Shown piece after piece: positions 1 to 64,000 of a DNA stretch of 64,000 bases. The stretch is from Marmoricola sp. OAE513. Lineage in GTDB: Bacteria > Actinomycetota > Actinomycetes > Propionibacteriales > Nocardioidaceae. The position numbers and the translations under genes were made by a program. The stretch spans positions 2,108,001 to 2,172,000 of the forward strand of contig NZ_JBEPOC010000001.1 of the NCBI RefSeq assembly GCF_040546585.1, in the 5' to 3' direction. The stretch's first letter is position 1. The number at the start of each line of letters is the position of its first letter. The notes under the pieces are model-generated. The model was not told the origin of the DNA. It worked only from the letters and a program-made list of their open reading frames with translations, and searched no databases.

Positions 1-67
1 TCAGCGCGAACGGCAAGATCGCGATGTTGAGGATCAGGCCCAGGATGAGCGTGAGCTTGGTGTCCAA
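1..67 (-). CDS. Start of a small hydrophobic protein, cut by the window edge
   Basis: A TTG start at 67 opens 22 codons reading toward the window edge. They encode a basic-hydrophobic N terminus that begins MDTKLTLILGLILN and looks like a membrane segment. A GGAG motif lies about nine bases upstream of the TTG. Only the first residues are visible, so the family cannot be named. The 207 bp between this start and the dipeptidase stop should hold its promoter. Confidence 0.45.
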   Translation of the reverse strand, partial: MDTKLTLILGLILNIAILPFAL

Positions 68-274
68 GGGAAGTCACTCCAACCCTCCGGCGTGCAGGCC
101 GGGTCGTTCGCGCAAGTCAGGTCAGGTACGGCGTCGGGCACAGACTATTGCCCTGCATCACGCGCCGCACGCGAAGCGTGTGTGAGAAACGCTACCTTCG
201 AGTAACTTGGAGTTACACCTTAGGTAACCCTTACTGACCTGCGGTTTCGGTGGGGTTGGACTCGCGCGCGAGGG

Positions 275-2857
275 TCAGGACTTCCTGATCGTCGACACCG
301 TGCCGGCCTTGGTGAACTTCACGGTCACCTTGCCGTTCTTGGTGCAGTACGTGTACTTCGACCCCAGCCGTCGGTGCGGCTGGCCGACGGTCTTGACGAC
401 CTTCCACCAGCTCGCGCCCTTCTTGACCTTGGCCTTGATGAACTTCAGCGAGTGCTTGTGCGAGGGGCTGGTGCACGCGTCGGTCTTGACGCCGTACGCC
501 CGCTCCCATGTCTGCAGGTAGGCCTCGGATCCGCGGTACATGTCCTTGACGATGCTCGGCCCGGCGATCATCTTCAGGTCCTGGAGCCAGTCCGGGTACA
601 TGCCGTAGTGCGCGACGCCGTCCTTGTTGATGTCGTAGGTCCGCTTGCCGCTGACCTGCTTGTAGACCTTCACGCCGCCGAGTCCGGTGAACGGGTACTT
701 CACCGGGTTCTTCACGTCCGCACCGCGAGCCGCACCCTGCGCGCCGAGACCGTTGATGTCCGCGCCGTAGCCGAACCCCCAGTAGGTCTTCGGGTTCACC
801 CAGGTCAGGTGGCGCTTCCACTTCTCGACGAAGCCCTCGCTGTCGCCGGCGTACGGCGTGATGAAGCCCTTCTCGTCGTAGATCCGCGGGTAGGCGTCCG
901 GTGTCGACCACGAGTGGCTGGACACCACGCCGGGGTAGCGCATCGTCTCGACGAGGTCGAGCGACTGCTTGCGGGCCTTGACGCTCATGTGGTCGGGGTC
1001 GAAGAGCATGTTCCGCTTCGCCATGCCCTTGATCGTCTCCGCGCCGAGCTCGGTCAGGCCGAGGGTGTTGCAGTGGTGCTTGGCCGGGTACACCGGGACC
1101 GCCGGCAGCGCGTCGATCACGCTCTGCGGCAGGGCCGCCTTGAGGGCACCGAACAGGGCGTCCTGGTTCGGCAGGATGTCGAGGTTCTGGTCGCGGTCGT
1201 GCACCTCGGGGTCGTTCGGCTTGCAGGTGGTCATCTTCCAGGCCGACCCGGTCTCCAGGATGTTGGCGGCGTTGACCAGGTTGCCGGTGGTGCCCTCGTC
1301 GCCGGCGACGCCCGCGAGCGCGTTGTCGAACTTGTTGACCAGCTCCATCTGGGTGACACCCATCTTGCGCACCTCGGTGAGCTGCTTCTCGATGGAGGCC
1401 TTCGTGCAGGTGGCCTTGCCCAGGTAGCGGTGGCAGCCGAACAGCACCGAGGTCTCGATGCCCATCACCACGGCGAGCTTGCCGGCGTTGACGACCTTGC
1501 GTGCCTGCACCGGGTTGGTGACGATCCGGTACCAGCCTTTGCCGGGACCACCGTGCTGCGCGTCGATGTAGTTCTCCAGCAGGTGCATGTCCTTGGCCTG
1601 CAGCCGGATCGAGGTCATGTCGTCGCAGGAGTTGCGCTTGATCGGGTAGATCGTGCAGAGCTGGTTGTTCTCGACCAGCAGGTTGACCAGAACCCGCTGC
1701 CCGGCCTGCCAGGACCGCTCCATCCACTTGTAGTAGGTGCCCTCGTGGGTGAGCGCGTCCGGCGCCGGCCAGCTCTTGAACGTGGGCCAACCCACCGGGT
1801 CGGAACCGGCCTCGCCGGAGAAGAACGACTCGACGGCACCGCTGGTGACCGCGTTGAGGTTCTCGCAGCCCTTGAGGGCGACCGTGACGCCCCACGGGGA
1901 CCACGGGCGACCGCAGTGCAGCTCGCCACCGAGGAACTCGAAGGCCATGCCGTGGGTGTGCGCGTCGACGGTGCCGCGGGTCTCCTGGATGCCGGTGGTC
2001 CCGGCGGCGGGCTTGCCGTAGACCCCGGTCCCGATCTCCGGGAAGGGCTTGCACCCCGTACGGCGGAACGGCTGGAACTGGGTCCGGTCGTTGGGGGAGT
2101 CGACGAACGTCGCGATCGCGCCCGCAGAAGTGGGAACCTGCAGGTAACCCGAACCGGGGAGGAAGAGCCGGAACGAACCCGGACCGGACTGCGTGACCGT
2201 CCAGTTCACCTTCGGCCCGGGAGCGGTGCCGAAGCGGGCCTGCACCTTCCCGCCGGCGAGGTAGGTGCCGGCCTTGGTGTAGAGCATGTAGTGGCCGAGC
2301 GAGGTCGGCTTGAAGAAGATCGCCGAACCGCCACTCATCTTCGAGGCCGTGAACGTGAGGCCGTTGAGCCAGCGGCCGGTCGTGATCGACTTCAGGCCGT
2401 AGCAGGCGTTGAACAGGTTGTAGCGGTTCGTCGGGATGCTCGGCTGGGCCGGGTCGACCGACACGTTGCGGAGCTTGGGCTCCTTCTGGTTGCGCTGGTC
2501 AGCGGCGGCGCCGATGCTGCGAGCAGCCTGGGCGGGAGTGGTCGGGTCCGAGGAGTCGTTGTCGGTCGTCGGAGCGGAGCGCGAGACGGAGTTCTTGGTC
2601 TTCGGGTCGTTGTCGTCGTGCGCCGGGGCCCCCGGGTCGTGGGAGTGCGTTCCGTCGGCGTTGTAGAGCGTGGTGTCGCCGGCCTTGGCGGCGGCGTTGT
2701 TGGCGGCAGCGGCGGCGTACGCCTTCTTCATGCTGTCGGCGCCGTTACCCGTCGGCCCTCCGGTCCCGTTGTAGATCACGGTGGCCACGACGAGGGCGAC
2801 AGCGACCGCCGCGACGACGGAGAGGCGGACGGCTGCGAGCCGGAAAGTTCCGTGCAT
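275..2857 (-). CDS. Secreted membrane-dipeptidase-like (M19-type) metallohydrolase with beta-trefoil-like N-terminal region
   Basis: The protein has 860 residues from ATG 2857. That start is chosen because it begins directly before a basic-hydrophobic segment (residues about 5-28) that serves as signal or anchor; an AAGGGA lies about 10 bases upstream. A low-complexity linker follows. Residues about 140-270 contain LNGL, FKPT and YLAGG-type segments that suggest a fascin/ricin-like beta-trefoil. The C-terminal half carries a metal-dependent TIM-barrel pattern: DAHTHG near 298, VMGIE near 465, LFDPDHMS near 618, VSSHS near 645 and a GADINGLG loop near 696. These match the order of metal ligands in renal dipeptidase-like M19 enzymes. 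The substrate is unknown; it is probably a dipeptide or amide outside the membrane. The gene is monocistronic. Confidence 0.7.
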   Translation of the reverse strand: MHGTFRLAAVRLSVVAAVAVALVVATVIYNGTGGPTGNGADSMKKAYAAAAANNAAAKAGDTTLYNADGTHSHDPGAPAHDDNDPKTKNSVSRSAPTTDNDSSDPTTPAQAARSIGAAADQRNQKEPKLRNVSVDPAQPSIPTNRYNLFNACYGLKSITTGRWLNGLTFTASKMSGGSAIFFKPTSLGHYMLYTKAGTYLAGGKVQARFGTAPGPKVNWTVTQSGPGSFRLFLPGSGYLQVPTSAGAIATFVDSPNDRTQFQPFRRTGCKPFPEIGTGVYGKPAAGTTGIQETRGTVDAHTHGMAFEFLGGELHCGRPWSPWGVTVALKGCENLNAVTSGAVESFFSGEAGSDPVGWPTFKSWPAPDALTHEGTYYKWMERSWQAGQRVLVNLLVENNQLCTIYPIKRNSCDDMTSIRLQAKDMHLLENYIDAQHGGPGKGWYRIVTNPVQARKVVNAGKLAVVMGIETSVLFGCHRYLGKATCTKASIEKQLTEVRKMGVTQMELVNKFDNALAGVAGDEGTTGNLVNAANILETGSAWKMTTCKPNDPEVHDRDQNLDILPNQDALFGALKAALPQSVIDALPAVPVYPAKHHCNTLGLTELGAETIKGMAKRNMLFDPDHMSVKARKQSLDLVETMRYPGVVSSHSWSTPDAYPRIYDEKGFITPYAGDSEGFVEKWKRHLTWVNPKTYWGFGYGADINGLGAQGAARGADVKNPVKYPFTGLGGVKVYKQVSGKRTYDINKDGVAHYGMYPDWLQDLKMIAGPSIVKDMYRGSEAYLQTWERAYGVKTDACTSPSHKHSLKFIKAKVKKGASWWKVVKTVGQPHRRLGSKYTYCTKNGKVTVKFTKAGTVSTIRKS

Positions 2858-2938
2858 GAGGGTTCTGTCCCTTGATCGGCACCGGGGGAGGAGTACGGGT
2901 CGGTGGCTCAACGAGTGGTGTGCGGCCCGGGTCACGTG

Positions 2939-2956
2939 GCCTACGGATACGTAGGC
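2939..2956. promoter_or_regulatory. Perfect inverted repeat upstream of the secreted hydrolase
   Basis: GCCTACG and CGTAGGC arms of 7 bp flank a GATA spacer, 82 bp upstream of the hydrolase start at 2857. The size and symmetry fit a TetR- or GntR-type operator. No regulator gene is adjacent, so the binding protein is unknown. Confidence 0.4.
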
Positions 2957-3011
2957 TAGGGCTCCACGGGGGCCGGGGGAAGGATGTCCGAGCGCTGGTC
3001 GATCTCGTGGG

Positions 3012-3311
3012 TCAGCGCCCGTGAGGTGACAGCACCCGTCTGGCCAGGCCCAGCGGCGCGGTCACCACGGACAGCAACGGATCGATCTTGTCGACGATCC
3101 GGTCGAGGCGGGCAGCCACCGTGCTGAGCTCGTCGGCCGCTGCGGAGAACCGGTCGAGGGAGTTGTTGAAGCGGTGGAGCGCCTGGTTGAACTCGGCCAG
3201 GGCGAGGCCGAGGTCCTCGGTGGTCTGCCCGATGCTCTCGACGGTCTCGTCCACCGTGAGCAGCGTCCGGGCGCGGGTCCGCAGCTTGCGCCGCTCGTCG
3301 GGGCCGTCCAT
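3012..3311 (-). CDS. Small coiled-coil protein of unknown function
   Basis: This 99-residue protein is not one I recognise by name. Residues about 18-75 form a nearly uninterrupted heptad-like helix (repeats around TTEDLGLALAEFNQALHRF and AADELSTVAARLDRIVDKI). A short apolar stretch (PLLSVVTAPLGLA) and a basic tail follow. The pattern resembles small actinobacterial proteins that pair a coiled coil with a membrane-touching C terminus. It lies 27 bp downstream of the MFS transporter stop on the same strand, so the two genes may be co-transcribed. Confidence 0.6.
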   Translation of the reverse strand: MDGPDERRKLRTRARTLLTVDETVESIGQTTEDLGLALAEFNQALHRFNNSLDRFSAAADELSTVAARLDRIVDKIDPLLSVVTAPLGLARRVLSPHGR

Positions 3312-3338
3312 GGGCTCAGTGTGCCGGACGTGCCGCGG

Positions 3339-4538
3339 TCAGGTCCCGATCTCGGTCTCGTCGCGGGGTACCAGCGGCGCAGCCAGCAGCGGGAAGAGGC
3401 CGGTCAGGCCGAAAGCCAGACCGTAGCCCCACAGCGGGATCAGGAGCCCGATCACCGGAGGCACGGCTGCGGCGGTCAGGTACTGCCCGGTGTTCTGCAA
3501 CCCGAGGGCCCGGCCGGACCAGAACGGGCCAGCGCGCTCGGCGACCGCGGTGAAGGCGAGCCCGTTGTCGGCGACGGTGATCATCGACGCCAGCACGATC
3601 AGCGGGACGGCGACCGCCCAGTCGGCACGGATCGTCACGCCGACCGAGACCATCGTCAGTCCGGCGGCGACGGCGACCCAGCGCAGCGGACGGGTGCGGG
3701 AGCCGACCCGGTCCGAGAGGTTCCCGGCGGCGATGCGTCCGACGGCCCCGAGGACCTGCGCCACGGCGACCAGACCACCGGCGGCGCCGGGGCTCCACTC
3801 ACGGCCGACCTGGAGCCAGACGAGCATGAAGCTCCACACCGTGAACTGCGGGATCACCAGCAGCATCGAGACGGCGTGGATCCGGTTCAGGTAGCTGCTC
3901 CCCCGGTAGGGGTTGGACGCCGCGACGTCGGTCGGTCGCTGCGGACGCGGCGGGTCCAGGACCCAGAGAGCGCAGGCCAGTGCCGTGGCGGCGGCGAAAG
4001 CCGTCGGCAGCACCAGAGCCGCGCCGACGCCGGACTGCGCAGCGACGACCGGTACGGCGACCGCCGCCAGCCCGACCCCGACCGGCTGGGCCATCTGGCG
4101 CACGCCCATCGCCGTGCCGCGGCGGCGAGGGGGGAACCAGCCGACCACGACGCGGCCGCTGGCTGAGGACGTGCCGGCCGCAGCAGCCCCCGCGACCAGG
4201 AGCAGGAGCCCGAGCAGCACCGTCGAGTCGTGCAGAGCGGCTGCCGCACCGAGGGAAGCCGCGGTCAGGCTCAGGCTGGACACGAGGACGAAGCGCTCGC
4301 CGATGGCGTCGACCACGGCGCCCCAAAGGACGAGCGTGAGCATGCTTCCGGCGATCGGCGCAGCGGCGATCCAGCCGGCCTCTCCGAGGCTGAGCCCGCC
4401 GTCGTGGAGCGCGGGGATCAGGAACGCCGGGCCGTTCACTGCCGCCGAGGACGCCGACTGACCCAACGTGGAGAGTGCCAGCATCAGCCAGGGGTGCGGG
4501 CGCGCGGACACCCTGGAACCGTAGATCTGCTGATCCAC
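3339..4538 (-). CDS. MFS transporter
   Basis: The gene encodes a 399-residue permease with about twelve hydrophobic segments. The frame stays open well upstream of 4538, but GTG 4538 gives a normal 12-TM length and avoids running into the divergent beta-helix gene. [10 protein letters not shown]-type segment after TM2 and an [10 protein letters not shown]-type segment after TM8 are the usual MFS cytoplasmic loops. The substrate cannot be told. The gene is divergent from the surface protein starting at 4663, with an inverted repeat in the gap, and the small coiled-coil gene follows it. Confidence 0.75.
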
Positions 4539-4551
4539 GGCGTCCAAATCA

Positions 4552-4568
4552 CGAGACGATTTGTCTCG
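4552..4568. promoter_or_regulatory. Inverted repeat in the divergent MFS / beta-helix promoter
   Basis: CGAGAC and GTCTCG are separated by GATTT, 14 bp upstream of the MFS start. It is AT-rich compared with its surroundings and followed by AATAATGG. It looks like an operator for the transporter gene. No regulator is encoded next to it. Confidence 0.4.
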
Positions 4569-4662
4569 AATAATGGATAGAGGGTGCGGGCGCGTGATCC
4601 GTCGATCCGGGTCGCGTCTTGGCCCAGGGCGCTTTCTGTGCCTCGGGATCTTCGGAGGTCGG

Positions 4663-7011
4663 ATGCGGAACTCACGAGCTCTTGCAGCAGCGTGGTTGGT
4701 GGTCGTCAGCGTCGCCGTCATCGGTTCGGACCGGGCGAGCGCGGCAGCCACCCTCCAGGTGTGCCCGAGCGGGTGTGCCTTCACGGCGGTCGCGCCCGCG
4801 GTCGCGGCAGCTGCTCCCGGGGACACGGTCCAGATCGCCGCCGGCACCTACAGCACCTTCGGGGTGGTCCTCGACAAGCCGATCACCATCGTCGGCGCGG
4901 GAGCTGGTCAGACGATCCTCGACGGTGGCGGGGGCAGTGTCGGGTCGACGCCGGGAGTCTTCCGGATCCTCCCCGGCGCCGCGGCCAAGGGCGTCGGCGC
5001 CATCGCCATCTCCGACCTGACGGTGACCAACCCGTCGAAGAACACGACCGCGACGACCTACTTCGGGATCTCCATCGGGATCAAGCAGGTGACGACCGGA
5101 ATCAGCTCGATCACCCTGACCCGGATGGACATCCAGGGCACCGGGGATCCGAGCCGACCCAGCTACGGCGTGTACGCCGACGCCGGCTACTCCGCGACGC
5201 TGGGCGACCGGACGGCGCCGCCGCTGACGATCTCCGACTCCACGATCTCCTCGACCTACTACAACGGCGTCGGCATCGACGGGTACCGCGGCGACGTGAC
5301 CATCGAGCGCAACGTGCTGACCGAGGGCAGCAGCGGCATCTCGGCCGTGGTCTTCCTCAACGAGTACACGCCGAACCAGATCACGAACCGCGTCGTCGTC
5401 CGCGACAACACCAGCAAGGGACGCCTCGTCGCGGTCAAGAACATCGACTACAACGCGGCGCTGGCCGCGATGGGCGGCTACGCCGACGTGACGATCACCG
5501 GCAACACGATCACCGACGTCGGTGCGGGCGACTTCGGCATCCTGGTCTCGACGAACTCCGTGGACGGTGCCGTCGCGACGAGGATCGGATCAGCGGTCGT
5601 CACCGGGAACACGATCAGCGGCACGGGGGCGGCGACCAGCACGGGCATCAGTATCGCGGGAGCCGTGGTGAGCTCCTGGGTCGCGGACAACGTGGTCACG
5701 GCGACCGGGACCGGAATCTCGGTCGTCCCGGTCAAGGGCCAGTACGCCGGCCAGATCTCGATCCTCGGCAACGAGCTCCGCTCGGACGGCACCGGGGTCG
5801 CCGGGATCGCTGTACGCGGTGGCGTCGGCGCGGTGATGGCTATGGGCAACGACCTCGTCGGCTGGCAGACCGGTGTGACGGTGGCGCCTGAGGGGACGGC
5901 TCGGCCGGGGTCGTTCGATCTGCGCGAGAACCGGATCTTCGGCAACGGGGTCGGCCTGGCCAACTCGACGAACGCGGTCGTCTCTGCCGAGGACGACTGG
6001 TGGGGCTGCCAGGACGGACCCAGCGGGACGTCCTCGTACTGCAACGAAGCGATCGGGTCGTTCACTGCTGCGCACTGGATCCGCGTCGCCGTGGCGGCCA
6101 CCGGGAAAACCCTGGACTCCCAGGGCCGGGTCCCGGTCGCGACCTCGGAGTCGGTCCCGGTCACGATCTCGCTGGTTCGTTCCGACGGCGTCACCGACGA
6201 GCCCGTCGGCGCACTTCCGGCCGCGTTCGACGGGTTCCCGGTCGCCTACGACGCGCAGCTCGGGGCCCTGGCCGGCGGGACGACCCTCGGGAGCAGCCAC
6301 AGCGTCACGGCGACGTACGTCGCGCCGGCGGTCGCCGGGGAGGACCTGACGCACGGGGTCGTCGACCGGGAGAACCTGGCACCGACCGTCACGGGCGAAC
6401 CGGTGCCGTTGGTCTTCGTGATCACTGCCGACACCACTCCGGACCCGACGCCGACCCCGACTCCCACGGTGGACCCGACCCCGACGCCGACCCCGACGCT
6501 CGACCCCACCCCGACGCCTACGCCTACGCCGACGCCTACGCCGACGCTCGAGCCCACCCCGACTCCCACGGTGGACCCGACGCCTACGCCGACGCCGACG
6601 GACGAGCCGACACCGACCCCGACCCCGACGCCGACGGACGGGCCGACCCCGACTCCCACGGCGGACCCGACCCCAACGGACGAGCCGACCCCCACGGGCG
6701 AGCCGACCTCGACCACCGACCCGACGCCGACGCTCGAGCCCAGCGCCCAACCCAGCATCACGGCCTCGACGGTCCCGACCGCCGACGCACCCAGCACGTC
6801 GCCGAGCAGCGCTCCGGTGCCCGGGAGCGCGAACCCCGACGACGGTGGCGGTCAGGCCGGTGCCGGTCCGGGATCCGTCCTCCCCGGCACGGGCACAAGC
6901 TTCCCGCTCTGGGTCCCGTTCGCGGGGGTCGGGCTGATCCTGCTCGGCATCATCGTGATGCGGCTCGCGCGCAGCGAGCGGGCCGAAGCGCGGTCAGGCC
7001 GCCATCGGTGA
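4663..7011 (+). CDS. Right-handed beta-helix surface protein with LPGTG sorting signal
   Basis: The protein has 782 residues from ATG 4663, with GGAGG four bases before it. A signal peptide covers residues about 1-27 (ending DRASAA). Residues about 30-480 are parallel beta-helix repeats of the pectate-lyase/NosD type, with recurring ITGNTI, VRDN and ISGTG rungs. A barrel-like domain follows. Then comes a Thr-Pro linker of roughly 120 residues (about 590-710) of TPTPT repeats, the usual wall-spanning spacer. The C terminus has LPGTG, a hydrophobic stretch and a basic tail: a sortase sorting signal. The sortase gene overlaps its 3' end by 18 bp on the other strand and is the obvious partner. 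The ligand is unknown; carbohydrate binding or cleavage is possible, but I see no catalytic residues I can assign. Confidence 0.8.
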
Positions 7012-7680
7012 GGCGAACCAGATGGTCCGGTGCACCCAGTTGCCCGGACCGATCCTCGGCGGCGAGCAGACGATCAGTGCGAGCTGCGGCGGACCGTCCT
7101 GCTGGTAGTACTCCGCGGAGCCGTCGGCAGCCTTGATGACGATCTTCTTGGTGACCCGGTAGCAGAGCTCGGCATGCTTGCCGCCGAGCACGATCTTGTC
7201 CCCGACCTTGAGGTGCTCCATCAGTCGGTTGCCCAGGGCGGAGCCGTCGGGCCAGGTGTGGGCGTTGAGAAGGACGTTGCCCTTCGCGCTGCCCGGGAGC
7301 GCCCCCGCCGGCTTGAGGGTGTCGCTGAAGTTCGTCGCCTGGGCCGGGTCGTCCCAGCCGTACTGGGTCTTGCCGGCCGAGCTGAGCGAGGGAGCACGCG
7401 GAACGTTGTTGCCGTCGCGTCCGAGGGCCAGCACCTGCGAGTTCTTGCCGACTCCGCTCACGGTGATCCGAGTCGGGCGGAACGGCTTGTCCGCCTGGTT
7501 CCCGCACTCCGAGGACTTCAGCACCGTCCCGGGCAAGACGGCCTGGGCAGGCGGAGGCTTCGCAGCGGGCGACTTGCGCTCGCCCTGGGGCCAGAAGGTC
7601 CAGACGAGGGCGATCGTCGTCGCCACCACGAGAACGACCAGGGCAGCACGCCGCTGGTTGCTCACGGTGGTCGTCGTCAT
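6994..7680 (-). CDS. Sortase (class F-like transpeptidase)
   Basis: The protein has 228 residues from ATG 7680. An N-terminal membrane anchor covers residues about 10-30, and a short Pro/Lys linker leads to the catalytic domain. A sortase triad can be placed: His141 in NAHTW, Cys205 in LIVCS and Arg218 in HRTIW. The [10 protein letters not shown] and LALGRDG segments near the start of the domain resemble class F sortases. Its role would be to cleave LPxTG-type signals and attach proteins to the cell wall. It converges on the beta-helix protein gene with an 18-bp overlap, and that gene ends in LPGTG. The giant protein at 17.9-32.3 kb (LPATG) could be another substrate. The class assignment is less certain than the family. 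Confidence 0.75.
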
Positions 7681-7715
7681 GGGTCCAGCGTAAGAGGTCG
7701 CCCAGGGGATCGGTG

Positions 7716-8339
7716 TCAGATCCAGGAACCGCGGTGGACCACCTCGGTCTGCGGCTTCCGCGCGCGGCGCGTGGGCGAGCCCGTACGCGCTTCGCCGGCA
7801 GGGTGGCCCAGGGTGATCACGCCGATCGGCTCGAACTCCTCGGCGATCGAGAACTCCCGGCGGACGGCCTCCAGCTTCGGGACCGGGATCCCGGAGAAGC
7901 AGCCACCGAGGCCGGCGTCGACGGCGGTCTGCAGGATCAGCAGGGACGCCATCGCGGCGTCCATGTGCCAGTACGGCACCGACCACGGTGCTTCACCCTC
8001 GACCACTGCGAGACGGGCGGACGACGCCTTGTCGACCTCGGCGTACCGGGTCAGGTAGGCGGCTCGGCTCGAGCACGGCACGATGACCACCGGCGCCCGC
8101 ATCATCCCGCGCAACCAGGCGTCAGGGGCGGCGAGTGCTTCAGGGCCGGCTGTGGTCGCCCACCAGCGGCGCACGTCCTCGGGGGTGTCGAGGACGAGGA
8201 ACCCCCAGCCCTGGGTGAAGCCTGCGTTCGGTGCCCGGGTGGCGTTGCGAAGTGCGCGATCCACCAGGGCCGGGTCGACCGGCACGTCGGTGTAGTCGCG
8301 GACCATCTGGCGGCGGTCGACGACCTGCTGGAACTCCAC
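7716..8339 (-). CDS. Nitroreductase family protein
   Basis: This is a 207-residue flavin-dependent reductase of the nitroreductase fold. The N terminus MEFQQVVDRRQMVRDYTD matches the family's RRSxRxF/Y-type FMN-phosphate motif. RAPNAGFTQGWGFLVLD is the usual SPS-like substrate loop, and the C-terminal half has the GLGGCFSG and GVITLGHP motifs. It would reduce nitro groups or quinone-like acceptors using NAD(P)H; the physiological substrate is unknown. It lies 35 bp upstream of the sortase start on the same strand, without an obvious functional link. Confidence 0.8.
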   Translation of the reverse strand: MEFQQVVDRRQMVRDYTDVPVDPALVDRALRNATRAPNAGFTQGWGFLVLDTPEDVRRWWATTAGPEALAAPDAWLRGMMRAPVVIVPCSSRAAYLTRYAEVDKASSARLAVVEGEAPWSVPYWHMDAAMASLLILQTAVDAGLGGCFSGIPVPKLEAVRREFSIAEEFEPIGVITLGHPAGEARTGSPTRRARKPQTEVVHRGSWI

Positions 8340-8444
8340 ACGTGGAGGGTAGCGACGGGCGATGGTCTACACCGGCCGCACCGGCGCGGGACCATAGTTT
8401 CGTCACTACTGACATAGCGCCTCTGCGCTGTTACGTTCGCGGAC

Positions 8445-9920
8445 ATGGCTCACAAAGGTGTGACGGTCGGGTTCGCTCGTAGCGCGGTCGCGGCGGCGCT
8501 GGTCGCCGTCGTCCTCGCGATCCTCGCCGGCTGCGGAGGCAGCACGGTGGACGCGAAGACGGCAGCCCGGGCCCAGTCGGTGAACAATCCCGGTCAGGGT
8601 GGGCAGGGCGGCGACGCCGTCGTCCCGGGAGCCGATCCGACGGCACCGAACGGCAACCCGATCGCCCCGGGTGCGGACCCGACCAGCCCGGGCGAGCAGC
8701 CGACGAACTCCAGCGGAGACCCCGTGCCTCCGGGGCAGAACCCTGCGCCCGGGCCGGGCCAGCAGCCGCCTCCGGGAATCAAGGGAGTCTCTTGTGCCGG
8801 CTTCAAGAACGGGCCCGGCATGACCAACAGCGTCGTGAAGATCGGCAACTCCTCCGACATCAGCGGGCCGGTGCCCGGACTCTTCACCGCAGCCCAGCAG
8901 GCGACCCGCGCGTACGTCGCGTACTTCAACGCCTCGGGGGGCAACATCTGCGGCCGCAAGCTGCAGCTCGACCTCTACGACAGCCGCACCGACGGCGGTG
9001 GCGACCAGCAGGGCTACACCAAGGGCTGCGACAACGACTTCGCCATGGTCGGGTCCATGTCGTCCTTCGACTCCGGCGGCGCCAAGACCGCGGAGGGCTG
9101 CGGGATCCCGGACATCCGGGCGATCGCGACCACCGTCGAGCGCGGCAACTGCAAGACCTGCTTCGGGGCGCAACCTGCCGGACCGGACGCGTTCCAGAAC
9201 GCGGTCCCAGACTTCATCATCCGGCGCACCGGCGGCAAGGGAGGCGGGATGCTGTACATCAACATCGGCGCCGCAGCCTCGAACGGCCAGAGCCAGGCCA
9301 AGCACGAGGCCAAGCGCGGCATCAAGTTCGCCACCGTCAAGGGCATCGACGTTGCCGAGTTCAACTACTCGCCGTACGTGCAGCAGATGAAGTCGGCCGG
9401 GGTGCAGTCGGTGCAGTTCATCGCCGCGTCGCCCCAGTTCGCCAAGCTGGCCCAGGCGTTCGTCCAGAACAACTTCAAGCCGAAGGTGTTCCTGCTCGAC
9501 CCGTCGGCGTACAACGACGAGTACCCGAAGCTCGCCGGCGACGCCGCGAAGGGCACCTACGTCTTCCTGAACTTCACCCCGTTCGAGGAGGCGGCCTCCA
9601 ACCCGGAGATCAAGCTCTACATCCAGTACCTGCAGCAGGTCGCTCCCGGAGCAAAGCCGACCTTCTTCGGCCTGTTCGCCTGGTCGTCCGCCCGCCTCTT
9701 CGCCGAGCAGGCCACCAAGCTGGGCGGCAAGCTGAGCCGCGCCTCGTTGATCGCCGCGATGAGAAAGGTCGACAACTGGACCTCGAACGGGATGCACGCC
9801 CCTATGCACGTCGGTTCGAAGAAGATCTCTGACTGCTGGCGCTTCATCCAGTGGAGCGGCAGCGCGTGGAAGCCGGTCGAGGGCCGGAAGTACCAGTGCC
9901 GGGGCCTCACCACCGGCTGA
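8445..9920 (+). CDS. Periplasmic-binding-protein-like lipoprotein (branched-chain amino acid ABC type), orphan
   Basis: The protein has 491 residues. A lipoprotein signal peptide ends in LAILAGC (lipidated Cys about residue 29). A Gly/Pro/Asn-rich linker of roughly 70 residues follows (GADPTAPNGNP repeats). From about residue 115 there is a type I periplasmic-binding fold of the LivJ/Peripla_BP_6 kind (KIGNSSDISGPVPG, YFNASGGNICGRKLQLDLYD). Several extra cysteines suggest disulfides in the exported domain. There are no permease or ATPase genes nearby, so it is either served in trans or acts as a ligand sensor. It converges with the next lipoprotein gene, with six bases between stops. Confidence 0.8.
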   Translation: MAHKGVTVGFARSAVAAALVAVVLAILAGCGGSTVDAKTAARAQSVNNPGQGGQGGDAVVPGADPTAPNGNPIAPGADPTSPGEQPTNSSGDPVPPGQNPAPGPGQQPPPGIKGVSCAGFKNGPGMTNSVVKIGNSSDISGPVPGLFTAAQQATRAYVAYFNASGGNICGRKLQLDLYDSRTDGGGDQQGYTKGCDNDFAMVGSMSSFDSGGAKTAEGCGIPDIRAIATTVERGNCKTCFGAQPAGPDAFQNAVPDFIIRRTGGKGGGMLYINIGAAASNGQSQAKHEAKRGIKFATVKGIDVAEFNYSPYVQQMKSAGVQSVQFIAASPQFAKLAQAFVQNNFKPKVFLLDPSAYNDEYPKLAGDAAKGTYVFLNFTPFEEAASNPEIKLYIQYLQQVAPGAKPTFFGLFAWSSARLFAEQATKLGGKLSRASLIAAMRKVDNWTSNGMHAPMHVGSKKISDCWRFIQWSGSAWKPVEGRKYQCRGLTTG

Positions 9921-9926
9921 CCGGCG

Positions 9927-10652
9927 TCAGCCGGCAGGGGTGCCCTTCCACTCCGCCGTGCCGGTGAAGGTCGCTGCCGCGTCCTTGCTGTTGAACGACG
10001 GCAGGAACGTCCCGGTGACCTCGTCGCAGTCGGCCGAGACGATCTTCATGGTCTCGGAGTCCTCGCCCGACTCGTTGACCGGAGCGCTGTACTTCTGCGG
10101 CTTGGTCACCTCCACGGTGCCGTCGACCTTCCAGGACGCCCGCAGCACCGGCTTGGTGGCCGGGCCCTTCACGCTGCCCCGCACGTTCCCGGTCAGCTTG
10201 ATGCTCGCCGCGGCCCGACCGGTGTCGGCGTGGCCCTCCGACTTCCAGGTCAGCGTCCAGGTCCCGTCGGTGACCCTCCCGCGAGCGACGACGACGCGGA
10301 GCGTGCCGGCACCCTTCGAGTCCGCGAAACCGGACGTGCCGCTGGATCCGCCACCGGATCCGCGCACGTCCATGGTGAGCGGGCCCTCCCAGGTGCCGTC
10401 CGGGATCCCCTGTATCGCGCTGCAGTCCCTGCCGACCGATGTCGTCGGCTCGCCGCTGGTGCTCGCGCCTGCGCTCGGGTCGGCGTCTGCGGAGGCGGCC
10501 GGGCCGGTCGGCGTACCGGGAGGCTGGCTGCTCGCCGACGCCCCCGTGGCCCGGGTGGAGGACGCTGGCCCTTGGTCGTCGCCGCCGCAGCCGCCGAGGA
10601 CCAGGACTGCAGCGGAGAGGGCGGCGACGGACGTACGGCGCACCACGGACAT
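9927..10652 (-). CDS. Lipoprotein of unknown function
   Basis: The protein has 241 residues from ATG 10652, which has GGGAGG eight bases upstream. The reading frame extends 12 codons further but without a better start. The signal peptide ends in a lipobox, LVLGGC. A Ser/Thr/Ala-rich spacer leads to a beta-rich domain with a single Cys near DCSAIQG and a later Cys in SADCDEVTG, a pair that could form a disulfide. The pattern VTDGTWTLTWKSEGH...GNVRGSVKG reads as beta-strands. I do not recognise the family. Confidence 0.6.
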   Translation of the reverse strand: MSVVRRTSVAALSAAVLVLGGCGGDDQGPASSTRATGASASSQPPGTPTGPAASADADPSAGASTSGEPTTSVGRDCSAIQGIPDGTWEGPLTMDVRGSGGGSSGTSGFADSKGAGTLRVVVARGRVTDGTWTLTWKSEGHADTGRAAASIKLTGNVRGSVKGPATKPVLRASWKVDGTVEVTKPQKYSAPVNESGEDSETMKIVSADCDEVTGTFLPSFNSKDAAATFTGTAEWKGTPAG

Positions 10653-10827
10653 GGCGAGAGCCTCCCGTCGGGAGCGGGCTCCCGTCAACGCCGTCGCGGG
10701 TGCCTAAGTACGTCCTCGGGCCGCCTGAACCGGAAATAAGGCACCTGCCCGATGTCCCGCCCTACCTCAGAGGACGAACCTCAAGACATCGAATCGGGCG
10801 CCGTGCCCGCGGACAAGGAGAAACATC

Positions 10828-10977
10828 ATGTTCAACCAGGACCTGTACCGGGCCGAGACCAACTACCGCCGCGAGGTGCTGCGCCGCGACTGGCGTCCCC
10901 TGCGTGGCCGGCGTGCCGCCCGCTCGGAGACCCGCAACCAGATCGACACCCAGGACCGACCGGGCCTTGCGTCCTGA
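10828..10977 (+). CDS. Small basic protein with a strong ribosome binding site
   Basis: A 49-codon frame starts MFNQDLYRAETNYRREVLRR and ends DRPGLAS. AAGGAG stands seven bases before its ATG, one of the best Shine-Dalgarno sequences in the window. The product is rich in Arg and Glu and probably helical, without a signal peptide or membrane segment. It lies between a divergent lipoprotein gene and the large LuxR-type regulator 121 bp downstream, on the regulator's strand. I infer a translated small protein of unknown role; it is not assigned to a family. Confidence 0.5.
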   Translation: MFNQDLYRAETNYRREVLRRDWRPLRGRRAARSETRNQIDTQDRPGLAS

Positions 10978-11098
10978 CGGGGCGGGGTTTCGCCTGGCAT
11001 CACCGCGGGGCTGCTCCTCGTTGGTGCCTGTCGAGACCCTGTCCTTTCCGGACGCCGTCCGCGATAACGGGGCGACGCTGTCGGTCGCACCCGTCATC

Positions 11099-14051
11099 AT
11101 GGGTGGCGTGCCTCTCCCTGAGTACGCCGACGACGTCCCGGCGCTGATCGGTCGCGAGACCGAGCTGGACGAGCTCGCCTCCGTCCTCGGCGTCGGGCGT
11201 TCCGCTGCGGTCCACCGCGCGGTGCTGCTGTCCGGGGACGCGGGCGTCGGCAAGACCAGGATCCTCACCGAGCTGCGCGACGTCGCGTTCTCCGAGGGTT
11301 GGCAGGTGGTCGCCGGGCACTGCCTCGACTTCGGCGACAGCGCGCTGCCCTACCTGCCGTTCTCCGAGGTGATGGGCCGGCTCGCGACCCAGGTCCCCGA
11401 CCTGCTCGAGGAGGCCGCCGGCGAGCGCCCGGTGCTGCGGGCCCTCCAGCCCGGACGTCGGACGATGCAGGGCTCGGAGCAGGACGCCTCGGCGTCGGTC
11501 GGACGGGGTGACCTGTTCGACGCGGTGCACGGACTGCTCGACCGGGTCGCGTCCTCCGCCCCGCTGCTGCTGGTGCTCGAGGACGTCCACTGGGCCGACA
11601 CCTCCACCCGCGACCTGATCCGCTTCCTGTTCTCCCGCCCGTTCGAGAACCCGGTCGCGATCGTCGCGTCGTACCGGGCCGACGACCTGCACCGACGGCA
11701 CCCGCTGCGCAGCGCCGCTGCCGAGTGGGGCCGGATGCCCGGGGTCGGCCGGATGCAGCTCGAGCCGCTCGGTCCCGGCGACGTGCGGACGCTGGTCAAG
11801 CAGCTGCACCCCGAACCGCTGCGCGAGGCGGACGTCGCCAGCATCGTGGCGCGCGCCGAGGGCAATGCGTTCTTCGTCGAGGAGCTCGTCGGCGCGACCT
11901 CCATGTCGGGCAGCTCGGTGCCCGAGGACCTGGCCGACCTGCTGCTGGTCCGTCTGGACCGTCTCAGCGAGGTGGCGCACCAGGTGGTGCGGGCCGCGTC
12001 CGTCTCCGGCCGTCGGGTCTCCCACGCGCTGCTCGCCGAGGTGGCCGGAGTGTCCGCCTCCGACCTCGAGACCTCGCTGCGCGAGGCCGTCGAGCTCAAC
12101 ATCCTGGTGCCCACCAGCAACGACTTCTACCGCTTCCGGCACGCGCTGCTCGCCGAGGCCGTGTACGGCGACCTGCTGCCGGGCGAGCGGGTCCGGATGC
12201 ACGCCGCGTACGTCGAGGCACTGGCCTCGGGACGTCCGGTCCAGCGGCACGGCTGCCGAGCTCGCCCGGCACGCCCGCGCGGCCCACGACCTGGCGACCG
12301 CGGTCGGCGCCAGCATCCGGGCCGGCGACGAGGCGATGTCCGTGGGCGGTCCCGACGAGGCCGCCGACCACTTCCAGACCGCGCTGGAGCTGCTGGCCGA
12401 CCCGGCCTCGCGCACCGAGGTCGTGGTCGACCTCGGGTACCTCGGGCACCGCGTGTCGGACGCCCTGATCGCGTCGGGCCGCCCGGGCCGCGCGTTCTCC
12501 GTCGTGCGCGAGGTGCTCGAGGGCCTCGCCGACGACTGGCCCTCGGAGCAGCGCGGTCGCCTCCTGGTCGCGATGGCGACCGCGGTGATGGTCGACGAGA
12601 CCAAGCTGAACCCGCTCGAGTTCACCGAGCAGGCGTTGAGCCTGGTGCCCGACGAACCGTCCAGGCTGCGGGCCACGGTCCTCGCCGCGCACGCCCGGGC
12701 GCACGCCTTCAACGACAACACCGAGCAGGCCCGCGAGGTCGGTGCCGAGGCCCTGACGCTGGCCGAGACCCAGGACCTGCCGCGGTTGGCGACCGAGGTG
12801 ATCACCACCCTGGCCGCCCTGGGAGCCCGCGGTTCGGAAGACGTGCGCTCGGGCCTGGAAGAAGCCGTACGCCGCGCCCAGGAGACCGGTGCCGCCAGTG
12901 CCGAGCTGCGCTCGCTGTTCCTGCTCGGGCGGTGGTACCAGGACCGGGGCGCCTTCGCCGAGTCGGTCGAGAAGTTCGACCAGGCCTACGCGGTCGGCCT
13001 CGGGCTGGGACAGCCGTGGGCCCCGTTCGCGTTCGACAGCAGGTTCCTGCACGCCCAGATCGCCGCGATCGTCGGCGACTACGACCTGGCGCTCCGCCTC
13101 GCCGACGTCACCGGCCAGGCGCCCCCCGCCGTTCCGGAGACACTGCTCGCGGCTGTCGGCGTGACGGTGAAGGCGGCCCGGGGTGACCGGTCCGCCGTGG
13201 CGCTGCTGCCGCAGATCGAGGCGCACTGGCGCAAGGACCCGCTGATCGCGATCACCGCCGGCCCGGCGGCCATCGAGTTCCACGCGCTCGACAGCGACGT
13301 CGACGCGATCATCGCCGAGCACGACCGGATCGTGGAGACGGTCACCTCGCTGTGGCGCGAGTTCTTCCACGCCCGCGTCCGGCTCGGGGCGATCACCCTG
13401 GGCGCGCTCGCGTGCTGCATCGTGAACGTCCCGACGGCCGACCGCGAACGGATCGCTGCCGAGGCCGACCGGATCCTCGAGGGCAGCCGGCGCACCCTGA
13501 CCCTGCAGGCCGAGGAAGCGACCCACTGGGGCCCGGAGGGCATCGCCTGGGCAGCGCGGCTGTCGGCCGAGGGTCTGCGGCTGCGCTGGTTGCTCGGCAT
13601 CGACCCGCCGGGCGAGGCCGAGCTGGTCGAGGCGTGGCAGAGAGCCGTCGACCGCTTCGTCGAGCTCGGGCACCGCTCCGAGGTGGCCCGCACGCGGACC
13701 AGGCTGGCCGCCGTCCTCCAGGCCGCGGGCGATGCGTCGCAGGCGCGTGTCGTGGCCGACGCGGCCCGCGAGGATGCCACCGCGCTCGGGCTGGAGCCGC
13801 TGCTGGCCGAGCTGCGCACGCTCGGCACGACTCCGCGGTCCCGGGCCTCGTCGGCCAACGAGGCGCTCACCGCGCGGGAGTCGGAGATCCTCGCCCTGGT
13901 GGCGCTGGGCCGGTCGAACGGCGACATCGGCAAGCAGCTCTTCATCGCCACCAAGACGGTGAGCGTGCACGTCTCCAACATCCTCGGCAAGCTCGGCGCC
14001 AGTACCCGCACCGAGGCTGCTGCGATCGCGCAGCGCAAGGGCCTGCTCTGA
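11099..14051 (+). CDS. Large ATPase LuxR-family transcriptional regulator, frameshifted as written
   Basis: The product reads as a LAL-type regulator of about 980 residues. The N-terminal ATPase has Walker A GDAGVGKT and Walker B LLLVLEDVHWAD. A long helical TPR-like middle follows. The C-terminal LuxR helix-turn-helix runs from LTARESEILALVALG through TKTVSVHVSNILGKL. The start at ATG 11099 precedes the conserved PALIGRETELDEL segment. Near 12230-12246 the frame breaks: the first frame reads ...YVEALASGRP and coding continues one base later as SGTAAELARHARAAHD. One extra base in the GC-rich stretch would explain it. This is either a sequencing error or a recent inactivation; no other lesion is visible. 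The regulatory target is unknown. Confidence 0.75.
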
Positions 14052-14057
14052 AGCTCC

Positions 14058-14089
14058 TACCTGGGTAGGTACTCCCGACCGGTCGGTCG
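14058..14089. promoter_or_regulatory. Two inverted repeats in the cytochrome P450 promoter
   Basis: TACCTGGGTAGGTA (14058-14071) has perfect 5-bp arms. CGACCGGTCGGTCG (14076-14089) also has perfect 5-bp arms around GGTC and resembles TetR-family operators of the ACCGACCGGTCGGT kind. Both lie within 65 bp of the P450 start at 14123. The first could also belong to the 3' end of the preceding regulator gene. Confidence 0.5.
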
Positions 14090-14122
14090 ACCTAGCATGG
14101 GCGGACCGAAGGGAACCGTGAC

Positions 14123-15517
14123 ATGACGATCCAGATCGACCCCCGCACCGAGGCACGCTTCGAGAAGATGCGCCCGCTCGGTCCGAGCCCCTCCGCCAAG
14201 GTCACCGGTGAGGACGTGCCTCCGGGCCCTCGCTACCCGGGCCTGCTGCAGAGCGTCATGCTGATGCGGTACCGGCACACCTGGCTGCCGCGGCTGCACC
14301 GCAGGTACGGCGACGTGTTCTCGATCAAGATCCTGCCCGAGGGTCGCTGGATGGTCTTCTTCCACCGTCCCGAGCACGTGCGGGAGATCTTCGCGGGGGA
14401 CCCGGAGGTCTTCCACGCCGGCAAGGGCAACGCCATCCTCGGGCCGGTGATGGGGGAGCACTCGCTGCTGCTCCAGGACTCCTCGCAGCACAAGCGCGCC
14501 CGCAAGCTGCTGATGCCCGCTTTCAACGGGGCCGCACTGCGCGGTTACGAGTCGATGATCGACGGGCTCGCGAAGACCGAGGTCGGTACGTGGACCGAGG
14601 GGACGGCGTTCGAGTCCTTGGAACGGATGAACGCGCTGACCCTCGAAGTCATCCTGCAGGTCGTCTTCGGCGTGACCGACGAGGCCCGGCTCGCCGAGAT
14701 GCGGCCGCTGGTGAACAGGACGGTCAACGTCAGCCCGGCGGTCTTCCTGGGCTGGGGCTTCCCCCGGCTTCAGCGACTCCCGATGATGCGCCGTGCCTTC
14801 GAGAACCAGGCGGCCCTCGACCTGGTGATCTACGCCGAGATCGCGGAGCGCCGTGCAGCCAGCGATCTCGAGCACCGCACCGACGTGCTGTCGAGGCTCC
14901 TCCTGGTCCGCGACGAGGACAACCCCACCGACTCCGGCCTGACGGACGAGGAGCTGCGCGACCAGCTGGTCACCCTGCTCCTCGCCGGCCACGAGACCAC
15001 CGCAACCGCCCTGGCGTGGGCACTGCACGAGATCGGCAAGGACCCTGTCCAGGAGCGCAGGGCACGGGACGCCGCCACGGCGGGGGACAACGACTACCTC
15101 GAGGCGGTGCTCAAGGAGGCCATGCGGCTGCACCCGGTGATCCCGATGGTGGTCCGCCACCTCATGGAACCCGCCACGATCGGTGGTGTCGACCTGCCCG
15201 CCGGGGCGAACGTCGCGGCCTCGATCATCCTGGCCCACGAGTCCGAGGCGAACCACCCCGACCACCTGACCTTCCGACCTGAGCGGTTCCTCGAGGGCGA
15301 GGTGGCGACGAACACCTGGATCCCGTTCGGAGGGGGCGTCCGCCGGTGCATCGGCGCAGGTTTCTCGCTGATGGAGGGCGTCGCGGTCCTGCGCGAGGTG
15401 CTCTCGACGTACGACGTCACGCTGCCACCGGGGACGAAGGAAGAGGCGAAGGTCCGCAACATCACCTCGGTCCCGAAGCACGGCGCGAAGATCATCGTGA
15501 AGAAGCGCACCGCGTAG
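14123..15517 (+). CDS. Cytochrome P450
   Basis: This is a 464-residue haem monooxygenase. Its I-helix oxygen-binding motif is AGHETT near residue 288, its K-helix motif is KEAMR near 331, and its haem loop is FGGGVRRCIGAG with ligand Cys409. The family's usual PERF sequence is present (FRPERFLEG). The length and N terminus (no membrane anchor) suit a soluble bacterial enzyme. The sequence style resembles the CYP102/CYP110-like bacterial branch related to fatty-acid and terpenoid hydroxylases rather than CYP105. No ferredoxin or ferredoxin reductase is adjacent, so electrons must come from elsewhere. The promoter carries two inverted repeats and probably responds to a repressor. The substrate is not predictable from this. 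Confidence 0.9.
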   Translation: MTIQIDPRTEARFEKMRPLGPSPSAKVTGEDVPPGPRYPGLLQSVMLMRYRHTWLPRLHRRYGDVFSIKILPEGRWMVFFHRPEHVREIFAGDPEVFHAGKGNAILGPVMGEHSLLLQDSSQHKRARKLLMPAFNGAALRGYESMIDGLAKTEVGTWTEGTAFESLERMNALTLEVILQVVFGVTDEARLAEMRPLVNRTVNVSPAVFLGWGFPRLQRLPMMRRAFENQAALDLVIYAEIAERRAASDLEHRTDVLSRLLLVRDEDNPTDSGLTDEELRDQLVTLLLAGHETTATALAWALHEIGKDPVQERRARDAATAGDNDYLEAVLKEAMRLHPVIPMVVRHLMEPATIGGVDLPAGANVAASIILAHESEANHPDHLTFRPERFLEGEVATNTWIPFGGGVRRCIGAGFSLMEGVAVLREVLSTYDVTLPPGTKEEAKVRNITSVPKHGAKIIVKKRTA

Positions 15518-15528
15518 GTACTAGTACC
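15517..15528. promoter_or_regulatory. Perfect 12-bp palindrome just after the P450 stop
   Basis: GGTACTAGTACC is self-complementary and begins at the last base of the P450 stop codon, 74 bp before the DUF2231 gene. It may be an operator for the downstream gene. It is too short and lacks the T-run expected of a terminator. Confidence 0.3.
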
Positions 15529-15601
15529 GAAGGATGATCGATCCTCGCGGTCGGAGGGAGTAGTTTCGGGTTCAACCGGACTGCACCCTCCAGGAGGACC
15601 G

Positions 15602-16072
15602 ATGCTCGACACGTTCCAGGGCCTCCCGGTCCACGCGCTCATCATCCACGCGACCGTGGTCGTGCTGCCGCTCGCGGCACTGACCGTTGCCCTGGCCTCG
15701 GTCCTCCCGCGCTTCCGCGCCTGGTTCGGACCCGGTCCGGTCATTCTCGCGGTCCTCGCCGTGGTCCTGGTCCCGCTCACCACCGCGTCGGGCGATGAGC
15801 TCAAGGACAAGGTCGACCCTGGTCCGACGTGCAAGGGGCTCCACGACGCCATCGAGAACCACGAGCATCTCGCCGACTGGTTGATCTGGCTGGTGATCCC
15901 CCTCGCGGTGCTGGCGATCGTGGGTTACTTCCTGCACCGCAAGGGAGACGTGAGCAAGCCGCTCGTGGCTGCCCTCGCCATCCTCTCCGTGCTGTCCGCG
16001 GGGACCGTCCTGGTCCAGACGGCCCGGGTGGGCCACGCGGGCGCGGAGGCGACGTGGAAGGCGCAGTGCTGA
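15602..16072 (+). CDS. DUF2231 family membrane protein
   Basis: The 156-residue protein has four predicted membrane helices. It begins with the family signature GLPVHALIIHATVV, and conserved histidines recur near the middle (ENHEHLADW) and end (GHAGA). AGGAGG stands five bases before the start. DUF2231 proteins are small inner-membrane proteins whose conserved His residues suggest haem or metal binding, but the function is not established. The SCO4848-like gene follows 19 bp later on the same strand. Confidence 0.8.
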   Translation: MLDTFQGLPVHALIIHATVVVLPLAALTVALASVLPRFRAWFGPGPVILAVLAVVLVPLTTASGDELKDKVDPGPTCKGLHDAIENHEHLADWLIWLVIPLAVLAIVGYFLHRKGDVSKPLVAALAILSVLSAGTVLVQTARVGHAGAEATWKAQC

Positions 16073-16091
16073 CCGCCGTACGCTTGCCAGC

Positions 16092-16310
16092 GTGAAGTTC
16101 GAACGCAAGCACGCCCTGGTCCTGCTCGCCGTCGCCGTCTGGAACGTGCTGACCTACACGCGGTTCATCAAGGCCCTCATCGACTCCGACAACGAGAAGA
16201 CCGGCTACTACGTCGCGCACTCGATCCTCATCGTCGTGAACTTCGTGATCGCCGCTGTCCTCGGTCGCTGGGGCTGGCAGGCGCTCAGGGCCAGCAGGTC
16301 CGCGGACTGA
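16092..16310 (+). CDS. SCO4848 family small membrane protein
   Basis: This 72-residue protein has two hydrophobic helices (residues about 7-24 and 44-62) and a basic C terminus. The pattern of a first helix ending VWNVLTYTRFIKALI and a second starting YYVAHSILIVVNFV matches the small actinobacterial membrane proteins named after Streptomyces SCO4848. The function is unknown. It follows the DUF2231 gene closely and precedes the acyltransferase by 31 bp. Confidence 0.7.
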   Translation: MKFERKHALVLLAVAVWNVLTYTRFIKALIDSDNEKTGYYVAHSILIVVNFVIAAVLGRWGWQALRASRSAD

Positions 16311-16341
16311 CGCGGGGGCTGTCCTCTGACAGGATCAGCCC

Positions 16342-17067
16342 ATGCCCCGCACCCACGAGGAAGCGCACCAGATCGCCCGCGAGAAGGGCAGCAACCCGGT
16401 CGCCTACTTCATCGTCCGCCTGATCCTGGTCCCGGTCCTCCGGATCTTCTTCGGCCTGCAGGCCAAGGGCGTCGAGAACATCCCGAAGACCGGCCCGGTC
16501 GTGATCGCCCCGAACCACAAGAGCTTCTGGGACTCGTTCTTCCTCGCCGCCGTGGTCAAGCGCCGGCTCCACTTCATGGGCAAGGCCGAGCTGTTCACGG
16601 GCTGGAAAGGCCGCCTCTTCCTGGCGCTGGGGGCGTTCCCGGTGCTGCGCGGTGCCTCGGACCAGGAAGCCCTGGAGACCTCGCGCGAGATTCTGCGCCG
16701 CGGCGACGTCTTGGCGCTGTTTCCCGAGGGCACCCGGGTCTCGGACCCGGAAAAGCTCGGCAACCCCAAGCGCGGCGCGACCCGCCTGGCGATCGAGACC
16801 GGTGCGGTGATCATCCCGACCGCGATGACCGGCACCGAGAAGCGGAAGTGGCCCCTGCCCCGCAAGGTGCGGATCGTGTTCGGCGAACCGATCCCGGTGA
16901 CCGACCTGCAGGCGACCCCGGAGCACGCCGGGATGCTGCTGGACCAGACGGTCTGGCCGACGGTGTCGGAGGAGTACAAGAACCTGCGCAACACCCCCGG
17001 CCTGATCGCTGGTGGTCTGGCCGCCGCGGGTATCGGCTACGCCCTCTACCGACGACGCAAGCACTGA
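16342..17067 (+). CDS. 1-acyl-sn-glycerol-3-phosphate acyltransferase family protein
   Basis: This 241-residue PlsC-type enzyme transfers an acyl group to a glycerophosphate acceptor in phospholipid synthesis. The catalytic HX4D motif is His59 to Asp64 in NHKSFWD. The FPEGTR substrate-binding motif is near residue 127, and a membrane-associated helix near the N terminus holds the domain at the inner leaflet. The last 20 residues (GLAAAGIGYALYRRRKH) form a C-terminal membrane tail with basic residues. Its stop overlaps the next start in a TGATG arrangement, so the two are translationally coupled. Confidence 0.85.
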   Translation: MPRTHEEAHQIAREKGSNPVAYFIVRLILVPVLRIFFGLQAKGVENIPKTGPVVIAPNHKSFWDSFFLAAVVKRRLHFMGKAELFTGWKGRLFLALGAFPVLRGASDQEALETSREILRRGDVLALFPEGTRVSDPEKLGNPKRGATRLAIETGAVIIPTAMTGTEKRKWPLPRKVRIVFGEPIPVTDLQATPEHAGMLLDQTVWPTVSEEYKNLRNTPGLIAGGLAAAGIGYALYRRRKH

Positions 17068-17654
17068 TGCTGCTCCCGCCCAAGGTCGCTCAGGGCGTCG
17101 CCGACGGCACCCTCACGCTGGCGTTCCGCCGCTGGAGGAAGCAGGCCGTGAAGCCGGGCCACTCGTTCAAGACCTCGGCGGGGGTGATCCGGGTGGTCGC
17201 CGTCCGGGCGATCCGCCCCGAGAAGATCACCCGGATCGACGCCGCCCGCGCGGGACACCCCGACCCGGACGCCGTGCGCAGGCGGCTGGCAGGTGACGAG
17301 ACGTGGACGACGTACCGGATCGAGCTCGAGTACGCCGGCCCGGACCCGCGGATCGCGCTCCGGGAGAACGCGGAGCTCTCCGACGAGGACGTCGCCGCCA
17401 TCGACGCACGGTTGGGGCGTCTGGACAAGGCGTCCGGCTTCGGCACCTGGACGATGCGCACGCTCGAGCTGATCGCGCAGAACCCGCAGCGCCGCGCCCC
17501 GGACCTCGCGGAGATCGAGGGTCGGGAGACCGCGCCGTTCAAGATCGACGTGCGCAAGCTCAAGGGCATGGGCCTCACCATCAGCCACCCGGTCGGCTAC
17601 GAGCTCTCCCCGCGCGGCCTCGCCTACCTGGCCCGGACCTCGCGGCGCTCCTGA
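17067..17654 (+). CDS. ASCH domain protein
   Basis: The protein has 195 residues from ATG 17067, whose A is the last base of the acyltransferase stop. The first 100 residues (LTLAFRRWRKQAVKPGHSFKT...GVIRVVAVRAI) have the strand pattern of ASCH domains, PUA-like beta-barrels thought to bind RNA or modified nucleotides. The C-terminal half looks like a small winged-helix-like region (TMRTLELIAQNPQRRAPDLAE). The coupling to a lipid enzyme may be only positional. Two hairpins follow the gene. Confidence 0.7.
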   Translation: MLLPPKVAQGVADGTLTLAFRRWRKQAVKPGHSFKTSAGVIRVVAVRAIRPEKITRIDAARAGHPDPDAVRRRLAGDETWTTYRIELEYAGPDPRIALRENAELSDEDVAAIDARLGRLDKASGFGTWTMRTLELIAQNPQRRAPDLAEIEGRETAPFKIDVRKLKGMGLTISHPVGYELSPRGLAYLARTSRRS

Positions 17655-17690
17655 TCCCTCGGGATCTTCCGCGGTGTGGCCAGGGCCACA
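17653..17690 (+). terminator. Two hairpins after the ASCH gene
   Basis: GATCCC-TC-GGGATC (17653-17666) overlaps the stop codon. TGTGGCC-AG-GGCCACA (17675-17690) is a perfect 7-bp stem with a two-base loop. A CTTTTCTT run follows only 13 bases later, so termination here is likely but not textbook. Confidence 0.5.
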
Positions 17691-17860
17691 GCCGGACGTG
17701 AACTTTTCTTCCCACGTCCCGTAATCGGAGCACCCTGCTTCCGGTCTTTCTGCGCGAGAGCCCGGCAAAGGGTGACTCGTGGCGTGCCATCCGGGGTTGG
17801 TGCGTGCCCGAGGCACCTCGACGCGCCGGGCCCCCCAAGGCCCGAAGGAAGTCACGAGAA
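17691..17860 (+). other. Possible structured 5' leader of the giant surface protein gene
   Basis: This 170-bp gap has no gene. It contains GGACGTG...CACGTCC (17694-17719) around a T-rich loop, TGGCGTGCCA (17780-17789) and GGTGC...GCACC (17799-17817). GCCCGGC (17760-17766) can pair with GCCGGGC (17825-17831) and would enclose the last two hairpins. AAGGA precedes the ATG at 17861 by 11 bases. I compared it by eye with c-di-GMP, c-di-AMP, SAM and ZTP riboswitch cores and found no convincing match. Confidence 0.3.
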
Positions 17861-20800
17861 ATGATGCTCCGCACTCGACGAAGCTCTGGTGGACGTGCCC
17901 TCGTCACCCGGTTCACGAACTCGGGCCTGGCGCTTGCCGTGGTCGCGATGGCGCTGGTCGCCTTCACCACGCCGCAGTCGGTCACCGCGGACCGGACGAC
18001 GCCGGTGGCCGCGGGCGTTCCCGCGGCGGGCGTCCCGCTCTTCTCCGAAGACTTCTCCAACCAGAGCGCCACGAGCTCGGGGATTCCGCTCACCAGCTAC
18101 GTGGGCACCTCCGGGATGCTCTACACCGCGGACACCCCGTACCTGCCGGCCGGTGGGCAGTGCAACGGCTGGGTGATGAACTCCTCGACCCCGAGGCCCA
18201 CGACAGCCCAGGACGCAGGGTGCAACAACAACCAGCCGGCCGGTTGGCAGCAGCTGCAGGCGATGGCGGCCGCACTCGGCACGGCGCAGGGGATGACGGC
18301 TGCTCAGGCGGCTAGCAACCAGGTGCTCACCGAGTACACGAACAAGGCCTCGGGCACCATCGCCGCGGGATACGAGCTGAAGACCAGCTCCACGATCGTC
18401 GCTCAGCCTGGCCACTACTACGCGATTTCCGCTTACTTTGCGGAGGTCAACTGCTTCGCGGCTCACGCGAAGATGACGTTCTCGCTGCTCGTGAACGGGG
18501 TTGCGGACACGTTGGGGACGGGCGCGAACGAGACCCCGCTCGACCCGTGCACCTTCCCGGGAGGCCAGCTGATCGGGGAGACCCAGGTGGCGAAGCTTCA
18601 GTCCGGTGCCATCCGGATGCCCCTGACCGGCACGGCGAACCTCGGTTTCCAGCTCTACAACAACACCACGTCGGGCAGCGGCAACGATGTCTCGTTCGAC
18701 CTCCCCCAGATCGTCGACGTCACCCCGACCGTCGACAAGTCCTTCAGTCCGGCGCTGATCGGCCCTGGTGGCAAATCGACCCTGACGATCACCGTCACCA
18801 ACACCACTGATCTGCAGGCCAAGAACGACTGGACGATCACTGACAACCTGCCCTCCGGTCTGGTCGTCGCCGCAGCGCCGAACCTGGGCGGCACCTGCAA
18901 GAACAACGCAGCAGCAGGAAGCGTCGCGTACAGCGCCACCGCAGCCGCCGGATCCAGCACCATCAACGTCGTCGGAGGCGACATTCCCGCAGGTCAGACG
19001 TCGTGCACCATCACCGTGGACGTGACTGCGGCGGCCGAGGGGACCTACACCAACGGCCCCAGCAACGTGGACACGAACCTGTTGCCGCCGACCCCGGCAA
19101 CCCTGGTCGTGCGCGCTCCGCGGATCACGCTCGTGAAGACGCTCGGCACCGCGCGCAAGGCCGACACCGACGAGTTCACCATGCAGATCCGCACGGGGTC
19201 GGCCACCGGCACGGTGGTGAGCTCTGCGACGAACGCGACGACCGCTGGTTCCGGCTCCACGGTCACCTCCGGCACCGGAACCACAGGCGCCTACGTCGCC
19301 ACCGCCGGCACCCCGTACTTCCTCACCGAGGCTGCCTCCGGCACCACCAGTCTGCCCGCGTACGGCGCGACGATCACCTGTACCGACTCCAAGGGCCTGC
19401 AGACGGGTCTCCCCAACGGTGCCGCATTCTCGGGCTCGCTGACGCTGACTCCGGTCGCAGGTGCGGATATCACCTGCACGCTCAGCAACAGCGCGCTGCC
19501 TGCTCCCGTGCTCAACGTCTCCAAGACGGCAGGGACGGTCACCGGGCCCGATGCGAACGGCAACTACCAGGTCACGCACGACGTCAAGGTGACCAACAGC
19601 GGCAACGCCACGGGTACCTACACCGGCCTGACCGACACGCCGGCCTTCGCCGCGAACCTCAAGCCCACGGCCGCGAGCTGGAGCAGCAGCGGCAGCGGTG
19701 CTGCGGCCGCGGGGACGGCCAGTCCGTTCCCGGCGAGCTCGCCGTACACCTTCACCATCGTTCCTTCGTCGACGTCGATCGCGGCCGGCGTGACCCACAC
19801 CTACACCGTGACCACGACCTTCCGATACACCGACCTGGTCCAGGCGACCGCGTGTGCCGGGTCCGGCACGGGTCTCTACAACTCCGCTGCGTTGTCAGGT
19901 ACCCAGGAGCAAGGCGTCAGTACGGACAACGCCGCGTGCGTCCCGCCGCCGACACCGCCGTCCCCCGCACTCACCATCGACAAGCGCGTGGCCTCGATCA
20001 GCGACGCGAACACGAACTCGCGCACCGACACCGGCGACAAGATCAACTACGCGTTCGACGTGAAGAACACGGGGAACGTCACGCTCACCTCGGTGAGCGT
20101 CGCGGACACCCTCGTCGCCCCCGCCGGTCCGGCGGTGACCGTGACCTGCCCGAAGACGACCCTGGTCCCGGGCGAGCAGATGACCTGCACGGCGTCCGCC
20201 TACACCGTCACCGCGGCCGACATGAACGCCGGGTCGGTCCGGAACTCCGCGACCGCCACCGGGACGCCGCCGGTCGGCTCTCCCGTGACCACGGGTCCGG
20301 ACACGACCACGACGCCCCTGGCGCAGAGCCCTGCCCTGACCATCGACAAGAAGGTCGCGTCGGTCACCGACGTCAACGGCAACGGGCGCACGGACGCGGG
20401 CGACCGGATCACCTACACCTTCGACGTGAAGAATGCCGGCGACGTCACGCTGACCTCGGTCAATGTGTCCGACACGTTCGTGGCGCCGGCCGCCCCGGCG
20501 CTGAGCATCACCTGCCCGAAGACCACGCTGGTCGCCGGGGAGCTGATGACCTGCACGGCGGCGGTCTACACGATCACCGCTGCGGACGTCGGAGTCGCCC
20601 AGGTCGACAACGCGGCGACGGCCACCGGCACCCCGCCCACGGGCGCCGCGATCACGACCCCGCCGGACACGACGCACACCCCGATCACGCAGACACCGGC
20701 GCTGACGATCGACAAGAAGGTCGCGTCGGTCACCGACGCGAACGGCAACGGCAGGACCGACACCGGTGACCGGATCGCCTACGTGTTCGACGTGAAGAAC

Positions 20801-23800
20801 ACGGGTGACGTCGCGCTGACCGCGGTTTCCGTCACCGACGTGCTCGTCGCGCCCGCCGGACCTGAGGTCTCGGTCACGTGTCCGAAGACCTCGCTCGCCG
20901 TCGGTGAGCTGATGACCTGCACGGCGTCCACCTACACCGTGACGTCTGCCGACCTGAACACCGGAGCGGTGAAGAACTCCGCCACGGCGAAGGGCACGCC
21001 CCCGTCCGGCACGGCGATCACGACGCCCCCTGACACGACGACGACGCCGCTGACCCAGAGTCCTTCCCTGACCCTGGACAAGAAGGTCGCCTCGATCACC
21101 GACGTGAACGGCAACGGCAAGACCGACGTAGGCGACAAGATCAATTACGCCTTCGACCTCAAGAACGCGGGAGACGTGACCCTGACCTCGGTCGGCGTGC
21201 TCGACACGTTCGTCGCCCCGGCGGGTCCTGCCCTGACGATCACCTGCCCGAAGACCACGCTGGTCGCCGGTGAGTCGATGACGTGCACCGCCGCGCCGTA
21301 CACGATCACCACGGCGGACCTCGGCGTTGCCCAGGTCGACAACACCGCGACCGCGTCCGGCACGCCGCCCAGTGGCCCTGTCGTCACTACGCCGCCGGAC
21401 ACGACCCACACGCCTGTTGCGCAGAGCCCTGCGCTCACGCTCGACAAGCGGGTCGCCTCGGTGACCGACGTGAACGGCAACGGCCGCAACGATGCCGGCG
21501 ACAAGATCACCTACGCCTTTGACGTGAAGAACACCGGCGACGTGACCCTGACCGGTGTCTCCGTGACGGACGCCTTCGTGGCGCCAGCGGGCCCGGCGAT
21601 CACGGTCACCTGCCCGAAGACCACCTTGGTCGCCGGCGAGTCGATGACCTGCACGGCGACCGCGTACACGGTGACGGCTGCGGACGTCGGGTCGGGGGCA
21701 GTCAAGAACTCCGCCACCGCTTCGGGGACGTCCCCGTCCGGCGCGGGTCTCACGACGCCCCCGGACGCCACGTCCACGCCTCTGGTCCAAACGCCTGCGC
21801 TGACGCTGGACAAGCGGGTCGCCTCGGTGACCGACGTGAACGGCAACGGTCGCAACGACGCGGGCGACCGGGTGAACTGGGTCTTCGATGTGAAGAACAC
21901 CGGTGACGTGACCTTGACCGGCGTCTCGGTGACGGACGTCCTCACCGCCCCCGCCGCGCCGGAGGTCACGGTCACCTGCCCGAAGACCACACTCGTGGCC
22001 GGCGAGCTGATGACGTGCACCGCGACGGCGTACACCGCTACCTCGGCCGACGTCACAGCCGGCGCGGTGAAGAACTCCGCGACCGCCACCGGTACCCCGC
22101 CGTCCGGTGGCCCGATCAGCACGCCTCCGGACACGACAACGACCCCGCTGGTGCAGTCGCCGGCGCTGACGATCGACAAGAAGGTCGCCTCGATCACGGA
22201 CCTGAACGGGAACGGTAAGAACGACGCCGGCGACCGCATCAACTGGGTCTTCGACGTGAAGAACACCGGGGACGTACCGCTGACCTCCGTGTCCGTGAGC
22301 GACGTCCTGGTCGCTCCCGCCAACCCTGCCATCACCGTCTCCTGCCCGAAGGCCACGCTGGCCGTCGGAGAGCTGATGACCTGCACCGCGTCGGGGTACA
22401 CGGTGACGGGTGCCGACGTCGACGCAGGCGCGGTGAAGAACTCCGCCACGGCGACGGGCACACCGCCGTCCGGGACCCCGGTCACGACGCCGCCGGACAC
22501 GACGACCACCCCGCTCGTCCAAGGCGCTGCGCTGACGATCGACAAGAGGGTCGCGTCCGTGACGGACCTGAACGGCAACGGCCGGAACGACGCCGGTGAC
22601 CGCATCAGCTACGTCTTCGACGTCACCAACACCGGAAACGTGACCCTGACCAGTGTCGGTGTCACCGACACCCTGGTCGCCCCTGCTGGTCCGGAGGTCT
22701 CGGTGACCTGTCCGAAGACGGCGTTGGCCCCGGGTGAGACCATGACCTGCACCGCCTCGCCGTACACGGTGACCGGCAACGACGTCACCGCCGGAGCGGT
22801 CAAGAACTCTGCGACCGCCACGGGTACCCCGCCTGCGGGCGGCCCGATCACCACGCCGCCGGATGCGACGACCACTCCGTTGGTGCAGAGCCCCTCGCTG
22901 ACGATCGACAAGAAGGTCTCCTCGATCACGGACGTCAACGGCAACGGCAAGAACGACGCCGGGGACCGGATCACCTACGCCTTCGACGTGAAGAACGTCG
23001 GCGACGTCCCGCTCACGGCTGTCTCGGTCACCGATGTGCTGGTGGCACCGGCCGGTCCTGCTGTCTCGGTCACCTGCCCGAAGACGGCGTTGACCGTCGG
23101 AGAGCTGATGACCTGCACGGCGTCGCCGTACACGGTGACCTCCAGCGACGTGAATGCTGGAGCGGTCAAGAACTCGGCCACCGCGACCGGCACGCCGCCG
23201 ACCGGTGGGCCGGTGACGACGGCTCCTGACACGACCACGACGCCGCTGGTGCAGAGCCCGTCGCTGACGATCGACAAGAAGGTCGCGTCGATCACGGACC
23301 TGAACGGCAACGGCAAGAACGACGCCGGGGACCGGATCAACTACGTCTTCGACGTGAAGAACGCGGGCGACGTGACCCTCACGTCGGTGAGCGTCGCGGA
23401 CACCCTGGTTGCTCCCGCTGGTCCGGAGGTCACGGTGACGTGTCCCAAGACCACGCTGGTCGCCGGTGAGTCGATGACCTGCACCGCCTCGGCGTACGTG
23501 ATCACCGGCGCCGACGTCGGGAACGGCAAGGTCGACAACTCAGCGACCGCTACCGGTACGCCGCCGACCGGTGGTCCGGTCACGACGCCACCGGACACCA
23601 CGTCCACGCCGCTGGTGCAGTCGCCTGCCCTGAGCTTGGACAAGAAGGTCGCGTCGATCACGGACCTGAACGGCAACGGCAAGAACGACGCCGGCGACCG
23701 GATCAACTGGGTCTTCGATGTGAAGAACACCGGTGACGTGACCCTGACCTCGGTCAGCGTCACGGACACCCTGGTCGCCCCGGCTGGCCCGGAGGTCACG

Positions 23801-26800
23801 GTGACCTGCCCGAAGACGACGCTGACCGCGGGTGAGTCGATGACCTGCACTGCCAGCTCCTACCTCGTGACCCTTGCCGATGTCGGCGCCGGCGCCGTGA
23901 AGAACTCGGCCACAGCGACCGGCACGCCGCCGACCGGTGGGCCGGTGACGACGCCTCCGGACACCACGACGACCCCGCTGGTGCAGAGCCCGTCGCTGAC
24001 GATCGACAAGAAGGTCGCCTCGATCACGGACGTGAACGGCAACGGCAAGAACGACGCGGGCGACAAGATCAACTACGTCTTCGATGTCAAGAACGCGGGC
24101 GACGTCACTCTGACCTCGGTCAACGTGACTGACACCTTGGTCGCCCCCGCTGGCCCGGAGGTCACGGTGACCTGCCCGAAGACCACCCTGGCGGCCGGCG
24201 AGCTGATGACCTGCACGGCGTCGGCGTACACGATCACCGCAGCCGACGTCGACGCGACGACGGTGAAGAACTCCGCGACCGCCACCGGTACTCCGCCGAC
24301 CGGCGCACCGATCACGACGCCGCCGGACACCACGACCACCCCGCTGACCCAGTCGCCCGGCCTCGCGATCGACAAGAAGGTCGCATCGATCACGGACGCG
24401 AACGGCAACGGCAAGACTGACGCCGGCGACAAGCTCAACTACATCTTCGACGTGAAGAACACCGGCGACGTCACTCTCACCTCGGTCAGCGTCACGGACA
24501 TCCTGGTCGCCCCGGCAGCTCCGGCCGTGACCGTCACCTGTCCCAAGACCACGTTGGTCGCAGGAGAGACGATGTCCTGCACCGCTACCGCCTACGTCGT
24601 GACGTCCTCGGACATCGGTGCGGGCGCTGTGAAGAACTCCGCGACCGCCACGGGCAACCCGCCGTCCGGTGCGCCGATCACCACTGCTCCGGACACGACG
24701 ACCACGCCGCTGGTGCAGTCGCCCTCGCTGACGATCGACAAGAAGGTCGCGTCGATCACGGACGTGAACGGCAACGGTAAGACCGACGCCGGCGACCGGA
24801 TCAACTACGTCTTCGACGTCGAGAACGCAGGGGACGTGACCCTGACCGGTGTATCTGTGGCGGATGTCCTGGTCGCACCGGCCGGTCCTGCTGTCACGGT
24901 GACCTGCCCGAAGGCGACCCTGGCTGCGGGGGAGACGATGACCTGCACGGCATCCGCCTACGTCGTCACTGCCGCCGACGTCGACGCCGGAGCCGTGAAG
25001 AACTCGGCGACTGCGACGGGCACGCCGCCGTCCGGTGCGCCGATCACGACGGCTCCTGACACGACCACGACGCCGCTGGCGCAGTCCTCGTCGCTGACCC
25101 TGGACAAGAAGGTCGCGTCGATCACGGACGTCAACGGCAACGGAAAGACCGACGCGGGCGACAAGATCAACTACACGTTCGACGTGAGCAACGCTGGCAC
25201 GGTGACCCTGTCGGGCATCTCGGTGACGGACACGCTCGTGTCTCCGGCTGGTCCTGCTGTCACGGTGACGTGCCCGAAGACCACGCTGGCTGCGGGTGAG
25301 TCGATGACGTGCTCGGCGTCCGCCTACGTCATCACCGCTGCGGACGTGACGAACGGCAAGGTCGACAACGCGGCCACCGCCACCGGCACGCCGCCGACGG
25401 GTTCGCCGATCACCACGGCGCCGGACACCACGAGCACCCCGCTCGCCCAGGCGCCAGCGCTGACGCTCGACAAGCGCGTCGCCTCGGTGACCGACCTGAA
25501 CGGCAACGGCAAGAACGATGCCGGCGACAGGATCAGCTACGCCTTCGACGTGAAGAACACCGGCGACGTGACCCTCACCTCCGTCGGCGTCACCGACGTG
25601 CTCGTCGCGCCGGCAGCTCCTGCCGTCGCGGTCAGCTGCCCGAAGACCGCCTTGGTCCCGGGTGAGTCGATGACCTGCACGGCTTCCGGGTACGTCGCGA
25701 CCACGGCAGACGTCGCCGCCGGTGCGGTGAAGAACTCCGCCACCGCCACGGGTACGCCCCCGACGGGTTCGCCGATCACGACCGCTCCGGACTCGACGAC
25801 CACGCCGCTGGTCCAGTCGCCCTCGCTGACCATCGACAAGAAGGTCGCGTCGATCACGGACGTCAACGGCAACGGCAGGACCGACGCCGGGGACAGGATC
25901 ACCTACTCCTTCGACGTGCAGAACGTCGGCAACGTCGCGCTCAGCAGCGTGGCCGTGACCGATGTGCTGGTGGCTCCGGCAGGACCGGCCGTCTCGGTCA
26001 CCTGCCCGAAGACGACCCTCGCCCTCGGCGAGCTGATGACGTGCACCGCCTCGGCGTACACCGTCACCGGCGCCGACGTCGACGCCGGTGCGGTCAAGAA
26101 CTCCGCTACCGCCACGGGCACGCCCCCGTCCGGTATGCCGGTCACGACGGGTCCCGACACGACGACCACGCCCCTGGTTCAGTCGCCCTCGCTGACCATC
26201 GACAAGAAGGTCGCGTCGATCACGGACGTCAACGGCAACGGGAAGACCGATGCCGGTGACAGGATCAACTACGTCTTCGACGTGAAGAACGCGGGCGACG
26301 TGACCCTCACGTCCGTGGGTGTCGCCGACGTCCTCGTCGCCCCGGCCGGTCCGGCCGTCACGGTGACGTGCCCCCAGACGTCGCTTGCGCCGGGTGGGTC
26401 GATGACCTGCACCGCGTCGCCGTACACGGTGACCGCGGGTGACGTGAGCGTCGGATCAGTCAAGAACTCCGCGACCGCGACCGGCACTCCGCCGAACGGC
26501 ACCCCCGTGACGACGCCGCCGGACTCGACGACCACGCCGCTGGTCCAGACTTCTGCGTTGACCCTCGACAAGCGGGTCGCGTCGATCACGGACGTCAACG
26601 GCAACGGGAAGAACGACGCGGGAGACCGCATCAGCTTCGCGTTCGACGTGAAGAACACCGGCGACACCGCACTCTCCGCGGTCACCGTCGACGACGTCCT
26701 CGTCGCCCCGGCCGGGCCTCGGGTGACGGTCGTCTGCCCGAAGACCACGCTGGCTGCCGGCGAGTCGATGACCTGCGCGGCCACCCCGTACGTCGTGACC

Positions 26801-29800
26801 GCCGCGGACGTTGACGCCGGTGCGGTGAAGAACTCGGCGACCGCGACGGGCACCCCGCCGACCGGTACGCCGATCACGACGGCTCCGGACACGACCACGA
26901 CCCCGCTGGTCCAGAGCCCGCTCCTGACCCTCGACAAGAAGGTCGGGTCGGTCACCGACGTGAACGGCAACGGCAAGAACGACGCGGGCGACAAGATCGT
27001 CTACCTGTTCGACCTGAAGAACCAGGGTGATGTCACCCTGACCGGTGTCACCGTGAACGACACCCTGGTCGCGCCCGCGGGTCCCGCCGTCTCGGTGACC
27101 TGTCCCAAGACCACGCTGGCCGCCGGTGAGTCGATGACCTGCACCTCCTCGGCCTACACCGTCACCTCGTCCGACGTCTCGAACGGCAAGGTCGACAACG
27201 GGGCGACCGCGGCGGGCACGCCCCCGTCAGGTCCCGTCGTGACGACCCCGGAGGACACCACCTCCACGCCTCTGGCGCAGAGCTCGTCGCTGACCATCGA
27301 CAAGAAGGTCGCGTCGATCACGGACGTCAACGGCAACGGGAAGACGGATGTCGGTGACAAGATCAGCTACGCCTTCGACGTCAAGAACGCCGGCGACAGC
27401 ACGCTGACCGCGGTCGCGGTCGTCGACGTCCTGGTCGCTCCCGCCGGCCCCGCCGTGAGCGTGACCTGCCCGAAGTCCACGCTGGTCGCGGGTGAGTCGA
27501 TGACCTGCACGGCGAGCCCGTACACGGTCACGGGATCGGACGTCGACGCCGGTGCGGTGAAGAACTCGGCGACGGCGACCGGGACTCCGCCGTCGGGTAC
27601 GCCGATCACCTCGCCGCCGGACACGACGACCACGCCGTTGGCACAGGGCTCGTCGCTCACGATCGACAAGAAGGTCGCGTCGATCACGGATGCCAACGGC
27701 AACGGGAAGAACGACGTCGGGGACAGGATCAACTACGTCTTTGACGTGAAGAACACCGGCGACGTGACCCTCACGTCGGTGGGCGTGCTTGACACGTTCG
27801 TCTCCCCGGCCGGTCCCGCTGTCGCGGTGACCTGCCCGAAGTCCACGCTGGTCGCGGGTGAGTCGATGACCTGCACCGCGAGCCCGTACACGATCACCTC
27901 CGCGGACGCCGATGCGTCGACGGTGAAGAACTCGGCGACCGCAACCGGTACCCCGCCGACCGGCACGCCGATCACCACGCCACCGGACACCACGAGCACG
28001 ACGGTCGACCAGGCGCCGTCGCTGACGGTCGACAAGAAGGTCGCGTCGATCGCTGACGCGAACGGCAACGGGAAGACCGACGCCGGGGACCGGATCAGCT
28101 ACGTCTTCGACGTGAAGAACACCGGCAACGTGACCCTCACGTCGGTGAGTGTCCAGGACACCTTCGTCTCCCCGGCCGGCCCGGCCTTGACGCTGGCGTG
28201 CCCGAAATCGGTCTTGGCGGCCGGTGAGTCGATGACGTGTGCGGCCACCCCGTACGTCGTGACCGCAGCTGACGTCGACGCCGGTGCGGTGAAGAACGCG
28301 GCGACCGCAACGGGCACTCCGCCGACGGGATCCCCGGTGACAACGCCGCCCGACACCACGACCACGCCCGTCGTCCAGAGCGCTGCCCTGACGGTCGACA
28401 AGAAGGTCGCCTCGATCGCGGACGTCAACGGCAACGGGAAGACCGACGCGGGCGACAAGATCACCTACGCCTTCGACGTGACCAACGCGGGGAACGTGAG
28501 CCTCACGGGGATCTCCGTGTCCGACGTCCTGGTGGCGCCGGCCGGTCCTGCCGTGACGGTCACCTGCCCGAAGGGGACGCTCGCCGCCGGTGAGTCGATG
28601 ACGTGCACCGCCACCGCCTACACGGTGACTGCTGCCGACGTGAACGCCGGCGCGGTCAAGAACTCGGCGACCGCGACGGGCACCCCGCCGACCGGTACGC
28701 CGATCAGCACCCCGCCGGACACCACGACCACGCCCGTCGTCCAGAGCGCTGTCCTGACGGTCGACAAGAAGGTCGCCTCGGTCAGCGACCTGAACCTCAA
28801 CGGGAGGACCGACGCGGGCGACAAGATCAGCTACACCTTCGACGTGACCAACGCGGGCAACGTGAGCCTCACGGGGATCTCCGTGTCCGACGTCTTGGTG
28901 GCGCCGGCCGGCCCTGCCGTGACGGTCACCTGCCCGAAGGGGACCCTCGCCGCCGGTGAGTCGATGACCTGCACGTCGTCGGCGTACACCGTGACGTCTG
29001 CCGACGTCGGAGCCGGTGCGGTGAAGAACTCGGCCACCGCGACGGGCACGCCCCCGTCCGGCACGCCGATCACCACGCCGCCCGACACCACGACCACGCC
29101 GGTCGCGCAGACCCCGTCACTGACCGTCGACAAGAAGGTCGCGTCGATCACCGACGTGAACGACAACGGCAAGACCGATGCCGGCGACAAGATCGCCTAC
29201 ACCTTCGACGTGAAGAACGTCGGCGACGTCACCCTGACGGCCGTCAGCATCCAGGACACCTTCGTCGCACCGGCCGGCCCGACCGTGGCGGTGACGTGCC
29301 CGAAGACCACGTTGGTGGCTGGCGAGTCGATGACGTGCACCGCGTCCAGCTACACGATCACGAGCCAGGACGTCGACGCCGCTGCGGTGAGGAACACCGC
29401 CACGGCATCCGGTACCCCGCCCACCGGTGGCCCGGTCACGTCGCCGCCGGACACCACGACGACCCCGGTCGTCCAGAGCTCCGGACTCAGCGTCGACAAG
29501 AAGGTCGCTGCGGTCACGGATCTGAACAACAACGGCAAGACCGATGCGGGTGACCGGGTCAGCTACACCTTCGACGTGAGGAACACCGGCACGGTGACCC
29601 TGACCGGCATCTCGGTGTCGGACACCTTCACCGCTCCTGCGGGTCCCGCCCTGACGGTGACCTGCCCGAAGAGCACCCTCGCGGCTGGCGAGTCGATGAC
29701 CTGCACGGCGAGCCCGTACGTCGTCACCGCAGCCGACGTCACCACGGGTGCGGTCAAGAACACGGCGACGGCAACGGGTACGCCTCCGTCGGGGCCGCCG

Positions 29801-32278
29801 GTCACGACGCCGCCGGACTCCACGACCACCCCGGTCGTGCAGACCCCGTCGCTCAAGGTCGACAAGAAGGTCAGCTCGATCAACGACACGAACGGCAACG
29901 GCAAGACCGACGCGGGCGATCTCATCGCGTACGTCTTCGAGGTCGAGAACGCGGGCAACGTCGCGCTCACCAACGTCGGCGTCACGGACACACTCGTCGC
30001 TCCCGCTGGGCCGGAGGTCACGGTGACGTGCCCGAAGACCGCGCTGGCTGCCGGCGAGTCGATGACCTGCACGGCGACGCCCTACAAGGTCACGGCAGCG
30101 GACGTTGCCGCGGGCAAGGTCGACAACGCAGCGACCGCCCAGGGCACCCCGCCGACCGGTTCGCCGATCGTCACCCCGCCCGACACCACGCACACCCCGA
30201 TCGACCGCAGCCCCTCGCTGACGGTGGAGAAGAAGGTGGCCTCGATCGCCGACGCGAACGGAAACGCGAAGACGGACGCCGGCGACCGGATCTCGTACAT
30301 CTTCGTCGTCACGAACGACGGTGACGTGCCCCTGAGCGGGGTCTCCGTGACGGACAAATTCGTCGCGCCTGCCGGTCCGGCGCTGACCGTGAGCTGCCCG
30401 AAGAGCTCGCTCGCGGTCGGGGAGTCGATGACCTGCGCGTCCTCGCCCTACGTTGTCACGGCAGCGGATGTGGACGCCGGCGCGATCAAGAACAGCGCCA
30501 CCGCGACCGGGACGCCGTCGGGTGGCAGCCCGCTGACGACCCCGCCGTCGACGACCAGCACGCCAGTCGCGCAGACCTCTCTGCTGCGGGTCGACAAGAA
30601 GGTCGCCTCGATCGAGGACGTGAACGGCAACGCCCGGACAGACGCCGGTGACAAGATCACCTACGCCTTCGAGGTGCAGAACACGGGCAACGTGAGCCTG
30701 ACCGGCATCGTCGTGACGGACACCTTCACGGCGCCCGCGGGTCCGGCGCTCGCGGTGACCTGCCCGAGGACCACCCTCGCTGCCGGTGCGTCGATGACCT
30801 GCACGGCGGGGGCGTACACGATCACGGCCGCCGATGTGCGCGCAGGCCGGGTCGACAACACGGCGACGGCGACGGGTACGCCGCCGTCCGGCCCGCCGGT
30901 GACCACCCCGCCGGACTCGGTGCACACCCCGGTCCTCCCGGTCGCGAAGCTCGAGGTCGACAAGAAGGTCGGCTCGATCGACGACGTGAACGGCAACACC
31001 AAGACCGATGCCGGCGACACGATCACCTACGCCTTCGTGGTCCGCAACAGCGGCGACGTCGACGTCAGCGACGTGAGTGTGACCGACACGTTGGTCGCTC
31101 CGGCCGGTCCTGCCCTGACCGTCACCTGCCCGGCGACGACCCTGGCGGCGGGTGCGTCGATGACCTGCACGTCGTCGCCCTACCTGGTCACGGCTGCAGA
31201 CGTCGACAGCGGTGCGGTGAAGAACTCCGCGACCGTGACCGGTACGCCGCCGTCGGGTCCGCCGGTGACCTCGCCTCCGGACACCACCTCGACCCCGCTC
31301 TCGCAGGCGGTGTCGATCAGCCTGGTCAAGGTCGCCGACAAGTCCCTGGTCGTGGCGGGGGAGACGATCCTCTACACGTTCACGGCGACGAACACCGGCA
31401 CCGTGACCCTGCGGGACGTGACCATCACCGAGGGCGCGTTCACCGGTGCGGGCAAGCTGGGAGCAGTCGTCTGTGCCCCGCTGAGCCAGCCCGCGGTGCT
31501 CGCCCCCGGCGCGACGTTGACCTGCACGGCCCCCTATTTGGTCCTGCCGGGCGACGCGGGCGGCAAGTCGCTCTCGAACACGGCGAACGTCGTCGGTACG
31601 CCGCCGACCGGCCCGAAGGTGACCGACACCGACAAGGTGGTCGTTCCGGGCTCGACGGGCTCCGCGGTCTCGCCGGGTCTGTCGTTCGACAAGCGCGTCT
31701 CGAAGCTCGTCGATGCCAACCGGAACGGGTTCGCCGACGCCGGTGACGAGATCTCCTACGAGTTCACGGTCTACAACACCGGCGACGTGACGATGACCGG
31801 CCTGCGGGTCAAGGACCCGAAGCTCACCGCGGCTGGGATCACCACCACCTGCCCGAAGAGCTCCCTGGCGCCGGGCGCCTCGATGATCTGTGCCGCCGAC
31901 GAGCCGTACCGGATCACGGCAGCCGACGTCCGGGCGGGGCGTGCCGTCAACACCGCCAACGCGCAGGGCACCCCGCCGGCCGGCGGCACCCTTGACTCGC
32001 CCGGGGACTCCACGGAGACGCCGGTCTGCCCGTCGGACGCTGATCGCGTCGAAGCTGAGGCGTGCGGTGGCCAGGTGGTCGACACGCCGGGCGACGACAA
32101 CGGCGGGTCCGGCGGTCCTGCAGCCCCGTCGACCCAGGTGTTGCCGGCGACCGGCGCCTCGAGCTGGCTGCTGCCGGCCGGTGGCCTCGGCATCCTCATG
32201 GCGCTGACCGGCGTCGTGATCGTGGTGGCACCCCACCGCAAGAAGCGTCCGCGGCTGAACGGTAAGCACGCGGCTTGA
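17861..32278 (+). CDS. Giant cell-wall-anchored repeat protein (DUF11/DUF7507-type repeats, LPATG)
   Basis: The protein has 4,805 residues from ATG 17861, chosen because the signal peptide (residues about 15-42, ending QSVTA) starts there. An N-terminal globular region (about 45-285) with paired cysteines is followed by several DUF11-like beta-sandwich domains to about 700. Residues 701-4482 are 31 units of 122 residues, a diverged 32nd unit and a last unit to about 4725. Each unit has a DxNGNGxxDAGD loop like a dockerin or thrombospondin calcium site, a DVKNTGDVTLT core, and two cysteines 13 apart (TCPK...MTC). LPATG is at 4761, then a hydrophobic helix and RKKRPR tail. The layout fits a long stalk holding an N-terminal head away from the wall. 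The ligand is unknown. A lipoprotein gene follows 17 bp later. Confidence 0.85.
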   Translation: MMLRTRRSSGGRALVTRFTNSGLALAVVAMALVAFTTPQSVTADRTTPVAAGVPAAGVPLFSEDFSNQSATSSGIPLTSYVGTSGMLYTADTPYLPAGGQCNGWVMNSSTPRPTTAQDAGCNNNQPAGWQQLQAMAAALGTAQGMTAAQAASNQVLTEYTNKASGTIAAGYELKTSSTIVAQPGHYYAISAYFAEVNCFAAHAKMTFSLLVNGVADTLGTGANETPLDPCTFPGGQLIGETQVAKLQSGAIRMPLTGTANLGFQLYNNTTSGSGNDVSFDLPQIVDVTPTVDKSFSPALIGPGGKSTLTITVTNTTDLQAKNDWTITDNLPSGLVVAAAPNLGGTCKNNAAAGSVAYSATAAAGSSTINVVGGDIPAGQTSCTITVDVTAAAEGTYTNGPSNVDTNLLPPTPATLVVRAPRITLVKTLGTARKADTDEFTMQIRTGSATGTVVSSATNATTAGSGSTVTSGTGTTGAYVATAGTPYFLTEAASGTTSLPAYGATITCTDSKGLQTGLPNGAAFSGSLTLTPVAGADITCTLSNSALPAPVLNVSKTAGTVTGPDANGNYQVTHDVKVTNSGNATGTYTGLTDTPAFAANLKPTAASWSSSGSGAAAAGTASPFPASSPYTFTIVPSSTSIAAGVTHTYTVTTTFRYTDLVQATACAGSGTGLYNSAALSGTQEQGVSTDNAACVPPPTPPSPALTIDKRVASISDANTNSRTDTGDKINYAFDVKNTGNVTLTSVSVADTLVAPAGPAVTVTCPKTTLVPGEQMTCTASAYTVTAADMNAGSVRNSATATGTPPVGSPVTTGPDTTTTPLAQSPALTIDKKVASVTDVNGNGRTDAGDRITYTFDVKNAGDVTLTSVNVSDTFVAPAAPALSITCPKTTLVAGELMTCTAAVYTITAADVGVAQVDNAATATGTPPTGAAITTPPDTTHTPITQTPALTIDKKVASVTDANGNGRTDTGDRIAYVFDVKNTGDVALTAVSVTDVLVAPAGPEVSVTCPKTSLAVGELMTCTASTYTVTSADLNTGAVKNSATAKGTPPSGTAITTPPDTTTTPLTQSPSLTLDKKVASITDVNGNGKTDVGDKINYAFDLKNAGDVTLTSVGVLDTFVAPAGPALTITCPKTTLVAGESMTCTAAPYTITTADLGVAQVDNTATASGTPPSGPVVTTPPDTTHTPVAQSPALTLDKRVASVTDVNGNGRNDAGDKITYAFDVKNTGDVTLTGVSVTDAFVAPAGPAITVTCPKTTLVAGESMTCTATAYTVTAADVGSGAVKNSATASGTSPSGAGLTTPPDATSTPLVQTPALTLDKRVASVTDVNGNGRNDAGDRVNWVFDVKNTGDVTLTGVSVTDVLTAPAAPEVTVTCPKTTLVAGELMTCTATAYTATSADVTAGAVKNSATATGTPPSGGPISTPPDTTTTPLVQSPALTIDKKVASITDLNGNGKNDAGDRINWVFDVKNTGDVPLTSVSVSDVLVAPANPAITVSCPKATLAVGELMTCTASGYTVTGADVDAGAVKNSATATGTPPSGTPVTTPPDTTTTPLVQGAALTIDKRVASVTDLNGNGRNDAGDRISYVFDVTNTGNVTLTSVGVTDTLVAPAGPEVSVTCPKTALAPGETMTCTASPYTVTGNDVTAGAVKNSATATGTPPAGGPITTPPDATTTPLVQSPSLTIDKKVSSITDVNGNGKNDAGDRITYAFDVKNVGDVPLTAVSVTDVLVAPAGPAVSVTCPKTALTVGELMTCTASPYTVTSSDVNAGAVKNSATATGTPPTGGPVTTAPDTTTTPLVQSPSLTIDKKVASITDLNGNGKNDAGDRINYVFDVKNAGDVTLTSVSVADTLVAPAGPEVTVTCPKTTLVAGESMTCTASAYVITGADVGNGKVDNSATATGTPPTGGPVTTPPDTTSTPLVQSPALSLDKKVASITDLNGNGKNDAGDRINWVFDVKNTGDVTLTSVSVTDTLVAPAGPEVTVTCPKTTLTAGESMTCTASSYLVTLADVGAGAVKNSATATGTPPTGGPVTTPPDTTTTPLVQSPSLTIDKKVASITDVNGNGKNDAGDKINYVFDVKNAGDVTLTSVNVTDTLVAPAGPEVTVTCPKTTLAAGELMTCTASAYTITAADVDATTVKNSATATGTPPTGAPITTPPDTTTTPLTQSPGLAIDKKVASITDANGNGKTDAGDKLNYIFDVKNTGDVTLTSVSVTDILVAPAAPAVTVTCPKTTLVAGETMSCTATAYVVTSSDIGAGAVKNSATATGNPPSGAPITTAPDTTTTPLVQSPSLTIDKKVASITDVNGNGKTDAGDRINYVFDVENAGDVTLTGVSVADVLVAPAGPAVTVTCPKATLAAGETMTCTASAYVVTAADVDAGAVKNSATATGTPPSGAPITTAPDTTTTPLAQSSSLTLDKKVASITDVNGNGKTDAGDKINYTFDVSNAGTVTLSGISVTDTLVSPAGPAVTVTCPKTTLAAGESMTCSASAYVITAADVTNGKVDNAATATGTPPTGSPITTAPDTTSTPLAQAPALTLDKRVASVTDLNGNGKNDAGDRISYAFDVKNTGDVTLTSVGVTDVLVAPAAPAVAVSCPKTALVPGESMTCTASGYVATTADVAAGAVKNSATATGTPPTGSPITTAPDSTTTPLVQSPSLTIDKKVASITDVNGNGRTDAGDRITYSFDVQNVGNVALSSVAVTDVLVAPAGPAVSVTCPKTTLALGELMTCTASAYTVTGADVDAGAVKNSATATGTPPSGMPVTTGPDTTTTPLVQSPSLTIDKKVASITDVNGNGKTDAGDRINYVFDVKNAGDVTLTSVGVADVLVAPAGPAVTVTCPQTSLAPGGSMTCTASPYTVTAGDVSVGSVKNSATATGTPPNGTPVTTPPDSTTTPLVQTSALTLDKRVASITDVNGNGKNDAGDRISFAFDVKNTGDTALSAVTVDDVLVAPAGPRVTVVCPKTTLAAGESMTCAATPYVVTAADVDAGAVKNSATATGTPPTGTPITTAPDTTTTPLVQSPLLTLDKKVGSVTDVNGNGKNDAGDKIVYLFDLKNQGDVTLTGVTVNDTLVAPAGPAVSVTCPKTTLAAGESMTCTSSAYTVTSSDVSNGKVDNGATAAGTPPSGPVVTTPEDTTSTPLAQSSSLTIDKKVASITDVNGNGKTDVGDKISYAFDVKNAGDSTLTAVAVVDVLVAPAGPAVSVTCPKSTLVAGESMTCTASPYTVTGSDVDAGAVKNSATATGTPPSGTPITSPPDTTTTPLAQGSSLTIDKKVASITDANGNGKNDVGDRINYVFDVKNTGDVTLTSVGVLDTFVSPAGPAVAVTCPKSTLVAGESMTCTASPYTITSADADASTVKNSATATGTPPTGTPITTPPDTTSTTVDQAPSLTVDKKVASIADANGNGKTDAGDRISYVFDVKNTGNVTLTSVSVQDTFVSPAGPALTLACPKSVLAAGESMTCAATPYVVTAADVDAGAVKNAATATGTPPTGSPVTTPPDTTTTPVVQSAALTVDKKVASIADVNGNGKTDAGDKITYAFDVTNAGNVSLTGISVSDVLVAPAGPAVTVTCPKGTLAAGESMTCTATAYTVTAADVNAGAVKNSATATGTPPTGTPISTPPDTTTTPVVQSAVLTVDKKVASVSDLNLNGRTDAGDKISYTFDVTNAGNVSLTGISVSDVLVAPAGPAVTVTCPKGTLAAGESMTCTSSAYTVTSADVGAGAVKNSATATGTPPSGTPITTPPDTTTTPVAQTPSLTVDKKVASITDVNDNGKTDAGDKIAYTFDVKNVGDVTLTAVSIQDTFVAPAGPTVAVTCPKTTLVAGESMTCTASSYTITSQDVDAAAVRNTATASGTPPTGGPVTSPPDTTTTPVVQSSGLSVDKKVAAVTDLNNNGKTDAGDRVSYTFDVRNTGTVTLTGISVSDTFTAPAGPALTVTCPKSTLAAGESMTCTASPYVVTAADVTTGAVKNTATATGTPPSGPPVTTPPDSTTTPVVQTPSLKVDKKVSSINDTNGNGKTDAGDLIAYVFEVENAGNVALTNVGVTDTLVAPAGPEVTVTCPKTALAAGESMTCTATPYKVTAADVAAGKVDNAATAQGTPPTGSPIVTPPDTTHTPIDRSPSLTVEKKVASIADANGNAKTDAGDRISYIFVVTNDGDVPLSGVSVTDKFVAPAGPALTVSCPKSSLAVGESMTCASSPYVVTAADVDAGAIKNSATATGTPSGGSPLTTPPSTTSTPVAQTSLLRVDKKVASIEDVNGNARTDAGDKITYAFEVQNTGNVSLTGIVVTDTFTAPAGPALAVTCPRTTLAAGASMTCTAGAYTITAADVRAGRVDNTATATGTPPSGPPVTTPPDSVHTPVLPVAKLEVDKKVGSIDDVNGNTKTDAGDTITYAFVVRNSGDVDVSDVSVTDTLVAPAGPALTVTCPATTLAAGASMTCTSSPYLVTAADVDSGAVKNSATVTGTPPSGPPVTSPPDTTSTPLSQAVSISLVKVADKSLVVAGETILYTFTATNTGTVTLRDVTITEGAFTGAGKLGAVVCAPLSQPAVLAPGATLTCTAPYLVLPGDAGGKSLSNTANVVGTPPTGPKVTDTDKVVVPGSTGSAVSPGLSFDKRVSKLVDANRNGFADAGDEISYEFTVYNTGDVTMTGLRVKDPKLTAAGITTTCPKSSLAPGASMICAADEPYRITAADVRAGRAVNTANAQGTPPAGGTLDSPGDSTETPVCPSDADRVEAEACGGQVVDTPGDDNGGSGGPAAPSTQVLPATGASSWLLPAGGLGILMALTGVVIVVAPHRKKRPRLNGKHAA
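19961..31306 (+). repeat. Tandem array of 31 coding repeats of 366 bp
   Basis: Unit 1 begins at SPALTIDKRV (19961), unit 2 at 20327, and the first clearly different unit at 31307. The span of 11,346 bp is exactly 31 x 366, so no net indel has accumulated. Central units are close to identical (many start SLTIDKKVASITDVNGNGK). The last four drift (VEKKVASIADANGNAK, VDKKVGSIDDVNGNTK), as expected when unequal crossing-over keeps the middle of an array uniform. Copy number could be wrong if short reads were used. Confidence 0.9.
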
Positions 32279-32295
32279 AGCAGAAGGAGCTTCGA

Positions 32296-32712
32296 ATGAA
32301 TATCAGGAACGGTTGTGCACTGGTCGCCACCCTCGTGGCGATCACCGTCCCTCTGGCCTGCTCGAGCGATGAGCCCAAGAAGTCCGGGAAGAAGGGCGGT
32401 TCGGACGACCCGTCGAGCGCGGCACCTGCCGTGACCGGCGCGATCGCTGACCTGACCGGGTTCAGCTGCGAGCCGGACAAGGCGCGCAAGTGGCAGGCGA
32501 GCGGCAAGCTGACCAACGGGTCGAGCAAGCCGCGGGTCTACCACCTGACCGTGTCGGTCATCAACCCGAACAACTCGGAGGTGTACGGCGAGAAGTCGGT
32601 GGAGGTCCAGCTCGCGCCGGGCGCCGACCGCGAGGTGACGGTCGAGGACATCGACAAGGGCCACACCAAAAAGGGTCGTTGCACCCCGTTCGTCACGGTG
32701 GACGAGGGCTGA
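32296..32712 (+). CDS. Small lipoprotein with FxLYD-like domain, downstream of the giant protein
   Basis: The protein has 138 residues from ATG 32296, which has AGAAGGAG six bases upstream; an in-frame earlier codon lacks this. The signal peptide ends in a lipobox, VPLAC. A charged linker leads to a beta-sandwich domain (ASGKLTNGSSKPRVYHLTV, then VEVQLAPGADREVTVEDID) resembling FxLYD domains, which are extracellular and of unknown function. Two cysteines (FSCEPD and GRCTPF) could pair. It is 17 bp after the giant gene and before a strong terminator, so the two form an operon. Confidence 0.7.
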   Translation: MNIRNGCALVATLVAITVPLACSSDEPKKSGKKGGSDDPSSAAPAVTGAIADLTGFSCEPDKARKWQASGKLTNGSSKPRVYHLTVSVINPNNSEVYGEKSVEVQLAPGADREVTVEDIDKGHTKKGRCTPFVTVDEG

Positions 32713-32730
32713 CGACGCACGAACGCAGCA

Positions 32731-32764
32731 CGAAGGGCCAGGAGCACGCGCTCCTGGCCCTTCG
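32731..32764 (+). terminator. Strong hairpin terminator of the giant-protein operon
   Basis: A 15-bp perfect stem, CGAAGGGCCAGGAGC against its complement, encloses the four-base loop ACGC. It starts 19 bases after the lipoprotein stop. No clear T-run follows, but the stem is one of the longest in the window. Confidence 0.75.
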
Positions 32765-32787
32765 CCGTCCGGCCCGGCGGTGCTTCG

Positions 32788-33891
32788 TCAGGCCCGGCCG
32801 AAGAACACCCGCAGGTCGGCCACGATCGCGTCCGGGTTCTCCAGCGCCGCGAAGTGGCCGCCGCGGTCGAACTCCGACCAGTGCTGGATGTTGGCGTTGT
32901 CGCGCTCGGCGAGCGAGCGGATGGTCTGGAAGTCGTCCTGGAACACGGCGACTCCGAGCCGCCCTGCGCTGACCACCGGCTCGGCGCCTGCGTGCGCCTC
33001 CTCGTAGTGGTAGCGCACCGATCCGGCCGAGGTGTTCGTCAGCCAGTACAACGAGACCTGCTCGAGCACCTGCTCCGGGGTGACCAGCGAGGTGCCGTTG
33101 CCGAACGACTCGAAGAGCTCGGAGTACGCGAGCTGGCCGACTGGCGAGTCGGAGAGTCCCGCGGCAACGGTCTGCGGCCGGGAGCCGTTCATCGCGTTGT
33201 AGCCACCGACCGACTGGAACCACCCCATGTGCTCGAGCGCGGCGTACTCCTTCGGGCCGAAGTTCTCGAACTCGGCCGGGTCACCGGAGGGGAAGGAGAA
33301 CAGCTGCAGCACGTGTGCGCCCAGGAAGCCCTCCGGGTTCAGCACGGCGAGCTCGCGTCCGACCATCGCCCCGCCGTCGGACCCGTGCACGCCGTACGCG
33401 TCGTAGCCCAGGCGCCGCATCAAGGTGTCGTACGCGCGGGCGGTCCGAGCCATCGTCCAGCCACCATCCGTGACCGGCGTCGAGAAGCCGAAGCCGGGCA
33501 TCGACGGGATGACCAGGTGGAAGTCCTTCGCGAGCTCTTCCACCATCGGCAGGAACTCCAGGAACGACCCCGGGTACGTGTGGGCCAGCAGCAGGGCGGG
33601 GGCGTCGTCGGCCGACGAGCGCACGTGGACGAAGTGGATCGTCTGTCCGTCCACGTCGGTGAGGTAGCTCGGAACGGCGTTGGCCCGGGCCTCGACAGCC
33701 CTCCAGTCGAACGACTGCCACCGCGTGACCATGTCGCGCAGGTAGGACTCCGGGGTGCCGTAGTCCCAGGAGTCCCCGGGGGCGGCCGGTGCGAAACGCG
33801 TGCTCGCGAGCCGGCGGGCGAGCTCGTCGAGCTCGGCCTGCGGGACCTCGATGGTGAACGGACGGACGCTGGTGTCGACGGTGCGGGTCAT
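32788..33891 (-). CDS. Epoxide hydrolase family protein (EHN domain plus alpha/beta hydrolase)
   Basis: The protein has 367 residues from ATG 33891, with GAGGAG seven bases upstream; an alternative ATG eleven codons earlier has no such site. The N-terminal epoxide-hydrolase domain (PFTIEVPQAELDELARRLASTRF) is followed by the hydrolase core. The oxyanion motif HTYPGSFLEF corresponds to HGWPGS. The nucleophile is the Asp in GSDGGAMVG, and the catalytic His is in DRGGHFAALENPD. It would open epoxides to diols. It is divergent from a WYL regulator, which likely controls it. Confidence 0.85.
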   Translation of the reverse strand: MTRTVDTSVRPFTIEVPQAELDELARRLASTRFAPAAPGDSWDYGTPESYLRDMVTRWQSFDWRAVEARANAVPSYLTDVDGQTIHFVHVRSSADDAPALLLAHTYPGSFLEFLPMVEELAKDFHLVIPSMPGFGFSTPVTDGGWTMARTARAYDTLMRRLGYDAYGVHGSDGGAMVGRELAVLNPEGFLGAHVLQLFSFPSGDPAEFENFGPKEYAALEHMGWFQSVGGYNAMNGSRPQTVAAGLSDSPVGQLAYSELFESFGNGTSLVTPEQVLEQVSLYWLTNTSAGSVRYHYEEAHAGAEPVVSAGRLGVAVFQDDFQTIRSLAERDNANIQHWSEFDRGGHFAALENPDAIVADLRVFFGRA

Positions 33892-33943
33892 GACGATCTC
33901 CTCGGTGTGGTGGCTGTTCTTCATGACCCCGACGCTAGGTACT

Positions 33944-33968
33944 ATTCCGGAAGATACGATTCCTGAAT
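33944..33968. promoter_or_regulatory. Paired inverted repeats between the epoxide hydrolase and WYL regulator
   Basis: TTCCGGAA (33945-33952) and ATTCCTGAAT (33959-33968) are two short palindromes whose ATTCC half-sites are 15 bp apart. They lie midway between the divergent starts at 33891 and 33990, where a local repressor or activator would act. Confidence 0.4.
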
Positions 33969-33989
33969 TCTGGACCGCGAGGAAATATT

Positions 33990-34964
33990 GTGGGGGAGAC
34001 CGCGACCCGTACGTTGGCCCTGCTCTCGCTGCTCCAGAGCCGGCCCGACTGGTCGGGGGCCGACCTCGCCGAGCGTCTCGGCGTCTCGGACCGGACGATC
34101 CGCAACGACGTCGCCCGGTTGCGCGAGCTCGGCTACCCGGTGGACGCGGTCCGAGGCCCGGGTGGCCGTTACCGCCTCGGCGTCGGAGCCAAGCTCCCGC
34201 CCCTGCTGCTCGACGACGAGGAGGCGGTGGCGGTCGCCGTCGGGCTCCGCGCGGCCACCGGCGTCTCCGGTGTCGAGGAGACCAGCGCACGGGCGCTCGC
34301 CAAGCTCGAGCAGGTCCTGCCCGACCGGCTGCGTCGCAAGCTCACCGCGGTGGTGAAGGCGACCACCGCAGGTCCGGTCAACACCGACAGCAACGTGGAG
34401 GATCCGGAGGTCGACGCCTCGGTGCTCGAAGCCGTCTCGCTCGCGATCCGTGACCACGACGGCCTCCGCTGCGACTACCGCGACGAGCCGCGCGAGCTCG
34501 AGCCGTACCACCTGGTCGCCTGGCAACGTCGCTGGTACCTGGTCGCGCGCGACCCGAGGAGCGACACCTGGGCGCCGTACCGGGTGGACTGGCTCCGGGT
34601 GAAGACGCCGGGGGGCCGCCGGTTCGTCCCGGTCGAGTTCCCGGGCGACCTCACCGACTTCGTCGTCCGCGAGGTCGCCCGCACCGGCTGGGCAGTGCAC
34701 GCCCGGATCCGCATCGACGCGGAGCCCGACGAGGTGCTCGGCCGGATCAACCCGGCGGTCGGCACCGTCGAGGCGCACCCCGACGGTGGCAGCGTGCTGG
34801 TCACCGGAGGGGACAGCTACGAGGTCGTCGCGGTGTGGATCTCCATGCTGGGCATGGACTTCCACGTCGACGACCCCGCCCTGGCCGAGCACGTGCGTGC
34901 TCTGGCGGAGCGCTACTCCGCTGCGGTCAGCGGTCGAACGCGTCCAGGACCTGCTTCTCGGTGA
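33990..34964 (+). CDS. WYL-domain helix-turn-helix transcriptional regulator
   Basis: This 324-residue regulator starts at GTG 33990, with GAGG upstream. The N-terminal winged helix (DLAERLGVSDRTIRNDVARL) is of the DeoR/HTH_11 kind. The central WYL domain carries YHLVAWQRRWYLVARD, and a C-terminal WCX-like extension follows. WYL domains bind nucleotides or other ligands and switch DNA binding. Divergence from the epoxide hydrolase with palindromes in the gap suggests local control of that gene. The 3' end overlaps the sulfotransferase gene by 38 bp tail to tail. Confidence 0.85.
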   Translation: MGETATRTLALLSLLQSRPDWSGADLAERLGVSDRTIRNDVARLRELGYPVDAVRGPGGRYRLGVGAKLPPLLLDDEEAVAVAVGLRAATGVSGVEETSARALAKLEQVLPDRLRRKLTAVVKATTAGPVNTDSNVEDPEVDASVLEAVSLAIRDHDGLRCDYRDEPRELEPYHLVAWQRRWYLVARDPRSDTWAPYRVDWLRVKTPGGRRFVPVEFPGDLTDFVVREVARTGWAVHARIRIDAEPDEVLGRINPAVGTVEAHPDGGSVLVTGGDSYEVVAVWISMLGMDFHVDDPALAEHVRALAERYSAAVSGRTRPGPASR

Positions 34965-36084
34965 GGCCGTAGTCCTTGAGGTCGTAGGAGTGCTTCGGCG
35001 CTGCCTTGCCCTCCTTGGCCTCGCGGTCGATCTCCTCGACGGCAGCCTGCGTCTCCGGAGTCCAGTCCAGGCCGAACTTCTCGTACACGCTGCGCGCGGT
35101 GCCGACCTGGTCCTTGACGAGGTCGCCGAAGGAGATGTCGATGAACTGGTCCTGGTCGTACTTGCCCCGGGCGTCGTGGAACGTGTGGAACGCGCGCGAC
35201 CAGAGGTCCAGCTGGGTGTGGCCGATGACGCCACCGACGTAGGTGTCGGACTGTCCGACGGTCGTCTCGGCCGACAGCGAGCACGACGAGGCGATGCAGG
35301 TGACCGGCTCGCGGTGCGTGTAGACGATGAGTGCGTCGGGGTACACCGTCATCAGGGCGTCCAGGCCGCTCATGTGCGAGGGGTTCTTGAGAACCCAGCG
35401 CTTGTCGGTGTCGTTCATGCCGACCAGCTGCAGATTCTGCTTGTGCCGGGCGTAGGCGTCGGTCCAGTCCTGGTTCTTGAGCCACTCGGTGTAGCGCGGA
35501 AGGTTCGCCAGCGACTCGTACGAGTTCGACTTCCCGGTCTGGCGCAGCAGCCGCCAGCACTCCTCGACGGTGGTCGCATCCATGTAGTGGATGCCCATGA
35601 ACTCGGGCTGCTCGATGTGGTGCGCGGTGAACGCCTGCTGCATCGCGTTGAAGATCGGGTCCGACTCCCAGGTCTCGCGCGGCGGCCGGGGCTGCGGGTA
35701 CTGGGTCAACCACATCTCCAGGCCCTGCGAGGCGGGGTCGGCGTGCAGCAGCCGGTGCAGGATCGTGGTGCCGGTGCGGGGCAGGCCCATCAGGAAGATG
35801 GGGCGTTCGATCTTCACGTCCGCGTGCTCAGGGTGCGCGGCGAACTGAGCCTGTGTCAGCAGGACGCCGACCAGCGCGCTCTTCACCTCGGAGCGGTGGA
35901 AGTAGTTGCCGCGCGGGGTCAGGCCGGCCTCGGGGGAGGCGAGGTCCTCGGTGAGGACCCGCAGACCTTCCTCGTGGAGCCCGTCGCCGAAGTCGGTCAT
36001 GCCCGTGGTCCGTACGGCGGCCGCGACGATGTCCTCGTAGCTGCCGACGTCCGGGCGTTCCCGGGTCATCACGTTGTCGCTCAT
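34927..36084 (-). CDS. Sulfotransferase family protein
   Basis: This 385-residue protein is of the Sulfotransferase_3 type, which moves sulfate from PAPS to an alcohol or phenol. The 5'-phosphosulfate loop is MGLPRTGTTILHRLL (near residue 99). The 3'-phosphate-binding motif is YTHREPVTCIASSCS (near 257). It is probably the last gene of the SDR / DUF1214 / LLM transcription unit, separated from the SDR gene by 82 bp holding a palindromic repeat. In such clusters a sulfotransferase may modify a hydroxylated lipid or steroid; this is inference. The end overlaps the WYL gene. Confidence 0.8.
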   Translation of the reverse strand: MSDNVMTRERPDVGSYEDIVAAAVRTTGMTDFGDGLHEEGLRVLTEDLASPEAGLTPRGNYFHRSEVKSALVGVLLTQAQFAAHPEHADVKIERPIFLMGLPRTGTTILHRLLHADPASQGLEMWLTQYPQPRPPRETWESDPIFNAMQQAFTAHHIEQPEFMGIHYMDATTVEECWRLLRQTGKSNSYESLANLPRYTEWLKNQDWTDAYARHKQNLQLVGMNDTDKRWVLKNPSHMSGLDALMTVYPDALIVYTHREPVTCIASSCSLSAETTVGQSDTYVGGVIGHTQLDLWSRAFHTFHDARGKYDQDQFIDISFGDLVKDQVGTARSVYEKFGLDWTPETQAAVEEIDREAKEGKAAPKHSYDLKDYGLTEKQVLDAFDR

Positions 36085-36108
36085 TGCTCTGCTTTCGTGG
36101 TGCGGCGT

Positions 36109-36146
36109 CCCGTCGGGCTCGACGACCGGTCGTCGAGCCTGACGGG
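36109..36146. repeat. Extragenic palindromic repeat between sulfotransferase and SDR genes
   Basis: A 24-bp perfect palindrome (36116-36139, arms GGCTCGACGACC) extends to 38 bp with one mismatched pair. The half-site GCTCGACGACCGG recurs twice at 38177-38207, in the next gap of the same gene row. It looks like a dispersed extragenic repeat and could also form a hairpin in the mRNA. Confidence 0.6.
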
Positions 36147-36166
36147 ACGTGGTGACGGTTCTCTGC

Positions 36167-37009
36167 TCAGTCGTGGAATTCGCCGCAGTCGACGGTCAGC
36201 ATTTGACCGGTGACGGCGGAGGCCAGGTCGCTGGCCAGGAAGAGCGTGGCGCGGGCGACCTCTTCGGAGGAAGCCAGACGCTGCAGGTCGGTCGGGGCGG
36301 CCTTCTCGGCGTACACCTGCTCGTGGGTCTTGTTCTCGACAGCGCCGAGGAAGTCGAAGTAACCGCGGTTCACGTCCTCGTAGATGTACGACGGCGCGAC
36401 GCTGTTCACCCGGATGCCGCGCGGGCCGAGCTCGGTGGCCAGCGAGGACGCGAGGTGCTCCAGGGCGCCCTTGCTCAGCTTGTAGCCGGCGTACTCGGGC
36501 TGCGAGGAGAACGAGACGCAGGAGTTGAGCATGATGATCGAGCCCTTGGACTCCGAGAGTGCGTCGGCGAAGAGAGCCGAGAGGCGCAGCGGTGCGAAGA
36601 CGTTGGTCTCGTTGACCTTCGCCAGCGCCACCGGGTCGATCTGCGTGATCGGGTCCATCGGCGGGATGGTGAACGCGTTGTTGATGACGCAGTCGACGCG
36701 GCCGAAGGCCTCGAGGGTCTTGTCGCGCAGGTTGGCCCGCGACTCCTCGCTGCGCACGTCGGTGACGACCTTCGCGACCTTGACCCCGTAGCCCTCGCAC
36801 AGCTCGGCGATCTCGTCGAGACGCGACTCGGTTCGGCTCGCGATGACCAGGTCGGCGCCCATCTTGGCGGCCTCCTCGGCCAGGGACTTGCCCAGGCCGG
36901 GACCGATGCCCGAGATCACGATGACCTTGCCCTTCAGCAACGGGGCCGGGGTGTAGCGGTCCTCGATCGAGGTGTCGTGTGCTTCTGCGTAGCCAAGCTC
37001 GTTGCTCAA
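36167..37009 (-). CDS. SDR family oxidoreductase
   Basis: The protein has 280 residues from TTG 37009, which overlaps the upstream stop (TTGA) and has AAGGA eight bases before it. The Rossmann motif is SGIGPGLGKSLA (near residue 34), followed by NNA near 110. The catalytic Ser is in LNSCVS and the Tyr/Lys pair in YAGYKLSK. The C-terminal TGQMLTVDCGEFHD is the usual SDR ending. An NAD(P)-dependent alcohol/ketone oxidoreductase. The substrate is unknown, but the row (LLM, DUF1214, SDR, sulfotransferase) and the KstR-like box upstream suggest a hydrophobic ring compound. Confidence 0.85.
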   Translation of the reverse strand: MSNELGYAEAHDTSIEDRYTPAPLLKGKVIVISGIGPGLGKSLAEEAAKMGADLVIASRTESRLDEIAELCEGYGVKVAKVVTDVRSEESRANLRDKTLEAFGRVDCVINNAFTIPPMDPITQIDPVALAKVNETNVFAPLRLSALFADALSESKGSIIMLNSCVSFSSQPEYAGYKLSKGALEHLASSLATELGPRGIRVNSVAPSYIYEDVNRGYFDFLGAVENKTHEQVYAEKAAPTDLQRLASSEEVARATLFLASDLASAVTGQMLTVDCGEFHD

Positions 37010-38154
37010 GAGATCATCCTTCGTGCGATGCCGACCTGGCGGGCGGCGATTCGGGTGGAGTACTGCTCGGGGGTGACTCGGTTCGAGTCGTAGTACGGGA
37101 GGTGCTTCTCGATCTCGTCGAAGGCGACCAGCTCGACGGTCGGGCCGTCGTCGGCGGTCAGCTCGCGCTCGATGCGCTGCCAGCGCAGCATCATCACGCC
37201 CTTCGGGTGGTCGGTGGTGTCCAGCCAGTTGGCGATGCCGGGGTTCTTCGTCGACACGACGTAGCGGAACTTGCCGTCGGGGTCCGCCTGGGACTGCGCC
37301 TTGGTGAGCGACGACTGGTAGTGCTCGTAGTCGGTGGAGACGTACCACTTCGAGCCGATCTGGATCGCGTAGTAGTCGCAGTGCGGTACCGGCACCGTGA
37401 TCACCAGGGCCTGGTCGTCGCTGAGCTCGTAGTGCCCCAGGGAGGAGAACTGCGACGCGAGCCCGCCGGGAGTCGACTTGGGCGCCGTCAGGGTGTTGAC
37501 CGGCTCCTTGTAGGTGAACCACTCGGGGAACGCGAACCAGGTCTTGATCTTGCCCAGCAGCATCTTCGCCGCGACGCCGTACCGCTTGGAGACGTTGTCC
37601 ATCGAGAACGGCTCGCGCGGGACGCCGGCGGTGTCGAGCCGCTGCAGCCGCAGGGTGCCGCGTGTCTCGGTGTTCCAGTCGTTGAACACCTCGCGGATGA
37701 TCAGCGTCGCGCCCTTCTTCAGGCCGAGCTCCGGACCGAACTTCCAGGAGAACGAACCGTCCTCCGCGATGTCCAGTTCGCGGTCGTCGAACGCCGCCAC
37801 GCTGGTGGGCGCGCCCTCGGGCGAGTAGTTGCCGTCCATGATCTGGAAGGACAGGTCCGCCGCGGTGCCGCGCACGCCGGAGAGCTCGTAGGAGGCTCCC
37901 TCGGTCAGGTAGGCGTTGAAGTAGATCGCGTCGGGGTTGTCCAGACCCTGCCGGGCGTACTGGTGCGTGGGGTTGACCAGCACCGGGTGCACGAGGTCGT
38001 AGTCGAAGGCCATCTGCAGCGAGGACCGGATGCTGCCGGCGAGGTAGTCGTACCCCTCGGCGCGCTCCTGCTCGGAGATCTCGAACGGCGGGTTCGCGAT
38101 CAGCTGCTCGGCCTCGGCGACGGCATCGGAGAAGACCTTCGTAACGTCAGCCAT
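37006..38154 (-). CDS. DUF1214 domain protein
   Basis: The protein has 382 residues from ATG 38154; GTG codons three and four positions earlier are alternatives. It has no signal peptide or membrane segment. The body matches DUF1214-type proteins (SYELSGVRGTAADLSFQIMD, NDWNTETRGTLRLQRLD) and the C-terminal half is beta-rich with several Trp/Tyr. Such proteins occur beside SDRs and sulfotransferases in actinobacterial catabolic clusters, but their activity is not known. Its stop overlaps the SDR start, so the two are translationally coupled. Confidence 0.65.
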   Translation of the reverse strand: MADVTKVFSDAVAEAEQLIANPPFEISEQERAEGYDYLAGSIRSSLQMAFDYDLVHPVLVNPTHQYARQGLDNPDAIYFNAYLTEGASYELSGVRGTAADLSFQIMDGNYSPEGAPTSVAAFDDRELDIAEDGSFSWKFGPELGLKKGATLIIREVFNDWNTETRGTLRLQRLDTAGVPREPFSMDNVSKRYGVAAKMLLGKIKTWFAFPEWFTYKEPVNTLTAPKSTPGGLASQFSSLGHYELSDDQALVITVPVPHCDYYAIQIGSKWYVSTDYEHYQSSLTKAQSQADPDGKFRYVVSTKNPGIANWLDTTDHPKGVMMLRWQRIERELTADDGPTVELVAFDEIEKHLPYYDSNRVTPEQYSTRIAARQVGIARRMIS

Positions 38155-38176
38155 TCCGGTCACCACGTCTCGACAA

Positions 38177-38207
38177 GCTCGACGACCGGGTGCGGCTCGA
38201 CGACCGG
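38177..38207. repeat. Two copies of GCTCGACGACCGG between LLM and DUF1214 genes
   Basis: The 13-mer occurs at 38177-38189 and 38195-38207, 18 bp apart, preceded by TCTCGACAA. The same 13-mer forms half of the palindrome at 36109-36146. It occupies most of the 58-bp gap, which otherwise has nothing recognisable. Confidence 0.6.
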
Positions 38208-38212
38208 ACGCG

Positions 38213-39097
38213 TCACAGCGACACCTTGCTGATGATGTCCTCGGCGTACCGGTTGATGTTGTCTATCTTGGTCTGCAGCGGCTCGGTGTCCGGTCCCATG
38301 ATGTAGGGCACCCGGAAGCCGACGATCGCGTCGGTGACGCCCTTGTCCTCCAGGCGCTTGATGCCGTCCACGGTGTAGGCGTCGTAGGAGATCACGTGGA
38401 TCTCGAACTCGTCGGGACCGCGGGTGTCACCTTCCTCCTTGCGGATCTCGGCCAGACGGGTCAGCAACCTGTCGAGCTCCTCGCCGTCGCCACCGGCGTG
38501 CATCCAGCCGTCGCCCTTGACGACGGCCCGGCGCAGGGCGGCGTCAGCGTGCCCGCCGACCAGCACCGGGATGGGCTCGGTCGGGGCCGGGCACTGCTTG
38601 AGCGACTGGATGTCGTAGAACTCGCCGTGGTACTCGAAGAACTCGCCGCTGGTCAGGCCGCGCAGGATGTCGATGCACTCGTCGAGGCGCTTGCCGCGCC
38701 GCGCCCACGGGACGCCCAGGGCCTCGAAGTCCTCGGGCCACGGCGAGATGCCGACGCCGAGTCCGAGCCGGTTGTTCGACAGGAAGGCGAGGCTGCTCGC
38801 CTGCTTGGCCGTGAGGACCGGCGGCCGGATCGGCATCTTCAGGACGAACGGCGTCAGCCGCAGCTTCTCGGTCACCGCGAAGATGTGCGCGCAGAGGATC
38901 ATCGTCTCGATGAACTCCTTGCCCTCGAGGAACTCCCGGTCACCGGTGTCGGTGTAGGGGTACTTCGAGTCGGACTCCTGCGGGTAGATCAGGGAGTCGG
39001 CAATCGTCATCGAGGTGTAGCCGGCTGCTTCGCAGGCCTGAGCCATCGGCGCCCAGTACTCGGTCTTCGTCATGCCTTCGGCAAAGGAGAATCGCAT
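38213..39097 (-). CDS. LLM class F420-dependent oxidoreductase
   Basis: This 294-residue flavin/F420 oxidoreductase is of the luciferase-like TIM-barrel family. It begins MRFSFAEGMTKTEYW and has the RLGLGVGISPWPEDFEALG segment and VLVGGHADAALRRAV near residue 178, as in TIGR03619-like proteins. F420 use is inferred from family type, because the residues that bind the cofactor cannot be separated from FMN by eye. It is the first gene of the minus-strand row and starts 11 bp from a KstR-like box shared with the SnoaL-like gene. Confidence 0.8.
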   Translation of the reverse strand: MRFSFAEGMTKTEYWAPMAQACEAAGYTSMTIADSLIYPQESDSKYPYTDTGDREFLEGKEFIETMILCAHIFAVTEKLRLTPFVLKMPIRPPVLTAKQASSLAFLSNNRLGLGVGISPWPEDFEALGVPWARRGKRLDECIDILRGLTSGEFFEYHGEFYDIQSLKQCPAPTEPIPVLVGGHADAALRRAVVKGDGWMHAGGDGEELDRLLTRLAEIRKEEGDTRGPDEFEIHVISYDAYTVDGIKRLEDKGVTDAIVGFRVPYIMGPDTEPLQTKIDNINRYAEDIISKVSL

Positions 39098-39106
39098 CCC
39101 GCAAGA

Positions 39107-39122
39107 CTAGAACGTGTTCCAG
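39107..39122. promoter_or_regulatory. KstR-like operator in the LLM / SnoaL divergent promoter
   Basis: CTAGAACGTGTTCCAG fits the published KstR pattern TnnAACnnGTTnnA exactly (39108-39121) and is palindromic except for one pair. KstR is a TetR-family repressor of cholesterol and steroid catabolism in actinobacteria. The regulator is not encoded in this window, so only the site supports the link. Confidence 0.6.
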
Positions 39123-39201
39123 TTTCATGGCTAGAGTGATCAAGCAGTCAAGGAGGGCTTTTTTCTGAAGGCGCCTCTCGATCGACATCCAGGAGCGCAG
39201 C

Positions 39202-39642
39202 ATGGAATTGCAGGACATCCTCGACCGCACCGAGATCCGTGACGCGATCACGAACTACACGTTCGGCATCGACCTCGCCGAGTGGGACCGCCTCGACAAG
39301 GTGTTCACGCCGGATGCCGCGATCAACTACGTCGAGTCCGGTGGCATCGAGGCGACGTTCGCCGAGGTGAAGCCCTGGCTGATCGAGAACCTCGCCGTGG
39401 CGCCCAGCCGCGTGCACATGATCGGACAGATCGACTACGAGCACCTCGACGGCGGAGAGGTCCAGGCCAACGCGTACTTCCACAACCCGATGACGTTCGA
39501 CTTCGGCCCGGACTCCAAGTTCCCCGTCGAGGTGACCGGCATCTACCGGCACACCTTCACCCGCACCGAGGCCGGCTGGCGCTCGCGCAAGCTGCACGAG
39601 ACCGTGCTCTGGCGCCGCGGTTTCGAAGCGCTCGGTATGTGA
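39202..39642 (+). CDS. SnoaL-like / NTF2-fold protein
   Basis: A 146-residue cone-shaped alpha+beta domain. It opens with the helix ELQDILDRTEIRDAITNYTFGID and continues with WDRLDKVFTPDAAINY, the typical SnoaL_4 start, and ends with strands around VTGIYRHTFTRTEAGWR. AGGAG lies six bases before the ATG. The fold can host isomerase, dehydratase or cyclase activity, or only bind a ligand. It is divergent from the LLM gene across the KstR-like box and is followed 21 bp later by a deazaflavin-type reductase. Confidence 0.75.
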   Translation: MELQDILDRTEIRDAITNYTFGIDLAEWDRLDKVFTPDAAINYVESGGIEATFAEVKPWLIENLAVAPSRVHMIGQIDYEHLDGGEVQANAYFHNPMTFDFGPDSKFPVEVTGIYRHTFTRTEAGWRSRKLHETVLWRRGFEALGM

Positions 39643-39663
39643 CCCGGTCGTTCGAGCGCGCCG

Positions 39664-40137
39664 ATGGACAAGAAGCCGAAGGGTCTCGACGACCCCGGGA
39701 CCGTGAAGTTCATGAAGGTCATGGCCGCCGCGAACGTCTGGCTGTTCAAGCGCACGGGCGGGCGCCTGGGTTCGCACTGGCGGATCGGCGCGGGATTCCG
39801 GAACCCCGTCCCCATCTGCCTGGTCGAGCACACCGGGCGCAAGACCGGCCTGCCGCGGACCACCCCGCTGGTCTACCTCCGCGACGGCGACCGGGTGGTC
39901 GTGGTCGCGTCGCAGGCGGGTCGGCCGGAGAACCCGATGTGGTTCCTCAACGTCACCGCCGATCCCGAGGTCGTCGTGCAGACGGGACGCGACCGGGTAC
40001 CGATGAGGGCGCACGTGGCCGACGCCGACGAGCGTGCCGTGCTCTGGCCGAAGCTGGTCGACCTCTACCCGGACTACGACAGCTACCAGTCGTGGACCGA
40101 GCGGGTCATCCCGGTGGTCGTGCTCGAACCTCGGTAG
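39664..40137 (+). CDS. Nitroreductase family deazaflavin (F420)-dependent oxidoreductase
   Basis: This 157-residue split-barrel protein is of the Ddn/TIGR00026 type. The segment PICLVEHTGRKTGLPRTTPLVYL is the F420-binding signature. GRPENPMWFLNVTADPEV and the C-terminal YQSWTERVIPVVVLEP complete the fold. Members reduce quinones or nitro compounds with F420H2. It lies 21 bp after the SnoaL-like gene and is probably co-transcribed from the KstR-like promoter. Confidence 0.85.
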   Translation: MDKKPKGLDDPGTVKFMKVMAAANVWLFKRTGGRLGSHWRIGAGFRNPVPICLVEHTGRKTGLPRTTPLVYLRDGDRVVVVASQAGRPENPMWFLNVTADPEVVVQTGRDRVPMRAHVADADERAVLWPKLVDLYPDYDSYQSWTERVIPVVVLEPR

Positions 40138-40210
40138 CGGGTGTGGGGCATGTCTCGTTGTCCACAGCGGGGCGCGCGGGCTCTGGTGCCGGGACCCTAT
40201 TCTGGAGGGC

Positions 40211-40771
40211 GTGAGTGACCACCAGACCGAGGAGGACCGCCAGCAGGAGGTCCTCGCCGCCGTCCTGAAGTTCCTGGGCATCGCCCTGGCGATCGGCCTC
40301 TTCATCGGTCTGACCACCATGTTCGTGGTGAAGTCGCTCGACCTGAACTCCACCGACGACGACCCGTTCTCCGGCCCGGGCAGCACCGGCACGATCGCGC
40401 CGCTGCCGACCACGGCGCTCACCGACCCGGCCGCCACCGACGAGCCCACCGACCTCCCCACCGACGAACCGTCGGACCTGCCGACGCTTCCCCCCGAGGA
40501 CGGCGATCTGGTCCTGCACATCTCGCCCGCGACGGTCGGCGAGATGGAGCGGGTGAACCTCACCGGTGAGTACGCCGGGCAGGACAACGTCTCACTGCTC
40601 GTCCAGCGTTTCGAGGACGGTGAGTGGGTCGACTTCGGCGTCCAGCTCCAGGTGAACCTCGGTTCCTTCGCCACCTACGTGCAGACCAGCCGCGAGGGTG
40701 AGAACAAGTTCCGGGTCTACGACCCGGCGAACGACACCACGTCGAACGAGGTGTCGGTCACCGTCGACTGA
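40211..40771 (+). CDS. Membrane-anchored extracellular protein of unknown function
   Basis: The protein has 186 residues from GTG 40211, with GGAGG just upstream. An N-terminal single membrane helix covers residues about 17-40. A Thr/Asp/Pro-rich spacer (TDEPTDLPTDEPSD) leads to a beta-sandwich of about 85 residues (LVLHISPATVGEMERVNLTGEYAG...NKFRVYDPAND), which looks like an Ig/bacterial surface domain. The helix has no lipobox. It may be a small surface-exposed protein; I do not recognise a named family. Confidence 0.55.
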   Translation: MSDHQTEEDRQQEVLAAVLKFLGIALAIGLFIGLTTMFVVKSLDLNSTDDDPFSGPGSTGTIAPLPTTALTDPAATDEPTDLPTDEPSDLPTLPPEDGDLVLHISPATVGEMERVNLTGEYAGQDNVSLLVQRFEDGEWVDFGVQLQVNLGSFATYVQTSREGENKFRVYDPANDTTSNEVSVTVD

Positions 40772-40777
40772 TCGGGC

Positions 40778-41635
40778 TCAGCTGGGGATCCAGTCGAACG
40801 TGCTCGGGTTCGGTCCGCGGCGACCGCCCTCGCCCTTGTCCAGGGCCGTGATCGCGGCGACGTCGTCGGCGCCGAGCTCGAAGTCGAAGATCGCTGCGTT
40901 CTCGCGCATCCGCTCCGGCGAGAGCGTCTTGGGGAAGACGATGTCGCCGCGCTGGACGTGCCAGCGCAGGGTCACCTGCGAGGGCGTCCGGCCGAGCTTG
41001 TCCGCGATCGCGGTGATGGTCGGGTCGTCCAGCACGGCTCCCTGGGCGATCGGGGACCACGCCTCGGTGAGGATGCCGGCGGCCTCGCCGGCGGCGCGCA
41101 CGGTCTCGTTGCCGAAGTAGGGGTGCACCTCGATCTGGTTCACGGCCGGCACGACGGAGGTCTCGGCGGCCAGGCGGGCGAGGTGGTCGACCTGGAAGTT
41201 CGACACCCCGATCGAGCGCGCGCGGCCGTCGGCGGCGAACTCGATGAGCGTGTTCCAGGTGGAGACGAAGTCGCCGTCGTACTGCGTCGGCAGCGGCCAG
41301 TGGATCAGGAACAGGTCGACCTGGTCGAGACCGAGCTTCTCCAGGGACGTCTCGAACGCCGCTCGGGCGTCGTCGGGCCGGTGGAAGCCGTTGTTGAGCT
41401 TGGTGGTGATGTAGACGTCGTCGCGGGCGAGACCCGATTCCCGGATCGCCTTCCCGACTCCCTCCTCGTTGCCGTACATCTGCGCGGTGTCGATGTGCCG
41501 GTAGCCGGCCTCGAACGCGTCGAGGGTGACCTTCGCGGTGTCGGCCGGAGGCACCTGGAAAACACCGAAGCCGAGCTGCGGGATGGTGTGGCCGTCGTTC
41601 AGGGTCAGGTTCGGTACGGAAGTCATGTCAGGCAT
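40778..41635 (-). CDS. Aldo/keto reductase
   Basis: This 285-residue NADPH-dependent reductase has the AKR TIM barrel. The signature GYRHIDTAQMYGNEEGVG contains catalytic Asp and Tyr. Lys is in VYITTKLNN and His in LFLIHWPLP. The cofactor-phosphate motif is FPKTLSPERMREN. It would reduce aldehydes or ketones. ATG 41635 and ATG 41626 are both possible, neither with a strong ribosome site. TGTCA-TGCC-TGACA overlaps the start region and may be an operator. The EamA gene ends 13 bp upstream on the same strand. Confidence 0.9.
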   Translation of the reverse strand: MPDMTSVPNLTLNDGHTIPQLGFGVFQVPPADTAKVTLDAFEAGYRHIDTAQMYGNEEGVGKAIRESGLARDDVYITTKLNNGFHRPDDARAAFETSLEKLGLDQVDLFLIHWPLPTQYDGDFVSTWNTLIEFAADGRARSIGVSNFQVDHLARLAAETSVVPAVNQIEVHPYFGNETVRAAGEAAGILTEAWSPIAQGAVLDDPTITAIADKLGRTPSQVTLRWHVQRGDIVFPKTLSPERMRENAAIFDFELGADDVAAITALDKGEGGRRGPNPSTFDWIPS

Positions 41636-41647
41636 GACAACACGCGG

Positions 41648-42592
41648 CTAGCGGGTATTCCCGGCAACCACCGCGGCCGCCGGCGAAGCGACGGGCACAA
41701 GGGGCCGCGTCAGGCGCTGTCCGGCGACCACGCCGCCGAGCACCAGTGCCATCCCGAGCGCCTGGGTCGGGCCGAACGCCTCGGAGGCGAAGGCGATGCC
41801 GAGCAGGGTCCCGACGACCGGGTTGACGAGGCCGATCAGCGAGGCCGCGCCGGCCGGCATCCGGGAGAGTCCGCGGAACCAGCAGAAGTAGGCGAGCCCG
41901 GTCCCGGCGATCGCGATCCAGGAGAACCCGAGGACGGCTCGGCCGTCGATCGCCGGAGGAGCGCCCTCGACGACCAGGCCGATCGGCAGCAGCGCGAGGC
42001 CGCCCACGACGAGCTGCCAGGAGACCAGGGTGAGCATCCCGACTCCCTCCGGTGACTTCGTCGTGACGGGAGCAGGCCAGCGCTTGATCAGCACGAACCC
42101 GAGGCCGGAGACCAGCACCGAGCCGAACGCCGCCGCCAGGCCGAGGCCGTCGACGTGGCCGGGACTGCGCAGCACGAGGAGCGCGACGCCGACCAGGCCG
42201 ACGAGGGCGGCGCCGACCCGGACTCCGGCAGGCCGTTCGCCGATCAGCGGCCAGGCCAGCGCCATGACAGCGAGCGGCGAGGTGGCTTGGAGCGTAGCCG
42301 CCAGGCCGCCGGGCAGGTGGTACGCGGACAGGAAGATCAGCGGGAAGAAGAGGCCGATGTTGCACAGCCCGAGGACGACCGCCCGCAGTCGCCAGCCCCG
42401 CGGCGGCAGCTGCCGCACGAACGCGAGCAGCACCAGGCCGACGGGGAGTGCGCGGACGGTGGCGGCGAACAGCGGCCGGTCCGGCGGCAGGAAGTTCTCG
42501 GTGACGATGTACGTCGATCCCCACGCCAGCGGTGCGACCGCGGTGAGCAGGACGGTGCCGAGGGAGTAACCTGCTGAGGATTTAGTTTCCAT
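41648..42592 (-). CDS. EamA family (DMT) transporter
   Basis: This 314-residue protein has ten predicted membrane helices in two EamA halves. The first begins LAWGSTYIVTENFLPPDRP and the second has GFSWIAIAGTGLAYFCWFRGL. Such proteins export amino acids or other small metabolites. ATG 42592 is used here; in-frame ATG 42601 is equally possible. ATG 42592 sits inside one of two tandem palindromes, so a repressor bound there would block transcription directly. The divergent MarR gene is the obvious repressor. Confidence 0.75.
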   Translation of the reverse strand: METKSSAGYSLGTVLLTAVAPLAWGSTYIVTENFLPPDRPLFAATVRALPVGLVLLAFVRQLPPRGWRLRAVVLGLCNIGLFFPLIFLSAYHLPGGLAATLQATSPLAVMALAWPLIGERPAGVRVGAALVGLVGVALLVLRSPGHVDGLGLAAAFGSVLVSGLGFVLIKRWPAPVTTKSPEGVGMLTLVSWQLVVGGLALLPIGLVVEGAPPAIDGRAVLGFSWIAIAGTGLAYFCWFRGLSRMPAGAASLIGLVNPVVGTLLGIAFASEAFGPTQALGMALVLGGVVAGQRLTRPLVPVASPAAAVVAGNTR

Positions 42593-42618
42593 GGAAAACA
42601 TAATAGTTTCCATGGAAG
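42586..42618. promoter_or_regulatory. Tandem palindromes, likely MarR operator
   Basis: TTTCCATGGAAA (42586-42597, perfect) and TTTCCATGGAAG (42607-42618) begin exactly 21 bp apart, two helical turns, so two dimers could bind on one face. They lie between the divergent EamA and MarR genes and are AT-rich against the background. Confidence 0.65.
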
Positions 42619-42631
42619 ATAAGATCAAGGC

Positions 42632-43150
42632 ATGAGTCGCGAGAACCTCGAGGACGGCGTGGACCGGATCATGGGGCAGTGGGCCGTCGAGCGCCCAGAT
42701 CTCGACCCCTCGCCGATGGGCGTGGTCGGTCGGATCCACCGCGCAGCCGAGCTGCTCGACATCGGCTTGCGACCGCCGTTCGCCGAGGAGGGTCTGAGCC
42801 ACGGCGACTTCGACGTCCTCGCCTCGCTGCGCCGGGCGGGCGCGCCGTACCGGCTCTCCGCGACGGGCCTGACCGCGACGATGGTCGTCACCTCGGGCGC
42901 GGTGACCAAGCGGGTGGACCGCCTGGTGGCCGCGGGCCTGGTGACCCGCACGATCGCGGAGCACGACGGACGTGGCCGGCTGATCGAGCTCACGCGCCGC
43001 GGGCTCGAGGTCACCGACCGTCTGGTCGCCAAGCACTGGGCCAACGAGGACCGGCTGCTGGGGGGGCTGTCGCGCGCCGAGCGGGACCAGCTCGCGGGGC
43101 TGCTGCGCAAGCTGCTGGTCGGCCTGGAGAGCGCCGCCGGGTCGCGCTGA
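42632..43150 (+). CDS. MarR family transcriptional regulator
   Basis: This 172-residue winged-helix protein has the recognition helix in LSATGLTATMVVTSGAVTKRVDRL and the wing in HDGRGRLIELTRRGLEVTD, standard for MarR. Long N- and C-terminal helices form the dimer. It is divergent from the EamA transporter, and tandem palindromes 14 bp upstream of its start overlap the transporter start. I infer it represses both genes until a small molecule is bound. Confidence 0.85.
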   Translation: MSRENLEDGVDRIMGQWAVERPDLDPSPMGVVGRIHRAAELLDIGLRPPFAEEGLSHGDFDVLASLRRAGAPYRLSATGLTATMVVTSGAVTKRVDRLVAAGLVTRTIAEHDGRGRLIELTRRGLEVTDRLVAKHWANEDRLLGGLSRAERDQLAGLLRKLLVGLESAAGSR

Positions 43151-43210
43151 AGATTCTTCGGGAACGTGGAACAAATCCCGCGGGGACCTGCGTTGTGACC
43201 CCTGACAAGA

Positions 43211-43231
43211 GTTGAGTTGAATCCACTCAAC
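43211..43231. promoter_or_regulatory. HAIR operator for HspR in the dnaK promoter
   Basis: GTTGAGT, seven bases, then ACTCAAC matches the HspR inverted repeat (CTTGAGT-N7-ACTCAAG). It lies 104 bp upstream of dnaK. The operon ends with hspR, giving the usual feedback loop. Confidence 0.85.
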
Positions 43232-43334
43232 TTATTTGCCAAACTGGAGGACGCGGCGCACGATGGGCGGCGCAATCCCAGACTTTGGAAACCAGCGCCC
43301 GGAGAACCCGGGCTCACCACGGAGGTAACCCAAC

Positions 43335-45184
<1,850 letters not shown>

Positions 45185-45188
<4 letters not shown>

Positions 45189-45799
45189 CCGAGACGCCGT
45201 CGACCCCTGAGCCGGAGGAGACTCCGGCTCAGGGGGCCGACGACCTAGAGGTCACCGTGCCCGACGACATCTCCGGCATCGACAACTTCATCGAGGAGGG
45301 CAACCCCCTCGAGCCGTCGGACCTGCTCGAAGACGGCGGGGTGGCGGATGCGGCCCCGGCTGACCCGCTCACTGCGGCACAGCAGGAGGCGGCCGAGCGC
45401 ACCGCCGACCTGCAGCGGCTGCAGGCGGAGTTCCTCAACTACAAGCGCCGGGTCGACCGCGACCGCGACCTGGTCCGGGAGAACGCCGTGTTCGCGGTGC
45501 TCACCCCGATGCTGGACGTGCTCGACAACATCGATCGGGCCCGCGAGGCGGGCGAGGTCGAGGGCGGGTTCAAGGGCGTTGCGGAGCAGCTCGAGCGGAT
45601 CGTGGCCGGCCTCGGGCTGGTCCGGTTCGGCGAGCCGGGCGACGCGTTCGACCCTGCGCTGCACGAGGCGCTGTCCCACGTCGGGACGAGTGCCGAGGTG
45701 TCGGTGCAGACCTGTCAGCTGATCGCCAAGGCCGGCTACAAGATCGGCGACCGGGTCGTGCGTGCTGCGCAGGTCCTGGTGGTCGACCCGGAGGCGTAG
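45185..45799 (+). CDS. grpE: Nucleotide exchange factor GrpE
   Basis: This 204-residue partner of DnaK releases ADP. The acidic, Pro-rich N terminus (residues 1-60) is followed by the long dimer helix ([25 protein letters not shown]) and the four-helix/beta-wing domain around [15 protein letters not shown]. The C-terminal [17 protein letters not shown] is the family signature. GTG 45185 overlaps the dnaK stop. A palindromic repeat lies in the gap before dnaJ. Confidence 0.95.
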
Positions 45800-45808
45800 C
45801 CCCCACCG

Positions 45809-45847
45809 GGTTTCGAGGCAGGACTTCGTCCTGCACCTCAACCAACC
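45809..45847. repeat. Extragenic palindromic repeat between grpE and dnaJ
   Basis: The element starts GGTTTCGAGG, has a 5-bp stem AGGAC-TTC-GTCCT in the middle, and ends CCTCAACC. Elements with GGTTTCGAG...CTCAACC ends are, as I recall, scattered in intergenic DNA of Nocardioides-type genomes. It fills most of the 70-bp gap ahead of the dnaJ ribosome site and may fold in the mRNA. Confidence 0.55.
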
Positions 45848-45869
45848 TTCACCACTGAGAGGAGGGGTG

Positions 45870-47014
45870 ATGTCACAGGCTGACTGGGCCACCAAGGACT
45901 TCTACAAGGTCCTCGGGGTCTCGAAGGACGCCGACGCGTCCGCGATCAAGAAGGCGTACCGCAAGCTCGCGCGCGAGAACCACCCCGACTCCCACCCGGG
46001 GGACGCGGCTGCGGAGGCGCGGTTCAAGGAGGTCGCCGAGGCGAACGACGTCCTCAGCGACGCTGCGAAGCGCAAGGAGTACGACGACATCCGCACCTAC
46101 GGGGGTGGGATGCCCGGGGGCTTCGGGGGCGGCTTCGGGAGCGGTCAACCGAACTTCGGCGGGGGAGCGGCGGGCTTCGACCTCTCCGACCTCCTCGGCG
46201 GGATGTTCGGGGGCGGCACGCCCGGCGGCCGCGGCGCGGTCAGCGGCGCGCGAGCCGCGGCGCCGACCTCGAGACCGAGGCGGCGATCTCGTTCGAGGAA
46301 GCACTGGAGGGCACCACCATCTCGTTGCGGCTCTCCTCCGAGACCGCGTGCGAGACCTGTCGCGGGACCGGTGGCAAGCCGGGCACGAAGCCGCACGTCT
46401 GCCCGACCTGCGGCGGCGCCGGCCAGGTCGTGAACAACATGGGCGGCGGCTTCGCGATGAACGAGACCTGCCCGCAGTGCCACGGCCACCAGGTCGTGTA
46501 CGCCGAGAGCTGCCCCACCTGCCACGGGTCGGGCAGAGGCCGGTCCAGCCGCACGCTCCAGGCACGCATCCCGGCCGGGGTGAAGGACGGCCAGCGGATC
46601 CGTCTGAAGGGCAAGGGAGCCCTCGGAGAATCCGGCGGGCCGGCGGGCGACCTCTTCGTCAACGTCAAGGTCGCTGCGCACCCGCTGTTCGGCCGCAAGG
46701 GCGACCACCTCACGCTGACGGCCCCCGTCTCCTTCGACGAGGCCGCGCTCGGCGCCGAGATCACCGTGCCGACCCTGGACGGTGCGCCCGTCACGCTCCG
46801 CATCCCCGCCGGTACGCCGACGGGCCGGGTGCTGCGGGTCCGCGGACGCGGTGCTCCCCGCAAGGGAGGGGAGAAGGGCGACCTTCTCGTCTCGGTCGAG
46901 GTGCAGGTGCCGACCGAGCTGGACGACGCCACCCGGGCGGCCGTGTCGGCGTACCGTGAAGCCCGAGCGGGTCGCGACCCGCGCGCCGGACTCTTCGAGA
47001 AACGGAGCTCGTGA
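45870..47014 (+). CDS. dnaJ: Chaperone DnaJ, frameshifted as written
   Basis: A type I DnaJ of about 380 residues that feeds clients to DnaK. ATG 45870 follows AGGAGG. The J domain ([24 protein letters not shown], then HPD in [10 protein letters not shown]) is followed by a Gly/Phe region (about residues 75-120). The zinc domain has [16 protein letters not shown], a weaker CPQCHGHQ and [10 protein letters not shown]-terminal substrate domain follows. Around 46228-46256 the frame breaks: the first frame leaves GGTPGGRG for an unlikely Arg/Ala-rich tail, while [20 protein letters not shown] continues one base earlier. Loss of one base in a GC-rich run explains it. dnaJ is important to the cell, so a sequencing error is the likelier reason. 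Confidence 0.85.
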
Positions 47015-47424
47015 TGCCACGGCACACACCACGTGCACCGGGGCCCAGCACGCCCGTCTACGTGATCAGCGTGGCGGCCGAGCTGACCGGCCTGCACCCG
47101 CAGACGCTGCGGCAGTACGACCGGATGGGGCTGGTCTCCCCGGGGCGGACCGGCGGCGGCGGGCGGCGCTACTCGCTCAACGACATCGAGGCGCTCCGGG
47201 TCGTCGCCGAGCTGACCGCGGCGGGTATCGGGCTGGAGGGCGTCCGGCGCATCGTCGACCTGGAGAACCAGGTCCTGGCGCTCCGCGCCCGCAACGCCGA
47301 GCTGCTCGAGCGAGCCCGCGCTCTGCAGGCCGCTCTCGACCAGACCTCGGCCGCGCTGGCCGAGCGGCGCCCCAACCTGCCGGTCATCCGGCCTCGCGGC
47401 GGTGCCCTCCACCCGTTCGGGTGA
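47014..47424 (+). CDS. hspR: Heat-shock repressor HspR (MerR family)
   Basis: A 136-residue MerR-type repressor with helix-turn-helix YVISVAAELTGLHPQTLRQYDRMGLVSPGRT, wing RYSLNDIEALRVVAEL and a coiled-coil dimer helix. ATG 47014 has GGAG six bases upstream and is favoured over GTG 47011. It overlaps the dnaJ stop. HspR binds HAIR sites; one lies before dnaK and one before clpB. In heat shock DnaK is drawn away and repression is lifted (known from Streptomyces). As last gene of the operon it limits its own synthesis. Confidence 0.95.
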   Translation: MPRHTPRAPGPSTPVYVISVAAELTGLHPQTLRQYDRMGLVSPGRTGGGGRRYSLNDIEALRVVAELTAAGIGLEGVRRIVDLENQVLALRARNAELLERARALQAALDQTSAALAERRPNLPVIRPRGGALHPFG

Positions 47425-47552
47425 CGGGTGGGCGAACGGAAGCTCTCCACGGTGTGCCACAGCGCTCAGTGACCGATCCGCTCCCGAGCCGTTAGTCTCA
47501 GCACCGGTCCGGGAGGACCAGCACCCATGCGACGAGATGCGGGGCACTGACT

Positions 47553-48872
47553 GTGGCATTGATGGAGACCGACTGGTTCTTCCAGCACGTGGACGGTTCC
47601 GACTGGATCCACATCGCGACCATCCCCGTGTTCACGGGAGTGATCGGCTGGCTGATCAACTGGACCGGGCTGATCATGCTGTTCTCGCCCGTGCGGTTCC
47701 ACGGCTTCACCGTCCCCGGCCTCAAGCAGATCTCTCGCGTTCTCCCGCGCAAGCTCCAGGAGGTCCCCGGCTTCCTGCAGGGCGGCATCGGCTGGCAGGG
47801 CATCGTTCCCGCGCGCGCGGCCAAGATGGGCAGCATCGCCGTCGACAAGGCGATCGCGAAGCTCGGGACGCCCGGTGAGTTCTACCAGCAGCTGGAACCG
47901 GACAAGATCGCCGAGCACATCGTCAAGGTCTTCGAGCCGGACATGCCGAAGATGATCGAGGACATCATGGCTCGGGAGCACCCGAACCTGTGGCGCGACC
48001 TCCCGACGCCCGCCCGGAAGGCGATCATCGCCCGGGTGCAGGCGCAGATGCCGACGGTGGTGCACGGCATCACCGACGAGATCGGCGTGCACATCGACCA
48101 GCTGCTCGACCCGAAGATCATGGTGATCGACCACTTCGAGGCCAACCCCGCCCTGGTCGTCCGGATCTTCCGCGACTTCGGTCAGAAGGAGCTCAACCTG
48201 ATGGTGGCCTTCGGGTTCATCTTCGGGTTCCTGCTCGGCATCCCGGTCGCGGTCGCGGACCACTGGTTCGGCCTGTGGTGGCTGCTGCCGATCCTCGGTG
48301 TCATCGTCGGGTGGGTCACCAACGCGCTGGGCATGTGGCTGATCTTCGAGCCGCCCGAGCCCAAACGGATCCTCGGCATCACGTGGCACGGTCTGTTCCT
48401 GCGCCGCCAGGACGAGGCCGCCGAGGTGTACGCGCAGATCATCGCCGACGACGTCATCACGCTCGAGCGGATCGGCGACTTCCTGCTCGACGGCCCGCGC
48501 GGCGACCGGACCCGGCAGATGCTCGCCACCGCGATGCTGCCCGCCATCGACCAGGCGGCCGGACCGGTCCGCGGCGCGGTCCGGATCGCGATCGGCAGCA
48601 AGAAGTTCGACAGCATCCGCGACGCGGTGGCGAACGAGGCGGTCGACCGCACCATCACGCCGTTCCGGGACCCGGAGTTCTCCAAGCGTCAGGCTGACAA
48701 GATCCGCACGCTGGTCTCGGCGCGCACCAAGGAGCTGCCGCCGAAGGACTTCGTGGACATGATGCGGTCCGCGATCAAGGAAGACGAGTGGATGCTGTAC
48801 GCCCACGGCGCGATCATGGGCTTCGCGGGTGGGGTGGTCCACCTGGCGATCTTCGGGGTGGGGGGAAGTTGA
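47553..48872 (+). CDS. DUF445 family membrane protein
   Basis: This 439-residue protein starts at GTG 47553 (ATG 47562 also possible). N-terminal helix FTGVIGWLINWTGLIMLFSPVRF carries the DUF445 signature of a membrane helix with Asn. A long soluble helical middle (about residues 60-210) follows, then a second membrane pair (MVAFGFIFGFLLGIPVAV, GWVTNALGMWLIFEPP) and a C-terminal helix pair. The function is unknown. The stop overlaps the next TTG start, so the two genes are translationally coupled. Confidence 0.75.
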   Translation: MALMETDWFFQHVDGSDWIHIATIPVFTGVIGWLINWTGLIMLFSPVRFHGFTVPGLKQISRVLPRKLQEVPGFLQGGIGWQGIVPARAAKMGSIAVDKAIAKLGTPGEFYQQLEPDKIAEHIVKVFEPDMPKMIEDIMAREHPNLWRDLPTPARKAIIARVQAQMPTVVHGITDEIGVHIDQLLDPKIMVIDHFEANPALVVRIFRDFGQKELNLMVAFGFIFGFLLGIPVAVADHWFGLWWLLPILGVIVGWVTNALGMWLIFEPPEPKRILGITWHGLFLRRQDEAAEVYAQIIADDVITLERIGDFLLDGPRGDRTRQMLATAMLPAIDQAAGPVRGAVRIAIGSKKFDSIRDAVANEAVDRTITPFRDPEFSKRQADKIRTLVSARTKELPPKDFVDMMRSAIKEDEWMLYAHGAIMGFAGGVVHLAIFGVGGS

Positions 48873-49747
48873 GCGACAGGGAATCTCGCGACGAGCGCGC
48901 GCCGGCCGTCTGGGAGGGCGCGGCGGACGCGCTGCCAGGAGTGGCCCGCATCGCCGGGACCGCGTGGCTGCGCTCCGCGTCCTGGGTGGCGGGCTCGGGC
49001 GCGCGCTCGGCCCGCAACCTTGCCCGAGCCATGACCGACCCGCGTGCTGCCGGTGACCTGGTCCGCGGCGTCGCTTCCGACCTCGCCGAGGCGACGAAAG
49101 CGATCTCCAACGTCGCCACCGCCATCTCCAGCGGCGTGCCGGTCCCGGTGGCGCTGTTCGAGGCCAGCGTGACGATCACCTCCGCGATGGCGCCCGACGA
49201 GCGGGAGGTGCGCGAGGACAGCGAGAAGTCGCTGCGTGAGCGTGGCGAGGACCTGCTGCGCCGGTCCCGTGACGTGTGGAGCGACGACGAGGCGCATCCG
49301 GCGTACGGGCGGATCCTCGACGAGGTCGCGCCGGACGAGGCCCGGATCCTGCTCCTGCTCCTGCGCGGTGGTCCGCAGCCGTCGGTCGACGTCCGCACCG
49401 GTGGCCCGGTCGGGATGGTCAGCTCCTCGCTGCTCTCGGCCGGGCTGACCATGATCGGTCCACGGGCCGGAGTGCGTTACCTCGACGAGGTGCCGGCGTA
49501 CCTGAACAACCTGTTTCGGCTCGGACTGATCTGGTTCTCGCGCGAGCAGCTCGAGGACCCGCTGGAGTACCAGGTCGTCGAGGCGCAGCCGGACGTCCTC
49601 GAGGCGATGCACTCGGTGCGGTTCGCCAAGGTGGTCCGCCGGTCGATCCACCTCACGCCGTTCGGCATCGACTTCTGCAAGACCTGCCTCGTCGACGACG
49701 ACGAGACGCACGACCTGCCCGAGCACGAGACGCCCGACCCCGAGTAG
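48869..49747 (+). CDS. DUF4393 (Abi-alpha-like) domain protein, coupled to DUF445 protein
   Basis: The protein has 292 residues from TTG 48869, overlapping the previous stop in a TTGA arrangement, with a GGGGGGAAG ribosome site. The C-terminal half reads HPAYGRILDEVAPDEARILLLLL, NLFRLGLIWFSREQLEDPLEYQ and LTPFGIDFCKTCL, the usual order of DUF4393. This family is also called Abi-alpha and is loosely linked to abortive infection. The N-terminal half is helical, with an amphipathic segment. A defence role is not shown here; a stress-related membrane function with DUF445 is also possible. Confidence 0.55.
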   Translation: MSDRESRDERAPAVWEGAADALPGVARIAGTAWLRSASWVAGSGARSARNLARAMTDPRAAGDLVRGVASDLAEATKAISNVATAISSGVPVPVALFEASVTITSAMAPDEREVREDSEKSLRERGEDLLRRSRDVWSDDEAHPAYGRILDEVAPDEARILLLLLRGGPQPSVDVRTGGPVGMVSSSLLSAGLTMIGPRAGVRYLDEVPAYLNNLFRLGLIWFSREQLEDPLEYQVVEAQPDVLEAMHSVRFAKVVRRSIHLTPFGIDFCKTCLVDDDETHDLPEHETPDPE

Positions 49748-49777
49748 AGGTCGGACGTCCCGGCAGGCGGGGTCGGG

Positions 49778-50461
49778 TCAGAAGACGTCGGCGTCGACCG
49801 GGGTGAGCGCCTTGGTCGAGACCAGCTTGGTCTCGGTGGCGGTGATCCGGAAGTCTCCGCGGGAGAACGTTCCGTTGTTGCTCTCGCAGGTGACGGTGAT
49901 CTTCGTGTTCGGGGTCTTGGTGACCACGCCGCTCCCGGTCATCGCGGGCCGCCACTCGGGGTTGGCGGTGTAGATGAAGGAGGAGTAGCCGACCTTCAGG
50001 TCGCTGCCCGGCCCGGAGACCGTGTCCTGCTCGATGTAGCACTGGATGCCGGACGTGGCGTTCAGCTGGGTGAAGAACTGGGAGTAGCTGACCGTGAACG
50101 CCCCGTTGGGGAGCGGGAGCGTGAACCGGACACCCTTCTTGCCGGTGAAGGCCGTGCTGGTGAACTCGTAGGTCCGGTTGCGCAGGGCGCCCGAGTCGAG
50201 CCCGTCGACCAGGTCGGCGTTGAGGTTCGCGACGCGACCGCGGCCGGTCACGGCGAGGGGGGCGTCCGTGCTCTTCTTGGTCTTGAGCTTGAGCGCGGTG
50301 CCGGGGGTGGTCCGCTTGAGGGTCGTGGTCTTGCCGGCGCTGGTGGTCTTGCCGGCCAGCAAGGAGCTGCCGGTCGCTGCCAGTGCGACGGTGTTGGCGG
50401 CCAGGACCAGGACGGTGACGGCGCCGATGACGGTGAGGGCCGAGATGAGCTTGGAACGCAT
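49778..50461 (-). CDS. Secreted protein of unknown function (tandem paralog A)
   Basis: This 227-residue protein has a clear signal peptide (MRSKLISALTVIGAVTVLVLA, cleavage after VALA). Lys/Thr-rich basic repeats (KTTSAGKTTTLKRTT) and the motif GRVANLNADLVDGLDSG follow. The last ~120 residues are beta-rich with two Cys that could pair. The NADLVDGLD motif recurs in its two neighbours and in many exported proteins of unknown role. A 20-bp motif lies 75 bp upstream of the start. Confidence 0.7.
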   Translation of the reverse strand: MRSKLISALTVIGAVTVLVLAANTVALAATGSSLLAGKTTSAGKTTTLKRTTPGTALKLKTKKSTDAPLAVTGRGRVANLNADLVDGLDSGALRNRTYEFTSTAFTGKKGVRFTLPLPNGAFTVSYSQFFTQLNATSGIQCYIEQDTVSGPGSDLKVGYSSFIYTANPEWRPAMTGSGVVTKTPNTKITVTCESNNGTFSRGDFRITATETKLVSTKALTPVDADVF

Positions 50462-50535
50462 GGTGAACCGATCTGATGAGGGAGAGGTGCTGGAGCACCC
50501 TGACTCCCTCCACGATGTCGGATCCGGCCGCCCCC

Positions 50536-50555
50536 GGAATCAGGGGAATCCCTAG
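50536..50555 (-). promoter_or_regulatory. Conserved 20-bp promoter motif, copy 1
   Basis: GGAATCAGGGGAATCCCTAG on the plus strand, 75 bp upstream of the paralog A start. The core TCAGGG...CCCTAG is nearly palindromic. Copy 2 at 52151-52170 differs by one base and stands at the same distance from paralog C. Confidence 0.55.
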
Positions 50556-50582
50556 AGGCGACCCTCGGCCCTCACGCAGGGG

Positions 50583-51284
50583 TCATCGGCGGGCGGCCTT
50601 CTTGCCCGTGACGAAGGGAGCGGTCCGGGACGAGACGACCTGGGTCGGCGTCGCGACGATCTGGAACGGCGTGTCCGGGAAGGTCGACGAGAAGTCACCG
50701 GTGTCGCTGTCGCAGCCGACCGAGAGGTCGGTCGCGGCGCTCTTGGTGACCAGACCGGCGCCGGTCAGGGCGGGGTCCCAACCGGATCCGGTGGTGTGCA
50801 CCTGCGAGCTCCACGCGGTGTACTGGTCGATCCCCTGGTTCGGCTTGGCGTCCTGCAGCACGTAGCACTCGACCCCGCCCGCTTCGGCGCCGTCCGCGAA
50901 GAGCGAGTAGGTCACGTTGTAGGAGCCGTTGGGCAGGTCCAGCCTGACCCGGACGCTGTCCTGGTTCGTGAAGTTGGGGGCCTTGAACACGTAGCTGCGG
51001 GTACGGAGCTGGGAGGAGTCCAGCCCGTCGACGAGGTCGGCGTTCAGGTTCGCCACCCGGCCGCGTCCGTTGACGGCGAACGGAGAGTTCGAGCTCTTCT
51101 TGGTCTTGACCTTGAAGGCGGTTCCCGACGTCGTCCGCTTGACGGTCGTGGCCTTGCCGGCGGTGGTGGTCTTGCCGGCGATCAGCGCACTTCCGGTGGT
51201 GGCGAGAGCGACGGTGTTGGCCGCGAGGACCAGGACGGTGACCGCACCGATGACGGTGAGGCCCGAGACGATCTTGGAGCGCAT
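50583..51284 (-). CDS. Secreted protein of unknown function (tandem paralog B)
   Basis: The protein has 233 residues from ATG 51284, taken as start because it aligns with the starts of paralogs A and C; the frame extends 15 codons upstream without need. Signal peptide MRSKIVSGLTVIGAVTVLVLA, KTTTAGKATTVKRTT basic stretch and GRVANLNADLVDGLDSS are shared with the other two. The C-terminal domain (YNVTYSLFADGAEAGGVECYVLQ) is beta-rich with paired Cys. Unlike A and C, its upstream gap lacks the 20-bp motif. It is about 130 bp downstream of C, behind a terminator. Confidence 0.7.
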   Translation of the reverse strand: MRSKIVSGLTVIGAVTVLVLAANTVALATTGSALIAGKTTTAGKATTVKRTTSGTAFKVKTKKSSNSPFAVNGRGRVANLNADLVDGLDSSQLRTRSYVFKAPNFTNQDSVRVRLDLPNGSYNVTYSLFADGAEAGGVECYVLQDAKPNQGIDQYTAWSSQVHTTGSGWDPALTGAGLVTKSAATDLSVGCDSDTGDFSSTFPDTPFQIVATPTQVVSSRTAPFVTGKKAARR

Positions 51285-51376
51285 GGATTTCCGATCTGTC
51301 GAGGAGTGTGCGATCGGATCTTTACGCAACCAGCCCGTTCAGAAATAGACGACTGAAGATCTGAACTCGCCGTCCA

Positions 51377-51416
51377 ACCACGAACGGCCGCCCCGGGCGG
51401 AGCGGCCGTTCGTGGT
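51377..51416 (-). terminator. Hairpin terminator of paralog C
   Basis: ACCACGAACGGCCG (51377-51390) and its complement (51403-51416) form a 14-bp stem around a 12-base loop, ten bases past the stop of paralog C. It should separate C from B. Confidence 0.7.
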
Positions 51417-51426
51417 ACGGAGGTGG

Positions 51427-52077
51427 CTACGGGGTGATGTTGAGACCGGCCTTGGTGGTCACGCCGTCGACCCGGGTGAAGTACACCTGCGGGGTGGCCG
51501 AGTTGGTGTTGAACAGAAAGTTCGAGCTCGAGAAGCAGTGCAGCTTGACGGTCTTGCCGCCCCGGATGTCGACCAGAGCGGTCCCGTTGGCCGAGGAGAA
51601 GCTACCCGAGTCCACGCCGAAGACCAGCCCGTAGGACTTGTTGTCCGAAGTCACGAACTCGCAGCCGACCGGGTCGGACCCGTTGGCGACCAGCGCGAAC
51701 GTGCCCTGCCACAGCCCCGACGGCAGGCCCGGCAGCGAGATCTGGAGCTGGGTACCGGCCGGGAATGCGGGAAGGGTGTAGCTGACCGCCCGGTTCTGGA
51801 GGGCGGCGGCGTCCAGGCCGTCAACCTTGTCGGCGTTCAGGTTCGTGACCCGACCCTTGCCGTTGACGGCGAACGGCGCGTTGGCAGTGCTCTTGGTCAG
51901 CACCTTGAACGTCGTGCCGGAGGTGGTCCGCTTCAGGGTGGTGACCTTGCCGGCGGTGGTCTTCTTGCCGGCCAGCAACGAGCTGCCGGTCGCCGCGAGG
52001 GCGACAGTGTTGGCCGCGAGGACCAGGACCGTGACCGCGCCGATGACGGTGAGGGCCGAGATGAGCTTGGAGCGCAT
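51427..52077 (-). CDS. Secreted protein of unknown function (tandem paralog C)
   Basis: The protein has 216 residues. It shares with A and B the signal peptide (nearly identical to A over 40 residues), the KTTAGKVTTLKRTT basic stretch and GRVTNLNADKVDGLD. The C-terminal domain differs more (FPAGTQLQISLPGLPSG). The sharing is highest in the leader and lowest in the distal domain, so the copies duplicated and then diverged at the exposed end. The 20-bp motif is 74 bp upstream. Confidence 0.7.
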   Translation of the reverse strand: MRSKLISALTVIGAVTVLVLAANTVALAATGSSLLAGKKTTAGKVTTLKRTTSGTTFKVLTKSTANAPFAVNGKGRVTNLNADKVDGLDAAALQNRAVSYTLPAFPAGTQLQISLPGLPSGLWQGTFALVANGSDPVGCEFVTSDNKSYGLVFGVDSGSFSSANGTALVDIRGGKTVKLHCFSSSNFLFNTNSATPQVYFTRVDGVTTKAGLNITP

Positions 52078-52150
52078 GATGAACCGATCTACTCAGGAGG
52101 CGTGCCTCGTGCACGTGGACAACCTGATGATGTCGATTTTCGGGCCCGGT

Positions 52151-52170
52151 GGAATCAGGGGTATCCCTAG
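52151..52170 (-). promoter_or_regulatory. Conserved 20-bp promoter motif, copy 2
   Basis: GGAATCAGGGGTATCCCTAG on the plus strand, 19 of 20 bases as in copy 1, 74 bp upstream of paralog C. It may bind a response regulator of the NarL/LuxR type, whose sites often pair TAGGG-like halves; this is inference. Confidence 0.55.
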
Positions 52171-52195
52171 GAACGTCCGCCCCGGGTACGTCGGG

Positions 52196-52669
52196 TCATT
52201 CGGGGCGGGGCCAGCGCCGACCCTCGAGATCCTCGATCGAGACGTTGAACCTGGCCAGAAGCTCGTGCAGCGCAGCGACGTCCTCGGGCTCCCACGTCTC
52301 CAGCACGTGCCCGACCTGCGTGTGCCGCATCGTGCGGTCCCGGTGGAGCATGCCCAGCCCCTTCTTCGTCGGGCGCAGCAGCCGGGCGATGCCGCCGTCC
52401 GGGCTGTCGATCCGCTCCGCCAGGCCCTTGCGACGTAGTGCCGCGACCTGACGGTTCACCGTGGAGACGTCCAACCGGAACGCCTCGGCGAGCTGCTTCA
52501 ACGTCAGCGGCTCGAGCTCGAGGCGGCTCAGCAGCTGGTATCCGGACCGGTCCAGGACGAGATCGGGGGTGTGTGCGGCCGAGCTGAGCTGGTGCCGGGC
52601 GAGGAGGGTCAGCTCCTGCTCGAGGAGCTCGACGGTGCGGTCGAGATCGACCTGGGTCCGTGCGGGCAC
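52196..52669 (-). CDS. MarR family transcriptional regulator
   Basis: The protein has 157 residues from GTG 52669, with GAGGAG upstream. The winged helix LTLKQLAEAFRLDVSTVNRQVAALRRKGL and wing DSPDGGIARLLRPTKKG are standard. It is divergent from an MFS transporter with a palindromic operator in the gap, the classic arrangement of a repressor and its efflux pump. Confidence 0.85.
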   Translation of the reverse strand: MPARTQVDLDRTVELLEQELTLLARHQLSSAAHTPDLVLDRSGYQLLSRLELEPLTLKQLAEAFRLDVSTVNRQVAALRRKGLAERIDSPDGGIARLLRPTKKGLGMLHRDRTMRHTQVGHVLETWEPEDVAALHELLARFNVSIEDLEGRRWPRPE

Positions 52670-52716
52670 GTGTGATGCTCCTCTCCGTCGTGGTGCGGCA
52701 TCCAGCGATGTGCACA

Positions 52717-52744
52717 GTACACATCATGTGTACGATACACATCA
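52717..52744. promoter_or_regulatory. Operator between MarR and MFS genes
   Basis: GTACACAT-C-ATGTGTAC (52717-52733) is a perfect 17-bp palindrome. TACACATCA repeats directly 18 bp later (52736-52744), so two dimers could bind. It lies about 50 bp from either start. Confidence 0.65.
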
Positions 52745-52792
52745 AGAACGCCGCGCTCGGCCGCGTTCCGTACTGCTCGAGAGGCACGCACG

Positions 52793-54232
52793 ATGACGCA
52801 CACCGCGCCCCCGCTCAACGGGGTCGACGCACACCGCAAGGTTCCCCACCCGACTGCGGTGGTCGCCATCGGTTGCTTCTGCGGGATCGTCGTCGCCCTC
52901 ACCCAGACGATGATCGTCCCCCTGGTGCCGCTCCTGCCGAACCTCCTGCACGCCGACGCCTCGGACACGTCGTGGGCGGTCACGGCGACGCTGCTCACGG
53001 CTGCGGTGATGATGCCGATCTCCGGTCGTCTCGGCGACATGGTCGGGAAGCGGCTCATGCTCGTTCTCAGCCTCGCCTCGCTCGTCACCGGATCGGTGCT
53101 CTGTGCGCTCTCCGACAGCCTGCTCCCGATGATCGTCGGTCGCGCGCTCCAGGGCGTCTCGATGGGTGCGATCGCGCTCGGGATCAGCATCATGCGCGAC
53201 GAGCTGCCGGCTGACCGGATCGGTCCTGCCGTGGCCCGGATGAGCGCCACGCTCGGCGTCGGCGGTGCCGTCGGCCTGCCGGTCGCCGCGATCATCGTCG
53301 AGAAGGCGAACTGGCACGCCCTGTTCTGGATCGCCGCCGGCCTGGGCGCGCTCTGCCTGGCGGCCGTGCTGCTGGTGATCCCGGAGTCCCCGGTCCGCAC
53401 CCCGGCACGCTTCGACCTGCTCGGTGCCGTCGGGCTTGCAGCCGTCCTGGTGATGCTGCTGCTCGCGATCAGCAAGGGCGGCGACTGGGGCTGGGGTGAC
53501 CACCTGACCCTCGGACTGCTCGTCGGCTCTGCCGTGGTGCTGGTCCTCTGGGGCTTCTGGGAGCTGCGCAACGCAGCACCCCTGGTCGACCTGCGCACGT
53601 CGGCCAAGCCGCAGGTGCTGTTCACGAACTTCGCCTCGATCGCCGTCGGCTTCGCGATGTACGGCATGTCGCTGATGCCGATCCAGCTGCTGCTGGCTCC
53701 CTCGGCTACCGGCTACGGCGAGGGAATGAGCCTGATCAAGGCCGGTCTCGTCGTCGCTCCCAGCGGCCTGATGATGTACCTGTTCTCGGGCACCGGCGCG
53801 CGCATCTCCGCCGCGCGCGGCCCGCGCACGAGCCTCGGGTTCGGCATCGTCGTGCTCGCGCTGAGCTACGTGTGGATGCTCTTCCTGCACGACCAGTGGT
53901 GGCAGGTCTGCATCGCCTCGGTGCTGCTCGGCATCGGGATCGGGATCGCCTACGCCGCCATGCCCGCCCTCATCATGGGGGCCGTCCCGGTCACCGAGAC
54001 CGCGGCTGCGAACGGGCTCAACGCGCTGATGCGCTCGGTCGGGACGTCACTTTCGGCGGCCGTGGTCGGCACCGTCCTGGCGCACGAGACCATCGACGTC
54101 GGCGGCTTCACGTTCCCCTCCGAGCACGGCTTCACGCTCGCGATCCTCATCTCGCTGGCGGCTGCGGGGCTCGCTCTGCTGCTGTGCTGGGCGATCCCGG
54201 CGCGGGCAGCCGGCCCGGCCGCGGTTTCCTGA
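52793..54232 (+). CDS. MFS drug transporter (DHA2-like)
   Basis: This 479-residue permease has 12-14 membrane helices. MMPISGRLGDMVGKRLMLV after TM2 is the MFS loop signature, GRALQGVSMGAIALGIS is motif B, and GVGGAVGLPVAAIIVE is the antiporter motif C. Long size and motif C fit the DHA2 drug:H+ antiporters. It would export a toxic compound and be induced when the divergent MarR repressor binds it. The substrate is unknown. Confidence 0.85.
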   Translation: MTHTAPPLNGVDAHRKVPHPTAVVAIGCFCGIVVALTQTMIVPLVPLLPNLLHADASDTSWAVTATLLTAAVMMPISGRLGDMVGKRLMLVLSLASLVTGSVLCALSDSLLPMIVGRALQGVSMGAIALGISIMRDELPADRIGPAVARMSATLGVGGAVGLPVAAIIVEKANWHALFWIAAGLGALCLAAVLLVIPESPVRTPARFDLLGAVGLAAVLVMLLLAISKGGDWGWGDHLTLGLLVGSAVVLVLWGFWELRNAAPLVDLRTSAKPQVLFTNFASIAVGFAMYGMSLMPIQLLLAPSATGYGEGMSLIKAGLVVAPSGLMMYLFSGTGARISAARGPRTSLGFGIVVLALSYVWMLFLHDQWWQVCIASVLLGIGIGIAYAAMPALIMGAVPVTETAAANGLNALMRSVGTSLSAAVVGTVLAHETIDVGGFTFPSEHGFTLAILISLAAAGLALLLCWAIPARAAGPAAVS

Positions 54233-54363
54233 CCCGCCCAGTCCGTCAGGCCGCAGGGGCGGCAGCACGCGAAGGTGTCGGTCCGGCGCGCCCCGACCGG
54301 TCCCCGGGGTCGTCCCGGTCCCGGTTGCCTGCCCGGCCTGAGTCCGGCAGGATTTCTCTCGAA

Positions 54364-54384
54364 GTTGAGTGGAATGGACTCAAC
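54364..54384. promoter_or_regulatory. HAIR operator for HspR in the clpB promoter
   Basis: GTTGAGT, seven bases (GGAATGG), then ACTCAAC: identical arms to the dnaK site at 43211. It stands 91 bp upstream of the clpB end of the gap. A 14-codon frame (54403-54447) lies between it and clpB behind GGAGG; it may be a leader peptide, or chance. Confidence 0.85.
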
Positions 54385-54474
54385 TTTGGAGGCGTTGTCC
54401 TCATGACGGCTCGGCAGAGCCCGATGGAACGACAGCACGGCCACTAGGTTGGCCGGACTCGGAAGGGTGCACAC

Positions 54475-57061
<2,587 letters not shown>

Positions 57062-57072
<11 letters not shown>

Positions 57073-58015
57073 GCCAGCGGAGCAGCACGTCGTTGAACGC
57101 GGCGGGTTGCTCCTGCTGGACGAAGTGGCCGGCTTGCGGGACGAGCACCACGTCCTGCAGGCCGGTCAGCCACGTCCGCTGCTGCTCGAGGTCGGGTGGC
57201 GCGAAGGAGCGCACGGGATCGTGCTCGCCCATCACCAGGAGCGAGGGCTGGCCGATGGGCGTCCCGGCTCGCTGGCGAGCCAGCGCCCAGTCGGCGTCGG
57301 CAGCACGGTAGGCCTGCAGCCCGCCCGCGAGCTCCCGTCCCGGACCGCCGGCCGCGAAGGAGCTGGTGATCGTGTCGAGCTCGTCCTGGGCCAACCAGGA
57401 CCAGGGAAGCGGTGGAGTCGGCGGCAGCGCGTCCAGGTACGACGTCCCAGCAGAAGGATGTCCGAAGACCGAGAGCAGGTCGCCTCCCGCACTCAGCGCC
57501 CAGATCAGCCGGCGCAGGAATTCGGCCAGGTGAGGTCCGCCCAGGTCGCGCTCGGCGAGACCCTGTTCCTGGAAGTAGTGCAGGTGCAGGAAGTGCCGTG
57601 CAGCGACCGCAGCGAACCCGACGCTCGGTGCGACCGGGCCGGGCTCGCCGCCGTGCGGGACTGTGCCGAGCACGCTGCGAACCCGGTCGGGGTGCTGCTG
57701 GGCGAGGTTCCAGGCGTACATCGAGCCGAAGTCCTGGCCGACCACGTGCGCACGCTCGATCCCGAGCGCGTCGAGCACGCCGATGAGGTCGGCCTCGATC
57801 ACCGAGGAGTCGTGGTACGCGGCCTCCGGGCGGTCCGAGGCGCCGTACCCGCGCAGGTCGACAGCAACGGCGCGGTACCCGGCGTCGGCGAGCGGCCCGA
57901 TCTGGTGCCGCCAGCTGTACGACGTCCCCGGGAACCCGTGCAGCAGGAGCACCGCCGGTCCGGTGCCGTGCTCGTGAACCTCGAGCCGGATCCCGTTCGT
58001 CGCGACCAGTGCCAT
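57062..58015 (-). CDS. Alpha/beta hydrolase, epoxide-hydrolase-like
   Basis: This 317-residue soluble hydrolase has the oxyanion motif HGFPGTSYSW and nucleophile Asp in VVGQDFGSMYAW. An Asp in MGEHDPVRS and a His in PQAGHFVQQEQP complete the triad. Asp rather than Ser as nucleophile points to an epoxide hydrolase or dehalogenase. It lacks the EHN domain of the 32.8-kb enzyme and so belongs to another branch. It converges with clpB. Confidence 0.8.
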
Positions 58016-58044
58016 GGCCGGATCATTCCACCCGGGTTGGTTGA

Positions 58045-59160
58045 ATGGGGCGCATGAGCCCCTCCGACGCCGGTCCTCGTCCCGGCCAGGTCACCGTCGC
58101 CGGATGGGTGGTCGCGATCGCGTCGGCGTTCCTGCTCCTCGGGGTCTTCGACTCCCTCGGCAGCCTGAACTCGCTGGACGTGCGCGAAGCCGTCGCGAGG
58201 AGCATCAGGTCGGGCAACCTCCAGGGTCTCGGACTCAGCGTCGAGGACGTGCTCGACCTCAAGCGGTGGGCCTTCTCCATCTCTGCGGTCGCTGCGGTCG
58301 CCACCGGCATCCTCGGCGTCTTCGCGCTGCGGAAGGACAAGGCCGCCCGGATTGGGCTCTCGGTCGCGGCGGTGCCGATCGTGCTCGCCGTTCCGTTCAC
58401 CGAGTCGTTCCTCGGGATGCTGATCGGGGCTGGTGCAGCGGTGCTCTGGACCGCGCCGGCACGGGACTGGTTCGCCGGACGACCACCCGCACCTCGCGAG
58501 GCGCCACGCCCTGAGCGTCGCCAGCCCCCGGTCGCCCCGCCCCCCGTCGCCCCGCCGACGGACGCCCCCGCGCCCTGGGCCCCGCCGACCGCGGGACCGA
58601 CCGGGGGACCGGACTCCCCCCAGGCCCGTGCGGTTCCCGGATGGGGAGCCGCCCCGGGACCGCCGCTCCGGCTCGACCAGCTGCCGCCCCCGGTGGCTTC
58701 GAACCAGCTGCCGTCGCCGGGTCCCGTCGCGCCGCGAACGGTCGACCGGCCGCGTCCGGTGCACCTTGCCTGCATGATCACCTGGATAGCCACCGGTCTG
58801 ACCGCCTTCGGCTACCTCGTGCTCCTGGTCTTCCTCGCTGTCGACCAGCAGGCCGTCATCGACCTGGTCAAGGACAACCCGAACTGGGACCCCGCCTTCG
58901 ACGACGACCTGATCGTCCGGGCTGCCGTGATCAGCGGCGTCGTGATCCTGGTCTGGTGCGCCGTCGCAGCGGTCGTCGCCGTCTTCACCTGGCGCGGGGA
59001 GCACTGGGCGTGGGTGGTGCACCTGGTCTCGCTGACCATGGCGGCGATGATCTCGCTGGCGGTCTTCCCGAACAGCTTCTTCCACCTCGCGGCGGTCGCA
59101 GCGACGTTCGGACTGCTGACCCGCAGGCAGAGCAGGGACTGGTTCGCCGGCCGCCGCTAA
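58045..59160 (+). CDS. Multi-pass membrane protein with Pro-rich linker
   Basis: This 371-residue protein begins at ATG 58045; ATG 58054 is also possible. Three or four helices in residues about 18-140 are followed by a Pro/Ala-rich linker (about 145-240, PPVAPPPVAPP), then a second set of helices. Both halves end in RDWFAGR, so the protein looks like an internal duplication. I do not know the family. It is co-directional with nothing close and overlaps the aminotransferase stop by four bases. Confidence 0.6.
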   Translation: MGRMSPSDAGPRPGQVTVAGWVVAIASAFLLLGVFDSLGSLNSLDVREAVARSIRSGNLQGLGLSVEDVLDLKRWAFSISAVAAVATGILGVFALRKDKAARIGLSVAAVPIVLAVPFTESFLGMLIGAGAAVLWTAPARDWFAGRPPAPREAPRPERRQPPVAPPPVAPPTDAPAPWAPPTAGPTGGPDSPQARAVPGWGAAPGPPLRLDQLPPPVASNQLPSPGPVAPRTVDRPRPVHLACMITWIATGLTAFGYLVLLVFLAVDQQAVIDLVKDNPNWDPAFDDDLIVRAAVISGVVILVWCAVAAVVAVFTWRGEHWAWVVHLVSLTMAAMISLAVFPNSFFHLAAVAATFGLLTRRQSRDWFAGRR

Positions 59161-60314
59161 CCGACGAGATCTGCCTGCTGCAACCGGCTCACGGCCTCGT
59201 CGATCACGGTCATCTTCTTGCAGAAGGCCCAGCGCACCAGGTGCCGACCCGCCTCGCGGTCGTCGTAGAAGACCTGCGAGGGGATCGCCACCACACCTGC
59301 CAGTTCGGGTAGCGCCAGGCAGAACGCCCGCCCGTCCTCGTAGCCGGCGGCGGACACGTCAGCGGTGATGAAGTAGGTCCCGTCCGGGCGGAACGGGGTC
59401 AGCCCGACCGACGCCAGTCCGTCGTGCAGCCGGTCCCGCTTGACGGCCAGATCGCGAGCGAGCCGCTGGTGGAACGCGTCGTGCTCGTCGAGAGCGACGG
59501 CGACGGCTGGTTGCAGCGGCCCGCCCGAGGCGTAGGAGAGCCAGTTCTTGGCACCCTCGACGGCGGCGACCAGCTCGGCCGGTCCGCTGGCCCAGCCGAT
59601 CTTCCAGCCCGTCACCGAGAACGTCTTGCCGGCGCTGGAGATGGTCACCGTGCGCTCGAACATGCCCGGCAGCGTCGCGATCGGGACGTGCTCGACGCCG
59701 AAGACCAGGTGCTCGTAGACCTCGTCACTGACCACCAGCAGGTCGTGCTCGACGGCCAGCGCCGCGACGCCCTCGAGCTCAGCGCGGGTCAGCACCGTGC
59801 CGGTCGGGTTGTGCGGGGTGTTCAGCAAGATCAGCCGGGTCCGGTCGGTGACGGCCGCCGCGAGCTCGTCGAGGTCCAGCCGGAACTGCGGGGCGCGGAG
59901 GGTCACTGGCTTCCGGACTCCTCCGGCGATCTGGATCATCGCGACGTAGGAGTCGTAGTACGGCTCCAGGACGATCACCTCGTCGCCCGGCTCCACCAGT
60001 CCGAGCAGGGCGCCGGCGATCGCCTCGGTCGCGCCCGTGGTCGCGACCACCTGGGTGCGGTCCAGCTCCAGGCCGTAGTGCCGACGCTGGTGGGCGACGA
60101 CCGCGTCGAGCAGCTCGGGGGTGCCGTGTCCGGGCGGGTACTGGTTCCGTCCGCCGCGCAGAGCCTCGACCGCGGCCTCGAGGACTGCTTCCGGCCCGTC
60201 CTCGTCGGGGAAGCCCTGACCGAGGTTCACCGAGCCGGTCCGGACGGCGAGGGACGACATCTCGGCGAAGATCGTGCTGCCGATTCCGTCCAGTCGCTGT
60301 GCATGTCGACCCAT
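59157..60314 (-). CDS. Aminotransferase class I/II
   Basis: The protein has 385 residues from ATG 60314. PLP-binding Lys is in SSAGKTFSVTGWKIGW, with the usual LNTPHNPTGTVLT and YEHLVFG. The start MGRHAQRLDGIGSTIFAEMS and NLGQGFPDEDGP resemble the MalY/DapC-type and methionine-like aminotransferases of actinobacteria. The donor is not determinable. It is divergent from the sortase gene with 24 bp between the starts, so transcripts may lack a ribosome site. Confidence 0.85.
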   Translation of the reverse strand: MGRHAQRLDGIGSTIFAEMSSLAVRTGSVNLGQGFPDEDGPEAVLEAAVEALRGGRNQYPPGHGTPELLDAVVAHQRRHYGLELDRTQVVATTGATEAIAGALLGLVEPGDEVIVLEPYYDSYVAMIQIAGGVRKPVTLRAPQFRLDLDELAAAVTDRTRLILLNTPHNPTGTVLTRAELEGVAALAVEHDLLVVSDEVYEHLVFGVEHVPIATLPGMFERTVTISSAGKTFSVTGWKIGWASGPAELVAAVEGAKNWLSYASGGPLQPAVAVALDEHDAFHQRLARDLAVKRDRLHDGLASVGLTPFRPDGTYFITADVSAAGYEDGRAFCLALPELAGVVAIPSQVFYDDREAGRHLVRWAFCKKMTVIDEAVSRLQQADLVG

Positions 60315-60338
60315 GGGTAGACAGTAGTAGTTCACAAT

Positions 60339-61241
60339 ATGGCGGTGAGCGACCACGAAGAGCCGGGCTCGGCCCCGCTGACCCCGCCGACGCTGAACGA
60401 CGCCGACGCGCCGCCGCTGGTGGACAACAGCGTCGCGCCCCGGACGCCGGCGCCGGCCGCCAAGCGCCGAGCCACGGGCCCGAAGGAGAAGAGCACCGGT
60501 CGCCGGATCACCTTCTGGATCGGCATCGGCCTGATCCTCGCCGGACTCGGCCTGCTCGGGTACGTCGCCTGGCAGCTCTGGGGCACCAACTGGATCTCGC
60601 ACCGCGAGCAGAAGAAGCTCACCAAGCAGACGATCCAGGACTGGAACGTCCAGGAGGGCTGCGACAAGTTCTGCCCGCACGGCAAGGTCTCCGCGCTGAT
60701 CCGGATCCCGAAGTTCGGCAAGGACTACGTGATCCCGGTCCTCGAGGGCACCTCGCCGGACATCCTGGCCAAGGGCTTCGGCCACTTCGAGGACACCGCG
60801 CAGCCGGACCTCAAGAAGTCCGGCAACTACGCGCTGGCCGGCCACCGCGTCACCCACGGCGAGCCGCTGCGCGACATGCCCGACCTGCGGCCCGGCGACA
60901 AGGTCATCGTCGAGACCAAGCTGCACACCTACGTGTACCGGCTCGACACCAACCCGAACGACCTGGTCATCTCGTTCCACGGCACCTGGGTGCTCGACCT
61001 GTTCCCGAAAAACCCCGACGGGGGCGTGGGGCCGGTGCTCAAGCCGGACGCCCCGGACCCGGACTGCAAGCCGTCCGACACGGTGCACTGCGACATCAAG
61101 GACATGTACAAGAAGATCCTGACGCTCACGACCTGCTCGGAGATCTTCCACACCGACAACCGGATGATCGCGTTCGGGCACCTGATCGAGGTCCGCGACA
61201 AGCAGATCGTGACGAAGACGCCGACACCCGCGGCGGGCTGA
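60339..61241 (+). CDS. Class E sortase
   Basis: This 300-residue sortase has a cytoplasmic Pro-rich N terminus, one membrane helix (residues about 59-82) and a catalytic domain. The triad is His169 in LAGHRVTHG, Cys266 in LTLTTC and Arg275 in DNRMIAFG. GHR near the catalytic His and TLTTC fit class E, which prefers LAxTG signals. The known substrates in this window end LPxTG, so they may rather suit the sortase at 7 kb. pyrE follows 27 bp later. Confidence 0.85.
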   Translation: MAVSDHEEPGSAPLTPPTLNDADAPPLVDNSVAPRTPAPAAKRRATGPKEKSTGRRITFWIGIGLILAGLGLLGYVAWQLWGTNWISHREQKKLTKQTIQDWNVQEGCDKFCPHGKVSALIRIPKFGKDYVIPVLEGTSPDILAKGFGHFEDTAQPDLKKSGNYALAGHRVTHGEPLRDMPDLRPGDKVIVETKLHTYVYRLDTNPNDLVISFHGTWVLDLFPKNPDGGVGPVLKPDAPDPDCKPSDTVHCDIKDMYKKILTLTTCSEIFHTDNRMIAFGHLIEVRDKQIVTKTPTPAAG

Positions 61242-61268
61242 GCGCCCCGGCTCGGTAATCTTCGCCCC

Positions 61269-61808
61269 ATGGCAGATCGCGACGTACTCCTCGACCAGGT
61301 CAACTCCAAGGCCGTGGTGCGCGGCAAGGTCACCCTGGCCTCGGGGCGCGAGGCCGACTACTACGTCGACATGCGCCGGGTGACCCTGGATGCGGTCGCC
61401 GCGCCGGTCATCGGTCGCACGATGCTCGAGCTCACTGCGGACTGGGACTTCGACGCCGTCGGTGGGCTGACGCTGGGCGCCGACCCGATCGCGGTCGCGA
61501 TGATGCACCAAGCCTCGGTCGCGGGCCGCACGCTGGACGCGTTCGTGGTTCGCAAGGCGCAGAAGGCACACGGCCTGCAGAAGCAGATCGAGGGTCCGCC
61601 GGTCGAAGGTCGTCGCGTGCTCGCCGTTGAGGACACCTCGACGACCGGAGGATCGGTCCTCGAAGCGGTCAAGGCCTTACGGGACGCGGGCGCGATCGTC
61701 GTCGGTGTCGCCGTGATCGTGGACCGCGACACGGGGGCGCGCGAGGTCGTCGAGGCCGAGGGCCTCGAGTACCGCTACGCGGTGGGGATCTCAGACCTCG
61801 ACATCTGA
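61269..61808 (+). CDS. pyrE: Orotate phosphoribosyltransferase
   Basis: This 179-residue enzyme makes OMP from orotate and PRPP in pyrimidine synthesis. The PRPP motif is VLAVEDTSTTGGSVLEA (near residue 119); VTLASGREADYYVDMR is the N-terminal family motif. The length is the short actinobacterial type. In mycobacteria pyrE lies in the same neighbourhood as clpB and the SpoU methyltransferase, as here. It overlaps the DedA gene by 18 bp at the 3' ends. Confidence 0.95.
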   Translation: MADRDVLLDQVNSKAVVRGKVTLASGREADYYVDMRRVTLDAVAAPVIGRTMLELTADWDFDAVGGLTLGADPIAVAMMHQASVAGRTLDAFVVRKAQKAHGLQKQIEGPPVEGRRVLAVEDTSTTGGSVLEAVKALRDAGAIVVGVAVIVDRDTGAREVVEAEGLEYRYAVGISDLDI

Positions 61809-62507
61809 GCCGGCTGCGTTGGCCACCGGCTTGGCCGGGTGCGGCTTGCGACGGTGCTTGACCCACTCGTAGGCGACCGGGATCGCCGAGAACGCGAGGA
61901 TGGCCAGGATGACCAGGTCGATCCGGTCGCGCAGCCAGGGGACCGTGTTGCCCAGGAAGAACCCGAGCAGGGTGATCGTCATGACCCAGAGGACGGCGCC
62001 CACGCCGCTCCACAGCAGGAACCGGCGCCGGTCCATCATCGTGATGCCGGCGACGACGGTGATGTAGGTCCGCACGAACGGCACGAACCGGCCGATGACC
62101 AGTGCCTTGTTGCCGTGCTTCTCGAAGAACTCGCTCGTCTGGTCGAAGTACTTCTTCTTCAGGATCTTGCCGTCCCGCTGAGCCAGCGACGGCCCGAGCA
62201 ACCGCCCTATCTCGTAGCCGACGACGTTGCCGAGGAACGCGGCGATCGTGAACAGCGCCAGGGCTGCCGGCAGGTCGAGTCCGTGGCCGCCCTCGAAGAT
62301 CCGGATCTCGTCGGTCGCGATGAAGATGCCCATCGCGAAGAGCAACGTGTCACCCGGCAGGAACGGGAAGAAGAGGCCGCACTCCACGAAGATGATCAGC
62401 AGGCTGAGCCAGAACATCGTCTGCCCGAACTTGTCGAGCAACCAGGTGGGGTCCATCCAGTCCATGCCGAGGATGTGCGGGCTCAGCTGGGCCAGATCGA
62501 GGATCAC
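61791..62507 (-). CDS. DedA family membrane protein
   Basis: The protein has 238 residues if it starts at GTG 62507; ATG 62465 is an alternative. GTG is preferred because LAQLSPHILGMDWMDP reads like the family's N terminus. Membrane helices carry the DedA core FVECGLFFPFLPGDTLL, and the E-F/Y-GR and FxRYG-like motif is GRFVPFVRTYITVVAG. DedA proteins flip lipids or act in polyprenyl-phosphate recycling. It converges with pyrE and is divergent from the methyltransferase. Confidence 0.85.
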   Translation of the reverse strand: MILDLAQLSPHILGMDWMDPTWLLDKFGQTMFWLSLLIIFVECGLFFPFLPGDTLLFAMGIFIATDEIRIFEGGHGLDLPAALALFTIAAFLGNVVGYEIGRLLGPSLAQRDGKILKKKYFDQTSEFFEKHGNKALVIGRFVPFVRTYITVVAGITMMDRRRFLLWSGVGAVLWVMTITLLGFFLGNTVPWLRDRIDLVILAILAFSAIPVAYEWVKHRRKPHPAKPVANAAGSDVEV

Positions 62508-62574
62508 GGGGCTGAGACTATCTGGCTCTACCTGAACGCGGGCTGACCTCCCGGTGACTCGTAGGGTGAGGATC

Positions 62575-63267
62575 GTGACGGGCAGCGAATTCGACGAGCA
62601 GCGGGCGCCGTACGACCCGATGCCGCACGGCCCGGCCGAGGTCGGGGTGGGGCCCTGGGAAGGGCCGCTGCCGGACGGTGCCCAGTACGACCCCGAACTG
62701 CTCACGAACGGTGACCGCCGCAACGTGGTCGACCGCTACCGGTACTGGTCGGTGGAGGCGATCGTCGCCGACCTCGACACCCGACGGCACGACTTCCACG
62801 TCGCGATCGAGAACTGGCAGCACGACTTCAACATCGGCACGATCGTCCGCTCGGCCAATGCCTTCCTGGCTGCCGAGGTGCACATCGTTGGCAACCGGCG
62901 CTGGAACCGGCGCGGTGCCATGGTCACCGACCGCTACCAGCACGTCCACCACCACCCGGACGCGGACGCGCTCGCGGACTACCTGCACGAGCACGCGGGC
63001 GGTCCGGTCCGGCTGCTGGGCATCGACAACCTGCCGGGCTCCTCGCACCTGGAGACCATGGAGCTGCCCCGCCGGGTCTGCTTCCTCTTCGGGCAAGAGG
63101 GCCCGGGTCTTTCCGAAGGTGCCCGCTCGGCCTGCGACGGCACCTTCTCGATCGCCCAGTTCGGATCGACGCGGTCGATCAACGCCTCGGCCGCCGCGGC
63201 GATCGCGATGCACTCGTGGGTGCGCACGTACGCCGATCTCGGCGACGAGTCCGCCTGGAGGGGCTGA
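62575..63267 (+). CDS. TrmH/SpoU family RNA methyltransferase
   Basis: The protein has 230 residues from GTG 62575, after AGGGTGAGGA. The SPOUT knot motifs are NIGTIVRSANAF (motif 1), LFGQEGPGLSE (motif 2) and STRSINASAAAAIAM (motif 3). It would methylate a ribose in tRNA or rRNA from SAM. The same gene stands between pyrE and aldolase in other actinobacteria. The position of the modified nucleotide is unknown. Confidence 0.9.
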   Translation: MTGSEFDEQRAPYDPMPHGPAEVGVGPWEGPLPDGAQYDPELLTNGDRRNVVDRYRYWSVEAIVADLDTRRHDFHVAIENWQHDFNIGTIVRSANAFLAAEVHIVGNRRWNRRGAMVTDRYQHVHHHPDADALADYLHEHAGGPVRLLGIDNLPGSSHLETMELPRRVCFLFGQEGPGLSEGARSACDGTFSIAQFGSTRSINASAAAAIAMHSWVRTYADLGDESAWRG

Positions 63268-63322
63268 GGCCGCGGTCGTCTAGGGTGTGCCTGATCCCGA
63301 CCGTGACCGAGGAGCCTGTCGC

Positions 63323-64000
63323 ATGCCCATCGCAACCCCCGAGAAGTACGCCGAGATGCTCGACACGGCGAAGGCCAAGTCGTTCGCCTTCCCCGCCATC
63401 AACGTCTCGTCGTCGCAGACCCTGAACGCTGCGCTCCAGGGATTCGCGGACGCCGGCAGCGACGGCATCATCCAGGTCTCCACCGGTGGCGCCGAGTACC
63501 TCTCCGGGCCGAGCGTGAAGAACATGGTGACCGGTTCGGTCGCCTTCGCCGCGTACGCCGCGGAGGTCGCGAAGAACTTCCCGATCAACGTCGCGCTGCA
63601 CACCGACCACTGCCCCAAGGACAAGCTCGACGGCTTCGTCCGCCCGCTGCTCGCGATCTCCGCGGAGCGCGTTGCCCGGGGCGAGGCCCCCCTGTTCCAG
63701 TCGCACATGTGGGACGGCTCCGCGGTGCCGATGGAGGAGAACCTCCAGATCGCCCAGGAGTTGCTGGCGCTCAGCGCCGCGGCGAAGATCATCCTCGAGG
63801 TCGAGATCGGCGTCGTCGGCGGCGAGGAGGACGGCGTCGTCGGAGCCATCGACGAGAAGCTCTACACGACCCCCGAGGATGCGCTGGCCACGGCTGCGGC
63901 GCTCGGCGTCGGCGAGAACGGTCGCTACATGACCGCCCTGACGTTCGGCAACGTGCACGGCGTCTACAAGCCCGGCGGCGTCACGCTGCGGCCGGAGATC
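63323..64000 (+). CDS. fba: Class II fructose-bisphosphate aldolase, cut by the window edge
   Basis: The first 226 residues are visible from ATG 63323, with GAGGAG eight bases upstream. MPIATPEKYAEMLDTAKA is the usual start. LHTDHCPKD holds zinc-binding and catalytic residues, and SHMWDGS, EVEIGVVGGEEDG and GNVHGVYKPGG are class II motifs. It splits fructose-1,6-bisphosphate in glycolysis and makes it in gluconeogenesis. About a third of the protein is outside the window. Confidence 0.95.
   Translation, partial: MPIATPEKYAEMLDTAKAKSFAFPAINVSSSQTLNAALQGFADAGSDGIIQVSTGGAEYLSGPSVKNMVTGSVAFAAYAAEVAKNFPINVALHTDHCPKDKLDGFVRPLLAISAERVARGEAPLFQSHMWDGSAVPMEENLQIAQELLALSAAAKIILEVEIGVVGGEEDGVVGAIDEKLYTTPEDALATAAALGVGENGRYMTALTFGNVHGVYKPGGVTLRPEI

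Follow-up and report, generated by a model that had tools for sequence, protein, structure and literature searches.

A putative KstR-controlled operon pair with a conserved sulfotransferase, and its links to sulfate activation, in Nocardioides-type genomes

Closest described systems

Mycobacterial KstR is released by a sterol-derived CoA ester, and in M. tuberculosis and M. smegmatis its regulon includes the operon Rv3531c–Rv3530c–Rv3529c, whose products we take to be a DUF1214-like protein, an SDR and a sulfotransferase. To our knowledge, no role in the cholesterol regulon has been assigned to this DUF1214-like–SDR–sulfotransferase operon, either in mycobacteria or in their relatives. In PMC6429209, the annotations of the three genes read hypothetical protein, possible oxidoreductase and CHP, and Rv3530c and Rv3529c are classed as "involved but not confirmed or predicted as essential", so growth may not depend on the sulfotransferase. 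PMC8882603 names Rv3529c sulfotransferase Stf1, and M. tuberculosis Stf1 is assigned an unrelated host-immune role there.

The operon studied here, located in a window of 64,000 nt (the whole stretch of DNA analyzed), is itself of a known kind: it shares with the mycobacterial operon the order of the three genes (the trio) and an operator identical at 19 of 20 positions, but differs in that an LLM gene comes first, a SnoaL–Ddn unit is divergent, and cysDN carries a KstR-type site of its own. We infer that the trio is the counterpart of Rv3531c–Rv3530c–Rv3529c. The exact 29-base M. tuberculosis operator was found in none of 396 genomes from the genus to which G082 belongs, so that the reading of Rv3531c as DUF1214-like is based on the similar operator and the order of the genes. 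The sulfotransferase aligned over residues 9-383 (E 2.7e-128) with 2zq5, which is presumably M. tuberculosis Stf1, and the P-loop and HR...S.CS segments are common to both; we are aware of no acceptor assigned to either protein.

Within the same family, KstR and KstR2 regulons are described for Nocardioides simplex VKM Ac-2033D (PMC7807495, PMC7593942). The main texts of these two papers mention no sulfotransferase, F420 or LLM, and that of PMC7807495 contains no cysD or "sulfat-" term. Compared with the sulfate-activating complex CysD/CysNC, CysD likewise scored above its NCBIfam cut-off, as did CysN and APS kinase, but here the latter two are separate genes and a KstR-type operator is present at cysD. 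A literature search that covered few subscription journals showed no link of KstR to cysD, sulfate adenylyltransferase or PAPS; among the titles listed for KstR with sulfotransferase none was on a KstR-controlled sulfotransferase, and the same search found nothing on sulfotransferases in actinobacterial steroid-degradation regulons.

Operator, regulator and gene layout

The locus comprises two divergent units around one operator, as the preliminary description had proposed and as gene coordinates and strands confirm:

34927..36084, minus strand: PAPS-type sulfotransferase (PF13469 193.9 bits, cut-off 27; 2zq5 E 2.7e-128; phosphosulfate motifs invariant)
36167..37009, minus strand: SDR (PF13561; NF005909 above cut-off; the TTG start, with a 4-nt overlap with the preceding stop, is our choice)
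37006..38154, minus strand: DUF1214-like protein (PF06742 17.5 bits, below the cut-off of 25; AlphaFold model similar to 6ans)
38213..39097, minus strand: F420-dependent-type oxidoreductase of the LLM class, which opens the operon (PF00296; TIGR03619 175.6 bits, cut-off 166.9)
39104..39109, minus strand: predicted -10 TAGTCT of the LLM promoter, starting within the operator, with the ATG 6 nt downstream
39107..39122, no strand: KstR-type operator CTAGAACGTGTTCCAG (14-bp core 39108-39121), from pattern match and conservation
39132..39137, plus strand: predicted -10 TAGAGT for SnoaL, read from the sequence, with operator TAGAAC 18 nt upstream in the -35 position
39202..39642, plus strand: SnoaL-like (SnoaL_4) protein (PF13577)
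39664..40137, plus strand: Ddn-type deazaflavin (F420)-dependent reductase (PF04075)

The LLM, SDR, sulfotransferase, SnoaL-like and F420-type reductase genes are thus as first described, while the name "DUF1214" gives way to "DUF1214-like" because of the low PF06742 score. The AlphaFold model of this protein (mean pLDDT 80) has 6ans as its nearest solved structure (Foldseek E 5.3e-31) and resembles other structures weakly; 6ans is itself uncharacterized, and no function follows from the fold. For the SnoaL-like protein, whose PDB match has an E of only 0.034, we claim no dehydratase role.

The site at 39107 had been read as a KstR operator on the basis of its pattern, and this reading held: TNNAACNNGTTNNA matches at 39108-39121, one of 2 matches in the window against 0.11 expected (the other, at 2409-2422, is intragenic according to a simple gene caller), and the palindrome TnnAACnnGTTnnA is present in the promoter region. 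Across the 3.89 Mb genome, the pattern has 55 matches, compared to 7 for a reversed-pattern control, and 12 sites match TAGAACNNGTTCTA perfectly. With 2 mismatches to TAGAACNNGTTCTA allowed, the genome scan yielded 98 matches vs 132 and thus no enrichment, so we relied only on near-perfect sites or conserved positions. Many of the other sites, which the preliminary description had suggested looking for, lie at steroid or lipid genes, and the genes at KstR-type sites include those for CoA ligases, a P450, thiolases, a ChsH2-type protein, a KstD-like flavoprotein and acyl-CoA dehydrogenases. Positions 39106-39125 are identical at 19 of 20 positions to the Rv3531c/Rv3532 KstR site of M. tuberculosis, which was bound by M. 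tuberculosis KstR in EMSA (marked "+ve", PMC1995591).

Given that the pattern fixes just 8 bases and that even the control finds 7 matches in the genome, the motif could in principle be a chance match next to genes without common control. We see virtually no room for this explanation and reject it: the 55:7 enrichment is accompanied by an operator whose position is shared by 24 of 24 relatives although its flanks have diverged, and by conserved operator columns at cysD. Binding of the sites by a different TetR-family regulator, not orthologous to KstR, is very improbable. The genome does contain 69 TetR_N matches, and the KstR orthologue (G000:C1 108241-109035, plus strand), on whose presence the preliminary description had made its reading depend, scores 266.2 bits for NF033703 KstR, slightly below the cut-off of 280, with no KstR-type site near its own start even with up to 3 mismatches allowed. 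Against this, NF033703 is its sole NCBIfam match at E 1e-20, its best PDB match is KstR 5ua2 (E 2.3e-56) with a nearly identical DNA-binding part, and the sites match a KstR-bound sequence, many of them on expected targets. The bare kstR promoter differs from that of mycobacterial kstR, which is self-repressed (PMC1995591). A site at kstR itself is not required for the window operon to be a KstR target.

Separately, a perfect KstR-type site was observed before an FMN riboswitch (G000:C1 3673559). The idea that KstR controls the riboflavin operon was set aside, as no site occurs within 300 bp of any of the other 20 FMN riboswitch places of the genus (G335 without upstream sequence).

Conservation of the module

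The arrangement is maintained among relatives. Operators of 24 named relatives show at most 2 mismatches to TAGAACNNGTTCTA while their flanks have diverged, and in all 24 of these Nocardioides-type loci the operator precedes LLM and DUF1214-like genes, with the SnoaL-like gene as divergent neighbor (24/24); the Ddn-type reductase is present in 8 of the 24. The SDR and sulfotransferase follow further along in 22 loci, the contigs of the other two ending earlier. Elsewhere, the trio order DUF1214-like–SDR–sulfotransferase is kept in 31 of 31 orthologous loci, with the operator directly upstream in 27 and absent from that position in L139, L143, L151 and L154. The preliminary description had considered a sulfotransferase unusual in such a set; these counts do not bear this out, and the sulfotransferase is a normal part of the conserved core. 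Its broader proposal of a steroid or lipid module under KstR stood with respect to the operator, the KstR-type regulator and the steroid and lipid genes at many sites, but was not supported in treating the sulfotransferase as an oddity.

TANNNT occurs in the -10 register of the LLM promoter in 25 of 25 sequences, its first TA being part of the operator, and the ATG lies 6-7 nt past this predicted -10 in 23 of them (28 nt in L057 and L066); an ATG 6 nt after the -10 predicts a leaderless LLM mRNA. On the other side, ACTCT(A/G)G, the complement of the SnoaL -10 stretch, recurs in this position in 15 of the 25 sequences, that of the window among them. In the sulfotransferase, G100, L101, R103, G105, T106 and T107, together with H257, R258, S266, C268 and S269, are invariant in an alignment of 26 out of about 54 sequences; these are taken as the PAPS-contacting residues of the 5'- and 3'-phosphosulfate motifs.

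Sulfate activation and the role of the sulfotransferase

ATP sulfurylase, encoded by cysD, catalyzes the first step to the sulfate donor PAPS, and also feeds cysteine synthesis, so that its control need not serve sulfation. Of the 21 genomes of the genus that have CysD, 10 carry a KstR-type site 74–100 bp ahead of cysD, although these ten are relatives and do not represent ten independent events. The site is restricted to one clade of the genus, and was detected in 10 of 11 genomes whose sulfotransferase orthologue is at least 77% identical, in 0 of 4 where it is 53-63% identical, and in 0 of 6 without an orthologue; the close genome G333 has the sulfotransferase without the cysD site, and one of the ten sites (G324) deviates in the AAC..GTT core. 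In the cysD promoter alignment, pairwise identity was 0.90 for operator columns vs 0.65 for the other 139 columns. Trio-bearing genomes beyond the genus rarely have the cysD site (1 of 30), and in 4 of 24 non-Nocardioidaceae actinobacterial loci the trio has a cysD–cysN–APS-kinase set next to it. On a Tsukamurella plasmid, such a set adjoins the trio, with KstR-type sites before both cysD and the trio. The genome studied here encodes a PAPS supply of CysD, CysN (TIGR02034) and APS kinase (TIGR00455), all above NCBIfam cut-offs, with APS kinase about 2 kb from cysD. PF01507 has two matches in this genome, one being CysD and the other CysH; the latter carries two cysteine pairs, CC and CxxC, presumably an APS-type mark, and falls below the cut-offs of TIGR02055 (216.6, cut-off 235.3) and TIGR02057 (166.8, cut-off 254.2) but above that of NF002537 (phosphoadenylyl-sulfate reductase).

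Overall, we consider it probable that KstR represses a steroid module here, that the sulfotransferase of this module sulfonates a hydroxyl derived from a sterol, and that some lineages place PAPS supply under the same control. Within the KstR steroid regulon, the gene row would form an accessory pair of operons. Bound to the 14-bp palindrome, a KstR dimer would cover both the start of the predicted -10 of the leftward LLM operon and the predicted -35 region in front of the rightward SnoaL–Ddn genes, so that occupancy at 39107 may repress both operons until, by analogy with mycobacterial KstR, a sterol-derived CoA ester releases it. The sulfotransferase would most likely use PAPS on a hydroxyl of a sterol-derived metabolite made or consumed by the SDR, and the KstR-type site on cysDN (Nocardioides clade) or the cysD–cysN–APS-kinase set by the trio (other loci) would raise sulfate activation on sterol. 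The sulfate ester may either be the final product or serve transiently as an activating group. The earlier proposal that a ring alcohol is sulfated is a guess.

It is possible, if doubtful, that the module is KstR-controlled while the sulfotransferase acts on a non-sterol substrate (an envelope lipid, another alcohol or a conjugation target), and that cysDN control reflects general sulfur demand (cysteine, CoA) during steroid growth. With a single CysD and CysH in the genome, cysDN feeds cysteine synthesis too; other lipids are included within KstR regulons according to PMC1995591, and Rv3529c is outside the cholesterol-required class (PMC6429209). General demand, however, does not call for a cysD adjoining the trio when a further cysD exists elsewhere, as in G107, G031 and G266. 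The cysD site also tracks the close sulfotransferase orthologue in the genus, although kinship alone could explain this. The conserved PAPS-binding motifs and the module-linked PAPS supply in several lineages favor real sulfonation. A bolder version of sterol sulfonation, which we regard as rather unlikely, makes it a transient catalytic step in actinobacterial sterol degradation: the SDR would set up a hydroxyl, the sulfotransferase would turn it into a sulfate leaving group, and a SnoaL-like, LLM or Ddn-type partner would remove it by elimination or reduction, with KstR raising PAPS supply together with the sulfotransferase. Sulfotransferase domains in polyketide synthases are known to activate hydroxyls for elimination, and a full-length relative of the sulfotransferase (34% identity, 95% of query) is found inside a Planktothrix type I polyketide synthase.

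Sulfate activation is tied to the trio in two ways, through a KstR-type site that one clade carries at cysDN and through cysD–cysN–APS-kinase neighbors in others, and this points to sulfation as a genuine, if unexplained, component of how bacteria use steroids. For a "sulfotransferase of unknown function", this gives a direct prediction: growth on sterol should consume PAPS and yield a sulfated intermediate or product.

KstR-type operator, regulator and further sites

The site between the leftward LLM oxidoreductase gene and the divergent SnoaL-like gene, likened to a KstR operator in the preliminary description, does fit the KstR pattern TNNAACNNGTTNNA in its core (39108-39121), and this pattern has 2 matches in the window vs. 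0.11 expected. Further sites, proposed at the time as a check, were found across the genome, a single contig (G000:C1) of 3,890,914 bases: 55 pattern matches vs. 7 for a reversed-pattern control, and 12 perfect TAGAACNNGTTCTA sites. With 2 mismatches to TAGAACNNGTTCTA allowed, we obtained 98 sites vs. 132 in the control, i.e., degenerate sites alone carry no information.

39107-39122: KstR-type operator, CTAGAACGTGTTCCAG
G000:C1 108241-109035, + strand (start provisional): TetR protein, KstR orthologue
G000:C1 62730-63359, - strand: KstR2 relative
G000:C1 2309468: KstR-type site TGGAACGTGTTCTA, 87 bp ahead of the cysD start and followed by cysD and cysN

The kstR gene, sought on the same grounds, is present: the best PDB hits of the TetR protein are KstR (2.3e-56), its DNA-binding part is nearly identical to that of KstR, and its sole NCBIfam match is KstR, at 266.2 bits slightly below the cut-off of 280. 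The second protein matches 2ibd (2.7e-67) and KstR2 (4w1u, 2.3e-63). Unlike mycobacterial kstR, described as self-repressing (PMC1995591), kstR here has no KstR-type site near its start with up to 3 mismatches (G000:C1 108241-109035; L019:12242-13036). Neither the operon in the window nor the site at cysD depends on kstR carrying such a site, so the odds of the readings stay unchanged.

Among 40 site-neighboring genes scanned with Pfam, we identified AMP-binding CoA ligases, a P450, thiolases, a ChsH2-type protein, a KstD-like flavoprotein, acyl-CoA dehydrogenases, and LLM and SnoaL proteins, the gene set expected of a KstR regulon. Several sites fall within called genes, and others adjoin non-steroid-looking genes (sodium/proton exchanger, solute-binding proteins, Mur-ligase-type protein). 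One perfect palindrome (G000:C1 3673559; L026:7560-7573) runs into a TAGTCT hexamer just upstream of the FMN riboswitch (L026:7612-7742) of a riboflavin operon; it is absent at all other of the 21 riboswitch places in the genus, one of which lacks upstream sequence. A near-perfect palindrome, AAGAACGCGTTCTA, lies at G000:C1 2190020 (L043) beside a TetR gene with a divergent APH-family gene, and two more sulfotransferases follow that TetR gene (G000:C1 2186593-2191201).

Gene content, conserved order and predicted promoter anatomy

Most gene labels of the preliminary description stood, those of the LLM oxidoreductase, SDR and Ddn-type reductase being backed by Pfam and NCBIfam, and those of the sulfotransferase and SnoaL-like protein by Pfam. 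The DUF1214 label fell short, scoring 17.5 bits vs. a Pfam cut-off of 25; the AlphaFold model of this DUF1214-like protein (mean pLDDT 80) resembles 6ans, itself uncharacterised. Copies of GGTCGTCGAGC occupy intergenic gaps of the operon (36117-36138 and 38177-38205), and with at most 1 mismatch the window holds 27 matches vs. 9.1 expected; this is perhaps a dispersed repeat. Elsewhere in the window, the + strand has an open frame of 4824 aa (17804-32278), with one of 1050 aa opposite it.

By its DUF1214-like protein (94% identity), the organism sits near Nocardioides marmoriginsengisoli and other Marmoricola-type Nocardioides. All 24 named loci found by search with this protein carry the LLM gene with the operator (≤2 mismatches) ahead of it, and a SnoaL gene on the divergent side. 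In 22 the row includes the sulfotransferase, the contigs of L071 and L072 ending before it, and a Ddn gene was found in 8. In L067, L068, and L074 the gap between DUF1214-like and SDR genes is 0.8-2.2 kb, one gene of the row aligns as two pieces in L063 and L075, and a second KstR-type operator lies just ahead of the SDR gene in 8 of the 24 loci (L063, L065-L069, L074, L075).

Extending the search to the whole class gave matches in 48 of 296 genomes. Apart from the own genome, 32 places scored >370 bits, and we examined 31 of these together with three weaker ones. All of the 31 loci keep the DUF1214-like, SDR and sulfotransferase genes in this order (the trio), L161 having an aldo/keto reductase gene inside it. 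The first gene directly follows the operator in 27 of them (exceptions L139, L143, L151, and L154). Only the 7 Nocardioidaceae loci have an LLM gene ahead of the trio. Thus, in this sample, the sulfotransferase, first called unusual in such a set, is part of the core, while the LLM, SnoaL, and Ddn genes are family-specific additions. Distant trio paralogues (23-34% identity) are grouped at G000:C1 1591052-1594600 (L163), with similar sets in other genomes (L162, L164) and a perfect KstR-type site ahead of the L162 set.

The operator's right arm continues into a TANNNT hexamer in all 25 sequences compared (the window plus the 24 loci). Since the first two letters of the hexamer are the operator's own, the final T alone is informative. 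With the LLM ATG 6-7 nt further on in 23 of the 25, a leaderless LLM mRNA with its -10 covered by KstR is predicted. On the SnoaL side, the operator's TAGAAC lies 18 nt upstream of TAGAGT (39132-39137), a candidate -35/-10 pair; ACTCT(A/G)G, the complement of the latter stretch, is at the same place in 15/25 sequences. The mycobacterial motif is described as overlapping the -10, and the site lying between Rv3531c and Rv3532 in M. tuberculosis, ACTAGAACGTGTTCCTGTTT, is marked +ve (PMC1995591); window 39106-39125, ACTAGAACGTGTTCCAGTTT, is identical to it at 19 of 20 positions.

Sulfate activation at cysD and beside the trio

The own genome encodes one CysD, one CysH, which looks APS-type from its cysteine pairs (family models being equivocal), and an APS kinase. 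CysD is present in 21/24 genus genomes, 10 of which have a KstR-type site (≤1 mismatch) 74-100 bp ahead of cysD, although the AAC..GTT core deviates in G324. This site was detected in 10 of the 11 genomes whose sulfotransferase orthologue is ≥77% identical (exception G333), in 0/4 with a 53-63% orthologue, and in 0/6 without a match. In the upstream alignment, mean pairwise identity is 0.90 in the operator columns vs. 0.65 in the other 139. The ten genomes form one clade of relatives, and the site may stem from one gain; a named-genome search (9/23), whose genomes are for the most part the same, adds no second confirmation. In the called cysN frame (L045; G000:C1 about 2307126-2307230), the CysN-model match ends ~35 residues early, as if the frame were shifted.

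Outside the genus, among plasmids the sulfotransferase was matched best in Tsukamurella tyrosinosolvens. There, a hypothetical gene (product 45% identical to the DUF1214-like protein), an SDR, and a sulfotransferase diverge from cysD and an APS-kinase gene; the product of the latter also has a CysN-type GTPase domain. An IclR-type gene lies between the two sides, and KstR-type sites are 56 bp ahead of cysD and 38 bp ahead of the trio. Matches to cysD, cysN, and APS kinase adjoin the trio in 4 of 24 non-Nocardioidaceae loci (L135, L139, L140, L153), but in none of the 7 Nocardioidaceae or 24 named loci. L153 has one perfect site in its short cysD–trio gap, L135 and L140 have one 51 bp ahead of the trio and ~0.95 kb from cysD, and L139 has none. 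Genomes carrying these loci have several CysD places (G107, 3; G031 and G266, 2 each). Among 30 tested genomes with the trio, 25 have a single place, and the remaining two with more are G082 and G139. As a control, we took the best cysD place of each of these 30 genomes, all from outside the genus and with 7 further CysD places between them; a KstR-type site within 500 bp was found at only one of the 30 best places, in G266, the genome of L153. The trio–sulfate activation adjacency is a link independent of the genus cysD site.

Sulfotransferase and role of the module

The sulfotransferase is close to 2zq5 (2.7e-128), and its P-loop residues and HR...S.CS segment, which we take to be PAPS-binding, are invariant in 26 aligned sequences (of ~54 at hand). 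A region of a Planktothrix agardhii type I polyketide synthase (L212:3001-4089) is 34% identical to it over 95% of its length. In M. tuberculosis, APS starts the reductive branch and PAPS serves sulfotransferases (PMC3141025). KstR control of the Rv3531c operator is already known from the 2007 regulon work (PMC1995591), while among openly licensed papers we found none tying KstR to PAPS synthesis. We infer that KstR binds and represses here, that sterol metabolites induce, and that the sulfotransferase uses PAPS. The class given to Rv3530c and Rv3529c in PMC6429209 (involved, with essentiality neither confirmed nor predicted) fits a module tied to degradation in which the sulfotransferase may be dispensable for growth.
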